DNA from: an uncultured Balneolaceae bacterium
GTDB taxonomy: Bacteria > Bacteroidota > Rhodothermia > Balneolales > Balneolaceae
Direction: 5' to 3'
DNA length: 56,699 nt
Assembly (NCBI GenBank): GCA_937125285.1
Contig: CAKZLH010000012.1
Coordinates: forward strand, 1 to 56,699
Every line of letters begins with the position of its first letter. Positions within the stretch are counted from its first letter, which is position 1. The notes beneath the pieces are model-generated. The model was not told the origin of the DNA and did no database searches. It saw only the letters and a list, made by a program, of their open reading frames with translations. Of the stretch, positions 1-56,699 are shown one piece after another. The position numbers and the translations under genes were made by a program.

Positions 1-165
1 ATTGCTTACGAGGCTATTCATGTGAAACTGTTCAAGATCATTGATGAGATGAAAAAAAACTATCAACATTTTGAACTCATCTTGGCTGGTGGCGTGGTCA
101 TTAACACCGATTGGACCATCGAAGACTATTTCGATCTCCGAAACCTAGAATTTATTCGCTTCTAG
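1..165 (+). CDS. 3' end of a CDS entering from the left (C-terminus ...LAGGVVINTDWTIEDYFDLRNLEFIRF*)
   Basis: Frame +1 open from base 1 to TAG at 163-165; family not recognised. Confidence 0.5.
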   Translation: MAYEAIHVKLFKIIDEMKKNYQHFELILAGGVVINTDWTIEDYFDLRNLEFIRF

Positions 166-1206
166 TTAGCCCAAAGCGTCTTTCACCCTTGGTGCAACTT
201 CTTTACCTAATAATTCTATGGCATTCACCATCTGCTCATGCGAGAGATGAGCTACGTTCATATGGAAGCGGAACTCCGCTAATCCACCTAAAGCTTTTGA
301 GTGTCTCACTATTTTCTGGGCCACTTCTTCGGGATTCCCCACCACCAGAGCTCCCAGCTCATCGGACTGAGCATCATAATTTCGGCGAGTCACAGGCCCA
401 CCCCAACCGCGCTCTTTCCCGATTTGGGTGAACGTCTTCGCATAGCCTGGAAAAAACTCATCATGGGCCGTTGACGAATCCTGAGAAACATAACCCAAAG
501 AGTGAACAGCCACTTTTAACTTTTCCCTAGGATGGCCCGCCTCTTCACCCGACCGATAATACAAATCTACCAACGGTTTGAACCGATGTGTTTGGCCGCC
601 AATAATAGCAATCATCAGTGGAAGTCCTAGTCGACCGGCCCGTGCAAAAGACGCCGGTGTTCCCCCCACCCCTATATAGATGGGGACTTCGGGTTGAAAG
701 GGTCGCGGATATACGCCTTGTCCTGTAAGAGCAGGCCGAAAACGACCTTGCCAGGTCACTTTTTCCTCGGCTCTTAGCTGGAGTAAAAGCTCGAGTTTTT
801 CTTCAAACAGATCATCATAATCTTGAAAACTTAAGCCGAATAAAGGAAAGGCTTCAGAGAATGAACCCCGCCCTGCCACCAAGCCAGCGCGACCTTTTGA
901 AATTATATCGAGGGTAGCCAGTTGCTGAAATACCCGAACGGGATCTTGAGCACTGAGTACGGTGACCGCGCTGAGCAACTCTATTTTTGAGGTTCGAGCG
1001 GCCGCAGCGGCCAGTATAGTAAGAGGAGAACTATCCAAATACTCGGGACGGTGATGCTCTCCCAAACCAAATACATCCAAACCTACTTCCTCCATTAATT
1101 CGATTCGGTTAAGTAAGTGCTCTATGGTTTCGGCACGTTGTAAGGGGGTACTGGATTGACCATGCTCGCCTTGTACAGCAGCGAAGCTATCGATTCCTAT
1201 TTTCAT
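166..1206 (-). CDS. LLM-class flavin-dependent oxidoreductase (luciferase-like monooxygenase family)
   Basis: 346-aa ORF; motifs GLGEHHRPEY, GRAGLVAGRGSF, VPIYIGVGGTPASFARAGRLGLPLM typical of the family. Confidence 0.9.
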   Translation of the reverse strand: MKIGIDSFAAVQGEHGQSSTPLQRAETIEHLLNRIELMEEVGLDVFGLGEHHRPEYLDSSPLTILAAAAARTSKIELLSAVTVLSAQDPVRVFQQLATLDIISKGRAGLVAGRGSFSEAFPLFGLSFQDYDDLFEEKLELLLQLRAEEKVTWQGRFRPALTGQGVYPRPFQPEVPIYIGVGGTPASFARAGRLGLPLMIAIIGGQTHRFKPLVDLYYRSGEEAGHPREKLKVAVHSLGYVSQDSSTAHDEFFPGYAKTFTQIGKERGWGGPVTRRNYDAQSDELGALVVGNPEEVAQKIVRHSKALGGLAEFRFHMNVAHLSHEQMVNAIELLGKEVAPRVKDALG

Positions 1207-1333
1207 GGGTTAAAAATCTAAATGTAAATTAACTGAAGGTACCCAAGCCTACTGGCTGAGGTCTTTCTTGATGAATAGTCTGAATAGTTTGTTTAAAACA
1301 ATATACACATAAATTAGTTTAATGTTAAACTAA

Positions 1334-2527
1334 TTATTCTTCATAGCCTGTCATTTCAATGAATCCTGTCCCAGAAACCTCTTCACCTCTCATTTGGCCA
1401 GATACGCCTAAATTACCTTCAAAATACTGCACCGATACCCGCATTTCCTGATCTTCGAACAGCGTACCTAGGGCTAGGTTTATATTGAGCTCCGGTATTT
1501 CGAGCGTCCAGCGCTTAGGGTAGCGAGATCCTGAATGCGGACTTAGCCAATACTCGAGTACATCTAGCTTTACTTCCAACTCTTCCAGATCAATGGTATT
1601 GCCCAAAGGATCGACTAAAGTCCCCGTGGTTTGAGGTTTTTGGCTCGCATCGGCATTTCGAATCTGATAATACATGAGATCGTATCCATTGGAAAGTTGA
1701 ACAGAGAACCAATCCCAGCCCGTTTGACCCGAATCTAAAGCCGAGGTACTCCATTCATGATCCATCCAAGAATTACCGGATACCTTATACCTATTTCCAT
1801 CTTTCACAATTTCGCCCTGGGTTTCCATTCGAGTGAATGATATGTAATAGGATGCATTTCCACTGTCGGCTCCCTTTTGATCATAGCCTTGTTCGCCGTG
1901 GAAGATCAGGGGCTTTTTGGGTTCAACCCGAACATCGATGCTTGTACCATCTTCCATCTGTCCATAGAGACGAACCGGAAAATTCGTTTCATCCGAGCCT
2001 GCATCATTAATTCGGGCGATCTCCCAATTTTCCAACCAAATGCGATAGGGTTCAATCTGCGCACCTGCCAAGCCTGCGGCTCCTCGACTAAATCGCTCTT
2101 CGAAGACATGGTCTTTTTCTTGCACATCGGAAATCGCAAAGTGACCTAGATAGAGTTGATCGGTGTTCCATCCGGCAGAGTTCCATCCGTCGGTATTCTC
2201 AGGTTCAGTGGTGGCTTTTGGCGGATTTAGTTGATTCCTAAAAATGGTAAACTGATACCCAAATTGTCGGCCCTCTTCTGTGAAAAGATTGCCTGTATAA
2301 TACCACCATTCAGTTTTATAGCCAGGATGTGCGGCATGATCGTCTGGAAACACAAATTCGCGCACTCCAGAGGCTTGAAGATAGCCTTCTTGATTTCCAC
2401 CAGTCATGGCTTCTGCCACCGAAACCGTGGCTTTTATTTCTGGTTCCGGCTCTGAAAATAGGTACCACCCAAAAAGTACGGCAACTATGAGGGGGATAGT
2501 GATGATATGACCAAAGGATAGCTTCAT
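1334..2527 (-). CDS. AttH/CrtC-like lipocalin-domain protein (carotenoid 1,2-hydratase-like), ABC-associated
   Basis: HPGYKTEWWYYTGNL...FGYQFTIFRNQL and SGNSWMDHEWSTSAL motifs; adjacent to ABC permease. Confidence 0.85.
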   Translation of the reverse strand: MKLSFGHIITIPLIVAVLFGWYLFSEPEPEIKATVSVAEAMTGGNQEGYLQASGVREFVFPDDHAAHPGYKTEWWYYTGNLFTEEGRQFGYQFTIFRNQLNPPKATTEPENTDGWNSAGWNTDQLYLGHFAISDVQEKDHVFEERFSRGAAGLAGAQIEPYRIWLENWEIARINDAGSDETNFPVRLYGQMEDGTSIDVRVEPKKPLIFHGEQGYDQKGADSGNASYYISFTRMETQGEIVKDGNRYKVSGNSWMDHEWSTSALDSGQTGWDWFSVQLSNGYDLMYYQIRNADASQKPQTTGTLVDPLGNTIDLEELEVKLDVLEYWLSPHSGSRYPKRWTLEIPELNINLALGTLFEDQEMRVSVQYFEGNLGVSGQMRGEEVSGTGFIEMTGYEE

Positions 2528-2533
2528 AATATT

Positions 2534-5074
2534 TTATTCGCTTCGTAAGGCCTCTGCAGGATTTGCTTGTGCCATTTTTATTGATGGATAGATGCCCGCC
2601 AACAATGCCGCCAAGATGGCAAGGCCGGTGGCCTGAATCAAAAGGGTAGGGCTAACCAAGAAATCTAAGGTCCATCCAAACGACCGGAGGTTAATCACAT
2701 ACACCAATACATAGGATATGATGACCCCAAGAGGCAGGGACAACAAGCCGGAAATCACTCCCATTATCCCTGTTTGCATGATCACATAGTTCCAAAGTTG
2801 AGCAGGCGTCATACCATTAGCGCGCAGAACGGCATGCTCTTTTGCCCGCTCTAATTGCAAGGCCATAAGGGAACTCAAAATCCCTACAAATGCCACTACA
2901 ATCGCCAGCAATCGCAACACATAGGTCACGGTAAAGGTACGATCGAAAATTTCAATCGAAGCTTCTCTAAGTCCTCGGTTCGAACGAATGAATACCTCTT
3001 GAAGTCCTTGCGCACGATCTCGCAAACGCTCTACTAAGATATCCACCTCGGTGCCCTCGGAAGCATAAAGGGCTAAGCCCGAAATAGCGCGATTGTCATA
3101 AAATCGATTATACACCTCTCGATTCATCGTTATGGAACCAATATCAGAGGCATAATCGTAGTAAATGGCCTGTATTAAAAATTCATGTAAGCCTTTATCG
3201 GTTTGAAGCCAAAGGGTATCCCCCATCATCACCCCTTTGCGATAGGCATATACCTCAGAAACCATGACCACTTGCTCATCGGTAAATCGATCCCAAAAAC
3301 CTTCTTCTAAGCGTTGAATTTCATAGGTATTTTGGGCAAGAGCCCCAAGTGAGGTGGTCACCAAATTTGAGGGGCCGTAGTTGGTCGTTACCGTTTCGCT
3401 ATACACGGAATGAACCCGATCTACCCCCTCAGTTTCTTGAAGGGTCTGAACCAGTTCTGGCAGCAATTCAGCGTCGGCAAAACGAGCGACCGAACTTGGA
3501 GGCTGTACGTAGATATCGGCCTGTAACTGTGATTCTAACCATGAAACCACCGTTACCCGAAAGCTATCTACCATGACCCCTACGCCCACGGTGGAAGCAA
3601 CCGCCACTACCAAGGCAGCCACCGGAATTGAAGTACGACTCAATTCACTAAGCATTCCCTGTACCGACATTGTGCCAATGATTCCGTTCAACCTGCCCAA
3701 AAGAGGACGAAGTAGGAAGCCTAAACCAACCATACAAGCCGGAATGATTAACGAAAAACCTAGAATAACCAACAAAAGTGATAGATAAGCGACAATAATT
3801 CCTCCATTGGGCAGCAGCAACAGACTGGCGCCTATCAGGCCAATGATGATCCCCCCCACCGTCAACGCCGGCAACCTCTCGCTCAACCTTGATTCACGGT
3901 TAGAGCGCCGAAGTACCGTGGTCACCTGCGCTTGGGAGGCCTCCCTCGCCGGCCAGTAAGCAGCCAGTAGAGTAGCCCCTAACCCGAGTAATGAGGCCTT
4001 CAGTATAGGTCCAGGCTCAATAGCCAAATCTTGCACCGATAGCACAAAATACAAATCATTGATAGACTGGGTAACTAGCTTAACCAATAGCTGAGCAAGC
4101 GCGATACCCGAGGCAATACCTGCTATAGTACCAATTAAGCCAATGAGTACCGCTTCTTTCAAAATCATCGATAAAATTTCGGCCTTAGTCACCCCCAGCG
4201 CTCGAAGCCGCCCAATGAGTGGAAGCCTTTGTACCACCGAAAACGTCATGGTGTTGTATATCAAAAACATTCCCACCAGCAACGCTAGCAAACTCAACGC
4301 CTGTAAATTAAGCTCGAATGCTCGAGTCATCTGACTTAGGGTTTCCGATGTTGAACCTGCATCCTGCAACAACACTCCCTCGGGCAGTACCGCTTCTATA
4401 GAGGCCATCGCTGTGGTCGAAGGCAGAACAAGATCAATCCGGGAAAGTTTAGTCGGCATATCGAAAAGACGCTGAGCTGTGGCAATATCTACCACCAATA
4501 CACTCTCTAAGGCTTGTTCTGTGCGCTGGTTTTCCACCTCAATAGTGCCGATGAGCTTTACCGGGAAAACCACCCCGCCAACGGAAACATCAAGCGTATC
4601 ATTAAGACCAAGCCCCAACTCCTGTTGAACGGGTTTTGTGAGCAAGCCACTTGGAATTCCCCCGATAAAACCAGCTAAATCCAAACCGCTTTCCTGACTG
4701 GAAAAATCTCGGAATGGACCTTCCGCAATAGGATCTACTCCTAAGATCTGGAAGCTTCTGCTTAATCCCTCCAAGCGACCATACCCTTCAATAACAGGTG
4801 CGATAGTACGAAATCCATGTTCTACTCGCAGGTTTCTATAGACCTTCTCATCCAATTCCTCGCCTGCCCCCACGATCTGATGGGTGGCTTTTCCGGCGAT
4901 GGCTTCGGCCGAGATAGAAAAGGCACGTTGCGCCGAACTATTAGATAAATCGATAGAAACCACCATCGCCACTCCCAAGGCCACCCCAAGAATGGATAGT
5001 GCAAATTGCCAGGGATGCTGCACTAAAAATCGTACACTCGAAACCCAAAGTAAATCTTCCGGTTTGGTTCGCAT
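2534..5074 (-). CDS. ABC transporter permease (FtsX/MacB-like, two FtsX domains)
   Basis: 846 aa, several TM segments, N-terminal ALGVALGVAMVVSIDLSN and C-terminal AKEHAVLRANGMTPAQLW typical of FtsX-family permeases. Confidence 0.9.
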   Translation of the reverse strand: MRTKPEDLLWVSSVRFLVQHPWQFALSILGVALGVAMVVSIDLSNSSAQRAFSISAEAIAGKATHQIVGAGEELDEKVYRNLRVEHGFRTIAPVIEGYGRLEGLSRSFQILGVDPIAEGPFRDFSSQESGLDLAGFIGGIPSGLLTKPVQQELGLGLNDTLDVSVGGVVFPVKLIGTIEVENQRTEQALESVLVVDIATAQRLFDMPTKLSRIDLVLPSTTAMASIEAVLPEGVLLQDAGSTSETLSQMTRAFELNLQALSLLALLVGMFLIYNTMTFSVVQRLPLIGRLRALGVTKAEILSMILKEAVLIGLIGTIAGIASGIALAQLLVKLVTQSINDLYFVLSVQDLAIEPGPILKASLLGLGATLLAAYWPAREASQAQVTTVLRRSNRESRLSERLPALTVGGIIIGLIGASLLLLPNGGIIVAYLSLLLVILGFSLIIPACMVGLGFLLRPLLGRLNGIIGTMSVQGMLSELSRTSIPVAALVVAVASTVGVGVMVDSFRVTVVSWLESQLQADIYVQPPSSVARFADAELLPELVQTLQETEGVDRVHSVYSETVTTNYGPSNLVTTSLGALAQNTYEIQRLEEGFWDRFTDEQVVMVSEVYAYRKGVMMGDTLWLQTDKGLHEFLIQAIYYDYASDIGSITMNREVYNRFYDNRAISGLALYASEGTEVDILVERLRDRAQGLQEVFIRSNRGLREASIEIFDRTFTVTYVLRLLAIVVAFVGILSSLMALQLERAKEHAVLRANGMTPAQLWNYVIMQTGIMGVISGLLSLPLGVIISYVLVYVINLRSFGWTLDFLVSPTLLIQATGLAILAALLAGIYPSIKMAQANPAEALRSE

Positions 5075-5082
5075 AGATTCGA

Positions 5083-5820
5083 TTATAGGGTTTCTAAAGG
5101 TTCATGCAGTTGACCTTCTCTGAGCTCAAGTACCCGATCGGCAATTTGACCCATCTCGCGATCATGAGTCGCAATAATCATGGTGCGATTATTTTTTCGA
5201 ACCAAATCGGCTAACATAGATAAGATGGAAGCGCCCGTTTTGTAATCTAAGTTTCCGGTGGGTTCATCGGCCAGAATAAACGATGGCTCGTGGGCGAGGG
5301 CTCGCGCAATGGCCACTCGTTGTTGCTCCCCACCCGAGAGGCGGTCGGGATAGCTGTTTTTACGGTCCTCTAACCCAACTTCGGAAAGAAAGTGCATGGC
5401 TAATGCTTCACTTTTCGAATCCATGGACCCTTTAAGCCGTAAGGGTAGCATTACATTCTCAAAAGCGGTAAGGGTCGAAATAAGGTTAAACGACTGGAAA
5501 ACAAAGCCAATCTGATTTCTACGAAAAAGTGTGCGCTCTTTTTCGCTAAGCGCGGCAATATCGGTGCCATTGATGAGGACTTGACCAGCATCTGGTCGGT
5601 CTATTCCACTTAACAAATTAAGAAGGGTGCTTTTGCCCGATCCAGAACGTCCCAAGAGTACCAGCATCTGCCCCTCGGAAACTTCCAGCGCTAAGTCGCG
5701 GAGCACCTGTCTTTGTTTACTCCCTTCGTCGTAACTTTTGTTAAGATTTTTAAGTTCTACAATGTTGGTACTGGCCATTTTTAAAGCCCAAAAAGCGTAA
5801 GTGAAGGTTTCCACACTCAT
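5083..5820 (-). CDS. ABC transporter ATP-binding protein (LolD/MacB-like)
   Basis: Walker [10 protein letters not shown], signature [15 protein letters not shown], Walker [13 protein letters not shown]; likely start is the internal [12 protein letters not shown]. Confidence 0.93.
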
Positions 5821-5921
5821 CCTTCAGGCATAAAGTGTGTAGCGTCTCTGATGAGCTATATTAAACTAAGGTGGGGCGGGATTGGTTCCACTTTTTTGAA
5901 TACTTAAGGTTAAATGCTCAT

Positions 5922-7829
5922 TTACCAACGATCGGTTCGAAACGGAACAGCAGGTAGCCCCTCCTTGTTGTAGAGAGCCACTGCCGGATTGTCTGCCCAA
6001 CCATAGCGGATAGCCACGGGCTGTGGTACTTCCGGAGCTGAAAGGATCACCCGATCCCCCTCAATAACGGCATCTGCCCAATAGAATTTTTGATCCTCCC
6101 CTGCGAGGGCAAAACCTACAAGCTCGTCAAAGTTTTTCTGCATTAACCCCTTACCCACATGGTCGAAACTCACTTCCACTTTATTCTCTTTAATAACATG
6201 ACCTCGGTACATAGGGCCACTGTATATGATATTCTCACCATACACCAAATGCTTCGCTTGCAACCACAAACGCAAACCCACATCCTGTTTATTTCGGGGA
6301 TGAATATCTGCGGCATCCCCGATATCAATCGCCGTAGCCATTCCCGTATTGGTTAGGGTCAAGGTCTGAGCTTGAGCTTCCTGCAATTTTGCCCAATCAG
6401 AATCGGTGGGATAATCATAACGCTGCTGATAATTGGCAAGCTGCACATACATGAATGGAAACGGCCCCTGGTTCCATCTCACTCTCCATTCGTCAATCAA
6501 GGCCATAAATAAATCTTTGTAATATTGATTTTTGTTCACATTACTTTCGCCCTGATACCAGATAGCTCCATTAATCGTATATCCGGCAACAGGATTGATC
6601 ATCGCGTTGAATAATGTTCCAGGACTATGCTCATATCGAACCACTTTTGGATACGGGGGTTCAATTCTATTGTTGAATTTCCAAGTTCCTTCCAGATTAA
6701 TTTTCTGATCACCAACCTGAATCCACATAGCACCCGATGCACCAAAAAAAGCGTCATTACTCCAATCTTCCACGGTTCGAATGGCAATCACGTTTTTTCC
6801 TTTTTTCAGATGGCTCTTGTCGATGTCCAGTACTTTGGGGTCATCGGACCATATTTTAGAATGCACTTGTATTCCATTGATAAATACAACCGTCCATTTA
6901 CCATCATGTCCAAAACTAAGTTTGGCATCGGCTAGGTTATCCAGTGTGAAGCTTTTGCGGAGGTAGATAAAATCCTGCATGGATTCATTATTCGGTAGAC
7001 GTATTTCTTCCCAGGAGGAATCATCGTACTCGAACAAATGGGCCCCATATTTAAGGAACTCCTGAGTATCCTCAACTTGCTGATATTTTACCGCATTATT
7101 TCTGTCATTTTCAGCGAAAAGGGTTGGCCAATCGGTCTCCGGATTGTTAAATGTGTAGGCAGCTTCTTCGTATCCTTTCACAGAAATAAGTCGGTTAGTT
7201 GGAACCCATGACTCTGCCGGTGTTCCTCCCCAATTATCGTCTATAATTCCAACTGGAACACCTTTTTCTAAGTGATTACGTTTAGCAAAAAACCAGGCTA
7301 CAGCAGAGAAATTTTTCACATGTTCTGGGTTTGCTTCTTTCCATTCGCCGGAATCAAGATCATCCAAAGGAACCACTGATAATTTTCGAGCCACTTTAAA
7401 AAAACGGATTTCTGGATAGTTTGAATCGGCAATTTCAGCATCCATATGGTCGATATTAGAACCTACGACCCATTCCATGTTACTTTGTCCACCAGCCATC
7501 CAGACATCCCCGAAATACACATCATTTAGTATCTTCTCGCCACTGCCTTTTATGGTGATTGTATGTGCCCCCCCAGCATTTTGCTTGGGCAGATACGCCT
7601 CCCATCTTCCTTGGGCATCCGTGACCGTGCTAATGACTACATCATCCATCGAGATGGTGATTTTTCCATTCGCTCTATCCCACCCCCATAAACGAACCGG
7701 TACTTCTCGTTGAAGCACCATATGATCGCTAAAAATTCTTGGCACCTTAAATTCTTGGGCTGAAAGAATTCCATTCATCATTAAAAACAACATAAAGGAC
7801 AGGATGGTACGTCTCATAATTGCACTCAA
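5922..7829 (-). CDS. sialate O-acetylesterase (SGNH hydrolase with inserted galactose-binding-like domain), secreted
   Basis: IFSDHMVLQREVPVRLWGW, GGQSNMEW, IWYQGESN motifs; signal peptide. Confidence 0.92.
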   Translation of the reverse strand: MSAIMRRTILSFMLFLMMNGILSAQEFKVPRIFSDHMVLQREVPVRLWGWDRANGKITISMDDVVISTVTDAQGRWEAYLPKQNAGGAHTITIKGSGEKILNDVYFGDVWMAGGQSNMEWVVGSNIDHMDAEIADSNYPEIRFFKVARKLSVVPLDDLDSGEWKEANPEHVKNFSAVAWFFAKRNHLEKGVPVGIIDDNWGGTPAESWVPTNRLISVKGYEEAAYTFNNPETDWPTLFAENDRNNAVKYQQVEDTQEFLKYGAHLFEYDDSSWEEIRLPNNESMQDFIYLRKSFTLDNLADAKLSFGHDGKWTVVFINGIQVHSKIWSDDPKVLDIDKSHLKKGKNVIAIRTVEDWSNDAFFGASGAMWIQVGDQKINLEGTWKFNNRIEPPYPKVVRYEHSPGTLFNAMINPVAGYTINGAIWYQGESNVNKNQYYKDLFMALIDEWRVRWNQGPFPFMYVQLANYQQRYDYPTDSDWAKLQEAQAQTLTLTNTGMATAIDIGDAADIHPRNKQDVGLRLWLQAKHLVYGENIIYSGPMYRGHVIKENKVEVSFDHVGKGLMQKNFDELVGFALAGEDQKFYWADAVIEGDRVILSAPEVPQPVAIRYGWADNPAVALYNKEGLPAVPFRTDRW

Positions 7830-8019
7830 TTTTAGGTTGGTTTATTTATAGTACATGGAATTAAAAGAAAAGTCTATGGACATCATCCTAACCTAGAAAT
7901 CTTTCCTAATTTTTGATTAGGTCATGAAAAAAAATATTCCTTATCTTACATATCTATTGAGATTTGGGATTAGCTTTAGTTCATTTGAATTAAGTAAATC
8001 GAACACCTTTTCTCAAAAA

Positions 8020-8060
8020 TGCACCCGTAGCTCAACTGGATAGAGTACCTGACTACGAAT
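8020..8060 (+). repeat. attL: 41-bp direct repeat, truncated 5' part of tRNA-Arg (through the anticodon loop)
   Basis: TGCACCCGTAGCTCAACTGGATAGAGTACCTGACTACGAAT identical to 52373-52413; diverges immediately downstream. Confidence 0.95.
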
Positions 8061-8093
8061 TTGTGCCTCCCTCCCAAAACATTTTTTAAAATA

Positions 8094-8132
8094 AGCCCAC
8101 AAGCACTAAAAAACGAGCTTTTGGGCTTTTTA
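8094..8132 (+). terminator. candidate terminator/attenuator hairpin between truncated tRNA and integrase
   Basis: AAGCCCA ... TGGGCTT followed by TTTTAA. Confidence 0.45.
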
Positions 8133-8151
8133 ATTTCCCTATCTTCCCTCA

Positions 8152-8175
8152 AGTGGGTACATTTGAGGGTACAAA
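8152..8175 (+). repeat. putative integrase arm-type repeat, left copy (two GGGTACA motifs 12 bp apart)
   Basis: AGTGGGTACATTTGAGGGTACAAA identical to 52324-52347. Confidence 0.7.
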
Positions 8176-8189
8176 TTATAGGAGGCAGA

Positions 8190-9335
8190 ATGGCCACATT
8201 AAGAGAAAGAAATGGTAATTATTCGATTCGATTTGTTCAGACAAAAGATGGAAAAAAAGAGTCTTGTCAATTCTCCTTAAGGACTAATAGGAAGAAAATT
8301 GCAGAGAAGCTACAACGTCGTTTAGAAATCGATCAGGAATCAGGTGCAGTTGATGTCTTCAACAATTTCGATTTCCTTTCCTGGAGGGATGGGGCACCAA
8401 AAGTAGAGTCTTTACCCCAAAAGCGTTTGCTCTCTAAAAGCATAGAAGAATTTATTGCCGATAGAACAGACATGGGTCAAAAGAGCCGTGATAACTACAA
8501 GCAGTTATTGAATGCTTTTAATAATAATGTCGGAATTACAATGCTTACTGAATTGATCCAGAAAAGGGATGTTCAGGATTATTGCTTTCGGGATGACATC
8601 AGTGTAAGTACTCAAAATAATTACCTTGCACACCTTAAAACGTTTTTTAAATGGGTGGAATCAAATGGTCATGGAACAGATGTGACTAAAGGGATTCGAA
8701 GAAAGAATGTACCGGAGAATCTGAAAGATCAAATTATTGCTTCAGATAAACTTGAAACCATTATTACTAAACATCAGCAACACATCTCAAGAAAAACTAC
8801 TGACGGGTTTATTCTTTCAGACAGTCGGAAGCAATTGTGGTTTGAGCCTCTAGTTAGGTTTGCTTTTAAAACAGGCCTAAGAAAATCCGAAATTCTGAAG
8901 CTAAAATGGAAACATTTGGACATAAATAACAACCTAATTACTGTCGTAGCAGGAAAAGGTGGAAAATCCAGAACTGTGATTTTTGATAATGAAATTAAGT
9001 TGTTATTAAAGGCTTGGAAGCAGAAAGTAAACAGTGAAGATGATCGATTCGTTTTTGAATCACCTAAATCAACTGTGGAAAAATCTAAACAAATGGCTAG
9101 TAAAACTCCTTCCGATAATTTCAAAACATTTGTTGTAAATGCGGGGTTAGGTAACTATATCCATTTTCATAGCTTGAGACACACTGCTGCAACAAATTAT
9201 TTGAAGGCAGGATACAACCTTTATGAAGTTCAAAAATTGATGGGACATTCTTCGATTTCAGTTACGGAGCGTTATCTTCACTTGGTTCCAAATGATCTAA
9301 GAGAAAAAGCTGAAAGACTTGGGCTATTAGAATGA
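8190..9335 (+). CDS. tyrosine-type site-specific recombinase/integrase
   Basis: TGLRKSEILKLKW, HSLRHTAATNYLKAGYNLYEVQKLMGHSSISVTERYLH (R..HxxR..Y signature); AGGAGG upstream of ATG 8190. Confidence 0.95.
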   Translation: MATLRERNGNYSIRFVQTKDGKKESCQFSLRTNRKKIAEKLQRRLEIDQESGAVDVFNNFDFLSWRDGAPKVESLPQKRLLSKSIEEFIADRTDMGQKSRDNYKQLLNAFNNNVGITMLTELIQKRDVQDYCFRDDISVSTQNNYLAHLKTFFKWVESNGHGTDVTKGIRRKNVPENLKDQIIASDKLETIITKHQQHISRKTTDGFILSDSRKQLWFEPLVRFAFKTGLRKSEILKLKWKHLDINNNLITVVAGKGGKSRTVIFDNEIKLLLKAWKQKVNSEDDRFVFESPKSTVEKSKQMASKTPSDNFKTFVVNAGLGNYIHFHSLRHTAATNYLKAGYNLYEVQKLMGHSSISVTERYLHLVPNDLREKAERLGLLE

Positions 9336-10174
9336 AAATATTAGAAGGATACAAATCAGTAAGTGATAAAGACAACAATTTGTTATATGCAGCCAATTTT
9401 CGTCGTTTACCAGAAAATAGGATTGGGCACATAAAGAGAGCTATTTACAAAGCTTACACATCGTATCCATCTAATCAACAAAATTGGAGAAATTATTTAT
9501 TCTTAATTGGCAACATCGTTTTTAGATATCAGGAATTAAGAAGCACCATTAGAAAGAGTTACGATCTTTCTAAATTTGACGAAGAAATAGAACTGAATAT
9601 TACTGGCAAAATTGAATTAGCTAATGAAGTACTAAATGCAGCCAATCTGATTTTAAAATCTATGCCTTACCCTAAAATTTCTGGCTTTGATCCTAACACT
9701 GGAACTCATAATCCAGAATTTGTTGAAATTGATATAACTGTCGATTCTAAAATCAACGCTTTTCCAACTACAATTGAACTTTTTTGGGAATTATTCGGAG
9801 TTATAACTGAAAATCAAGTGCATGTAAATGATAATAGGATCTATTTACTCATCCATTATTTAAATTTTGAGGGTATTGAGATGGAGCAATATTTCAATAT
9901 GATTGAACCAGCTGCTTTTGCTAGCCTGGTTCATAGAATATATATTGACATTTTGAACGAACTCACGAGTCATCAAACTTTTCATGCTTTTATTCCCGTC
10001 GCAAATATTTCTGATGCAGTCCTGCATTTCAAATATAATACGTTAAAGGTAAAGCACTATTCGGATGCACAAATAGCATATGAAATCGCTAATTCATATA
10101 TAAATATGCATACTAACGAACTATTCCTTTACAAGTCAATTAAAGCAAATCTTGATAGAGAGGGTAATAACTAA
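9332..10174 (+). CDS. hypothetical protein (overlaps integrase stop by 4 bp)
   Basis: 280-aa ORF, start overlaps end of integrase. Confidence 0.7.
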   Translation: MKILEGYKSVSDKDNNLLYAANFRRLPENRIGHIKRAIYKAYTSYPSNQQNWRNYLFLIGNIVFRYQELRSTIRKSYDLSKFDEEIELNITGKIELANEVLNAANLILKSMPYPKISGFDPNTGTHNPEFVEIDITVDSKINAFPTTIELFWELFGVITENQVHVNDNRIYLLIHYLNFEGIEMEQYFNMIEPAAFASLVHRIYIDILNELTSHQTFHAFIPVANISDAVLHFKYNTLKVKHYSDAQIAYEIANSYINMHTNELFLYKSIKANLDREGNN

Positions 10175-10410
10175 TTTTTCTGGTTTAGCACTAAACAATT
10201 GAGCTATTTACATCAACAAATATAGCGTTAGAGATTAACATACACGCTATATAGCCAATCTATACCACCAAGGTCAGAGGACCATTACATGTTCTCTGCG
10301 ATTCTTGATAGTCAAGAGTATCGCGCTTAATCTTAAAAAATGAGGCGCATATCAAAGCGAACATTTCATTTAAATCAAAGTTTATCACCGCCCAGCAGGC
10401 CGAGATGATC

Positions 10411-10565
10411 TACGGAGTCAAAGCAAAGACTCTCTTAAACCGAAGCGGACTGGACGCTGGCGATGTACGATATATCCCATCGCTAAAACTAAAAGGTGGA
10501 ACACGCAAATACTTCGAGCGAAAACTGCTCGACCGGCTATTCATTATTAATGAGGTAGATCGATG
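10411..10565 (+). CDS. putative small HTH/excisionase-like protein
   Basis: Open frame ..FITAQQAEMIYGVKAKTLLNRSGLDAGDVRYIPSLKLKGGTRKYFERKLLDRL..; TGA overlaps ATG of the next gene (ATGA); true start uncertain, could be upstream with a non-ATG codon. Confidence 0.45.
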
Positions 10566-11510
10566 AGTAAAGATCTTCGAATTATTAGCGCCTCTGACCT
10601 GTTCAGAAAAAATATCCCTGAACTAAAGTATAATATTCAGCATTTAGTAGTTCCGGGATTAACCATTTTAGCTGCTGCCCCAAAAGTGGGTAAATCATAT
10701 CTCATTTGCTATCTAGGGTATTGCATGGCCACTGGTCAGAAGGCTTTTGCAAAACTCAGCACCCGAAAAAGTAAGGTATTGTTTTTAGCCCTGGAAGATA
10801 ATGAGCGAAGACTACAAGCCAGGTTGGCTGAAATAGCAAATGCCAGTCTTCTTGGAGCTGTGAATATTCCAGAAAACCTGCATTTAGTAACCTCTCTCGG
10901 AGAAAATAAGGATAGCATTCAGGTTATCAAGAGGCTTATTAACAAAGAAGGTTATGAAGTAGTCATTATTGATATCCTTCAGCGAATTGCGAAACCAGAA
11001 GAAACAGGTAGCTATAAAAAGGAATACACCTTAGTAAAACGGCTAAAAGAGCTTGCTGACAATACAAAAACTTCGATTATTGCGGTTCACCATACAAATA
11101 AGAGGTACTCGAAGGCTGCCTTAGATGCTATTTCGGGAACAAGAGGTCTCGTTGGAGCCTGTGACAATGTGCTCTTGCTATCCCGAGAAAGTGAGGAAAG
11201 CTTATCGAGTCGTCGGGGAGTCCTCAAGATGAATATCCAGGGACGAGACCTCGACAGTAACTGCTTTTACCTAGAGTACGGAACTAAGGAAGGGTTTTAT
11301 ACCCTCTCAGAGGAAGAACCAATCCGTGAAACTAAAAATGAGAAAATGGAACAGGCTTGGCAGCTCAGCCAAGAGGGGTATAAACAGGATGAAATAGCCA
11401 AACTAATGGGAAATATCAGTCAAGGATATGTGAGTAGACTCCTTAAGGAAAAGAAGGCTCTCCTTGACAAAAAAAAGAACCAAGACGATGCCGAAGATAC
11501 CGAACAATAA
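10563..11510 (+). CDS. RepA-like AAA (RecA-fold) ATPase/replicative helicase
   Basis: Walker A APKVGKSYL, Walker B VVIIDILQRI, HHTNKR motif, C-terminal HTH-like tail. Confidence 0.85.
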   Translation: MSKDLRIISASDLFRKNIPELKYNIQHLVVPGLTILAAAPKVGKSYLICYLGYCMATGQKAFAKLSTRKSKVLFLALEDNERRLQARLAEIANASLLGAVNIPENLHLVTSLGENKDSIQVIKRLINKEGYEVVIIDILQRIAKPEETGSYKKEYTLVKRLKELADNTKTSIIAVHHTNKRYSKAALDAISGTRGLVGACDNVLLLSRESEESLSSRRGVLKMNIQGRDLDSNCFYLEYGTKEGFYTLSEEEPIRETKNEKMEQAWQLSQEGYKQDEIAKLMGNISQGYVSRLLKEKKALLDKKKNQDDAEDTEQ

Positions 11511-11567
11511 GATTATTCATAACAACCCACCCTTTTTTATGGGTTGAAAAAAAAGGAGTAGACAGGA

Positions 11568-12134
11568 ATGAATAAAACCAAGAATAAGCATTATATGACC
11601 TTTGAGCTTTTTGAGAAGGATTATGAAGTATTACATACTCATGCCCGTCTCGCAGCTGAATCAGGCAGCATGAGTGGAAGTTCAGCTAAGAAGTTCGAAC
11701 TTGAAGCCCGGTATATAACGTCACAAATTTCTCAATTGTATGACTATTTCATTGAAGACAATGGTATTTATCTAACAGACCACGGAGGACGCAGCTATGG
11801 CCAAAATGTGGAAAAGCGTGTATTTAAGTTAAGCCTACCTACTCATATCGCTGAGAGATATTATCATTTACAGCATCGATATGACAGAGGTTGGGTCCTA
11901 AATGCACTGATCAATATTTATGAACATCGTCAGAACGCAATTGAACAAAGAGACCCAACCATAAATACCTCAGGATTTCGAAACTTCCGGTATCCTTTCA
12001 ATCCTAAGGAATGGGGATTCTCCTATCTAGGTTGTACAGAAAGAGGTATCTATAAAGGATATCATATTGATGTAAAGGAACCTATTTTGAGAACTGTAGA
12101 GAAATATTTACGGCTAACTGAAATTGCAGACTAG
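11568..12134 (+). CDS. hypothetical protein
   Basis: 188-aa ORF with AAAAGGAG upstream. Confidence 0.65.
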   Translation: MNKTKNKHYMTFELFEKDYEVLHTHARLAAESGSMSGSSAKKFELEARYITSQISQLYDYFIEDNGIYLTDHGGRSYGQNVEKRVFKLSLPTHIAERYYHLQHRYDRGWVLNALINIYEHRQNAIEQRDPTINTSGFRNFRYPFNPKEWGFSYLGCTERGIYKGYHIDVKEPILRTVEKYLRLTEIAD

Positions 12135-12144
12135 TTAAAAATGA

Positions 12145-12178
12145 TGGCTACTCTCCAACAAGTAGCCACTTTTTTTGA
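12145..12178 (+). terminator. rho-independent terminator
   Basis: TGGCTACT-loop-AGTAGCCA followed by T-run. Confidence 0.7.
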
Positions 12179-12292
12179 CAAAATTTCAAATTCACTTGAC
12201 AAATCCCACGTAGTGTAATAGAATTAATATAGATGTGTGAACATCAGATAAGAAGAATCCATTTCAACAAAAAAATAAAGTCAGGAGAGCAA

Positions 12293-12898
12293 ATGCAAAA
12301 GCATCCGATACAAGTAAACAAAATACATGCTGGCCCAAGAGGCTGAAGTAAAAAACTCATCGAAATACACGGCGAACAAGCCGTTTATAATTATTGGTAC
12401 ACCCATGGCAATAGAAAAACTGCGGAATACTTTGGGGTTACCCCATGGGTCATTTCACATTGTGTGAGAAAATATCTTTGAACCCGTCCTTTAGAAAATG
12501 CGACTAACATCTTATGGGGTATAGCTCGTGGTACTATTACACCTAAACAATACCCTCATTTAACCTTTACCCTACCGGGTAATTTCTTCGGGCCTAGTAA
12601 TGATGAAGCGGTACAACGCTTTGCCTATTACCTGCTCAAGAAGGAAACCTTTATAGGCTGGTGCTTACTAAACTCATGGCATACCTATTGCAATAGTATC
12701 TTTATGTGGATGCGAGGAGATAAAAAGATGGACTGGGTAGAGAGTTATGATGATCTCATACAAGCCATGAAAGAGGATAAGTCAGGGTATTTCACACCAA
12801 GGCATTTCAATAAGGTTGATCAAGTATATACATACTATTTGAAACGCGAAACTGGTTTTCATTATACAATCCCGGTAGACAGCCAGAAGACCCCTTAA
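12293..12898 (+). pseudogene. HTH-containing hypothetical protein with two in-frame TGA codons (12344-12346, 12479-12481); pseudogene or recoded/readthrough gene
   Basis: Single frame MQKHPIQVNKIHAGPRG*SKKLIEIHGEQAVYNYWYTHGNRKTAEYFGVTPWVISHCVRKYL*TRPLENATNILWG... to TAA 12896-12898, no frameshift; AGGAG before ATG. Confidence 0.65.
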
Positions 12899-12987
12899 AA
12901 AAACAAAACTATATAATGAGCCAATTTCCAAAATGGAGATTGGTTTCATTAAAGTATCCAATAAATAATAACAAGAGAGAACAACTT

Positions 12988-15468
12988 ATGAACATTGAAC
13001 TCAGTGCTAATACCCGCACTTTTACCAGAAAACCAGACAAACACGAAGCAGCTCAAATTTCTTCAGACTTAATAAAAGGATCTGTAGAACACATTGAAGA
13101 GCTGATCCAAGATATTGAGCAAGGTATCACCTGAAGTCCTTCCGTGTTCAATGGAACTCGCTCAAATGCAAACTGGATTGGTCAAAACATACTGGCCTTA
13201 GACTTCGATGGCGGGATTACACCCGAAGAGGCGATCAAACGAATGCAAGCTTATGAGATTACGCCAAATGCTTGGTATCCCACTTTTAGCGATACGCCAG
13301 CTAAACGTAAGTTTAGGCTCCTATTTGTACTGGATACCTTTATAACCGACATAGAAGCCCGTAGCTATCTTATGGACGGACTAATAGCGATGTACCCGGA
13401 GGCAGATAAAGCTTGTAAGAATCCTGCTCATATCTTCTATGGGACGAATAAAAAGGGACAGGTTCTGAATTCAAAAGCGATCTCAATGGATCTCTTTCAT
13501 ACTGTATTGGATTCGGATAAACTAAAAAATGGTGGGAGACCCAGAAAAATTAATACAAAGCATCCTGGAGTTAAGTTTCTTAGAAAAGATGGCTTTTCAC
13601 GTTCCTCCTATAGTAATACTATAGAAGCAACGTCTAAAACCACCCACCAATTAAAGGAAGAATATTTTGATAAACTTCTGAGAAATAAAAATAGTAAAGC
13701 GATTGATTGGGATAAGCTTCAATCGAGAGTAAAGATCTTTTATGATTTCATGAATTCGGAAGAGCGATTATCTTATGAACAATTAGTAGGGTTAGCACAA
13801 AATTTAGTTTGGCTTAAAGGAGGGCAACAACTTTACGAAGAACGGCTTGAAGCCTTTAATAAAACTCATACGGGAGATAATCCATACCCTGACGATGGCC
13901 GGTTCGGATTAGTTAAAGATTTTCTCCGATACAATAAAGATCTTGAGACAGCCTATTATCCCCAGAGACTGGATACCTTTTCCCCTTACACAAGCGATCA
14001 TCGGTACCGTAATTTGATTACCGCTGAGCGTGATTTATTAGATGGCATTGAGCAAATTGAACCCATTCAGCGAATGTCTTTGAGGCATGCACAGGACTAC
14101 TTCAACTATGAATTCGATCAAGTAATGGATGAGCTGGATAATGACATCGTGATTTTTAAACTCCCTACCGGATTCGGAAAAACGCGACGCATTAAAAACC
14201 TCGATGAAGTCACGCTAGCCTTCCCAACCAATAAACTTAAGCGAGAAGTATATGATGATCGGGAGGATACAAGAACTGCCATAATTACGCCTGAGTTTCC
14301 GGTATTTAACGACGCCCAGCTAAATTTAAATTTCTCCAGGCTATACTCGGCAGGATTCACAAAACAGGTTCATAAAATACTACATGAGCTAACCAAAGGG
14401 TTCGGTTGTAGCCCCGAAGATCAGGCTATTGCACAAGCCTACGTCAATCAAAATAGGGCCGCTCAAGAGTCTGTAAAGAGTATTTTCACAACCCATAGCC
14501 GGGCGATTCATACTTCGTTCAGCCATGATACCATTATCTTTGACGAGGATCCTCTACCTCTGATCCTAGATGTGGATACTCTAAAAATTGCAGACCTAAA
14601 AAGGATCAAAAAGAAAAGTAGGTCACGGCTTTTTGGACGCTACACTACGCAGTTGATTGAACTACAACGCTTTTTAGAACTTGTGGAAGAAGGTGAAATA
14701 TTGACTCTTCCTGAAGAGTTCAACATCGATATTTCCAATGAATGGATGCTCTTTATGCAAACAGAAGGCATTGAAACCAATATCATGAAGTTTCTTAACT
14801 GTGCTTATTTCTACAAGGATGAAAATGACCGGGATCTGATTCACTTTATTCGAAAGGAAGAACTACCAACCGATAAAAAGATCATCATTATGAGCGCTAC
14901 CATTCCAGTGGAAATCTATAAGGAGCTATACGGTGAGCGTGTTCGCGTTATTGATATTTCAGATGTGACTCATACAGGGACCATTACCCAGCATGTTAGA
15001 TACTCCTATTCCCGGAATTCGTTAGCTCAGCGGTTAGACCAGATAAAAGAAAAACTACCTGATCGTCCTACGATCACTTTCAAAAGTTTCCATGAGCAAA
15101 TTGAAGGGGCATCTTCAGATATGTGGTTTGGAAACTGCTCGGGCTATAACCAGTACACGGGTACTTCCATTAACGTGTTAGGCACGCCTCATAAAAACAA
15201 TGCACAGTATCTGCTCATTGGAAAAGTCTTGGGATACAATGTGGATCAATTTAATCGGGAATTTCGGATGCAAATTGTGATTTGAGGAGGATTCAGATTC
15301 AACTTCAATACCTTTGACAACAAACGCCTTCAAAGCATTCAACTCAGTCTTATTGAAAGCGAACTCATACAGGCAGCTGGAAGAGCCCGAGCATTGCGCG
15401 AAAACGTAGAAGTCGATATCTACGCTAACCTGCCCCTCAGAATTACCCAACACTTTGTGAATGACTAA
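12988..15468 (+). pseudogene. primase/helicase-like replication protein with two in-frame TGA codons (13132-13134, 15283-15285); pseudogene or recoded/readthrough gene
   Basis: ORFs 12988-13134 and 13144-15285 plus 15286-15468 share one frame; ...EQGIT*SPSVFNGTRSNANWIGQNILALDFDGG..., Walker A-like LPTGFGKTRR, and QAAGRAR (motif VI-like) only after the last TGA; ends TAA. Confidence 0.75.
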
Positions 15469-15691
15469 ACAATGAATGGCCATTTCTTATGAATGAAGTG
15501 GCCTTTTCGGGGTAGTTAATTTAGATCTTAAGGTTTAAGGTTCCATAACCTACCCCCGTCCTGCTATATAACCACACCTCCAACCCGAGTTAATTTTGCC
15601 CCAGGAAATAAAGCCTTTTTCAATAGAGAATCGGATTCTGAAATATTTTTTTTAAAAAAATTTAAGTGGCCTTATAAGGCTTTTTGAGGCT

Positions 15692-15713
15692 AAAAAAGAG
15701 AGCTTAGCTCTCT
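15692..15713 (-). terminator. minus-strand terminator at the end of radC
   Basis: AGAGAGC-TAA-GCTCTCTTTTTT on the minus strand. Confidence 0.6.
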
Positions 15714-16156
15714 TTCATCAGCCCTTCTTCTCTAAATGACAAATACGAGTCCTTAGTGAGAATTATGTGGTCATCGACAGATATCTGAAATAGCTTCAGC
15801 CCTTTCATGAGTCGAACAGTGAGATTTAAATCACTGGCTGATTCTTCAAGCTTTCCCGAAGGGTGATTATGCGCGAGAACTACACTCGTGGCGTTTCCCA
15901 GCAAAACGACTTGTGCAACGGAAGCGGTATCTACTAAGGTAGCATTTTTGGTTCCTTGAGAGATTTGAGACCATCCTAAAACTCTTCTTGCGGCATTTAA
16001 CATCACGATGATAAAGACTTCGTGTAATTCTAAAACCTCTTCATCAAAGATCGTCCTCAGGTAAGTTTCAGCCTCCACAGGTGTGCTTATTTTAGGCCGT
16101 TCGTCATACGCGACTTCGGTTTTATATCGAAGTGATACTTCAGCTACTTGGTGCAT
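15704..16156 (-). CDS. radC: RadC-family (JAB/MPN domain) protein
   Basis: VVLAHNHPSGKLEESASDLNLT and VDDHIILTKDSYLSFREEGL motifs. Confidence 0.93.
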   Translation of the reverse strand: MHQVAEVSLRYKTEVAYDERPKISTPVEAETYLRTIFDEEVLELHEVFIIVMLNAARRVLGWSQISQGTKNATLVDTASVAQVVLLGNATSVVLAHNHPSGKLEESASDLNLTVRLMKGLKLFQISVDDHIILTKDSYLSFREEGLMKES

Positions 16157-16206
16157 TGTGGTAAGATTTAGTTATGAGTTATGAAAGCCTATTGACCTTC
16201 ACTGTT

Positions 16207-16263
16207 CTTATACCTTATTCCGCCCCCCTTTTTGGTATAAGAGTAATGAGAATAATCTCATTA
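16207..16263. promoter_or_regulatory. divergent control region between radC and DUF932 gene with two inverted repeats
   Basis: CTTATACC-N19-GGTATAAG (16207-16241) and TAATGAG-N6-CTCATTA (16244-16263). Confidence 0.5.
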
Positions 16264-16281
16264 ACTCTTAATCCAACTCTT

Positions 16282-17049
16282 ATGAACCTAGAACCTTTTT
16301 GCTTTCCTGTAACCCAGCGAGTGGTTGCTGTGGACGACCAGCAATCCCCAATCATAAATCTGGAAAATCCGGATACCTTTCTTTCCAATGGCTACAAAGC
16401 CATCGTCCGTGAGGATACCAACGAGGTTATTTCCATTGTGAAAGACACGTACAAGATTGTGACCAATTCTGACCTAATTGATGCCCTGCTTCGTCAACTG
16501 GCAACGTGTGGCCATAGCTTCAAAATTGATCCGTCTCACTCCTTCGTGAGTAATGAAAGAATGAGGCTTCAGATCACTTTCCCAGAATTACGACTTCGAG
16601 ATAGGGAATCTGACATTGCCTTGTCTGCCTTCATTCATAACTCTTATGACCAAAGTGAGGGTGTCCGTTTTTATTTCGGTGCTATTCGTGCAATCTGCTC
16701 CAATGGAATAGTGTTTGGGACTGTGCTCAGCAAATACTATTCCCGCCATACAAAAGGGTTCTCCTTTGAGAACTTGGGCGAAAAATTGGCTGAGGCCCGA
16801 GTATACTTTCCTGAGATTCAGGAGCGTATTAACCGGCTCGAAGCCCTTCGGGTGGATGAACAGCTGGTCGAGAATGTTTCTGAGAAGATCTCTAAGCGAT
16901 TAGCGGAGCAAGCGATAGCCGAGGAAGAAATCGGTCGTATCACTCAATGGCAGCTTCTCAATAGGTTGACCAACCGAATCTCTCACGAGATGGAGCCTCA
17001 CCTGCAAGCCCGGTATCAGGATAAAGTATCTAAGGTCTTCGCGTTATGA
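16282..17049 (+). CDS. DUF932-domain phage/plasmid-related protein
   Basis: KDTYKIVTNSDLIDAL...IHNSYDQSEGVRFYFGAIRAICSNGIVFG typical of DUF932; start chosen at MNLEPFCFP. Confidence 0.85.
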   Translation: MNLEPFCFPVTQRVVAVDDQQSPIINLENPDTFLSNGYKAIVREDTNEVISIVKDTYKIVTNSDLIDALLRQLATCGHSFKIDPSHSFVSNERMRLQITFPELRLRDRESDIALSAFIHNSYDQSEGVRFYFGAIRAICSNGIVFGTVLSKYYSRHTKGFSFENLGEKLAEARVYFPEIQERINRLEALRVDEQLVENVSEKISKRLAEQAIAEEEIGRITQWQLLNRLTNRISHEMEPHLQARYQDKVSKVFAL

Positions 17050-17210
17050 ATATCTACTTCATGCTTTTAAAAGCCCTAATACGAGAAATCATCAAAGATG
17101 CCATTGATTCACTTGCTGCTTTTTTCCGGCAGTTACTAAGAGTGCTTTTCTTTGGAGAACAGCCCTGGCAACCACAACATGAACCCATGTATGAAGAGCC
17201 TTCCGAGTAA
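17046..17210 (+). CDS. small hypothetical protein (54 aa)
   Basis: ATGA overlap with DUF932 gene stop; ends just inside a terminator hairpin. Confidence 0.4.
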   Translation: MNIYFMLLKALIREIIKDAIDSLAAFFRQLLRVLFFGEQPWQPQHEPMYEEPSE

Positions 17211-17225
17211 TCGGAGGGCTTTTTT
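17197..17225 (+). terminator. rho-independent terminator
   Basis: AGCCTTCCGA-GTAA-TCGGAGGGCT-TTTTT. Confidence 0.85.
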
Positions 17226-17252
17226 ATTTCTACTAACTCTAATCCAATATCT

Positions 17253-18182
17253 ATGACAAAACTCTTAGACAATATCCCAACCAAAGAATGGGTGCATTTT
17301 CGAAGAAATTTTTTGGGCGGAAGCGAAATCTGCTCAGCCTTAGGAAAATCGAAGTATCAAACTCCCCTTCAACTATGGATGATTAAAACCGGGCGCATGG
17401 AACCGCAAGGTTCTACTCCGATCACAGAGCTAGGACATATACTAGAACCAGTAATTGCAGAAAAATTCTGTCAGACCACCGGCCTGAAAGTCCGCAATAT
17501 CTCAGATGCTTATGAACATCCGGATTATAGCTTTCTTCGCGGAAACATCGACCGTCAAATCATATCCTCTGAACTTCATGATTCACCCGGTGTACTCGAA
17601 ATAAAGAGCACCAGTTCTATGCGTCTAAAAAGCGAGGAGAACCTGTATCCCCTTAGCTGGGAGTATCAGATTCAGTGGTACATGTTTCTGACTCAGTATA
17701 AGTACAGTTACCTCGCCATAATGGAAAGAGACACCGGTTTCTTTCATGAGCCGATACTTATCCTTCGTAATCAGGAGCTGATTGATGAGCTTTTTGAAAA
17801 AGCGGTGGCATGGTGGAACCGGCATATTATTGCCAATATACCACCTGACCCTACCACAGATACTGATATGCTTTTACTCTACCCTGACAGCATGGAGGGT
17901 AAAACTCTTGAGGCTACTCCTAAAGCCTATGGCTATTACACCGAGCTAAAAGGGGTACGAGATCGTATTTCCGATCTGGAGAAAATGGACGAGCATCTTC
18001 GCATAAAGCTCAAACAGGTTCTTGGAGATTCTGAGCAGTTATTATGTGGAGGTAAGAAACTGATTAGCTGGAAAAACTCAACCCAGAATAGATTGGATAC
18101 AACTGCATTCAAGAAGGCTCACCCCGAGCTGTACAAACAATTCTTAAACCAAATAACAACACGACGGTTTACCGTCAATTAA
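17253..18182 (+). CDS. YqaJ-like viral recombinase/lambda-exonuclease-family protein
   Basis: RRNFLGGSEICSALGKSKYQTPLQLWMIKTGR, LGHILEPVIAEKF, VLEIKSTSS, WEYQIQWYM motifs. Confidence 0.9.
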   Translation: MTKLLDNIPTKEWVHFRRNFLGGSEICSALGKSKYQTPLQLWMIKTGRMEPQGSTPITELGHILEPVIAEKFCQTTGLKVRNISDAYEHPDYSFLRGNIDRQIISSELHDSPGVLEIKSTSSMRLKSEENLYPLSWEYQIQWYMFLTQYKYSYLAIMERDTGFFHEPILILRNQELIDELFEKAVAWWNRHIIANIPPDPTTDTDMLLLYPDSMEGKTLEATPKAYGYYTELKGVRDRISDLEKMDEHLRIKLKQVLGDSEQLLCGGKKLISWKNSTQNRLDTTAFKKAHPELYKQFLNQITTRRFTVN

Positions 18183-18197
18183 CTACTGGAGGCAGCA

Positions 18198-18713
18198 ATG
18201 TCTGATTTAATAATTATCGAAGATCCTTCCCAATATCCTATTCCAGATGAAGGTTTACACCATGGGGTGTGCGTGGATGCCATCTCCATTGGACAAGTCG
18301 AAACGCCTTGGGGTTCTAAAGAAAAAGTAAGCTTAATGTTCGAGCTTGAATCCACCGATGAAAACGGAAAACGCTTCGTAGTTGGAAAGCGGTTCACTAA
18401 AAGCTTGAATGAAAAGGCCTCGCTCAGGAAATTTCTTGAGAAGTGGCGGGGTGAAAAATACTCACCTAAGGAACTTCAGGAAGGAATAAATCTGGAGAAC
18501 TATGTGGGTATGAGTGCTACTCTATTTCTGGTACAAAACGAAACAGATGAGCGTACTTACGCAAATATAGAAAGCATCATTCCGTACAAAGATTCTACTA
18601 CTGGTGAAGTCTCTTACTTTGCCCTAAAGCCTTCTGGGGAGTATATTCGGGTTGTCGAACGCCCAGATTATAAACCAGCTGAAGAATTTTCGGCTAATGG
18701 CGTGACTAGTTGA
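18198..18713 (+). CDS. phage-like protein possibly ssDNA-binding/recombination accessory
   Basis: 171-aa ORF directly after YqaJ gene; GGAGG RBS. Confidence 0.5.
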   Translation: MSDLIIIEDPSQYPIPDEGLHHGVCVDAISIGQVETPWGSKEKVSLMFELESTDENGKRFVVGKRFTKSLNEKASLRKFLEKWRGEKYSPKELQEGINLENYVGMSATLFLVQNETDERTYANIESIIPYKDSTTGEVSYFALKPSGEYIRVVERPDYKPAEEFSANGVTS

Positions 18714-18714
18714 G

Positions 18715-18737
18715 GGAGGCCTTCGGGCCTCCTTTTT
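18715..18737 (+). terminator. rho-independent terminator
   Basis: GGAGGCC-TTCG-GGCCTCC-TTTTT. Confidence 0.9.
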
Positions 18738-18978
18738 ATTTCTTATCTAACTCTTTTTCAAGCTCTTGCATTAGGTAGCTTGGTGAAACTTCCAACGCCT
18801 CAGCAATCTTCAAAAATGAATGAATTGTAGGCATCCTTTTTCTGCGTTCAATGAACTCAATCATTGTTCTGTGCAAATCACTGCCTACAGCCAAATCGAA
18901 CTGAGACAATCCTTTCTGATCTCGTTCGCGCTTAATCACAACCGATAAGGCTTCCTGTATTTCTTCCTTTGTATGCAT
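18736..18978 (-). CDS. XRE-family HTH transcriptional regulator
   Basis: RDQKGLSQFDLAVGSDLHRTMIEFIERRKRMPTIHSFLKIAEALEV. Confidence 0.9.
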   Translation of the reverse strand: MHTKEEIQEALSVVIKRERDQKGLSQFDLAVGSDLHRTMIEFIERRKRMPTIHSFLKIAEALEVSPSYLMQELEKELDKK

Positions 18979-19008
18979 GAAGGAACATGCAGGAATTATA
19001 GCCTTGAC

Positions 19009-19030
19009 TATCCATACTATCGTATGGATA
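19009..19030. promoter_or_regulatory. probable operator of the XRE regulator
   Basis: Perfect inverted repeat TATCCATAC-TATC-GTATGGATA between divergent genes. Confidence 0.6.
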
Positions 19031-19057
19031 TTAATCTCAACCTAAACTATAAATAAC

Positions 19058-20254
19058 ATGAAATCATGGAGAACTTCGCAGTACTTAATCGTTCTGCTCT
19101 TACTAATAACCATCTCATGTGAACTTTCAAAAGAAGATGTAGAATCCTACTTGTCACAAGAGAATTATGAGCGTGTTTATGAATACGTTAAAAAGCAGTT
19201 TGTAAATCATACTACTCAGAATAATCCAGCATTTGAATCGGGTCTCATCGGACTGATTTTTTCTAATACTTCATATAGCACAGAATCAATTAATCTTTTA
19301 ACAAGCTCTGAATATCAAGTATCGGATACAGAGCATTTAGCAACCGTTCTTTGGAAGAAAGCCATTGGTAATGAAGCAGAAATTCCAGAAGGTTTACATC
19401 AGTTCTTGTTTAAAAACTATGAAGTATATGGGAGTAACTTAGAAGAAAGCATCATGGAATATTATAATAGTGACTCCCTGTTCCAGCCATTACTTAAAGG
19501 GGAAATACGTTCAATCAGCCTTTGGGATAAACCTGATTACAAGAAACTTGCTTGGCTAGTGTCCTTTACTACCTTGAATGAACCAAGGAATTACGTTAGT
19601 GAAATTCTCGCTCTCAATATTTCGAAACCAACGCTTTCTAAGAATTTTGATGACAGCTTAAAAGCCAATCAAGTCTGGATTGATGATTATTCAACTCGAA
19701 TCGATAGTTTAAACATTGTATTGCCGACAGTTGCACAAAAATACGAGGAGCAATATCCTAAATATGAGGATCTAAATTCAGCTGTTTTCCAAGTGAACTC
19801 ATTTATTGGAGACTTCCAGGATCGCGGAATTAATTACGAGGCGTACGAAGCAACAATTTTTAGTACCAGCGGAGGTGATGATCAAGTTTTCTCTACTGAA
19901 TATGAAACTTTCATCCTTTTAACTACTGAAAAAAGCTTTTCAAATAGAGGTAGGCATCGTTTTTGGTATTATTTGAAGGATGAAATCCCTGTAAGGTTAA
20001 AAGAAGAATATGGTGGTTTTAAAACTACAATGAAGGTAGTTAAACACGTCGGCGAAAGAGAATTTGACGACATCCTAAATAGTAGTACCCAAGTTTCATC
20101 TATCAATTCTAAAATAGAGCTCTATTCAAGATTACTAGATAGTTTCGAATCAGAGAAAGAGAAAATTGAATTTGAGCGTGACACCAAAATCAAAGAATTA
20201 AATTCAGAAATCGAATTACTTGATAAAAAGCTTAAGGCTTGGGCGAATAATTAG
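19058..20254 (+). CDS. predicted lipoprotein of unknown function with C-terminal coiled-coil
   Basis: Signal peptide LLLLITISC lipobox; charged heptad-like C-terminus. Confidence 0.7.
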   Translation: MKSWRTSQYLIVLLLLITISCELSKEDVESYLSQENYERVYEYVKKQFVNHTTQNNPAFESGLIGLIFSNTSYSTESINLLTSSEYQVSDTEHLATVLWKKAIGNEAEIPEGLHQFLFKNYEVYGSNLEESIMEYYNSDSLFQPLLKGEIRSISLWDKPDYKKLAWLVSFTTLNEPRNYVSEILALNISKPTLSKNFDDSLKANQVWIDDYSTRIDSLNIVLPTVAQKYEEQYPKYEDLNSAVFQVNSFIGDFQDRGINYEAYEATIFSTSGGDDQVFSTEYETFILLTTEKSFSNRGRHRFWYYLKDEIPVRLKEEYGGFKTTMKVVKHVGEREFDDILNSSTQVSSINSKIELYSRLLDSFESEKEKIEFERDTKIKELNSEIELLDKKLKAWANN

Positions 20255-20264
20255 TAGCCCAAAA

Positions 20265-20288
20265 AGAGAAGCTTCGGTTTCTCTTTTA
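20265..20288 (+). terminator. rho-independent terminator
   Basis: AGAGAAGC-TTCG-GTTTCTCT-TTT. Confidence 0.75.
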
Positions 20289-20313
20289 GCCTCAAAATTC
20301 TAACAACTCAAAC

Positions 20314-20748
20314 ATGTTCAATTTTAGAAAGAAATCCCCTGAAGCCAGCGAAGTCCGAAAAAGTAAATGGTTCAAAAATGCCAAAAGCAAGGCTAAGAAT
20401 TACCTGGATTCACCAGATAAAATTCCGAGCTTAATTGAACGGGCAAAGAAGAAAGCAAAAAAGAAAAGCGGACCACTAAGGGAGGTATGGGAAGGGCTGA
20501 TGACCTTCTTCAGGTTACTCAAAGCTTATGCTAAAAAAGAATACAGGGAAATTCCATGGGAATCTATTGTGTTCATACTGGCCTCTATAATTTATTTTGT
20601 CATGCCTTTTGATCTGATCTCCGATTTTTTACCAGGCGGTTTCATTGATGATGCAAGCCTAATAGCCTGGACATTAGGATCTGTCTCGGTTGATATTGAA
20701 AATTTTAGGCAATGGGAAAAAGAAAAAGGCAGACAAACCGATGAATGA
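20314..20748 (+). CDS. YkvA-like (DUF1232) membrane protein
   Basis: ILASIIYFVMPFDLISDFLPGGFIDDASLIAW motif. Confidence 0.88.
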   Translation: MFNFRKKSPEASEVRKSKWFKNAKSKAKNYLDSPDKIPSLIERAKKKAKKKSGPLREVWEGLMTFFRLLKAYAKKEYREIPWESIVFILASIIYFVMPFDLISDFLPGGFIDDASLIAWTLGSVSVDIENFRQWEKEKGRQTDE

Positions 20749-21121
20749 AACTACGAATCAACTCATCATTTCCATGAAAGCCTTCCTATTCTTTGAGGCG
20801 TATGCTCCTAGCGATTTAGATCCCAGTAAGCTTATTTGCAATATCAAAATTGGTGGTGAGGCGTTAGATTCCACTTTAGTTTCGATTGCCCTCAAGAAAT
20901 GGGAAATTCATCACGGTTATAAATTAAAAGCCAACCCCTGGAAGGACAAAAGTATTGAAGAATTAGTGGGGACTGCTCAGAAATTAACTGATGAAGAATA
21001 TCAGACCAATGTTAGCCAGCGAATGGAAGAAATATCAGCGCTTCTATGCCAATATAATGAGCAGTCTAATAGTGAGCATGGGGTACAGGAGAAAGCCGAA
21101 TACCTACTGAATATGAATTAA
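20742..21121 (+). CDS. hypothetical protein
   Basis: Overlaps preceding stop; MNETTNQLIISMKAFLFFEAY.. Confidence 0.55.
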
Positions 21122-21372
21122 GCTGTTTCATTGGGTTATGGACAATGTTCAAGTCTGACGAAACCGAAAACTCAAAAGCGCCGGAATCGGATGTTTTAAA
21201 GAGAAGTGAGGGCTTCTCTTTTTAGTTTAAAAGTAAAAGTAATAACCTGCTGGAAAATGGGCTAGTTAAGTTCAAAAGGAATTCCAAGATCTCACCAAAT
21301 ATATTTTCATATTTCATTAAAAAATACTAGATATGAACTTCTAAAATCATATAAAATAATAGTTCAATGTAG

Positions 21373-24300
21373 ATGGCTAGAACTAAAAAAGGAATCAATT
21401 CAGTTAGAGCGTCAAGGGATGGACACGAATATCACGAGAATTGGATAGCTAGAAAATCAATGCAACTACTTCTTCAGGAGGAAAATTTGGTTGGAATAGC
21501 GGTGGAGGGATTAAGTCCAGTCGATGAATTAAAAGCCAAATCAGAAACTGTAGAAATAGCAGATGCAACACTTTACTATGGAGAAAAACCCTCATTTAAA
21601 GAAGCTGAAAAAGTAGTTGTAACACAGTTCAAATATTCAATTTCAAAAAGTGAAGTTGAATTTAGAGCGAGTGATGCTAAGAAAACTATTACGAAATTTG
21701 CTCAAGCATATAAAGATTTGAGTTCAAGGTTTGGACCGGATGAAGTGCATAGTAAGCTTAGTTTTGAACTGATAACTAATCGCCCTATTTATAAGGATTT
21801 TCAAGAAGCTCTTAAAGGAATAGCAAGAAGTGAAACATTAACTGGGGCGGTAAAAAAACAAGCTGAGCAAGTTAAGCGAGTGGTTGATTTAGAAGAGCAG
21901 CAGTTTATACACTTTGTAGAAAGGTGTACAATTGTTGGTTTAACAGGGAACCTATCGGAAATAAAAAAAGATACAGCGAGAACTGTTGTTAATTGGTCTT
22001 CCAGTAACGATGCAATTGCAAGAATAAGATTGGGAGCATTGAGACAACTAGCCAGAGATAAGGCAGGTTATGCGGGATCAAACAACAATATTATTCGAAG
22101 AGTTGATATTTTTGGGTGTTTAGATATTTCGGATGAAGATGAATTATTTCCATGTCCATCAAGTCTTCCAGAAATCAATAAAGTAGTTATACGTAATCAA
22201 CAAGAAAATGCCGTAACGTTCATATCAAAATCGGATACTCCAGTTCTATTAACTGCAAATGGCGGAGTTGGTAAGACAGTTTTTCTATCTAGTCTTAGAG
22301 AACGTTTGTCGCAGGATAATGAGGTACTATTATTTGATTGTTTTGGAGGTGGTACCTACCGATCTCCAGAGGATAGTAGGCATTTACCCAAAAGAGGACT
22401 AGTTCATATTGCAAATACATTAGCATGTAGAAGCTTATGTGATCCAATGTTACCTGGTAACAGTAATTCGGAAGAACTATTTAAAACCTTTAAGAAGCGA
22501 ATAAAGCAAGCTATAAGTGCGATTAAAAAAATCAATTCCAATAGAAATCTGATTCTAATATTGGATGCTATTGACAATGCTGCAGAACATGCTCAAGATA
22601 GGAATGAAGATTCATTTCCTACTCTATTACTAGAAAGTCTGGCCTTTGGTGATAAGATTGAGGGTTTTAAGGTTGTAGTATCCTGTAGACCATATAGGAA
22701 AAAAATATCCATTAGAGAGGGTACGAAAGTAAACGAGTTTGTTCTTTTACCTTTTGATTACTCCGAAACTGAGTTATTCCTAAATAATAATATCAAGAAT
22801 GTAAGTGATGTAGAAGTAAAAGTTGCTTTTGCAAGGTCGGGTGGAAATCCACGAATTCTTGAACATTTGACCAGCAGTGATAGAGGGTTGCTTGATATCT
22901 CTGAAATTCAGAAGACTATTGATTTGAATGATTTAATCAATGAACGAATATCATCCGCGCTTTCTGATATATATAAAAAGGGGTACAAACAAAATGAGAT
23001 CCAACGATTTTTAGCTGGACTTTCAGTTTTACCACCAGCTATACCTATGGATGATTTCGCTGAGATATTTGATATCGAGGAAAGCTTGATAGAAAGTTTT
23101 GCAGCTGATCTCGCTCCATTATTAGAGCGAACTAAATTCGGAATAATATTTAGAGATGAGCCAACAGAAACTTTTGTTAAAAATGAATATGGATCGAGTG
23201 ATAAGTCTCTAAAGTTAGTGGCCGAAAATCTCTTTAAAAAGCAGGAAAAATCAGTTTATGCTACTAGAGCTTTACCTGGACTACTACAAAAAATTGGAGC
23301 TACTGATAAACTTTTCGAACTCGCATTTGATCAAAGATTTCCGAGCTCTGTTTCTAGCTCAACAGGAAAAAGAACAATAAGGCTTTCTAGGCTTAAAGCA
23401 GCACTTAAACAATCATTAAAGGAACAGAATTATAAACAAGTAATTCAGCTAATGGTTGAATTGTCTTCACTTGTTTCAGTAAATCAGAGTGGAACAAATT
23501 ATTTACTTAGTTCTCCCGATTTAACTGCATTATCTAAAGATATACACTCTTTCAGAAGATTGTTTGAGGCCCGAACGAGATGGGGTGGGGCAAGACATTC
23601 TCGTTTAGCAATAGCAAATACTCTTTTAGGGGATTTTCATGAGGCTACAAGAAATATTCAGAATGCAGGAGAATGGGTGCGACATTATGTCGAAAGTGAG
23701 AGGCAAAGAAAAGAAGAAGATGACTACTATCAGAAAGAAGTTCCTAGTCCAGAAAAAATTGATATCGCAGCAATTCCTTTTGGTGAAATTGTTCAAGGCA
23801 ATGTTGACAAAGCTATTTCTTTTATTCGTATTTGGAGGGATTGGTATGCCTATGAGTTTGGAGAATATCTTTTTTCATTTATAAAACAATTTCAAGTTCA
23901 AAATCCAACAGGGGAAAAAGTAGTTGACTCTTTTTTAGACTCTTTATCGAATGAATTCGGTATGCTTACTTCAGCGCTTGCTTTTATTGAACTGGATTCA
24001 AAAAGTTCTAAAAAAATAATCAAAAAGTTAGCTAAGCTTTCAAAAAACTCAAGAGCAAATAGAGAAACAGAGAGAGATTGGAAATGGAAGAACCAATTGC
24101 AGTATGGACTTCTCAAGGTATCTGTATTAGCAACCCTAAATGGTTGTGAAAAAGAAACGCTTCAAATACAAAAGTCAATCAGGACAAAAAGGCCAAGAAC
24201 TTATACATTTTCTTCACACCAGTATTCATACGAGGCAGCTGAATATTTCATTCAGAAAGCAATTATAGCCAATGCACAAAAAAAAGCTTTAAAAAAGAAT

Positions 24301-27300
24301 GATTTTTTACCCGAGGAGTTATGGAGTACTATAAAGGGGAAAAGAATAAAAGAAGCTGACTTTTGGGATAGAGTTAAGGAAGAGATAGAAAACGAATATC
24401 AGATACAAATTAAGAATCTCGAAAATAAAAGAGATGGGGCTTATAATCGTAAAGAAGAGTCAGAGAAGTTTTTGAATACCATTTTCAGTGATCTTTTCAA
24501 CCTTACCGATGCCTTCAAAAACACACTTGATGATTCTCATGACCCAAATCAAGCTTTTATACAGTTTTTAGATAGATGGAAAGAAATTAATAATAAGTCT
24601 AATAATTATATCTCCAGAAATAAAAGTCGCTTTTTTGAACAGTATGGAGCTTCATTAGGTATTTTCACTCTGTGGGTTCGAAAAGACCTAAATCAGGTTG
24701 CAATTGAAAAGTTTATAGTCTGTATTGAAGAGCTTGAATTCAAAAACATTGATCGACTTATATTTATAGTTTCAATTTTGTCAGGTAGGGCTACTTTACA
24801 TGAACTCGCAGGGAAAGTAGCAATAAAAGCGAAAGCGTTAATAGATCAAGAGAGTGATATTGATGAACGTGCCCCATTATGTATAAAATTGAGCCGGGCG
24901 TTATTTATGGCAAGTACCAGTGAAGCAACTGCATTGTACAAACAGGGCTTAGAGCTTATGGACTCAATTGGTTCGGGTGATTATTGGTATATATCCGAAT
25001 TATTACATTTTGTGACAAAACTAAAGGGCGAAGAAATATCTGAGGAGAATGGACATGTACTAACAAATTTATGTGAGTTAAACATGCCCTACGATGAAGA
25101 AAAATTCCCATGGTCTACCTTTGGTATGGCTCTATCAAATGTGATGGGCATGAAAACACTTTCAAAACTATCTAGATGGGATGATAGAGGAAAAATAAGG
25201 TTAGAATATACGTTACGGCCCTTTCTGTATGGCCTTATTTATTATGGAAAAATTTGTCCGGAATTAGCACTTTCGCTTAACCTTTTAACTAACCCTGCTG
25301 AGTTACATGGAAGTGATACGAAAGATTTCGCTATGCTTTTGAAAACTAAGAGCTACTCAAATATGACGGACGTGATTCTTGAATCCTTAAGGCAGTATGA
25401 TATGAATTTAAAAGGGTTTCCTTACGGAGAAACTCTTGAATTCTTCTCTACTGCTATACAGGAAATAGTAGGTTTTGATTCAGAATTGTTCAAAGAATTA
25501 CAACTTAGTTCCGAACACTTTGAAAAGGTACGAATTGAGGAAAATAAAACTAATTATCCCGAAGAACCTCATACCAAATTACCGGGAAGATTAAACGAAA
25601 AAGAACAGGCGAAAAAAAGAGAATTGCTTGATTTGTCTAAATCAATTAATCCAATTGATGCACTTGAAATCAGTAAGGTATTAGAAAAAGCAAATGAACG
25701 AGAATATTTTCATCAAATAAGAGAGTTCTTGGGTCACCTCAGGTTAAAAGTAAGCTTTTCTGATAGAGCAAAGTATATTTCGGTTATAGCTGGAATAGCA
25801 AATCTGGGTTATCATTTAAAAATTTGGGAACTTAAAGCCTGTAAAAAAGAATGGGAACCTTCATCATTAGGTCTTAATGAAAACTTTCAAGAATTATCTG
25901 GCACACTTTTAACACTACATATTGACGAGCTGATTGAGAATGACAGATTTTCAAGTTATGACTTTACAACAATTGCTAAGTTAACAGGTGTAGATCAAAA
26001 AAAATTAACTTTACAACTAGTTCAATTTCTGATAAATAATGAAATCGAGACACCTGGTTCAGCATGGGTATCATTAGCCAGCAATATTTCGGACGAACTA
26101 TCTGAAGGAATAGGACAAAAGTCGCTAGTAAGACTATTACAAAGTAGCGCAATAGAGCTTGCTCGAAATGTAGAAGATGGCGAGTGGACTTCTGAATTAT
26201 ATTTGGAAAATGATGAAGTAGAAGTTTCAGCTAGTCTAATTTGGCATCGCTTAGGATCACCCTATGCCGAAGAAAGATGGAGAGCTGGACACAGCATTCG
26301 TTGTTTAGCAAAATTTAATCGTTGGGATACGATAGAGTCTATTGTAAACAAAGCTCGGAATGAAAAACCAAATTCATTTTTACCATCGGAGTTCAAGTTT
26401 TTTTATCTGCATGCAAAACTATGGCTCTTGATCAGTTTAGCAAGGCTCGCTTTAGACTACCCAGAAGAAATATCTAACTTTGAGGAGTTCCTCTTTTCTT
26501 TTTTACTGGATGATAATGAGTTCCATGTCTTAATGAAAAACTTTGCAGCTAGTGCTTTACTATCGTGTTATAGTAAAGGTGGAATCGAGCTAAGTGAGAA
26601 TCAAGTAGAGGTACTTGAAAATGTGAATCTTTCTATCCTAGATAAGGTCGAATCTAAATTCCCAAAATTCCTTGGAATACATCCTACAAAATCAAAAGAT
26701 ATCTCAATTCCAAATAAAGAATACTTTTTAGATATAGATTTTAGAAAGTACCAGGTTAATCATTTAAGTGATTTATTTGACGTACCATTTTCCATAGTTG
26801 AAGGCTTGGTTATTGAGGTTGCTGATCTACTCGATTCTGAAATTGAGCATATGCATGAAAATAATGGACGACCTAGCCATAGAAGAGACAGGTATCACAG
26901 AATGAGTGATGATTTTCATACTTACGGACAATACATTGGTTGGCATTCATTATTTATTACTGCAGGAATCCTGCTTTCAAAAGTTGCACTAGTAGAGGAT
27001 GAATATGATGAAAATCCTTGGAAAACTTGGTTGAAAGGATACACTCTTTCAAAAGCAGACGGTTTATGGCTATCTGATGGACTTGATAGTATCCCTCTGG
27101 ATACTAAAGTTAATCTTCTGGAGAGGAAAGAGAATATAATATGTCTTACAGGAGATGAAACAATACTTAAGTCTTTATTTGGGATTGAAAATGCAGTCTT
27201 TAAAAAGATTGTAGTTAAGGGCTCTTTTAATTCAGGAGATAATGTTTCTGTTCTTATAAATTCGAGCTTAATCGATCCAAAAGATTCATCAGTATTGATT

Positions 27301-27852
27301 AAAAAATTATTGGATGAACAACCTTTTCATGTTTGGTTACCAAGTTTTGAAATAGGTGAAACAGAAGAAGAATACACTAGAAATAAAATTCGAGAATTCG
27401 AACCTTGGTTAAGTCAACGACATGCAGAGCCGGGTATTGATGAGTATGATCCTTTTGGAGTTACCAGAACCATCCAGAGGCCAATGTTTTCGAAAGAAAT
27501 CCAGTCAGAGTTCAAAATAAGTAGCGAGGACTCATTCAATAGATATTGGAAAAAATTAGACAACAAAATTATTGCGCGATCAGAGGCATGGGGATATGAA
27601 GATAATATCGATAGCTCAAATTCAAATACTGGTGTTCGCCTTAGTTGTACCCCTGAATTGATATCAGAAATACTATCTACATTAGATAAAAAACTTCTCA
27701 TACTTATTAAACTTGAAAGATATGAAACGGGAGAGGAACGACATTCTAGTGGGAAATTTTCACATACAATTGCACTAGCAGAAATTGATAAACATCTAAA
27801 GTATAAATTCCATATTGGAGCTGTTAACCATATACATAAGAATAGATTATAA
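21373..27852 (+). CDS. Avs-like STAND NTPase with N-terminal predicted PD-(D/E)XK (DUF4297/Cap4-like) nuclease domain; candidate antiphage protein
   Basis: 2159 aa; N-terminal GHEYHENWIARKSMQLLL...EIADATLYY...VVVTQFKYS, Walker A-like TANGGVGKTVFLSSL, Walker B-like NLILILDAIDNAAE, long helical repeat-like C-terminus. Confidence 0.75.
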   Translation: MARTKKGINSVRASRDGHEYHENWIARKSMQLLLQEENLVGIAVEGLSPVDELKAKSETVEIADATLYYGEKPSFKEAEKVVVTQFKYSISKSEVEFRASDAKKTITKFAQAYKDLSSRFGPDEVHSKLSFELITNRPIYKDFQEALKGIARSETLTGAVKKQAEQVKRVVDLEEQQFIHFVERCTIVGLTGNLSEIKKDTARTVVNWSSSNDAIARIRLGALRQLARDKAGYAGSNNNIIRRVDIFGCLDISDEDELFPCPSSLPEINKVVIRNQQENAVTFISKSDTPVLLTANGGVGKTVFLSSLRERLSQDNEVLLFDCFGGGTYRSPEDSRHLPKRGLVHIANTLACRSLCDPMLPGNSNSEELFKTFKKRIKQAISAIKKINSNRNLILILDAIDNAAEHAQDRNEDSFPTLLLESLAFGDKIEGFKVVVSCRPYRKKISIREGTKVNEFVLLPFDYSETELFLNNNIKNVSDVEVKVAFARSGGNPRILEHLTSSDRGLLDISEIQKTIDLNDLINERISSALSDIYKKGYKQNEIQRFLAGLSVLPPAIPMDDFAEIFDIEESLIESFAADLAPLLERTKFGIIFRDEPTETFVKNEYGSSDKSLKLVAENLFKKQEKSVYATRALPGLLQKIGATDKLFELAFDQRFPSSVSSSTGKRTIRLSRLKAALKQSLKEQNYKQVIQLMVELSSLVSVNQSGTNYLLSSPDLTALSKDIHSFRRLFEARTRWGGARHSRLAIANTLLGDFHEATRNIQNAGEWVRHYVESERQRKEEDDYYQKEVPSPEKIDIAAIPFGEIVQGNVDKAISFIRIWRDWYAYEFGEYLFSFIKQFQVQNPTGEKVVDSFLDSLSNEFGMLTSALAFIELDSKSSKKIIKKLAKLSKNSRANRETERDWKWKNQLQYGLLKVSVLATLNGCEKETLQIQKSIRTKRPRTYTFSSHQYSYEAAEYFIQKAIIANAQKKALKKNDFLPEELWSTIKGKRIKEADFWDRVKEEIENEYQIQIKNLENKRDGAYNRKEESEKFLNTIFSDLFNLTDAFKNTLDDSHDPNQAFIQFLDRWKEINNKSNNYISRNKSRFFEQYGASLGIFTLWVRKDLNQVAIEKFIVCIEELEFKNIDRLIFIVSILSGRATLHELAGKVAIKAKALIDQESDIDERAPLCIKLSRALFMASTSEATALYKQGLELMDSIGSGDYWYISELLHFVTKLKGEEISEENGHVLTNLCELNMPYDEEKFPWSTFGMALSNVMGMKTLSKLSRWDDRGKIRLEYTLRPFLYGLIYYGKICPELALSLNLLTNPAELHGSDTKDFAMLLKTKSYSNMTDVILESLRQYDMNLKGFPYGETLEFFSTAIQEIVGFDSELFKELQLSSEHFEKVRIEENKTNYPEEPHTKLPGRLNEKEQAKKRELLDLSKSINPIDALEISKVLEKANEREYFHQIREFLGHLRLKVSFSDRAKYISVIAGIANLGYHLKIWELKACKKEWEPSSLGLNENFQELSGTLLTLHIDELIENDRFSSYDFTTIAKLTGVDQKKLTLQLVQFLINNEIETPGSAWVSLASNISDELSEGIGQKSLVRLLQSSAIELARNVEDGEWTSELYLENDEVEVSASLIWHRLGSPYAEERWRAGHSIRCLAKFNRWDTIESIVNKARNEKPNSFLPSEFKFFYLHAKLWLLISLARLALDYPEEISNFEEFLFSFLLDDNEFHVLMKNFAASALLSCYSKGGIELSENQVEVLENVNLSILDKVESKFPKFLGIHPTKSKDISIPNKEYFLDIDFRKYQVNHLSDLFDVPFSIVEGLVIEVADLLDSEIEHMHENNGRPSHRRDRYHRMSDDFHTYGQYIGWHSLFITAGILLSKVALVEDEYDENPWKTWLKGYTLSKADGLWLSDGLDSIPLDTKVNLLERKENIICLTGDETILKSLFGIENAVFKKIVVKGSFNSGDNVSVLINSSLIDPKDSSVLIKKLLDEQPFHVWLPSFEIGETEEEYTRNKIREFEPWLSQRHAEPGIDEYDPFGVTRTIQRPMFSKEIQSEFKISSEDSFNRYWKKLDNKIIARSEAWGYEDNIDSSNSNTGVRLSCTPELISEILSTLDKKLLILIKLERYETGEERHSSGKFSHTIALAEIDKHLKYKFHIGAVNHIHKNRL

Positions 27853-27919
27853 TTTCACTTACAAATCCTTAACTAGATTCAGCATTGGATTATTTTGGTT
27901 TGAATCTGGAGAATCCACA

Positions 27920-28564
27920 ATGATCGATTATTTAGACATCTACCTTCACCCAATTCATTTTGAAGCAGAAGAGCTTGTAGAAATTATTCAGAATTCGTTA
28001 ACACAATCCGGGGTTTTTGAATTTCAAGAAGAAGAGAGCACTGATTATGCTCGTGATATTTTCAGCGCAGCTTGCATTGTTAATTATTTAGAAAATGATG
28101 TCCCAGTTGCGAAATTGGCTTTTGCCAAGGCTTCTACCAGAAAGGGACTTTATCTCGCAAATATTGTTCCTAAGCCCAGTGGTTCTATTTCAATGGAAAA
28201 ATACAATGAAATTGGACTGCTTTTTATTCGTGAGTTTAAGGCGTTTTACATCTACCAAGATAAACGGGTTACTATCACATCAACTGGGGAAGCTATTGCC
28301 TTAGCCGATATTATACCTGGAAGTAAAACACGTACATTTTTCCAGAGATATTTGAATGCCCACCCTCTTAGCTACCATCCTTTGGATATAGAAAGATTAG
28401 ACGTTTTTATTTGTGCCCATTCAAGGTTCCGCTCATCTATTAAACTTGAGCTTTTGAATCGTTATTTAAAAGAAGAATTAAATTGGGATAAAAAGGATGC
28501 CAATTGGTGCACTAAAAGAATTAGTACTGGGCTTCGAGTATTAGAGGTTAATCGGAAATTTTAA
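27920..28564 (+). CDS. hypothetical protein in candidate defence operon
   Basis: ORF from internal ATG 27920, 2 bp before next gene; ORF-track start 27815 overlaps the STAND gene and seems less likely. Confidence 0.65.
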   Translation: MIDYLDIYLHPIHFEAEELVEIIQNSLTQSGVFEFQEEESTDYARDIFSAACIVNYLENDVPVAKLAFAKASTRKGLYLANIVPKPSGSISMEKYNEIGLLFIREFKAFYIYQDKRVTITSTGEAIALADIIPGSKTRTFFQRYLNAHPLSYHPLDIERLDVFICAHSRFRSSIKLELLNRYLKEELNWDKKDANWCTKRISTGLRVLEVNRKF

Positions 28565-28566
28565 TC

Positions 28567-29268
28567 ATGAATATACCCGTCAGTTCACTTGGAGTAGCCT
28601 ATGATTATGAAGAAATTCTTCCTTCCAAAGATTCAATTGACTTCTTCGCAGAACGATTTGAGGGCTCTCCTTCGGACACAAAAAGAATCGAACAAGTGTT
28701 AGTTCGATGGCTTTTTACCCGTTCTTCGGCAAAAGATCTGCTCTATACTGCACTTGGTTTAAATGATAATCCTATTCTAAAGTTTGAAATTTCGAAACCC
28801 TTCTCAGAAAGAGAATTTGATGTTCTCAGTTGGAACCGAGGAGCTCCACATGAAGCAGTAGCTGTAGAATGCAAAAGAGCAAAAATTAAGAAAGAAAGTT
28901 TCCTAAACGATGATGTTACTGGTTTACATAAACTTTCCGAGGGAGTTATCCAAGCAGACAAACTGCTTGAAGTAGGCTTTTTTAAGACATATTTATTGAT
29001 CATGACTGTGGTTGATGGCAGAGAAAGAACTATGTACAATCAATTATCAAGAGGTGCAAACAAAGTGCAATTAGATAGAATTTTTGACTTCCCCAATCGA
29101 GATGAGCTACATAAAGATGTTGGACTTATATTTGTAGAAATTGTGCAAACGACTGATGCTCCTTTGTCTCAAACTGGATTCATCTCAGTCTCTGTAGCTC
29201 GATCGTCAACTCCTCAGACTCAAAAGCCAATTTTGACTAAAAAAATTGCCCAACAAATTATTAACTAG
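28567..29268 (+). CDS. predicted PD-(D/E)XK nuclease-like protein in candidate defence operon
   Basis: EREFDVLSWNRGAPHEAVAVECKRAK fits a D...ExK active-site pattern. Confidence 0.55.
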   Translation: MNIPVSSLGVAYDYEEILPSKDSIDFFAERFEGSPSDTKRIEQVLVRWLFTRSSAKDLLYTALGLNDNPILKFEISKPFSEREFDVLSWNRGAPHEAVAVECKRAKIKKESFLNDDVTGLHKLSEGVIQADKLLEVGFFKTYLLIMTVVDGRERTMYNQLSRGANKVQLDRIFDFPNRDELHKDVGLIFVEIVQTTDAPLSQTGFISVSVARSSTPQTQKPILTKKIAQQIIN

Positions 29269-29315
29269 ATCATTACTCGCTCGCAAGTAGAAGGTTCTGG
29301 GTTCTACCAACCACT

Positions 29316-29350
29316 TATAAAATTTTCACAAAAGTGTGTAAGATTTTATA
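29316..29350. promoter_or_regulatory. imperfect inverted repeat upstream of the plus-strand metal-resistance operon
   Basis: TATAAAATTTTCACA-AAAG-TGTGTAAGATTTTATA. Confidence 0.4.
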
Positions 29351-29390
29351 CTCCCTTTCTTATTAGGCTCTCATTTTGTACTATTAAAAT

Positions 29391-29849
29391 GTGAAAAAAA
29401 TTAGATCACATAGTATTTCTTATGTAATCCTAAGCTTTCTCCTTAGCGTTACAATGCTTGTGCCAGCTCAAGAACTCATGCTTTGGTGTGATATGATGGA
29501 AATGGATATGACCGAACATCATGAGGCCATGACTATGCAAGTGGACAGCACACATTCGCAAAATGCGAAGCATTGTAATGTATCGGATTTTGGTTCAACA
29601 GAAACACCATCTGATATTATTTGCGAAGTAAAAGTTGATTGTAACTGTGTATCTGTTCAAAATGGTACTAATGATTATGCAGTTTTAGGTTCTTCAACCG
29701 TAGGCGTTCAAATACCAGTACCTACTTCTATTCTTAATATCTCTGATACTCAGTATTCTCTAAAAGTTCAAACCCCTCCACCCATTTGGAGCTTCGCCTC
29801 ATATTCGCCTCCTGATCTTTTCTTGGCGAATGAGTCTTTTTTGATTTAG
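29391..29849 (+). CDS. small secreted Met/His/Cys-containing protein heading the Cus-type operon
   Basis: GTG start, signal peptide, LMLWCDMMEMDMTEHHEAMTM. Confidence 0.65.
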   Translation: MKKIRSHSISYVILSFLLSVTMLVPAQELMLWCDMMEMDMTEHHEAMTMQVDSTHSQNAKHCNVSDFGSTETPSDIICEVKVDCNCVSVQNGTNDYAVLGSSTVGVQIPVPTSILNISDTQYSLKVQTPPPIWSFASYSPPDLFLANESFLI

Positions 29850-29974
29850 GGATAAAATAGTCTCTGGCTTACTTAAGCCATGGAAAAGGTACGCTTCACA
29901 CACAGGTTCTTCGTCTTTTCCCACTATTTCAAATGCTGAGTGATTACTCAGCCTATCTCTCTAAATCCGAAATC

Positions 29975-32900
29975 ATGTTAAATAAAACCATACGTTTTTT
30001 TCTTGAAAACAAGTTGATAGCAATACTTCTGTTGCTACTATTAATAGGCTGGGGAATCATCGTATCTCCTTTTGGTTGGAGTTTTGCTTCCTTACCAAGC
30101 GACCCAGTCCCAGTTGATGCCATCCCTGATCTGGGCGAGAATCAACAAATCGTTTACACTCCTTGGGCAGGTCAATCCCCACAGGATGTAGAAGACCAAA
30201 TTACCTATCCACTAACAACTCAGTTACTTACAGTTCCTGGTGTAAAAACAGTTCGCAGCACCTCTATCATTGGCTTTTCCAGCATATATGTCATTTTCAA
30301 CGAAGAGGTGGATTTTTACTGGAGCCGATCACGCATCCTCGAAAAACTGAATTCCCTACCTGGCGGAACCCTCCCTGAAGATGTAACACCAGCACTTGGT
30401 CCCGATGCCACGGGGCTTGGTCAGGTTTTTTGGTACACTCTAGAAGGTCGCGATGAAGAAGGGAATCCGGCCGGAGGTTGGGATCTTCAGGAGCTTCGTA
30501 GTATTCAGGATTATTATGTGGGATATGCACTTTCCGGGGCTGAAGGTGTAGCTGAAGTATCACCAATAGGAGGTTACATAAAAGAATATCAGGTAGATGT
30601 GAACCCAAACTTACTTCAGGTGTATAATATAAGCCTCACTGATGTATTTAATGCCGTTCGCAAAAGTAATGCAGAGGTAGCTGCCAGAACCATTGAGCTT
30701 AATAATGCAGAATACCTGATTCGTGGATTAGGCTATATACGCGGTCTTGAAGATCTGGAGGAATCGGTAGTTAAAGTGGTAGACAATACTCCAGTTCGGG
30801 TAAAGGACGTAGCCTTTGTAACGATGGGACCCGCCATGCGGCGCGGTGCCTTGGATAAGGCGGGAGCGGAAGCAGTGGGAGCTGTTGTCGTTGCCCGCCA
30901 GGGAGCAAACCCGCAAGAAGTGATTGATAATGTAAAAGCTAAAATCAAAGAACTAAGCCCCGGACTGCCCATTAAAACCCTCGCTGATGGTACATCATCA
31001 AAAGTAACCATCGTCCCGTTTTATGATCGTTCGGAGTTAATTTCTGAAACATTAGGTACTTTAGAAGAAGCTCTCACCCTCGAAATCCTGATTACGATTA
31101 TTGTCATTGTAATCATGGTTATGAATTTGCGCACCTCCTTCCTCATTTCAGCTATGTTACCGGTGGCCGTGCTAATGACCTTTATAGCCATGAAATACGG
31201 AGGGGTTGACGCAAATATTGTTGCCCTTTCTGGAATAGCTATTGCTATCGGAACCATTGTAGATATGGGAGTAATCCTCTCTGAAAATATGCTGCGCCAT
31301 ATTGAGAATAAAAGTGAGGATGAGCCTTTACTTGAAGTTATTTACAATGCGACCACTGAAGTCGCTTCAGCTGTTGTTACAGCAGTTTCTACTACTATCG
31401 TAAGTTTCCTACCTGTGTTCACAATGATTGCAGCAGAAGGGAAACTGTTCAAACCATTGGCTTACACCAAAACTTTTGCTTTAGTAGCTTCCATAATCAT
31501 TTCCATTACTCTTATCCCACCCTTTGCTCATTGGCTGTTTTCAATCAGGATTAATAAACGGATAATAAAACTGTTCTGGAACCTAGCATTAGTAACCGTT
31601 GGAGTAATCATTCTTATTATAGGTCCTATCTGGGCAGGCTTGGCATTAATTGGATTTGGGTTCATTAATGGTTCTACACTATTTCTTTCTGATAAATTTG
31701 CAAATAGAACAAAATTTCTCAACAATGGATTAAGTGTAGTTATTGTGACCTGGCTACTCACACAATACTGGCTCCCACTCGGTCCGTCAACTGCATTCAC
31801 TTGGAATTTATTCTTTGTGATTTTACTAATTGGTATGATCCTATTGAGTTTTTGGCTGGTCATTCATTATTACGGGGTTCTAATAGCCTGGTGCCTGGAT
31901 CACAAACTCACATTTCTTTCTATTCCTTCCTTCTTCATGATACTCGGAATGGTTATTTGGTTGGGATTCGGGACTGTTTTCGGATTCATTGGCAAAACAG
32001 GTCTTGAACATACGCGACTCTGGTCAGCAGCAGAAGAAACCTTCCCCGGATTGGGTAAAGAATTCATGCCAGCCTTAGATGAAGGTGCCTTTCTACTTAT
32101 GCCCACTACAATGCCTCATGCCGGAGTTGAAGAAGCACTTGATGTTATGCAGAAAATTGATATGGCAGTTGCAGCAATACCGGAAGTAGAAAATGTAGTT
32201 GGTAAAATGGGGCGTACAACTTCTGCGCTCGATCCTGCTCCCATTTCTATGTATGAAAACCTTATTGAATACAAATCCGAGTATAAAACCGGTGAGGATG
32301 GACGTCGAATCCAATTTAAAATAGATAGTTATGGAGAGTTTGTTCGAGATGAATCAGGAGAGTTAATTCCCGACCAAAATGGAAAATACTTTCGTCAATG
32401 GCGTGATCATATTCAAACACCCGATGACATCTGGAATGAAATTGTAGCCGCAGCCAAAATTCCAGGAACAACCTCAGCTCCTAAACTCCAGCCTATTCAG
32501 ACCCGGTTAGTTATGTTGCAATCTGGTATGAGAGCACCAATGGGTGTGAAAGTAAAAGGCCCCAATCTGGAAACGATTGAAGCTTTCGGACTTCAGCTGG
32601 AGGAAGTATTAAAACAGACTCCTGGTGTAAACCCTTCTTCCGTATTTGCTGACCGTATCGTTGGAAAGCCTTACCTCGAAATAAACTGGGATCGAACCCA
32701 ACTGGCTCGGTATGGACTTTCTGTGCAGGACGTACAGCGATTTGTAACCATTGGAATTGGCGGTATGCCCGCATCAACTTCAGTAGAAGGTCGCGAGCGA
32801 TATCCTATCCGAGTACGATATGCAAGAGAATTCCGGGATAGCCCTGAAGCTATCTCTGGTTTACTAGTTCCCACAGAATCAGGTGCCCAGATACCCCTCT

Positions 32901-33715
32901 CTCAACTTGCAAGTATTGAATTTCGCAGAGGACCTCAAGCCATCAAAAGTGAGGATACCTTCCTGATTGGATACGTGATTTTTGATAAAACCGACGACTA
33001 TGCCGAGGTTGAGGTTATTGAAAACGCACAACAAACAATTCAGCAAAAAATAGCGGATGGTTCTTTGAATATACCTGCCGGTATCAGTTTTGAATTTGCC
33101 GGGAGTTATGAAAATCAGGTTCGGGCTGAAAAGCGATTGGGGATCATCCTACCTATCGCACTCATCGCCATTTTCCTGATTATGTATTTCCAGTTCAAAT
33201 CTGTTGCTACAACAGGTATGATTTTCACCAGCATTTTCGTGGCTTGGGCAGGAGGGTTCCTTCTCGTATGGCTCTATGGACAACCTTGGTTTTTGGATTT
33301 CGACCTGTTTGGACAGAATCTCCGGGATCTTTTTCAAATGGGCAAAATAAATCTGAGCGTAGCCGTTTGGGTCGGGTTTATAGCTCTCTTCGGTGTGGCT
33401 TCTGATGGAGGTGTGGTAATGGCAACCTACCTCGATCAATTATTTGATCGCAAGAAGCCTTCAAGCAATGAAGAGATTAGGGCTGCGGTAATAGAAGCAA
33501 GTACCCGAAGAATTCGACCCACCCTCATGACCACAGCCACTACCATTCTGGCTTTAATACCAGTACTCACCTCAACAGGGCGTGGAGCTGATATTATGGT
33601 TCCCATGGCAATTCCAAGTGTGGGTGGAATGCTCCTTCAGGTCATAACCCTGTTCGTCGTGCCTGTTCTTTATGCAATTTGGAAAGAATTCAACCTCAAA
33701 AGGAGCTTAAAATGA
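29975..33715 (+). CDS. cusA: CusA/CzcA-family heavy-metal efflux RND transporter (Cu/Ag-type)
   Basis: DPVPVDAIPDLGENQQIVYTPWAGQSPQDVEDQITYPL and GVASDGGVVMATYLDQ motifs; start at MLNKTIRFFLENK. Confidence 0.93.
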   Translation: MLNKTIRFFLENKLIAILLLLLLIGWGIIVSPFGWSFASLPSDPVPVDAIPDLGENQQIVYTPWAGQSPQDVEDQITYPLTTQLLTVPGVKTVRSTSIIGFSSIYVIFNEEVDFYWSRSRILEKLNSLPGGTLPEDVTPALGPDATGLGQVFWYTLEGRDEEGNPAGGWDLQELRSIQDYYVGYALSGAEGVAEVSPIGGYIKEYQVDVNPNLLQVYNISLTDVFNAVRKSNAEVAARTIELNNAEYLIRGLGYIRGLEDLEESVVKVVDNTPVRVKDVAFVTMGPAMRRGALDKAGAEAVGAVVVARQGANPQEVIDNVKAKIKELSPGLPIKTLADGTSSKVTIVPFYDRSELISETLGTLEEALTLEILITIIVIVIMVMNLRTSFLISAMLPVAVLMTFIAMKYGGVDANIVALSGIAIAIGTIVDMGVILSENMLRHIENKSEDEPLLEVIYNATTEVASAVVTAVSTTIVSFLPVFTMIAAEGKLFKPLAYTKTFALVASIIISITLIPPFAHWLFSIRINKRIIKLFWNLALVTVGVIILIIGPIWAGLALIGFGFINGSTLFLSDKFANRTKFLNNGLSVVIVTWLLTQYWLPLGPSTAFTWNLFFVILLIGMILLSFWLVIHYYGVLIAWCLDHKLTFLSIPSFFMILGMVIWLGFGTVFGFIGKTGLEHTRLWSAAEETFPGLGKEFMPALDEGAFLLMPTTMPHAGVEEALDVMQKIDMAVAAIPEVENVVGKMGRTTSALDPAPISMYENLIEYKSEYKTGEDGRRIQFKIDSYGEFVRDESGELIPDQNGKYFRQWRDHIQTPDDIWNEIVAAAKIPGTTSAPKLQPIQTRLVMLQSGMRAPMGVKVKGPNLETIEAFGLQLEEVLKQTPGVNPSSVFADRIVGKPYLEINWDRTQLARYGLSVQDVQRFVTIGIGGMPASTSVEGRERYPIRVRYAREFRDSPEAISGLLVPTESGAQIPLSQLASIEFRRGPQAIKSEDTFLIGYVIFDKTDDYAEVEVIENAQQTIQQKIADGSLNIPAGISFEFAGSYENQVRAEKRLGIILPIALIAIFLIMYFQFKSVATTGMIFTSIFVAWAGGFLLVWLYGQPWFLDFDLFGQNLRDLFQMGKINLSVAVWVGFIALFGVASDGGVVMATYLDQLFDRKKPSSNEEIRAAVIEASTRRIRPTLMTTATTILALIPVLTSTGRGADIMVPMAIPSVGGMLLQVITLFVVPVLYAIWKEFNLKRSLK

Positions 33716-34995
33716 GACAAATTTATAAATTTTACTATCTACTCATTCTACTTACTGTTTCTCTATCAGCAAACGCTGTAAGCCAAACACTGGAAGAGTA
33801 TCAGACTCAAGCTGCGCAAAATAACCCACAGTTACGTGCTGTTTATTTTGAGTATCTGGCATCACTCCAAAAAGCTCCTCAGGTTAGCGCACTTCCCGAT
33901 CCGGAAGTTGCATTTGCATACTTCATCAGCCCGATAGAAACCCGGCTGGGACCTCAAAGAGCAAGACTCTCTGCCACCCAAATGTTTCCTTGGTTTGGCT
34001 CCCTGGATGATCGTGAGGCAGAAAGCAATCTTAATGCAAAAGCTAAATTTGAGCAGTTCCAAGAACACAGGAATCGTCTGTTTTATAATATGGAACAACT
34101 TTGGGCCGAGCTGTATGAGATTCAGGAGCAGATCCTTCTCGCAAATAAAAACCTAGAGATTGTAAACACCCTTGTTAACACCAGTCTACGTAAGTATGAA
34201 ACCGGACTTGTTCCGCAAGTAGATGTATTACGAGCCCAAATTGAACAAGAGGATCTAAAAACAAAAATCCAGTTGCTGGAAGACAATAAAGAACTTCTGA
34301 TAAAGCAGTTTAATGAGCTTAGAAACATAGAACCTGATGAAACGATTCTTCTGCCAGACACCCTGCCAAAAAATTCGGTATCGACAGTCGATGAACAAGA
34401 GTTGTTAATTAAAGTTAACGCTCGTAATCCTAATTTGAATCAGCTGCGATATAAAGAAGAAGCAGCTGAAAGAGCTATTCAAATTGCGGAAAATAATGGA
34501 AACCCTTCTTTCGGAATTGGATTGGATTATATCGCTACTGGTGAGCGGAATGATATCACATCATTAACTGACAATGGTAAGGATGTCTTTATTGCTCGAT
34601 TAAGTGTAAAAGTTCCCTTATTCAGAAGAAAGTATAGAGCACAAGCTGAGGAGGCAATACTACTCCGATCTGCTGCTCAGGATAGAATCGTGGCCAGTGA
34701 AAACCAACTTGAAACAAGTTTCTATTCTGCTTTACGTGATCTTGAAGATGCTCACCTACGCTTTAAACTCTATGATGAGCAACAAATACAACGAGTAAAT
34801 CAAGCTGTAAATATTCTCCTTCAATCCTATGCATCTGACAATTCGCAGTTCGAGGAGATCCTGAGACTAGAACGAAAATTATTCGCCTATGAGCTTGAAC
34901 GAGTGAAAGCCAAGGCAGATGAATTTCAGGTAATAAGCTACATCCACTACTTGAGTGGTGAACAAAATACAACTCCAGAAGACATTAAATACTAA
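33712..34995 (+). CDS. TolC-family outer-membrane efflux protein (CusC-like)
   Basis: Signal peptide; TolC-like helical repeats; ATGA overlap with cusA. Confidence 0.88.
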   Translation: MRQIYKFYYLLILLTVSLSANAVSQTLEEYQTQAAQNNPQLRAVYFEYLASLQKAPQVSALPDPEVAFAYFISPIETRLGPQRARLSATQMFPWFGSLDDREAESNLNAKAKFEQFQEHRNRLFYNMEQLWAELYEIQEQILLANKNLEIVNTLVNTSLRKYETGLVPQVDVLRAQIEQEDLKTKIQLLEDNKELLIKQFNELRNIEPDETILLPDTLPKNSVSTVDEQELLIKVNARNPNLNQLRYKEEAAERAIQIAENNGNPSFGIGLDYIATGERNDITSLTDNGKDVFIARLSVKVPLFRRKYRAQAEEAILLRSAAQDRIVASENQLETSFYSALRDLEDAHLRFKLYDEQQIQRVNQAVNILLQSYASDNSQFEEILRLERKLFAYELERVKAKADEFQVISYIHYLSGEQNTTPEDIKY

Positions 34996-35005
34996 TCCCA
35001 GATTC

Positions 35006-36328
35006 ATGAAAAACTTAAGAACAATCCTCATTTACATTTCCGTTGGAATAATAGGAATACTCATTGGTGCATTTCTATTCCGTGGAGATTCAAAACCGCA
35101 AACCCTGAATGAACATATTTTGGAAGCTCATACTAATGAGCAAGGCGAAATTATATACACCTGTAGTATGCATCCCCAAATCCGTCAAAAAGAACCTGGA
35201 AACTGCCCAATTTGTGGAATGCAGCTTGTTCCTGTTGATAATCCATCTTCACAGGCTAGTCCTAATGATCTTGTTATGACTCAAGCGGCTATGAAACTTG
35301 CAGAGATTGAAACTACACCTGTATTAAAAAATAAACCCATTTCTTCGATTCGACTACCAGGAAAAGTGGCTGTGAATCAAAACAAAAGTTCCGCTATCAC
35401 ATCACATATTTCAGGACGAATTACTGAACTATACATTGATTTTGAAGGAGACTTTGTAGAAGCCGGTGAGCGAGTGGCTTCTGTTTATTCTCCTGAGCTT
35501 ATTGCCGCCCAACAGGAATTATTTGAGACTGCTAAGTATAAGGAACAAAATCCTGTACTGTATCAGGCAGCAAGAAAGAAACTGGAACTCTGGGAGCTGC
35601 CTTTGTCCACTATTAACGAAATCGAAAATGGGAATACAGTCATGGAGAGCGTGGATATCGTTTCTCCCGTCTCTGGATTTGTCCAGCAAATTAACGTTCA
35701 ACGCCAACAGCATGTAATGGCCGGTTCCGTAATGTATAAGGTGGCAGACTTATCTTCGGTTTGGGTGATGTTTGATGCCTATGAATCAAATGTGTCCGTT
35801 CTTAAAACAGGTCAGCAAATTCACTTTAGTACAACTTCATATCCGGGACAAGTTTTTACCGGCATTGTAGATTACATCGACCCTTCCCTTCAGAATAATT
35901 CCCGCTCGCTTAAGATTCGGGTGGAAGCTGAAAACCCACAGAACCGATTGAAACCAAATATGTTGGTTGAAGGAGTACTTAATGCTTCAGTCAGTGAAGA
36001 AAGCCTACTCTTAATTCCAAGATCAGCCATTCTCTGGACGGGAATCCGGTCTGTGGTTTTTGTTAAAAAAAATGATTCTACAGAGCCGACATTTTCCGCT
36101 CGTGAAATAGTGTTAGGAGAACGAGTGGGAGATCAATATGTAGTTCTGGAAGGTCTTGAAGAAGGAGAAGAGGTTGTTACCAATGGAACATTCAAACTAG
36201 ACAGCGCTGCCCAGCTTGCAGACAAGCTGAGTATGATGAATCGAAATCCCGGCTCCGGAGCTAATCGAACGGGGCACGAAGGACACACGATGGATAATAA
36301 TGCTACCGGAAATAGCCAGACTTCTTAA
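35006..36328 (+). CDS. cusB: efflux RND periplasmic adaptor (CusB-like) with heavy-metal-binding domain
   Basis: YTCSMHPQIRQKEPGNCPICGMQLVP; membrane-fusion HlyD-like core; stop TAA 36326-36328 is in frame with the downstream DUF3347-like ORF. Confidence 0.9.
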   Translation: MKNLRTILIYISVGIIGILIGAFLFRGDSKPQTLNEHILEAHTNEQGEIIYTCSMHPQIRQKEPGNCPICGMQLVPVDNPSSQASPNDLVMTQAAMKLAEIETTPVLKNKPISSIRLPGKVAVNQNKSSAITSHISGRITELYIDFEGDFVEAGERVASVYSPELIAAQQELFETAKYKEQNPVLYQAARKKLELWELPLSTINEIENGNTVMESVDIVSPVSGFVQQINVQRQQHVMAGSVMYKVADLSSVWVMFDAYESNVSVLKTGQQIHFSTTSYPGQVFTGIVDYIDPSLQNNSRSLKIRVEAENPQNRLKPNMLVEGVLNASVSEESLLLIPRSAILWTGIRSVVFVKKNDSTEPTFSAREIVLGERVGDQYVVLEGLEEGEEVVTNGTFKLDSAAQLADKLSMMNRNPGSGANRTGHEGHTMDNNATGNSQTS

Positions 36329-36361
36329 ACTAGTGGTGAGGATCATGCAAATCATCAAAAT

Positions 36362-36826
36362 ATGGAAATGGAATCTACCCCCGCAGCTTTTAAGGCTCAG
36401 CTCCGAGTTGTAATTGAAGAATATCTAACGTTGAAAAACGCCCTGATTCAATCCAATAATAGTGAGGCTTCTATAGCAGCTGGTTCAGTTCTAGAAGCCA
36501 TAAATACTGCTGACATGAGTTTGTTGGAAGGTGAAAACCATATGGAATGGATGCGGTTGTTAGCCACCTTAACTTCGGAAACTGAATCAATCTTGAATTC
36601 ATCTGGCCTTGAAGAACAAAGAACTTCGTTTATGACCCTTTCAACAAAACTGATAGAGGTGGTCAAACACTTTGAAGTTCCAGGTGTGTATTACCAACAA
36701 TTTTGCCCAATGAGTAATAATGGGGAAGGGGCATACTGGCTGAGTAAAAAAGAAGAAATTGCTAATCCTTATTTCGGTGAGCAAATGCACAATTGTGGCG
36801 AGACTATAACTAAAATTGAATTTTAA
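36362..36826 (+). CDS. DUF3347-like domain, probably the detached C-terminal domain of the upstream adaptor
   Basis: Same frame as CusB gene, separated only by TAA and TSGEDHANHQN linker; VYYQQFCPMSNNGEGAYWLSKKEEIANPYFGEQMHNCG. Confidence 0.75.
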   Translation: MEMESTPAAFKAQLRVVIEEYLTLKNALIQSNNSEASIAAGSVLEAINTADMSLLEGENHMEWMRLLATLTSETESILNSSGLEEQRTSFMTLSTKLIEVVKHFEVPGVYYQQFCPMSNNGEGAYWLSKKEEIANPYFGEQMHNCGETITKIEF

Positions 36827-36844
36827 TCTAACCTATACCTGGAA

Positions 36845-37360
36845 ATGAAAACTATTTATTCTCTGATTTTATTTGCATTTATAACAGCAAGTCCAATCTT
36901 GGCTCAAGGTCAACCGCATAGCCATAACGATCACATAGGAAAGTTACTTGGGGTTTATTTTGATATAAAAGATGCTCTGGTGAGTGACAATTTTCAAAGT
37001 GCTAATAGATCGCTTTCCCTTTTTGAAGAAGAAGTCAATTCCAGTTCTGAAATGAACATTCATCCCTCACATGCACAACAGCATGATGCCCATCACGATA
37101 TGATGAAAGAAGCTGTAACATCAGCTACGAGTGCAGAAAACATCGCGCAACTCCGGGGATCGTTTGATGAAATAACGAATGAACTATTAAAGGCTATCGA
37201 AAATCAGGGCTATAGCGAAGGAACCTTATATGTTCAGTTTTGCCCAATGCAAAATGATGGCAAAGGAGCTAAATGGATTAGCCGAGAGGAAAACATTATG
37301 AATCCTTATTTCGGCGCCCAAATGCTTAAATGTGGTAGCAATTTAGATAAAATAGAATAA
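36845..37360 (+). CDS. secreted DUF3347-domain protein
   Basis: Signal peptide, LYVQFCPMQNDGKGAKWISREENIMNPYFGAQMLKCG. Confidence 0.85.
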   Translation: MKTIYSLILFAFITASPILAQGQPHSHNDHIGKLLGVYFDIKDALVSDNFQSANRSLSLFEEEVNSSSEMNIHPSHAQQHDAHHDMMKEAVTSATSAENIAQLRGSFDEITNELLKAIENQGYSEGTLYVQFCPMQNDGKGAKWISREENIMNPYFGAQMLKCGSNLDKIE

Positions 37361-37370
37361 CTCAATAACC

Positions 37371-39443
37371 ATGGAACACAGACACGACCATCACAAACAA
37401 TCTTCTCATGATCAGCATATGAAGAATGAACACCATACTGATCATAAGCATCAACATGTTGCCCAAGAGGATCATACTGGGCATAACCACCATGATCACC
37501 ATGCTCATATGGCACAGGATTTTTTAAAGCGCTTTTGGATTTCCACAGGACTAAGTATTCCAATTATTCTGCTTTCTCCAATGATTCAGGGCTTCCTGGG
37601 ACTCCGTGAGACCCTTTCTTTTCCTGGCGATTTGTTTGTTTCTTTTGTGCTTTCCAGTCTGGTATTCTTTTACGGTGGGTGGCCATTCCTCTCCGGACTA
37701 GTTTCAGAGCTGAAGAAAAAGCAGCCTGGGATGATGACCCTTATTGCCATCGCCATCATAACAGCATATGTATACAGCACCTTGGTCGTGTTTGCGGTAG
37801 AAGGAAAGATCTTCTTTTGGGAACTCGTGACTTTGGTAGATATCATGCTCATTGGTCACTATATCGAAATGAAATCCGTAATGAGTGCCTCCAAAGCCTT
37901 GGAAGAGCTAGCTAAACTTATGCCCTCTGAAGCTCATTTAGTATTAGAGGATGGAAGCCTTAAAGATGTTGCCCTTGAAGAGCTGTCAACCGGAGACAGA
38001 GTAGTTATTAAGCCCGGTGAAAAAATACCTGCTGACGGAGTGGTTTTAAAAGGAAACAGTTCGGTAAATGAATCTCTGATGACTGGTGAATCAAAACCTG
38101 TTACTAAATCTGAAGAAGATGAAGTAATTGGAGGTTCACTTAATGGGGAAGGCTCCCTGACTATAGAAATTAATCGAACAGGTAAAGATTCTTTCTTATC
38201 GCAAGTCATCGATCTTGTAAAACAGGCTCAAGACAGTAAATCCAGAACTCAGGATCTTGCAAACAGGGCTGCTTTCTGGTTAACACTGATTGCCCTCGGA
38301 GCAGGTTTTATCACTTTCTTTATTTGGACGTTTTTTACAACACAGGATTTTGTATTTGCTCTCGAACGTACTGTAACCGTCATGGTTATAGCTTGTCCAC
38401 ATGCTCTTGGCTTAGCCGTACCACTCGTGGTTGCAGTCTCCACCAACCTCGCTGCTCAAAATGGATTTCTTATTCGTAATCGAACTGCTTTTGAAGAAGC
38501 GAGGAACTTAGGTGCGGTGATCTTTGACAAAACCGGGACACTAACCAAAGGAGTATTCGAGGTTACCGAGGTAGTAAATTATTCAGGAGATTTTGAAGAT
38601 AATCGAATTCTTCAATTAGCCGCCTCCCTTGAGCAAAACTCTGAGCACCCCATAGCTCAGGGAATCATAAAAGCATCAGATAACTTACTTGAAATTGAGG
38701 CTTTTAATTCAATTACAGGTAAAGGGATAGAAGGGAAAATTGATGGTCTTCCAGTAAAAGTAGTCAGTCCCGGTTATTTAAAAGATCAGGGCATTGAACA
38801 GCCCAACCAACAGTATCAGAATTTATCTGAACAGGGAAAAACTGTGGTTTTTGTTTTAATTGATGATGAATTACATGCTGCTATCGCTTTAGGGGATACT
38901 ATTCGGGATGACTCTAAAGGAGCTATTAACCAGCTTCATGAAATGGGAATCCAATGCATTATGCTCACTGGTGACAATAAGCAAACTGCGGCTTATGTAG
39001 CCGAGCAATTGGGCCTTGATGACTATTTTGCTGAGGTACTTCCTAACCAAAAGGCCGATAAAATTAAGGAAGTACAATCCCGTGGTCTTAAAGTTGCTAT
39101 GACCGGCGACGGGGTAAATGATGCCCCTGCCCTTGCCCAGGCTGATGTAGGGATAGCAATTGGAGCAGGATCAGATGTTGCTGTTGAGACAGGTGATATC
39201 ATACTCACACAAAGCAATCCTAAAGATGTCGCGGCACTCATCGGATTGGCTAAGGCCACCTATAAAAAAATGGTTCAAAATTTATGGTGGGCTACTGGAT
39301 ACAATGCTCTTGCCATTCCACTTGCCGCTGGTGCACTATATTCGTTTGGAATTATCCTGAATCCTGCGGTAGGAGCCGGTCTAATGTCAGTAAGCACAGT
39401 AATCGTAGCAATAAATGCCAGACTTTTAAAACTCACAAAATAA
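37371..39443 (+). CDS. copB: CopB-like P1B-type ATPase (CPH motif, His-rich N-terminus)
   Basis: HDHHKQSSHDQHMKNEHHTDHKHQH N-terminus; VIACPHALGLAVPL; DKTGTLTKG; MTGDGVNDAPALAQADVGIAIGAG. Confidence 0.92.
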   Translation: MEHRHDHHKQSSHDQHMKNEHHTDHKHQHVAQEDHTGHNHHDHHAHMAQDFLKRFWISTGLSIPIILLSPMIQGFLGLRETLSFPGDLFVSFVLSSLVFFYGGWPFLSGLVSELKKKQPGMMTLIAIAIITAYVYSTLVVFAVEGKIFFWELVTLVDIMLIGHYIEMKSVMSASKALEELAKLMPSEAHLVLEDGSLKDVALEELSTGDRVVIKPGEKIPADGVVLKGNSSVNESLMTGESKPVTKSEEDEVIGGSLNGEGSLTIEINRTGKDSFLSQVIDLVKQAQDSKSRTQDLANRAAFWLTLIALGAGFITFFIWTFFTTQDFVFALERTVTVMVIACPHALGLAVPLVVAVSTNLAAQNGFLIRNRTAFEEARNLGAVIFDKTGTLTKGVFEVTEVVNYSGDFEDNRILQLAASLEQNSEHPIAQGIIKASDNLLEIEAFNSITGKGIEGKIDGLPVKVVSPGYLKDQGIEQPNQQYQNLSEQGKTVVFVLIDDELHAAIALGDTIRDDSKGAINQLHEMGIQCIMLTGDNKQTAAYVAEQLGLDDYFAEVLPNQKADKIKEVQSRGLKVAMTGDGVNDAPALAQADVGIAIGAGSDVAVETGDIILTQSNPKDVAALIGLAKATYKKMVQNLWWATGYNALAIPLAAGALYSFGIILNPAVGAGLMSVSTVIVAINARLLKLTK

Positions 39444-39454
39444 AATCAACTATT

Positions 39455-40528
39455 ATGGAACTTATACCTGAATGGGCTCCCAATATTCATCCATTGGTGA
39501 TTCACTTCCCAATTGCATTTCTGATTCTTGCATTTGGGGCAAACCTTATCACCTTCTTTGTCTCAGATAAATGGTGGGACGAATTAAAAAATACCTTTCT
39601 TTATCTAATTGGGGCAGTCTCAGCTATAGCGGTGTACTACACCGGAAAGGCTGCCGCAGACTCAATATTTCTACCAACCGAGGCTCAGTCTGTGTTAAAC
39701 AATCATGCTGACTGGGCATTATATACAGTTTGGTTTTTTGGGATATATGCTGTTCTCAGAATAGCATCTCATTGGCTGAAACTCCTGGACCGGAAAATAA
39801 TGCGGGTTTTGCTCTTTGCATTAGCAGCACCTGGAATCTTTCTTCTCTATGAAACCGGTGAACATGGAGGAGAAATGGTTTATGGGTATGGGGCTGGCAC
39901 TGGGCAGCTTTTAACAGAAGAGCCATCTGAGCCTGTTTATTCCGAGAGTTTACTAAATGAATCGACCTCTTCATTTGTAACAAATGAAAATGGAAATTGG
40001 CGGTGGGCAATGGGGCCTAATGCTGTTACAGAACTACTGCAAAACTTTCATTGGGTTTCAGGTTCAGTCAATGAGTTGTCTCCAGCAACAGTTCAATCGG
40101 AGGATAATTTCCTTTTAAAACTAACAGCCGCTAATACTCCTAATTTCTTTGTTAGTCACGATAGGTATCAGAATGTTCAGGTAGATATTTATCTGAGTAT
40201 GAGTGATTTCAATGGTGAAATTGAACTTGTACATCATTTTTTGGATACAGAAAACTATGACTATGTTAGTCTTAACTCGGACGGTACTGTGATTCAGGGT
40301 AGAATATCCGGAGGCTCCGATACTAAATTCGAAGAAGCTACAGATTCGGAAGCTGGTATGTTATTTATTCGGGTAGTTGGAAATGGTACTCACTTTCGGG
40401 GGTATATTAACCAGCAAATGGTCGTGCATGGTCATGGAGACGCTCCGTCTAGCGGAGCTGCTGGGATCAGGATTCAAGGAAGCGGAGATATACTAATTGA
40501 CAAGTTTGAACTAACACAACTCAACTAA
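39455..40528 (+). CDS. DUF2231-like membrane protein with C-terminal beta-rich (laminin-G/glucanase-like) domain
   Basis: IHPLVIHFPIAFLILAFGANL; TM helices; start at MELIPEWAPN. Confidence 0.75.
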   Translation: MELIPEWAPNIHPLVIHFPIAFLILAFGANLITFFVSDKWWDELKNTFLYLIGAVSAIAVYYTGKAAADSIFLPTEAQSVLNNHADWALYTVWFFGIYAVLRIASHWLKLLDRKIMRVLLFALAAPGIFLLYETGEHGGEMVYGYGAGTGQLLTEEPSEPVYSESLLNESTSSFVTNENGNWRWAMGPNAVTELLQNFHWVSGSVNELSPATVQSEDNFLLKLTAANTPNFFVSHDRYQNVQVDIYLSMSDFNGEIELVHHFLDTENYDYVSLNSDGTVIQGRISGGSDTKFEEATDSEAGMLFIRVVGNGTHFRGYINQQMVVHGHGDAPSSGAAGIRIQGSGDILIDKFELTQLN

Positions 40529-40544
40529 CTTAAATACAATAACA

Positions 40545-41024
40545 ATGAAAAAGATTATTAACACACTGGTAATTTTGATGTGTTCAATGACTATTTACGG
40601 TCAGGGAATGAATCATGACCATGATGCAATGATGAAAGAGAATGCCGTAAAGGAAGTACTTAAAGCCTATAAATCTGCCCTTGAGAATCTGGATGTAAGT
40701 GACACACAATACTTATTCGCAGAAAATGCAACAGTATTTGAAAATGGAAAGTACGAAGGCTCTTATCAGGACTATCTTGATCATCATATCCGACCAGAAC
40801 TCGGGCATTTCAAAGAATTCGAATTCAACGATTACACCGTTACTGTGCGTCTTGAAGGTGATATTGCTGTCGCGCATGAAACCTATACTTATCGAATAGT
40901 TATTGATGGAGAAGAACCACGAGTTGTCGAACGTCAGGGTGTTGCCACTTCCGTGCTTAAAAACTTTGACGGAACTTGGAGGATTATTCAAAACCATGGC
41001 TCATCACGGGCTACTAGTAATTAA
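40545..41024 (+). CDS. secreted NTF2-like (DUF4440/SnoaL) protein
   Basis: Signal peptide; ALENLDVSDTQYLFAENATVFENGKYEGSYQDYLDHHI; C-terminal WRIIQNHGSS. Confidence 0.8.
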   Translation: MKKIINTLVILMCSMTIYGQGMNHDHDAMMKENAVKEVLKAYKSALENLDVSDTQYLFAENATVFENGKYEGSYQDYLDHHIRPELGHFKEFEFNDYTVTVRLEGDIAVAHETYTYRIVIDGEEPRVVERQGVATSVLKNFDGTWRIIQNHGSSRATSN

Positions 41025-41027
41025 GCA

Positions 41028-41486
41028 ATGCCTTTGAGCACATCAAAACTTATACATTTGTTACTATTAACCGTATTTCTGTATGGCTGTAGCCCTGATG
41101 CAAAAGAAATACCTGATCCTTTTCTGTACAAAAAAGGAAGGTGGTACACTGAATATCAATTTTCTGTCGGCAAAACTGTCTTTGCATCAAACTGTGCTCA
41201 ATGCCATGGCAATGCCGGACAAGGATTGGTTGATGATTGGAAAACACCAAACCCAGACGGAACATTTCCTCCTCCACCTCTAAATGGAACAGCACATAGT
41301 TGGCACCATTCTACCGAAGTTTTGCTCGAAACGATAAATAATGGAGGAATTCCAATAGGTGGAAATATGCCAGCATTTAAAGAAGTTCTATCCGATGAAG
41401 AAAAACTAGCAGCAATCGCTTTTTTTCAAAATCTTTGGGATGATGAAACCTATGCTAAATGGCTGAAAATTAACAACTCTAACTAA
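41028..41486 (+). CDS. c-type cytochrome lipoprotein
   Basis: LYGC lipobox, FASNCAQCHGNAGQG haem motif, GGNMPAFKEVLSDEEKLAAIAFFQNLW. Confidence 0.9.
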   Translation: MPLSTSKLIHLLLLTVFLYGCSPDAKEIPDPFLYKKGRWYTEYQFSVGKTVFASNCAQCHGNAGQGLVDDWKTPNPDGTFPPPPLNGTAHSWHHSTEVLLETINNGGIPIGGNMPAFKEVLSDEEKLAAIAFFQNLWDDETYAKWLKINNSN

Positions 41487-41496
41487 CCTCAAGAAT

Positions 41497-41925
41497 ATGA
41501 AAAAAGTACTCACACTTAGCTTTTTAATACTAAGCTCTACTGCCTTAACTCTTGCTCAAACACCTGAACAGCTCGCAATCAGTAAAACGTTGTCAGAATT
41601 CGAAACCGCTATCGTTGAAAATAATTCAGCAGTTGCTTCAGAAGTTCTTCATGATGATGTAAATATACTGGAAGGCTCTGGGAGCGAAACCAAAGAAGAA
41701 TATCTTTCCCATCATTTTCATTCAGACGGGCGATTTTTGAGTGCCATGACCCGTGAATTAGTATCGGAGAAGATAACAATCGAAGGTAATGTTGCATGGG
41801 TTACTTCTTTAACAAAAATGACTGGAACCTATAATGGAAGGGAAATTGACCGAACCAGTCTCGAACTTGCTGTACTAAAAAAAGAAAATGGCGAATGGAA
41901 GATTATTGCGCTGCATTGGTCATGA
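41497..41925 (+). CDS. secreted NTF2-like (DUF4440/SnoaL) protein
   Basis: Signal peptide, NTF2-like fold pattern, GEWKIIALHWS. Confidence 0.8.
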   Translation: MKKVLTLSFLILSSTALTLAQTPEQLAISKTLSEFETAIVENNSAVASEVLHDDVNILEGSGSETKEEYLSHHFHSDGRFLSAMTRELVSEKITIEGNVAWVTSLTKMTGTYNGREIDRTSLELAVLKKENGEWKIIALHWS

Positions 41926-41926
41926 T

Positions 41927-42139
41927 CTAACAACAATCTTTAGTCATTTGAATTGGAGGACAAGCAACATCGCCATAGGAACAATAAACACAGCAATCGC
42001 CTTTTAGAGGCTTAAGTACTGTAGTGCAATTGGGGCACTCCCAAAAAAACTGACAGGAATCTGTGGGCATTTCTTCTTTGGATTGGTGACCGCATTCAGG
42101 ACAGGTCAGTATTGATTCTTTCTTCACAGTTACACTCAT
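41927..42139 (-). CDS. GDCCVxC-domain putative (seleno)protein family member (Cys form)
   Basis: CPECGHQSKEEMP...GDCCVYCSYGDVACPPIQ. Confidence 0.85.
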   Translation of the reverse strand: MSVTVKKESILTCPECGHQSKEEMPTDSCQFFWECPNCTTVLKPLKGDCCVYCSYGDVACPPIQMTKDCC

Positions 42140-42750
42140 TGTTCAGAATCCTCCTTTACTGTAAAACCGGTACTGTTGATCGCCTGTTTTATGCATTCCG
42201 GTTGAACTTTGGTTTTATCAAATGAAATGGTTGCTGTTTGGGTATCGTAGGAAGCTGTGACCTCCAACACCCCTTCGACTTCCTGGGCTGCATTGCGGAC
42301 AGTTGCTTCGCACCCGGTGCAGGTCATTCCTACAATATCGTAGGTGATCGTTTGAACATTCGCCTCTTGAACATAAACGACTTCAGTGCTCTTATCAGAG
42401 AAAAAGATATCCGAGTAATAGGGGAACGCCATCAGTACTATAGCAAATAAAGTAACAATTCCTAAAAACCCCTTTGATTGGAAAGTTTTTGCTTCCTCTT
42501 CACAAGCACAATCAATCTCTTCCTGTGCTTTGGGTTTTAATTTTTGAAACCAAGCAAACCCTAAAATCAAATGAGTCAGCACTATAATATAGGGACGAAC
42601 GGGTTCCACCCAGGAAAAAGTGGAAGCGATGCCTCCAATTCCAGCTACGGAGGCGGCTACCGGGGTTATACAACAAAGTGAAGCCACAAATGCTGTCACA
42701 ATTCCACCGCTCATTAGCGCCTTGTCCTTTTTGAAGTTAGATTTTCTCAT
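42136..42750 (-). CDS. merTP: MerTP-like mercuric transporter with C-terminal HMA domain
   Basis: SLCCITPVAASVAGIGG TM region; YDIVGMTCTGCEATVRNAAQEVEGV. Confidence 0.85.
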   Translation of the reverse strand: MRKSNFKKDKALMSGGIVTAFVASLCCITPVAASVAGIGGIASTFSWVEPVRPYIIVLTHLILGFAWFQKLKPKAQEEIDCACEEEAKTFQSKGFLGIVTLFAIVLMAFPYYSDIFFSDKSTEVVYVQEANVQTITYDIVGMTCTGCEATVRNAAQEVEGVLEVTASYDTQTATISFDKTKVQPECIKQAINSTGFTVKEDSEQ

Positions 42751-43127
42751 GCGGCTACCACTTTAAGGATGTTATTATTTTCAAGTTGCCCAAAGCAAGG
42801 TAGCAGTACCGGGATAATTTCCTGATTGAGTGAATAAAAAATCACCTTCCCCTCTCTTTGGGTCACTACTAAACCACCGTCTTTCAATTTTCTTAGGTGC
42901 TGGGAAACGGCTGGAATGCTCATATCTAAGATATCGCTCAAATCACACGGACAAAGTTGAGCTTCTTGATTAAGGAGATAGAGAATTTTAAGCCGAGCAT
43001 CGTTTCCTGCCAGCTTAAGAACATCAGATAACTTTTCTGTGGAGGGTTGGATACTCGAAAGTACATCTCTGCATCTTTTAATCTGAGCCAAATCTGCAAC
43101 GTCTCGAATACAGCTTTGTTTATTCAT
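42747..43127 (-). CDS. ArsR/SmtB-family transcriptional regulator
   Basis: NDARLKILYLLNQEAQLCPCDLSDILDMSIPAVSQHLRKLKDGGLVVTQREGKVIFYSL. Confidence 0.92.
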   Translation of the reverse strand: MNKQSCIRDVADLAQIKRCRDVLSSIQPSTEKLSDVLKLAGNDARLKILYLLNQEAQLCPCDLSDILDMSIPAVSQHLRKLKDGGLVVTQREGKVIFYSLNQEIIPVLLPCFGQLENNNILKVVAA

Positions 43128-43169
43128 AGTATTTGTTCATTGTTCATAACAATACGAAGTTATCTTAAC

Positions 43170-43193
43170 TTAATCATTTAAGCAAATGATTAA
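43170..43193. promoter_or_regulatory. candidate ArsR-family operator
   Basis: Perfect inverted repeat TTAATCATTT-AAGC-AAATGATTAA upstream of arsR-like gene. Confidence 0.6.
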
Positions 43194-43254
43194 ATGTTAT
43201 AAGCTCCGAACAACCTAACGAGATACTCCTTACAAACATTTTAGGTTCATATAC

Positions 43255-45201
43255 TTAGCAATGATCACAACTAACTGCGGGTGAAACCTCTTCCTTCCCC
43301 CTCGTGGGTTTTCCAAAAAATAAACGCATCACTTCACCCCCTGAATATTTACTCTGAATTCGTATAGCATTACCGATGGCAATTAAAGCTACGCCTACAT
43401 CGGCAAAAATTGCTTCCCACATAGTTGCAATACCAAATGCTGCAAGAGCCATTACAAGTAGTTTAATTCCCATTGCAAAAGCTATGTTTTGCCAAACAAT
43501 CTGGTGAGTAAACTTAGCTATATCTATAGCCATCGGTATTTTTGAAGGTTGGTCAGTCTGGATAACCACATCAGCTGTTTCTACCGTAGCATCTGAACCA
43601 ATCCCACCCATTGCAATACCCACATCAGCTAAGGTAATGACTGGAGCATCATTTACTCCATCTCCTACAAATCCAACAACTTTTCCTTTCCCAAGAGCCT
43701 GTTCCAGATATTTATATTTTTCATCCGGGAGTAATCCTCCATAAGCCTCGTCCAGATTAAGTTGCTTTCCTACAGAAGTTGCAACCCGTTCATTATCTCC
43801 TGATAACATAACTAATCGTTCTACCCCTTTTGCCCGGAGTAGTGAAATAGCTTGTCTGCTATCTTCTTTGATCTTATCGGCGATAATTATTGTACCTTCA
43901 TGCTCCCCATCTACCGCTACATGAACCAATGTATCAGGGTTTGAATAGTCGATGGATTGAATAGCAACCTGGTTACTCTTGAATAATTCCTGATTACCCA
44001 CCAATACCCGTCTCTTAGCAACCAACCCTTTTAATCCCTTTCCTGAAATTTCTTCTTGCTGTTCACTTTCATACAATTCCTTGCCATTCTTAAATTCAAG
44101 AATTGCTTTACCAATAGGATGTGTGGAGTGTTTCTCTAGGGAGGCAGCATATGCTATAATTTCATCTTCACTTAGTCCATTATGCGCTATGACTTGTCTT
44201 ACTTCAAAAGTGCCTTCGGTCAGGGTGCCTGTTTTATCCATAAACAGGGTTTTCATTTTTCTGAGCTGATCCAGATAATCTGACCCTTTCAGAAGAATTC
44301 CATTCTGTGAAGCTGCTCCTATACCTCCGAAATACCCTAATGGAATGGATATTACCAATCCACACGGACATGAAACCACCAGAAAAATAAGCGCTTTATA
44401 AAACCAGTCCTGAAATACATACTCATCAACAAAGAAGTATGGAAGAAAGGTCAACGCTACTGCGAGCCATACAACCACAGGAGTATAGACTCTTGCAAAT
44501 TTAGTCATGAACCGTTGCGTTGGTGCTTTCCTTTGGGTAGCCTCCTGAACCATATTCAGGATATTTGCCAGCTTAGAATCTTTATAACTGCTTATCACCT
44601 CCATTTTAATTGGAACAGTCTCATTAATTGATCCTGCCCAGACTTCTTCTCCTTCATACCGCTGAACGGGCTTCGATTCTCCTGTAAGAGCTGCGGCATT
44701 AACCGAAGCTTTTTTGCTTAATAATATACCATCTAATGGTACCTTTCCTCCCGGTTTCACTATAATTACCTCTCCTGTTTGAATCTTTGAAGGGTGTACC
44801 TCAACCGATTCTCCATGGCGTTCCACGATAGCTATATCCGGTTGCTGATCTATGAGTTTTTTTATTGAGTTCCTGGCTTTATGTACTGCTCCATGCTGGG
44901 CATATTCTCCAACCATGTAAAAAAGCATTACCGCAACTCCTTCAGCATATTCTCCCAATGCAAATGCACCAACAGTTGCAATTCCCATCAGAAAGAATTC
45001 ACTAAAAAGAGTTCCGCTTCGAATGAATTTAATCGCTTTGATCCAGACTGGTCCTCCAACAGCTATGTAGGAAATACCATACAGTGAGAGATATACATAA
45101 TGGCTGCCCTCGAATGAAACTACATATTCTACAATCAATGCAGCTACAAGTGTAACTGCACTGATAATCGCTTCTTTGTACTTTTTTATAAATGCTATCA
45201 T
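43255..45201 (-). CDS. heavy-metal translocating P1B-type ATPase (CPC motif; Cd/Zn/Co-like)
   Basis: VVSCPCGLVISIPLGYFGG; MDKTGTLTEG; VGFVGDGVNDAPVITLADVGIAMG. Confidence 0.93.
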   Translation of the reverse strand: MIAFIKKYKEAIISAVTLVAALIVEYVVSFEGSHYVYLSLYGISYIAVGGPVWIKAIKFIRSGTLFSEFFLMGIATVGAFALGEYAEGVAVMLFYMVGEYAQHGAVHKARNSIKKLIDQQPDIAIVERHGESVEVHPSKIQTGEVIIVKPGGKVPLDGILLSKKASVNAAALTGESKPVQRYEGEEVWAGSINETVPIKMEVISSYKDSKLANILNMVQEATQRKAPTQRFMTKFARVYTPVVVWLAVALTFLPYFFVDEYVFQDWFYKALIFLVVSCPCGLVISIPLGYFGGIGAASQNGILLKGSDYLDQLRKMKTLFMDKTGTLTEGTFEVRQVIAHNGLSEDEIIAYAASLEKHSTHPIGKAILEFKNGKELYESEQQEEISGKGLKGLVAKRRVLVGNQELFKSNQVAIQSIDYSNPDTLVHVAVDGEHEGTIIIADKIKEDSRQAISLLRAKGVERLVMLSGDNERVATSVGKQLNLDEAYGGLLPDEKYKYLEQALGKGKVVGFVGDGVNDAPVITLADVGIAMGGIGSDATVETADVVIQTDQPSKIPMAIDIAKFTHQIVWQNIAFAMGIKLLVMALAAFGIATMWEAIFADVGVALIAIGNAIRIQSKYSGGEVMRLFFGKPTRGKEEVSPAVSCDHC

Positions 45202-45281
45202 GGGATTCCTTTTTTATTTCATAATAGCGTTATAACTCTCCATTAGATTGCAGATTTATGTAATTCTCGTGTAGTATTTTG

Positions 45282-45851
45282 TTATATCTGATCAATCGAC
45301 ACCCTTTTATTTTCCTTTATTTCCCTAAAATGAGACGGGGATAGTCCGGTTTCAGCTTTGAACTGACGGGAAAAATGCTGCTGACTGCTGTAGCCTAATT
45401 CATAGGCAATCTCTGTCAGGTTAAGCTCACCATATACAATGAGTTCTTTTGCCCGCTCAATCTTCTGAAGAATGTAGTATCGTTCAATGGATTTCCCTTC
45501 AACATTTGAGAACAAACGGCTAAGATATTGGTAGTCCTTACTCAAACTTTTAGCAAGATAGTCTGAAAGCTTTCCTGAAAGCTCCTTATTGGTTCGTACT
45601 AACTGTATGATAAGTTGTTTGATTTGTTCTACCGTCTTACTTCCCTGATCATTGATGATCTCGAATCCATTTTTTTGAACTATTTTAATCAGCCTTCGGT
45701 ATTCCTCATCAGAGATAGGTTCGTTAAGAGTGAGTTCACCCAATTCAATATGCTTCACTGCAAAATCTGCCGCGGAAAGTTTTTCTTCCAAAACCTCCGC
45801 ACAGTGGCTACATACCATGTTTTTTATGTGAAAGTATTCTTGATTTTTCAT
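45282..45851 (-). CDS. AraC-family regulator with N-terminal HMA-like domain
   Basis: IKNMVCSHCAEVLEEKL N-terminus; ERAKELIVYGELNLTEIAYELGYSSQQHFSRQFKAETGLSPSHFRE C-terminus. Confidence 0.88.
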   Translation of the reverse strand: MKNQEYFHIKNMVCSHCAEVLEEKLSAADFAVKHIELGELTLNEPISDEEYRRLIKIVQKNGFEIINDQGSKTVEQIKQLIIQLVRTNKELSGKLSDYLAKSLSKDYQYLSRLFSNVEGKSIERYYILQKIERAKELIVYGELNLTEIAYELGYSSQQHFSRQFKAETGLSPSHFREIKENKRVSIDQI

Positions 45852-45860
45852 TTAGTACTA

Positions 45861-47063
45861 TTAATCATCATCTCCAGTTTCACTTTTCTTCATTTCGGAG
45901 ATCAAGTAATAAGCGTTATTCATAACCACTTGCGCACCTTCCGGAAGTGGCTCGAACAATTTAACTTCCACCCAGTTTCCATGCTGTATTCCAGTGCTAA
46001 TTTCCAGAGGGATAAATTTCCACTCTACCTCCCCATTTTCTATTTCCTTTTCAGCTAAAAACATCAACGATTTACCATCTTCAGTTACTATCGCATCTTC
46101 TGGAATCGCCCATACTTTTTCTGAGGAAGTTTGAATACTCCCCCTGATATACATTCCGGGAATCAGATATTCTTGAGGATCATCAATTTCGGCATGTACA
46201 TGAACCGCTTTCGGTTCTTGTTCAAACTTTTTTCCAATTGAATAAATACTAGCTACTAGTTCTTCATCATATCCCGACTCTACAGTAAACAAAATTTGTT
46301 GTCCTTTTTTTAATTGACGCACATCTTTTTCATAAACCATAAAATCGGCATGTATATGCTCAACGTTTATTATCTCAAATAAGGTAGCCTGCGGGTCTAC
46401 ATATTGTCCGATCTGAATTCCTACATCTTCAACATAACCTTCGATAGGAGATACAACAGGGATTCTTTCATAGATCGTACCACTCCGAACTTCCTCAGCA
46501 TTCAAATTTAACTGCCTTAAACGAGCTTCAGACCCCTTCACTTCAGCTCGAGTGGCTTCATATTCGGCTTCTGTTTGTTGGAACTGCTGCCCAGACCCTA
46601 TTTCTTCGTCGTATAATCTTTTTTGCCGTTGGTATTCTCTTTCTAAATAATTCATCTGTCTCCAACTGCGTACATATTCCGTTTGTACCTGAATAAGATT
46701 AGGGTGAGAGAGGTAGGCTACTATCTGGTTCTTGGTTACGAAATCACCTTCAATTACCTCAATCGAAACTATGTTGGCTCCTAATACCGAAGTTACGGTC
46801 GCTTCGTGTTGAGGAGGAACCTCGAGTTGTCCATTTACTCTTACTGTATTTGATAATGATCTTTTTCGAAGGGTATCTAATTTAATTCCCAGTGCATTAA
46901 ACTTTAATTCTGAAAGATGAACAGTGGATTCTTCCTCGCTTACTACCTCAGAGGTATGTTCGAATGGTATATCTGTATGCTCTTCTAATTCTCCTTGTGC
47001 ACACGCCGCTGTAATTAAAAAAAACACGCTAAAAAGTGATAAATAAATGTGCTCTGTTTTCAT
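45861..47063 (-). CDS. efflux RND periplasmic adaptor (CzcB/CusB-like)
   Basis: Lipoprotein-like N-terminus, HlyD-like core, VVSPIEGYVEDVGIQIGQYV. Confidence 0.9.
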   Translation of the reverse strand: MKTEHIYLSLFSVFFLITAACAQGELEEHTDIPFEHTSEVVSEEESTVHLSELKFNALGIKLDTLRKRSLSNTVRVNGQLEVPPQHEATVTSVLGANIVSIEVIEGDFVTKNQIVAYLSHPNLIQVQTEYVRSWRQMNYLEREYQRQKRLYDEEIGSGQQFQQTEAEYEATRAEVKGSEARLRQLNLNAEEVRSGTIYERIPVVSPIEGYVEDVGIQIGQYVDPQATLFEIINVEHIHADFMVYEKDVRQLKKGQQILFTVESGYDEELVASIYSIGKKFEQEPKAVHVHAEIDDPQEYLIPGMYIRGSIQTSSEKVWAIPEDAIVTEDGKSLMFLAEKEIENGEVEWKFIPLEISTGIQHGNWVEVKLFEPLPEGAQVVMNNAYYLISEMKKSETGDDD

Positions 47064-47082
47064 AATGATTATTCCTGATTAA

Positions 47083-50000
47083 TTAATTTCTTGATGATTG
47101 TGAGTAGTATTGAAGGATATAGCGACTATCCAATAAGTCACCGAAGGCATCCCAGGCTTTTAGTTCAATATTGAGAGCGTCTCTTAGATTCTGCAAAAAC
47201 ATGATATAATCGACGGCTCCTTCTTGGTATGCGGTAATAGCTGCACTTTGTTGTTCCTCTGCCAGAGGTAATGCCTCTTGCTTGTAATAGGTCCAAGAGT
47301 TATTCCATTTGATATAATTCTCTTTTGCCTGAGAGTACATACTCCAAAAAGTTCTTTCAGCTTCTTCAAATTGATTTCGCGTAATCTTAGTTTGAATCTG
47401 CGACGATTGAGTTTTTCCAAGTTGTGACCAAAAAAACAATGGAACCCGGATACCAACTTCATAGCTATAAAATCCAGTTTGACCAGAAATTTCCTGTGCA
47501 GAATAACTTGCTTCAAGACGAGGTAGAAAGGCACTTTTAGTGCTCTTTGATTCTGCTTCTGAAACCTCGATATTTTGCTCTGCTTTCATCAACAAAGGGT
47601 GTGTACTAGAACTATTGAATTGGCTTACTGGTATATCAAGTAGCTCTCTACTCAGCGCTTCCGTTGTGTAGAGTGAGTCTCCGCCAAACCATTGATTAAA
47701 TGCTGACATAGCAGCGCGATAATCTTGCCTCGCTTGGTCTGTCTGGATTTTCAGATCATTCGCTTGATTGACCAGAGACAAATACTCCAGTTTTGAACTG
47801 GCCTCTGTTTCCAAACGTAGTTCTGCGGCTCTTGTAATCTCTGAATATTGAGCATATAGCTTATCCAACAACTCAAATTTTTGCAGAGCTGTATATACTT
47901 CCGCCCAGCTTCGTTGAACCTGTAGCTGGATTTGAGCTTTGGCAAGTTCCAGGTTGTCCTCAGCCAATTGCTGCTTAGCTCTTTGTAAGTTTATCCTAGA
48001 TGGAATCCGAAATAGGTCAAATTCCTGAGAAATTCCGAACCTTGTATTAATTCCATCAGAGCCATTTCCTACTTCTTCTTTTCCAGTAAAAATCCCGGTA
48101 TCTCCAAAGTCCCAAGCAGATTTTTTTAGGGCTCGTTCGCTCTCAATACTTAGTTCCGCAGCTATGATGGCCGGATAGTTTTCCAGCGCCTTACTAACGG
48201 CTTGTTCGACGGTTAATGGTATTAAACTTCGAGTATTAAACTCCTGAGCTTGCAGACTTCCAGATAATAAAAAGGAACTACCTAAAATCAGTAGAATAGA
48301 ACTTACAGTTACTGCTTTTCTATTCCGTCGTTTCTCCTGCCATTTTTCTTCAATGGCATAAAGAACGGGAAGTACAACTAGTGAAAGTAACGTAGCAGAA
48401 ATAAGTCCGCCGATTACCACAGTTGCTAACGGTCGTTGTACTTCGGCTCCGGCTGATGCTGAAAAAGCCATTGGAGTAAAGCCCATGATTGCAGCTGTTG
48501 CTGTAAGTAAAATAGGCCTTAGCCGCTCTTGTGTACCTGCTAAAATTCGATCTTTCAAGTCTGTAACCCCTTCTTCTTTTAATGAATTAAACCTGCTTAT
48601 AAGCACAAGCCCATTAAGCACTGCTACTCCAAAAAGTACGATGAACCCAACTCCGGCAGAGATGCTGAACGACATTCCCCTCAGCTCCAGAAAGAAAACT
48701 CCTCCAATAGCTGCTAGTGGAATGGCCAGGTAGATCATGACCGATTGTGCGAAAGAGTTGAGTGCAAAATAAAGCAGTACAAAGATCAGAAAGAGGGCAA
48801 TTGGAACGACGATGCCAAGCCGACTTTTTGCCCGTTGCAGATTTTCGAATTCTCCACCGTAGGTGATATAATATCCAGGTGGCAATGAGAGTTCGGCATC
48901 AAGCCTGTCCTGAATTTCAGAAACCAAAGACTCAACATCACGACCCCGGGCATTTACACCAACATAGGTTCTACGAAACGTATTATCCCGAGATATCTGC
49001 ATTGGTCCGGGCTGGTAACTTATATCAGCAACTTCTTTGATAGGAACTTGAGTACCATTCTCAAGGTCGATGTATAGGTTTTGAAGATCTTCAATTCCGG
49101 TTCTGAACGTTTCATCAAAACGAACCACCAGATCGAACCGTTTTTCTCCTTCAAACACAACTCCGGCAACACCCCCGGCAAAAGCAGTACTCACGTATTC
49201 GTTTAGTTTTTGAATAGTAAGACCGTATTGTGCTACTTTATTACGATTATACTGAACCGTCATCTGAGGCAGCCCGGATATTCTTTCGGGACTTACATCC
49301 CCAACTCCGGGAACCGTTTGGATGATCGAAGCCATTTCATTTACTTTTTGGGAAAGTATTTCTAAGTCTTCCCCATACAGTTTTACCGCAATATCTTCCC
49401 TCACGCCTTCCAATAGCTCATTAAACCGAAGTTCAACTGGTTGAGTAAATACCAGATTCACTCCTACCAGAGATTCATCAAGTGTAGCTTTGATTTTATC
49501 AATAAGCTCATCTTTAGAATTAGCCGAAACCCAGCTGTCTTTGTTTTTATTTAATATCACATACATATCTGCAATATCAAATGGCATTGGGTCAGTAGGG
49601 ATATCTGCAACACCAATACGAGCAGTAACGGTTTCTACTTCCGGAAACTCATTAAGAAGTATTCGCTCAATTTTTTTGGATACTTCAATCGATTCTGTAA
49701 GACCGCTCCCAGGCCTTATCAGGGCCTGCATGGCAATATCTCCTTCATCTAGTTGTGGAATGAACTCTCCACCCATTCTTGTAAAAGTAAAAATAGCAGC
49801 TGCAAAAAGGATCACTGCCAGCCCAATAACCAATGCTTTTCGATTCAGTGATTGTATAAGTAGCGGACGGTAAACACTTTGAATCTTCTCAATAATTGTA
49901 TTACTGAATCGATCCAGAACATTTTCTAATCTTATAAACCAATTCGATTTATTATTTGATGGCCGCATAACTACTGCCGAGATCATAGGTACATAGGTAA

Positions 50001-51480
50001 GGCAGAGAATAATGGCACCGAGCACTGCAAATCCAAAGGTAAAGGCCATTGGGCGAAACATTTTTCCTTCCACTCCTTCAAGAAAAAGAATGGGAGTAAA
50101 TACAATGAGAATAATTAATTGCCCAAAGAACGCTGCGTTCATCATTGTGCTACTGGCTTTATAAGAGATTTCGTCCATCTGCACTTTATTGAACGTGGAC
50201 TTTCCAGATTTTACCCTCTTTTGGATTTCATGAACTATGCCCTCCACAATGATCACTGCACCATCTACGATAATACCAAAGTCGATGGCTCCAAGGCTCA
50301 TAAGATTTGCCCAAACTCCGGTAGCCTTCATCAAAATAAACGCGAATAACAGAGATAAGGGGATCAAGGAAGCTGTTATTAATCCCCCTCTCAGACTACC
50401 AAGCAGTAATACTAATACGAATACAACTATTAATGCACCCTCGATCAGGTTTTTAGAAACCGTACTCGTAGTTCGTCCAATCAATGCACTTCGGTCGATA
50501 ATTGGTTCTATATGTAATCCTTCGGGTAATGAGTTTTGTATCTCAGCAATACGATCACGAACCCTGTTCACGGTAGCATTTGGGTTTGAACTCTTCAGCA
50601 TCATGATGATTCCACCGACCGCTTCTTCTCCATCTTGTGTAAAGGCTCCATAGCGGGTTTGGGTTCCAAATTTAACTTCGGCAACAACATCATTAATTGT
50701 AATGGGTAAGCCCCCTTCATTCTTAATCACAATTGACCGTATGTCATCGAGTGTTCGTATCAGCCCTTCTCCACGAATAAAATTAGCCATACGATTTTTC
50801 TCAATGTATGCGCCGCCAGTATTTGTGTTATTCTTTGCAAGAGCTTCATACACTTCCGAGATCGTAATACCCATTGCATTGAGTTTTTCTGGATTGAGTG
50901 AGACCTCGTACTGCTTAATGCCTCCCCCAAATGAGTTTACTTCTACGACTCCTTCCAGCATCACCATTTGTCTTTTTATGATCCAGTCCTGGATGGTTCT
51001 GAGCTCGTTTGGGGTATATTCCGACTCGTATTCTGGGTCTACTTTTATTGAATACTCATAGATTTGACCCAATCCACTGGAAATAGGACCCATTTCGGGG
51101 CTTCCAAACTTATCGGGAATGGTTTCACCCAGTTCGTTTAGTTTTTCTTGCACAAGCTGTCGGGGTAGATAGGTTCCCATATCATCTTCAAAAACAATGG
51201 TAACTACAGAAAGGCCGAAACGGGAAATAGAACGTATTTCAGTGACCCCCGGTAAGTTTCCCATTGCAAGTTCAACGGGATACGTCACAAATTGCTCGAT
51301 GTCTTCGGTACCCAGGTTTTCAGATACTGTAATTACCTGAACCTGATTATTTGTTATATCGGGTACGGAACCGAGGTTAATAGTCAGCATAGAATAAATG
51401 CCAACACCAATTAAGGTTAGGACAAACAAGCTGATGATAAACTTGTTCCTAACGGAAAATGAAATAATCTTATCAATCAT
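47083..51480 (-). CDS. czcA: CzcA/CusA-family RND transporter fused to a C-terminal TolC-like domain
   Basis: SVPDITNNQVQVITVSENLGTEDIEQFVTYPVE... RND followed by LTVEQAVSKALENYPAIIAAELSIESERALKKSAWD TolC-like; start set at MIDKIISFSVRN. Confidence 0.92.
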   Translation of the reverse strand: MIDKIISFSVRNKFIISLFVLTLIGVGIYSMLTINLGSVPDITNNQVQVITVSENLGTEDIEQFVTYPVELAMGNLPGVTEIRSISRFGLSVVTIVFEDDMGTYLPRQLVQEKLNELGETIPDKFGSPEMGPISSGLGQIYEYSIKVDPEYESEYTPNELRTIQDWIIKRQMVMLEGVVEVNSFGGGIKQYEVSLNPEKLNAMGITISEVYEALAKNNTNTGGAYIEKNRMANFIRGEGLIRTLDDIRSIVIKNEGGLPITINDVVAEVKFGTQTRYGAFTQDGEEAVGGIIMMLKSSNPNATVNRVRDRIAEIQNSLPEGLHIEPIIDRSALIGRTTSTVSKNLIEGALIVVFVLVLLLGSLRGGLITASLIPLSLLFAFILMKATGVWANLMSLGAIDFGIIVDGAVIIVEGIVHEIQKRVKSGKSTFNKVQMDEISYKASSTMMNAAFFGQLIILIVFTPILFLEGVEGKMFRPMAFTFGFAVLGAIILCLTYVPMISAVVMRPSNNKSNWFIRLENVLDRFSNTIIEKIQSVYRPLLIQSLNRKALVIGLAVILFAAAIFTFTRMGGEFIPQLDEGDIAMQALIRPGSGLTESIEVSKKIERILLNEFPEVETVTARIGVADIPTDPMPFDIADMYVILNKNKDSWVSANSKDELIDKIKATLDESLVGVNLVFTQPVELRFNELLEGVREDIAVKLYGEDLEILSQKVNEMASIIQTVPGVGDVSPERISGLPQMTVQYNRNKVAQYGLTIQKLNEYVSTAFAGGVAGVVFEGEKRFDLVVRFDETFRTGIEDLQNLYIDLENGTQVPIKEVADISYQPGPMQISRDNTFRRTYVGVNARGRDVESLVSEIQDRLDAELSLPPGYYITYGGEFENLQRAKSRLGIVVPIALFLIFVLLYFALNSFAQSVMIYLAIPLAAIGGVFFLELRGMSFSISAGVGFIVLFGVAVLNGLVLISRFNSLKEEGVTDLKDRILAGTQERLRPILLTATAAIMGFTPMAFSASAGAEVQRPLATVVIGGLISATLLSLVVLPVLYAIEEKWQEKRRNRKAVTVSSILLILGSSFLLSGSLQAQEFNTRSLIPLTVEQAVSKALENYPAIIAAELSIESERALKKSAWDFGDTGIFTGKEEVGNGSDGINTRFGISQEFDLFRIPSRINLQRAKQQLAEDNLELAKAQIQLQVQRSWAEVYTALQKFELLDKLYAQYSEITRAAELRLETEASSKLEYLSLVNQANDLKIQTDQARQDYRAAMSAFNQWFGGDSLYTTEALSRELLDIPVSQFNSSSTHPLLMKAEQNIEVSEAESKSTKSAFLPRLEASYSAQEISGQTGFYSYEVGIRVPLFFWSQLGKTQSSQIQTKITRNQFEEAERTFWSMYSQAKENYIKWNNSWTYYKQEALPLAEEQQSAAITAYQEGAVDYIMFLQNLRDALNIELKAWDAFGDLLDSRYILQYYSQSSRN

Positions 51481-51616
51481 AAGGGTGTAATACTTCTTAC
51501 ACAAAGCCTTCTGTCCTACGCTTTGCGGTAACGCCTGCAAAGAAAACAGGAAACTTTGTTAGGTTTTTAAATATGCATCAGGACGATGCTTGTTAGCTCG
51601 AAGAAAAGAGAGAGAG

Positions 51617-52078
51617 CTAATTCCGTAGTACTACTGTTTTTAAAGAAAGAGCAGATTGATATTCTGCATTGGAAGGTGTAAACGAATGGATTTGATTTAA
51701 TGCTGACTTTGAGAGAAAAGCATCAATGCGTTTGTTTTCAAATGCTAAGAAGTCTAAGGCTGAATCCTGATCAAACCGATTAGTGCGATTATCTTTTATA
51801 CAGGTTTCAGCAATTTCAACATCATAATGATCGTCTGAGTCTTGATGATATTCAGTTCCATCATGTACATGATGGTTTTTATCGGCATGAATGATGTGCT
51901 CACTTGAAATGCTAACTGGAAGATCACATTTGGTTTCAATATTAACCGAACCATCTGACTCATAGCAATAAATAAGTGATTCACCTAAACCATGTATACT
52001 TAGGGTGTGCCAACCAATCCCCAACAGCAACACTGCGGAGATGAATCTTTTCGCTATTTGAATTCTTTTTGAATACAT
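51617..52078 (-). CDS. small secreted protein heading the minus-strand RND operon
   Basis: Signal-peptide-like N-terminus, His-rich middle, ALSLKTVVLRN C-terminus. Confidence 0.6.
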   Translation of the reverse strand: MYSKRIQIAKRFISAVLLLGIGWHTLSIHGLGESLIYCYESDGSVNIETKCDLPVSISSEHIIHADKNHHVHDGTEYHQDSDDHYDVEIAETCIKDNRTNRFDQDSALDFLAFENKRIDAFLSKSALNQIHSFTPSNAEYQSALSLKTVVLRN

Positions 52079-52123
52079 CCGTTTGATAATTACAAAATAA
52101 GAATAAGGCTAATGGGAATGCAA

Positions 52124-52149
52124 ACCTTACACTTTCATGTGTAAAGTTT
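52124..52149. promoter_or_regulatory. candidate operator upstream of the minus-strand RND operon
   Basis: AACCTTACAC-TTTCAT-GTGTAAAGTT near-perfect inverted repeat. Confidence 0.45.
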
Positions 52150-52220
52150 ATCGGATTTTGTATTTCAGTAATAATGCTATTGAACTTTCCCAGAAGCTAT
52201 TTTTACTAAGATTTCATTAT

Positions 52221-52248
52221 GTCATCAAAAAAAATATTTCGTATCTTT
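52221..52248 (+). promoter_or_regulatory. candidate replacement promoter for tRNA-Arg carried by the element
   Basis: GTCATCAAAAAAAATATTTCGTATCTTTG: Bacteroidota-like -7 box TATCTTTG (TAnnTTTG); 24/27 identical to 7921-7947 upstream of the truncated left tRNA. Confidence 0.5.
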
Positions 52249-52323
52249 GGAGTCTTCTCAGGAAATTATCTGAGTTTTGACTTATTGACTGTGGAATTCC
52301 CAAAATTCCCTTTGTTCCCATAT

Positions 52324-52347
52324 AGTGGGTACATTTGAGGGTACAAA
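52324..52347 (+). repeat. putative integrase arm-type repeat, right copy
   Basis: Identical 24 bp to 8152-8175. Confidence 0.7.
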
Positions 52348-52373
52348 ATTTAGAAAACCATAAAAAACTATAT

Positions 52374-52447
52374 GCACCCGTAGCTCAACTGGATAGAGTA
52401 CCTGACTACGAATCAGGCGGTTAGAAGTTCGAATCTTCTCGGGTGTA
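52374..52447 (+). tRNA. tRNA-Arg (anticodon ACG)
   Basis: Acceptor GCACCCG/CGGGTGT, anticodon arm CCTGA-CTACGAA-TCAGG, T-arm AGAAGTTCGAATCTTCT; 74 nt. Confidence 0.95.
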
Positions 52448-52994
52448 CAATTAATTTAAGCTAAGTAACATAATTACAGTTATTTAGCTTTTTTATTTTG
52501 TAGGAACTGTACAAGTTTTGTACAACTTATCTATAGTTAAGAGTGTTTTAGCTACAAATCAAGTCAAGTACAGTTTAATTCGATTCTGTATTTCTCTTAT
52601 TACGAATGTATATAAGAGTTGGGAAAAGAATAATCACAACTCCCCAAAGAACAATATAGAATGTGAGATCTTGACCATCTCTCCATGCACTGTAGGTTAA
52701 AAGTGTGGTTATCAAAAGACCTACTAGTCCATTTAGTTTCATCAGTTTATTTTTCATTGATCTATCAAGATTTGTTCAAATTTATTTCAACTAAATTTGG
52801 CCCCTAAGGGCCAAAGTCAAGGTGGGTGGGAGTTAGGTTTATCCCGCTATTGCACTCCCTAAAAAGAAAGTAAAGTACACGGAATAAAGCCACTCACTCC
52901 GCCACTATATATAGTACATGGAGTGGAGTGAGTAAACAAAAACCCCCACTAACTATATGCTAGTAGGGCGCATAAAGACTGACTAGAAGCTAAT

Positions 52995-53204
52995 CTACTT
53001 AATCAAAAGCATCTTCTTAGTCTGGGTAAACGAAGGAGTTGTCAGCTTATACAGATACACCCCACTTGATAATCCTGAAGCATCAAAGGTAGCCGTATGA
53101 TAGCCTGCGGATTGTGGTCGGATATAATCTTGGACTAATTGAAATGAAACGAAGTTTACCGCGAATATTAGTAGCCAGAAATGTTCGTTTTTTAGTTTGA
53201 ACAT
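52995..53204 (-). pseudogene. truncated protein carrying a T9SS type A C-terminal sorting domain remnant
   Basis: [36 protein letters not shown]; only 69 aa. Confidence 0.6.
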
Positions 53205-53216
53205 ATGCTTAAGACA

Positions 53217-54059
53217 TTAGGTTTCTATTTTAAGAGAGTTCCAAATAGCTTTCGGAATATCATTCTTAAAATTGATGAGCTGTTTTGAATAATTAATTTC
53301 TTTCTCTAACTGATTATTCTCTTTATAAAACATATAACGTAAATAGACGGTCCAAAACTGTATTGTTGAATCTTTATCTTGTTCCATTATATAGGTCTTA
53401 TCGATATCGATATTCTTAAATGAATTGTCTATAATACTCTTCGAAATTAACTCGTACATAGCTGTTTCAGCATCTTGAGTGACTCCCTTTTTATTTAAAC
53501 GCTGAAATCTTTTTCTATCTGTAAACATAATCCCTGATTTTTCGGGCAGAGTTGTAGCCAGAAATAATCCAAGAGAAGTCAATGCGGATAATCCAAAGAA
53601 TGAGTTTAGGTAACTATCGAATAGAATAAATACAATGAGGCATACGATGAAGTAAACAAACGAACTAATCGGACCCGCAATTAGTATATTAGAATAATGT
53701 TTAGGATTAATGTCCTTTTCGGTTTTAGGGACTGTTGCGGCAACTCCTCCGAAATAGGAAAGATTTTTATTAAAAAAGAATCGTAGCTCTCCATTTTCAT
53801 CTTTAATTCCAAGGAATCCGATCACAAAGAGTTTAAGTTTATGTCCAAAAAAGAGACCGGTAATTAAATGTCCTAACTCATGAATGGTTATTGCTGCCAA
53901 AGGAGCAAGCAAGATCATTGGATAATAAATGATAGCTTCAGTTTTATTCCGTGGAAGAAATTTGTCTAAATGTGATTGGTCTAAGAAGAAATAGGTTAGC
54001 GCAAAAACTCCTAAGCTTAAAAGTGCCCCTAAAAGTCCCGAAATAATATTTTTTTTCAC
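53217..54059 (-). CDS. M50-like (site-2 protease-type) membrane metalloprotease
   Basis: ITIHELGHLITGLFFGHKLKLFVIGF with HExxH and TM helices. Confidence 0.75.
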   Translation of the reverse strand: MKKNIISGLLGALLSLGVFALTYFFLDQSHLDKFLPRNKTEAIIYYPMILLAPLAAITIHELGHLITGLFFGHKLKLFVIGFLGIKDENGELRFFFNKNLSYFGGVAATVPKTEKDINPKHYSNILIAGPISSFVYFIVCLIVFILFDSYLNSFFGLSALTSLGLFLATTLPEKSGIMFTDRKRFQRLNKKGVTQDAETAMYELISKSIIDNSFKNIDIDKTYIMEQDKDSTIQFWTVYLRYMFYKENNQLEKEINYSKQLINFKNDIPKAIWNSLKIET

Positions 54060-54192
54060 TGCTATCTTGTTAAGTTATTCTATTTAATGATACATTCTCA
54101 TATCAAGATTTAAGAAGATTTTAAGAACTTAGGAAACAAAAATAAAAAAACGGCTACACTATAATAGTATAACCGTTTTATCATTATAAGTT

Positions 54193-54219
54193 GCTCCCCC
54201 TATTATTCAAAGATGCAGC
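54193..54219 (+). repeat. 27-bp direct repeat, copy 1
   Basis: GCTCCCCCTATTATTCAAAGATGCAGC identical to 55395-55421. Confidence 0.85.
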
Positions 54220-54315
54220 AATACAAATCCAAATTGGATCGATCTCTACATAATTTCGTTTCTGTTTAAATGACGTACATGATTATTTTTTCTTTTTTTG
54301 TAGGTAATTGAAATC

Positions 54316-54873
54316 ATGCAAAACATAATTAATGTTTTCAAACAAGTAGGAGGGCTCTCATCAGAAAATGAGCAAATCCTAATAAGTTCTATCCACAAAA
54401 TCACCTTCCCGCCTAAAGTTGTTCTTCAAAAGCAAGGTAAGGTTTCAGATAAAATATATATCGTAGAAAAGGGCATCGTTCGAACCTTTTATTATAAAGA
54501 CGGTAAAGATGTTACTTATTCAATTGCCACTCAAAACGATTTTGCTGGTTCTATGTCCAGCTTCTTCATGCAAAAGCCAAGCAATAAGATTGTGGAAACC
54601 ATAGAGGAATCGGTATTATGGGAATTAGAATACCATAGGCTGGAATCGCTTTTTGAATCGAATCAAGAATTGAGTAGAATTGGAAGAATATTCACGAATT
54701 ATGGGATTTCCGTTATGGAAAAAAGATTTGACGACATGATGTTTTATACGGCCAAAGAGCGCTATGATATTTTAATGCAAGAGCGCCCAGATCTCATCCT
54801 AAAAGTGCCTTTAAGTATGATTGCATCATATCTTGGCGTTACTCAAGAAACATTGAGTCGAATTAGAAAGTAG
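54316..54873 (+). CDS. Crp/Fnr-family transcriptional regulator
   Basis: cNMP-binding-like KVVLQKQGKVSDKIYIVEKGIVRTFY and C-terminal LSMIASYLGVTQETLSRIRK. Confidence 0.88.
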   Translation: MQNIINVFKQVGGLSSENEQILISSIHKITFPPKVVLQKQGKVSDKIYIVEKGIVRTFYYKDGKDVTYSIATQNDFAGSMSSFFMQKPSNKIVETIEESVLWELEYHRLESLFESNQELSRIGRIFTNYGISVMEKRFDDMMFYTAKERYDILMQERPDLILKVPLSMIASYLGVTQETLSRIRK

Positions 54874-54941
54874 AATTTGACATTTGTCAAAAGGAATTTC
54901 ACCTCAAGGGGTTAAATTGAAAGTGTAAAAACCATACTGCC

Positions 54942-55307
54942 ATGCTTTCAAAAATTGAAATATTTTCGAGAATTTTTCTTGGGCTCATACTCTTTGTAAT
55001 AGGCCTCAACAAGTTTTTTTATTTTTTACCGACACCACCTCCAGACGATTTCATCAAAGCCTTAATCAATACTGGCTATATGTGGGAATTAGTTGGAATC
55101 ACTGAAGTTGTCGCCGGTATTTTGCTATTAATCAATAAATGGAAAGGTTTAGCCTTGATTTTTTCGGCAATAATCTCGGTAAATATTGTTCTGTATCGTT
55201 CCATGTTAGATTCAACAGGTATCGAATTGGCTCTACTGGTTGCCACATTCAATATTCTATTAATGTACTTTAATTGGTCGAGCTTTAAATCTTTGTTTCA
55301 AAATTAA
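54942..55307 (+). CDS. DoxX-like membrane protein
   Basis: FSRIFLGLILFVIGLNKFFYF...ELVGITEVVAGILLLINKWKGLALI. Confidence 0.8.
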   Translation: MLSKIEIFSRIFLGLILFVIGLNKFFYFLPTPPPDDFIKALINTGYMWELVGITEVVAGILLLINKWKGLALIFSAIISVNIVLYRSMLDSTGIELALLVATFNILLMYFNWSSFKSLFQN

Positions 55308-55394
55308 GCGAGACCTTTTTTATTGAGTTGCAACCGCGTTAAGACTTTGTAGATAAAGAAAAAGCCATCGATTTTCGATGGCTTGTCTAATATG

Positions 55395-55421
55395 GCTCCC
55401 CCTATTATTCAAAGATGCAGC
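55395..55421 (+). repeat. 27-bp direct repeat, copy 2
   Basis: Identical to 54193-54219. Confidence 0.85.
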
Positions 55422-55498
55422 TCGAATAAAACAAAATGTGTTTTTATTTCGTTAGATTGTAACAATAAACAAGAAAAGTTGTCTTTAAATAAAACGAT

Positions 55499-55852
55499 AT
55501 GAGAAAATTACTTTTTGTATTTACAATCCTTCTAACTCTTAACTCTTGTTCGACTTTTAAATCAGGATTAACTATTCCTGCCAATCAAACATTCTTGTTA
55601 GGCGAATTCAATGATAAAAACTATACTGCGGAGTTAGTCAACAAATCAAATTTGACAGTTATAGTTAAGGCTGTAGGTAAAAAGTCAGGCGAAGTAACTC
55701 AAAGTTTCGGATTAGCACCAAAAGGAAGAACTAAAGTTTATATCAGCAAAAATGAAACCGTCTATTTTGAAAATGAAAATGGGATAGATGTGGAGGTTGA
55801 TGTAATCCTCAGCAAGGGTGTACAAGGGATGAGATATATTGACAATAAATAA
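55499..55852 (+). CDS. hypothetical lipoprotein
   Basis: LLTLNSCSTF lipobox, 117 aa. Confidence 0.65.
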   Translation: MRKLLFVFTILLTLNSCSTFKSGLTIPANQTFLLGEFNDKNYTAELVNKSNLTVIVKAVGKKSGEVTQSFGLAPKGRTKVYISKNETVYFENENGIDVEVDVILSKGVQGMRYIDNK

Positions 55853-55996
55853 AAAACGGTCACACTAAAATAGTATTACCGTTTAATCATTTCATTCTCT
55901 TTCTTAATTATTCAAAGTTGAATTGTAAATGGTTTTCATTAATTAATATTTCCAAACTTTACAACTTATAATCATCTGCAAATTGATCAGATAACG

Positions 55997-56455
55997 ATGA
56001 GAATGCCTATAAATCAATTACTTGTTTCAATTTTCTTTTTGATTTACCTTAATAGTTTTGGTCAACCAAATAAAGGCTTTGAACCAAAGTTCAAAAAGTC
56101 TAATAAAACCACTCACAAGATTAAGAAAGGTCAGGAATTTACCTTTGGTTATCTTGAAGTACTGGAAAACAGAAATGATCCGGATAGTAGAACGATTGAA
56201 ATTCCAATTTATATTTTCAAAAGCCGGAGTCACAATCCAAAAAAAGACCCAATCATTTACACTGTTGGAGGGCCAGGTTCCACAACTATGCCGTCTGCGC
56301 AGTATATGAACTACTACAAGTACCTTGATGATAGGGATTTTATCTTAGTGGAACAACGTGGAAACTATTATGCAAAACCACACTTAGATTGTCCAGAATG
56401 GTCTCAAGCAATTTATGAGTCTAATCAACCAGATTTTGAATCCGAGCGACGGTAG
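55997..56455 (+). pseudogene. truncated alpha/beta hydrolase (TAP/prolyl aminopeptidase-like) N-terminus
   Basis: KKDPIIYTVGGPGSTT...DRDFILVEQRGNYYAKPHLDCPEW then abrupt stop before nucleophile elbow. Confidence 0.65.
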
Positions 56456-56640
56456 CTCATTCCTGTACCAGTAATTATAGTAAGCGATTTTGGAGCCTCC
56501 ATTTTGGCAGTATCAATATTGGCTGAGAATTTTTTTAAATTTTCTGCCGCTTCATCAATATATCCTACCCCTAATTTTATTTCAAAAGCAGCATAATCAC
56601 CATTTCGTTTCTGTACAATAGCATCTACTTCTATTTCAAA
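56456..56640 (-). pseudogene. C-terminal fragment of a DUF4143-type AAA ATPase
   Basis: Minus-strand translation FEIEVDAIVQKRNGDYAAFEIKLGVGYIDEAAENLKKFSANIDTAKMEAPKSLTIITGTGMSYRRSD. Confidence 0.5.
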
Positions 56641-56699
56641 AGAATACCCTTATGTCGTTTTTTATTGATTATTATACTTTTTCAACCATAGACATAGTA

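What the first reader, a model, noticed from the sequence alone, without database searches (positions are those of the whole stretch)
21373..29268. Candidate three-gene defence system: Avs-like STAND NTPase + unknown protein + stand-alone PD-(D/E)XK protein
The 2159-aa protein has a predicted nuclease-like N-terminus (EIADATLYY...VVTQFKYS), a P-loop (NGGVGKT) with Walker B-like ILILDAID, and a very long helical C-terminus, the architecture of antiviral STAND (Avs) proteins. Two tightly spaced downstream genes (27920-28564; 28567-29268) follow on the same strand, the last with a D...ExK nuclease pattern (EREFDVLSWN...VAVECKRAK). Known large Avs proteins with a nuclease effector are often single-gene; two nuclease-like proteins plus an unknown partner at one locus could be a variant. 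The operon relationship is inferred from spacing only.
Basis: partly seen in the sequence, partly recalled or inferred. Interest (0 to 1): 0.75.

Follow-up and report, generated by a model that had tools for sequence, protein, structure and literature searches.

The report
Lone Avs3-like defence protein beside nuclease pair
A mobile 44-kb metal-resistance island carries a giant phage-sensing suicide protein of the known Avs3 type, without its usual small partner Avs3b, and next to it a separate, so far undescribed two-gene module that looks like an antitoxin plus a DNA-cutting enzyme; they probably do not form one three-gene system.

Summary
The three genes are real and at the stated coordinates. 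The 2159-aa protein is an Avs3 (AVAST type 3) relative: it aligns to SeAvs3 (PDB 8dgc) over nearly its whole length and keeps the nuclease residues (D64, Q85-x-K87), Walker A (K301) and Walker B (D398). It falls in a fully supported sister clade (Cupriavidus, Janthinobacterium, Agrobacterium; a Rhizobium copy and an inovirus-like contig resemble it). That clade lacks Avs3b, whereas all 12 canonical loci examined have it. The two small genes are not Avs3b and occur next to no other Avs3. Gene 3 is a PD-(D/E)XK protein (D85, ExK 101-103; fold match to PaqCI) whose 26 relatives follow an unrelated partner on Flavobacteriaceae elements. Gene 2 has five remote relatives; three sit directly upstream of a PIN-domain nuclease (one beside a CBASS-like operon), two are orphans on phage-like elements. 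Best reading: a single-gene Avs3-like abortive-infection sensor, plus an independent toxin-antitoxin-like pair with interchangeable nucleases. Both are cargo of a 44.4-kb island bounded by a 42-bp repeat of tRNA-Arg. The three-gene-system idea is not supported, though too few relatives of gene 2 are known to exclude it.

The parts
21373..27852 (+). Avs3-like STAND NTPase, 2159 aa: N-terminal Cap4/DUF4297-like PD-(D/E)XK nuclease (D64, Q85-x-K87), NTPase (Walker A 296-302, Walker B D398), long C-terminal sensor region
   Evidence: PADLOC Avs3a E 2e-207; NF041816 777 bits, E 3e-233; PDB 8dgc SeAvs3 E 2e-121 over 11-985 and 1144-2121; residues invariant in 15 homologues
27920..28564 (+). Gene 2, 214 aa, no Pfam/NCBIfam/PADLOC family; remote relative of a ~215-aa family found upstream of PIN-domain nucleases; inferred antitoxin-like partner of gene 3
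   Evidence: Profile of four relatives finds it at E 1.2e-10 among 5021 frames; alignment A5; partners
28567..29268 (+). Gene 3, 233 aa, PD-(D/E)XK nuclease-like protein (D85, E101-C102-K103, Q129); inferred toxin/effector
   Evidence: Invariant residues in 11 sequences; AlphaFold pTM 0.73, mean pLDDT 66; Foldseek best match PaqCI restriction endonuclease, E 2e-4, prob 1.00
8019..8060 (+). Left att repeat: 42 bp identical to the 5' part of tRNA-Arg
   Evidence: Exact repeat with 52372-52413; no tRNA found here
8061..9335 (+). Tyrosine integrase of the island
   Evidence: Pfam Phage_integrase E 2e-37; begins immediately after the left repeat
52372..52448 (+). Right att repeat (52372-52413) within intact tRNA-Arg (acg) 52374-52448
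   Evidence: ARAGORN; exact repeat
29933..36328 (+). CusA/CusC/CusB-type heavy-metal efflux genes directly after the module; shared cargo type with flavobacterial gene-3 elements
   Evidence: 60% identical to the 1250-aa neighbour of gene-3 homologues; HlyD/HMBD, OEP

Best explanation
Two independent defence-type modules lie next to each other as cargo of a 44.4-kb integrative island. (1) The big gene is a single-gene Avs3-like receptor. By homology to Avs3, its C-terminal region binds a conserved phage protein made during infection (most likely the large terminase subunit), it oligomerises through the STAND NTPase, and the N-terminal nucleases cut DNA in the infected cell, which dies before phage is released. 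Unlike canonical Avs3 it works without Avs3b. (2) Genes 2 and 3 form a toxin-antitoxin-like pair: gene 3 is a PD-(D/E)XK nuclease held in check by gene 2, released by phage infection or loss of the island. Shown here: homology, domain order, conserved catalytic residues, absence of Avs3b, phylogeny, the unlinked occurrence of the small genes, island boundaries. Inferred: the ligand, oligomerisation, DNA cleavage, cell death, toxicity of gene 3 and neutralisation by gene 2.
For: Avs3 identity. Catalytic D64/Q85/K87, K301 and D398 are invariant across 15 Avs3 proteins; the D-Q-K triad type is part of the nuclease site needed for defence in DUF4297-HerA, whose nuclease dimer superimposes on SeAvs3's (PMC11291478). 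Nuclease effectors of Avs1-Avs4 cause altruistic death after sensing terminase or portal (PMC12931631). Tree: window + Cupriavidus 100/100, five-member clade 100/100. Avs3b profile hits all 12 canonical loci L028-L039 and none of window, L023-L027, L089. Gene 3 and gene 2 never near another Avs3. Gene 2 relatives directly upstream of PIN_12 proteins in three of five cases, one next to CD-NTase/ThiF/Mov34/SAVED genes. Gene 3 relatives form tight two-gene operons (3-bp gap in 23 of 26 loci). Island.
Against: The 67-bp gap and lack of a terminator allow co-transcription of all three genes. Only five gene-2 relatives are known, all remote (18-22% overall identity in A5), and none is paired with a PD-(D/E)XK gene, so the swap of nuclease is inferred from this one locus. 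The flavobacterial gene-3 set is heavily sampled from a few recently spread elements (5 clusters at 80% identity). The gene-2 structure prediction failed (pLDDT 38). No experiment was possible.
Confidence: 0.74

Rival explanations
1. A true three-component Avs3 variant in which genes 2 and 3 replace Avs3b, for example gene 3 as a second nuclease effector and gene 2 as adaptor.
For: Same strand, 67-bp and 2-bp spacing, no terminator between them; Avs3b is missing and occupies exactly this downstream place in canonical loci.
Against: Six other Avs3b-less relatives (L023-L027, L089) have no such genes, including the closest ones from Cupriavidus (36%) and L089 (35%); gene 2 is not Avs3b by profile comparison (hhalign prob 0.25%); both small families occur without Avs3.
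Confidence: 0.12
2. Genes 2 and 3 are a defence or restriction-like pair (gene 2 a sensor or specificity subunit, gene 3 a DNA nuclease) rather than a toxin-antitoxin pair; still separate from the Avs3-like gene.
For: Gene 3 resembles a type IIS restriction enzyme fold; the S. meliloti gene-2 relative sits in a defence island beside a CBASS-like operon.
Against: No methyltransferase was recognised among the window proteins scanned; gene-2 relatives pair with PIN domains, which are usually RNases (established knowledge of VapC-like proteins), so a DNA-specificity role is unlikely; orphan gene-2 copies on phage-like elements fit an antitoxin better.
Confidence: 0.25
3. The big gene is a decayed or non-immune STAND protein, for example a regulator.
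For: Scores far below the NCBIfam equivalog cut-off (777 of 2800 bits).
Against: Complete frame and all catalytic residues kept.
Confidence: 0.04

Closest known systems
Avs3 / AVAST type 3 (SeAvs3, PDB 8dgc)
   Same: Same domain order and near full-length alignment, same nuclease triad type and Walker motifs
   Different: About 27-31% identity in nuclease/NTPase and 17-24% in the C-terminal regions to the Klebsiella copy; below the equivalog cut-off; no Avs3b gene
Unannotated single-gene relative on Cupriavidus necator plasmid p1 (NZ_CP068436.1) and IMG/VR contig L089
   Same: 35-36% identity over the full length; no Avs3b
   Different: No gene 2 or gene 3 next to them
Two-gene toxin-antitoxin modules of the VapBC (antitoxin + PIN nuclease) type
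   Same: Order partner-then-nuclease, gap or overlap of a few bases, on plasmids and genomes
   Different: Gene 2 family matches no known antitoxin family; here the nuclease is PD-(D/E)XK, not PIN
Flavobacterial pair of a 303-aa protein plus PD-(D/E)XK protein on metal-resistance elements (unnamed; e.g. L041, L044)
   Same: Gene 3 homologue, same order and spacing, integrase and CusA-type cargo nearby
   Different: The upstream partner is unrelated to gene 2 (hhalign prob 0.1%)
PaqCI type IIS restriction endonuclease (PDB 8em1)
   Same: Best fold match of the gene 3 model
   Different: Partial match only (TM 0.37 on query length); no methyltransferase recognised here

Membership tests
Avs3 (AVAST type 3) | N-terminal Cap4/DUF4297-like nuclease with D...QxK | tested here: met
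   D64, Q85, K87 invariant in 15 homologues
Avs3 (AVAST type 3) | STAND NTPase with Walker A and B | tested here: met
   GGVGKT with K301, D398; Pfam NPHP3_N and NACHT at E 3e-5 and 5e-5, just under their cut-offs
Avs3 (AVAST type 3) | Long C-terminal sensor region alignable with SeAvs3 | tested here: met
   Second stretch 1144-2121 aligns to 1095-2050 of SeAvs3, E 1e-45
Avs3 (AVAST type 3) | Score above the Avs3a equivalog cut-off of NCBIfam NF041816 | tested here: not met
   777.4 bits against 2800; Cupriavidus relative 740.3. Hence filed as Avs3-like sister branch, not as Avs3a
Avs3 (AVAST type 3) | Avs3b gene directly downstream | tested here: not met
   Avs3b profile hits 12 of 12 canonical loci, none in window or sister clade
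Avs3 (AVAST type 3) | Activation by phage large terminase subunit and cell death | not testable with these tools
   Needs co-expression and plaque assays
PD-(D/E)XK nuclease superfamily (gene 3) | Conserved D...ExK and restriction-endonuclease-like fold | tested here: met
   model only moderately confident
Type II toxin-antitoxin module (genes 2+3) | Tight two-gene operon, partner plus nuclease | tested here: met
   2-bp gap; relatives with PIN partners
Type II toxin-antitoxin module (genes 2+3) | Match to a known toxin or antitoxin family | tested here: not met
   No Pfam, NCBIfam or PADLOC match for gene 2 or 3
Type II toxin-antitoxin module (genes 2+3) | Toxicity of gene 3 and neutralisation by gene 2 | not testable with these tools
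   Needs expression assays
Single three-gene Avs system | Repeated co-occurrence of the three genes | tested here: not met
   sample of gene-2 relatives is small

The most novel reading that the evidence does not exclude
Gene 2 belongs to an undescribed partner family that is combined with interchangeable nucleases (PIN or PD-(D/E)XK) as a phage-triggered toxin-antitoxin module; orphan gene-2 copies on phages act as anti-defence antitoxins; and on this island the module has been stacked with an Avs3b-independent branch of Avs3.
Probability: 0.3. Interest if true: 0.58.

Novelty: new variant of a known kind. Interest (0 to 1): 0.42.

Why it matters
The comparison asks why canonical Avs3 always carries Avs3b in the loci examined while a whole sister clade does without it, which makes the unknown role of Avs3b testable. 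The small pair points to an undescribed partner family that accompanies different nucleases and appears as orphans on phage-like elements, a pattern expected for phage defence and counter-defence.

Tried and rejected
Gene 2 as Avs3b: rejected by HMM and profile comparison. Gene 2 as homologue of the 303-aa flavobacterial partner: rejected. Gene 2 by single-protein scans of viral and GTDB contigs: nothing. Serratia phage Totoro match to gene 2 (E 0.6): not recovered by the later gene-2 profile, treated as chance. AlphaFold of gene 2 from single sequence: pLDDT 38, not used. Matches to the gene-2 profile in G094, G028 and G078: short and weak; the G078 one aligns to a sigma-factor-like protein. 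The original papers on Avs (Science 2020 and 2022) are not held. Flanking direct repeats around the three genes alone: only imperfect, chance-like ones.

Full report
Observation. The three ORFs are at the stated coordinates on the + strand. The gaps are 67 bp and 2 bp. Codon usage supports genes 2 and 3 as real genes, and an open frame of the length of gene 2 is very unlikely by chance. No terminator-like site separates gene 1 from gene 2, so co-transcription is possible.

Gene 1 is an Avs3 relative. PADLOC gives Avs3a at E 2e-207 and NCBIfam NF041816 Avs3a at 777 bits, below its 2800-bit equivalog cut-off. In the PDB the only real match is SeAvs3 (8dgc), aligned over 11-985 and 1144-2121. In an alignment of 15 homologues the nuclease residues D64, Q85 and K87, the Walker A K301 and the Walker B D398 are invariant. 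A D-Q-K triad was mutated in DUF4297-HerA, where nuclease-site mutants lose defence and whose nuclease dimer superimposes on the SeAvs3 nuclease (PMC11291478). Nuclease effectors of Avs1-Avs4 kill the infected cell after sensing terminase or portal proteins (PMC12931631). The ligand of this protein is therefore inferred, not shown.

Its clade lacks Avs3b. The closest relatives are a 2171-aa protein on a Cupriavidus necator plasmid (36% identity) and a 2151-aa protein on an IMG/VR contig with inovirus-like genes (35%). A maximum-likelihood tree puts the window protein with Cupriavidus (100/100) inside a five-member clade (100/100) separate from ten canonical Avs3. In the canonical loci an Avs3b of about 230-290 aa as called overlaps the end of Avs3a. 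An Avs3b profile hits all 12 canonical loci and none of the window, the five plasmid loci of the sister group (one of them, in Rhizobium, broken by an IS630 insertion) or L089. Six of the 12 canonical sequences built that profile, so for those the hit is by construction; the other six are independent.

Genes 2 and 3 are not Avs3b and not linked to Avs3 elsewhere. None of the 18 Avs3 loci examined (L023-L039, L089) carries them, and none of 26 gene-3 loci carries Avs3 or gene 2. In other species of the same family, the metal-efflux genes that follow gene 3 here are preceded by quite different genes.

Gene 3. Its relatives (26-30% identity) come from Flavobacteriaceae. D85, E101, C102 and K103 are invariant. 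The AlphaFold model (pTM 0.73, pLDDT 66) shows the expected order of strands and helices around these residues and matches PaqCI best (E 2e-4). In these loci the gene follows a 303-314-aa protein, usually with a 3-bp gap, next to an integrase and often metal-efflux genes. These loci are few independent events: five clusters at 80% identity, and the search patterns were derived partly from them, so the sample leans towards this group.

Gene 2. It matches no curated family. Weak plasmid matches (E 0.02-0.04) proved real: a profile of four relatives without the window protein finds gene 2 at E 1.2e-10 among 5021 frames. In Sinorhizobium chiapasense, S. meliloti and genome G042 (same family as the window) the relative is followed directly by a PIN_12 protein; the S. 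meliloti pair follows a nucleotidyltransferase/ThiF/Mov34/SAVED operon, a CBASS-like set. Two relatives are orphans on phage-like elements: a Fischerella plasmid with a terminase gene, and an IMG/VR contig where the gene lies beside a distal tail gene. Partner-before-nuclease order, tight spacing and orphan copies on phage-like elements are what a toxin-antitoxin module would show; this function is inferred.

Setting. A 42-bp exact repeat (8019-8060 and 52372-52413) bounds a 44.4-kb island: the right copy is the 5' part of tRNA-Arg, and a tyrosine integrase starts right after the left copy. Cargo includes RadC, YqaJ recombinase, DUF932 and several metal-efflux systems. In sister genome G003 the genes that lie left of the island (2534-5820) sit a few kb from the same tRNA, without the island; a second, diverged tRNA repeat there marks a 2.9-kb stretch.

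Verdict. A member of an Avs3b-less sister branch of Avs3, next to an independent toxin-antitoxin-like nuclease pair. The three-gene system is unlikely but not excluded.

Noticed in passing
window 8019-52448: A 44.4-kb integrative island with 42-bp exact repeats at a tRNA-Arg (acg), integrase at 8061, metal-resistance cargo; sister genome G003 lacks it at the same tRNA.
   Followed up: yes
L044-L067, L042, L043: A two-gene operon (303-314 aa + PD-(D/E)XK) lies next to an integrase in 24 of 26 flavobacterial loci and often before metal-resistance genes; looks like recently spread mobile elements.
   Followed up: partly
L089 1537-7992: Avs3-like gene without Avs3b on an IMG/VR contig that also encodes a Zot-like protein, a replication initiator and an integrase (inovirus-like).
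   Followed up: partly
L027 5001-12891: Avs3-like gene of a Rhizobium plasmid interrupted by an IS630 family transposase.
   Followed up: no
L029 9522-10202: Downstream of avs3b on Klebsiella plasmid pKPN692_2, a frame broken by stops whose C-terminal part shares the motif N-STG-HPSD-R...GWD with the gene-2 family (E 9e-6).
   Followed up: partly
window 13144-15285: 713-aa protein of the island with no Pfam match, between an AAA/DnaB-like ATPase gene and a RadC gene.
   Followed up: no
window 19058-21121: Three small genes just upstream of the Avs3-like gene (398 aa without family, DUF1232 protein, 143 aa without family), role unknown.
   Followed up: no
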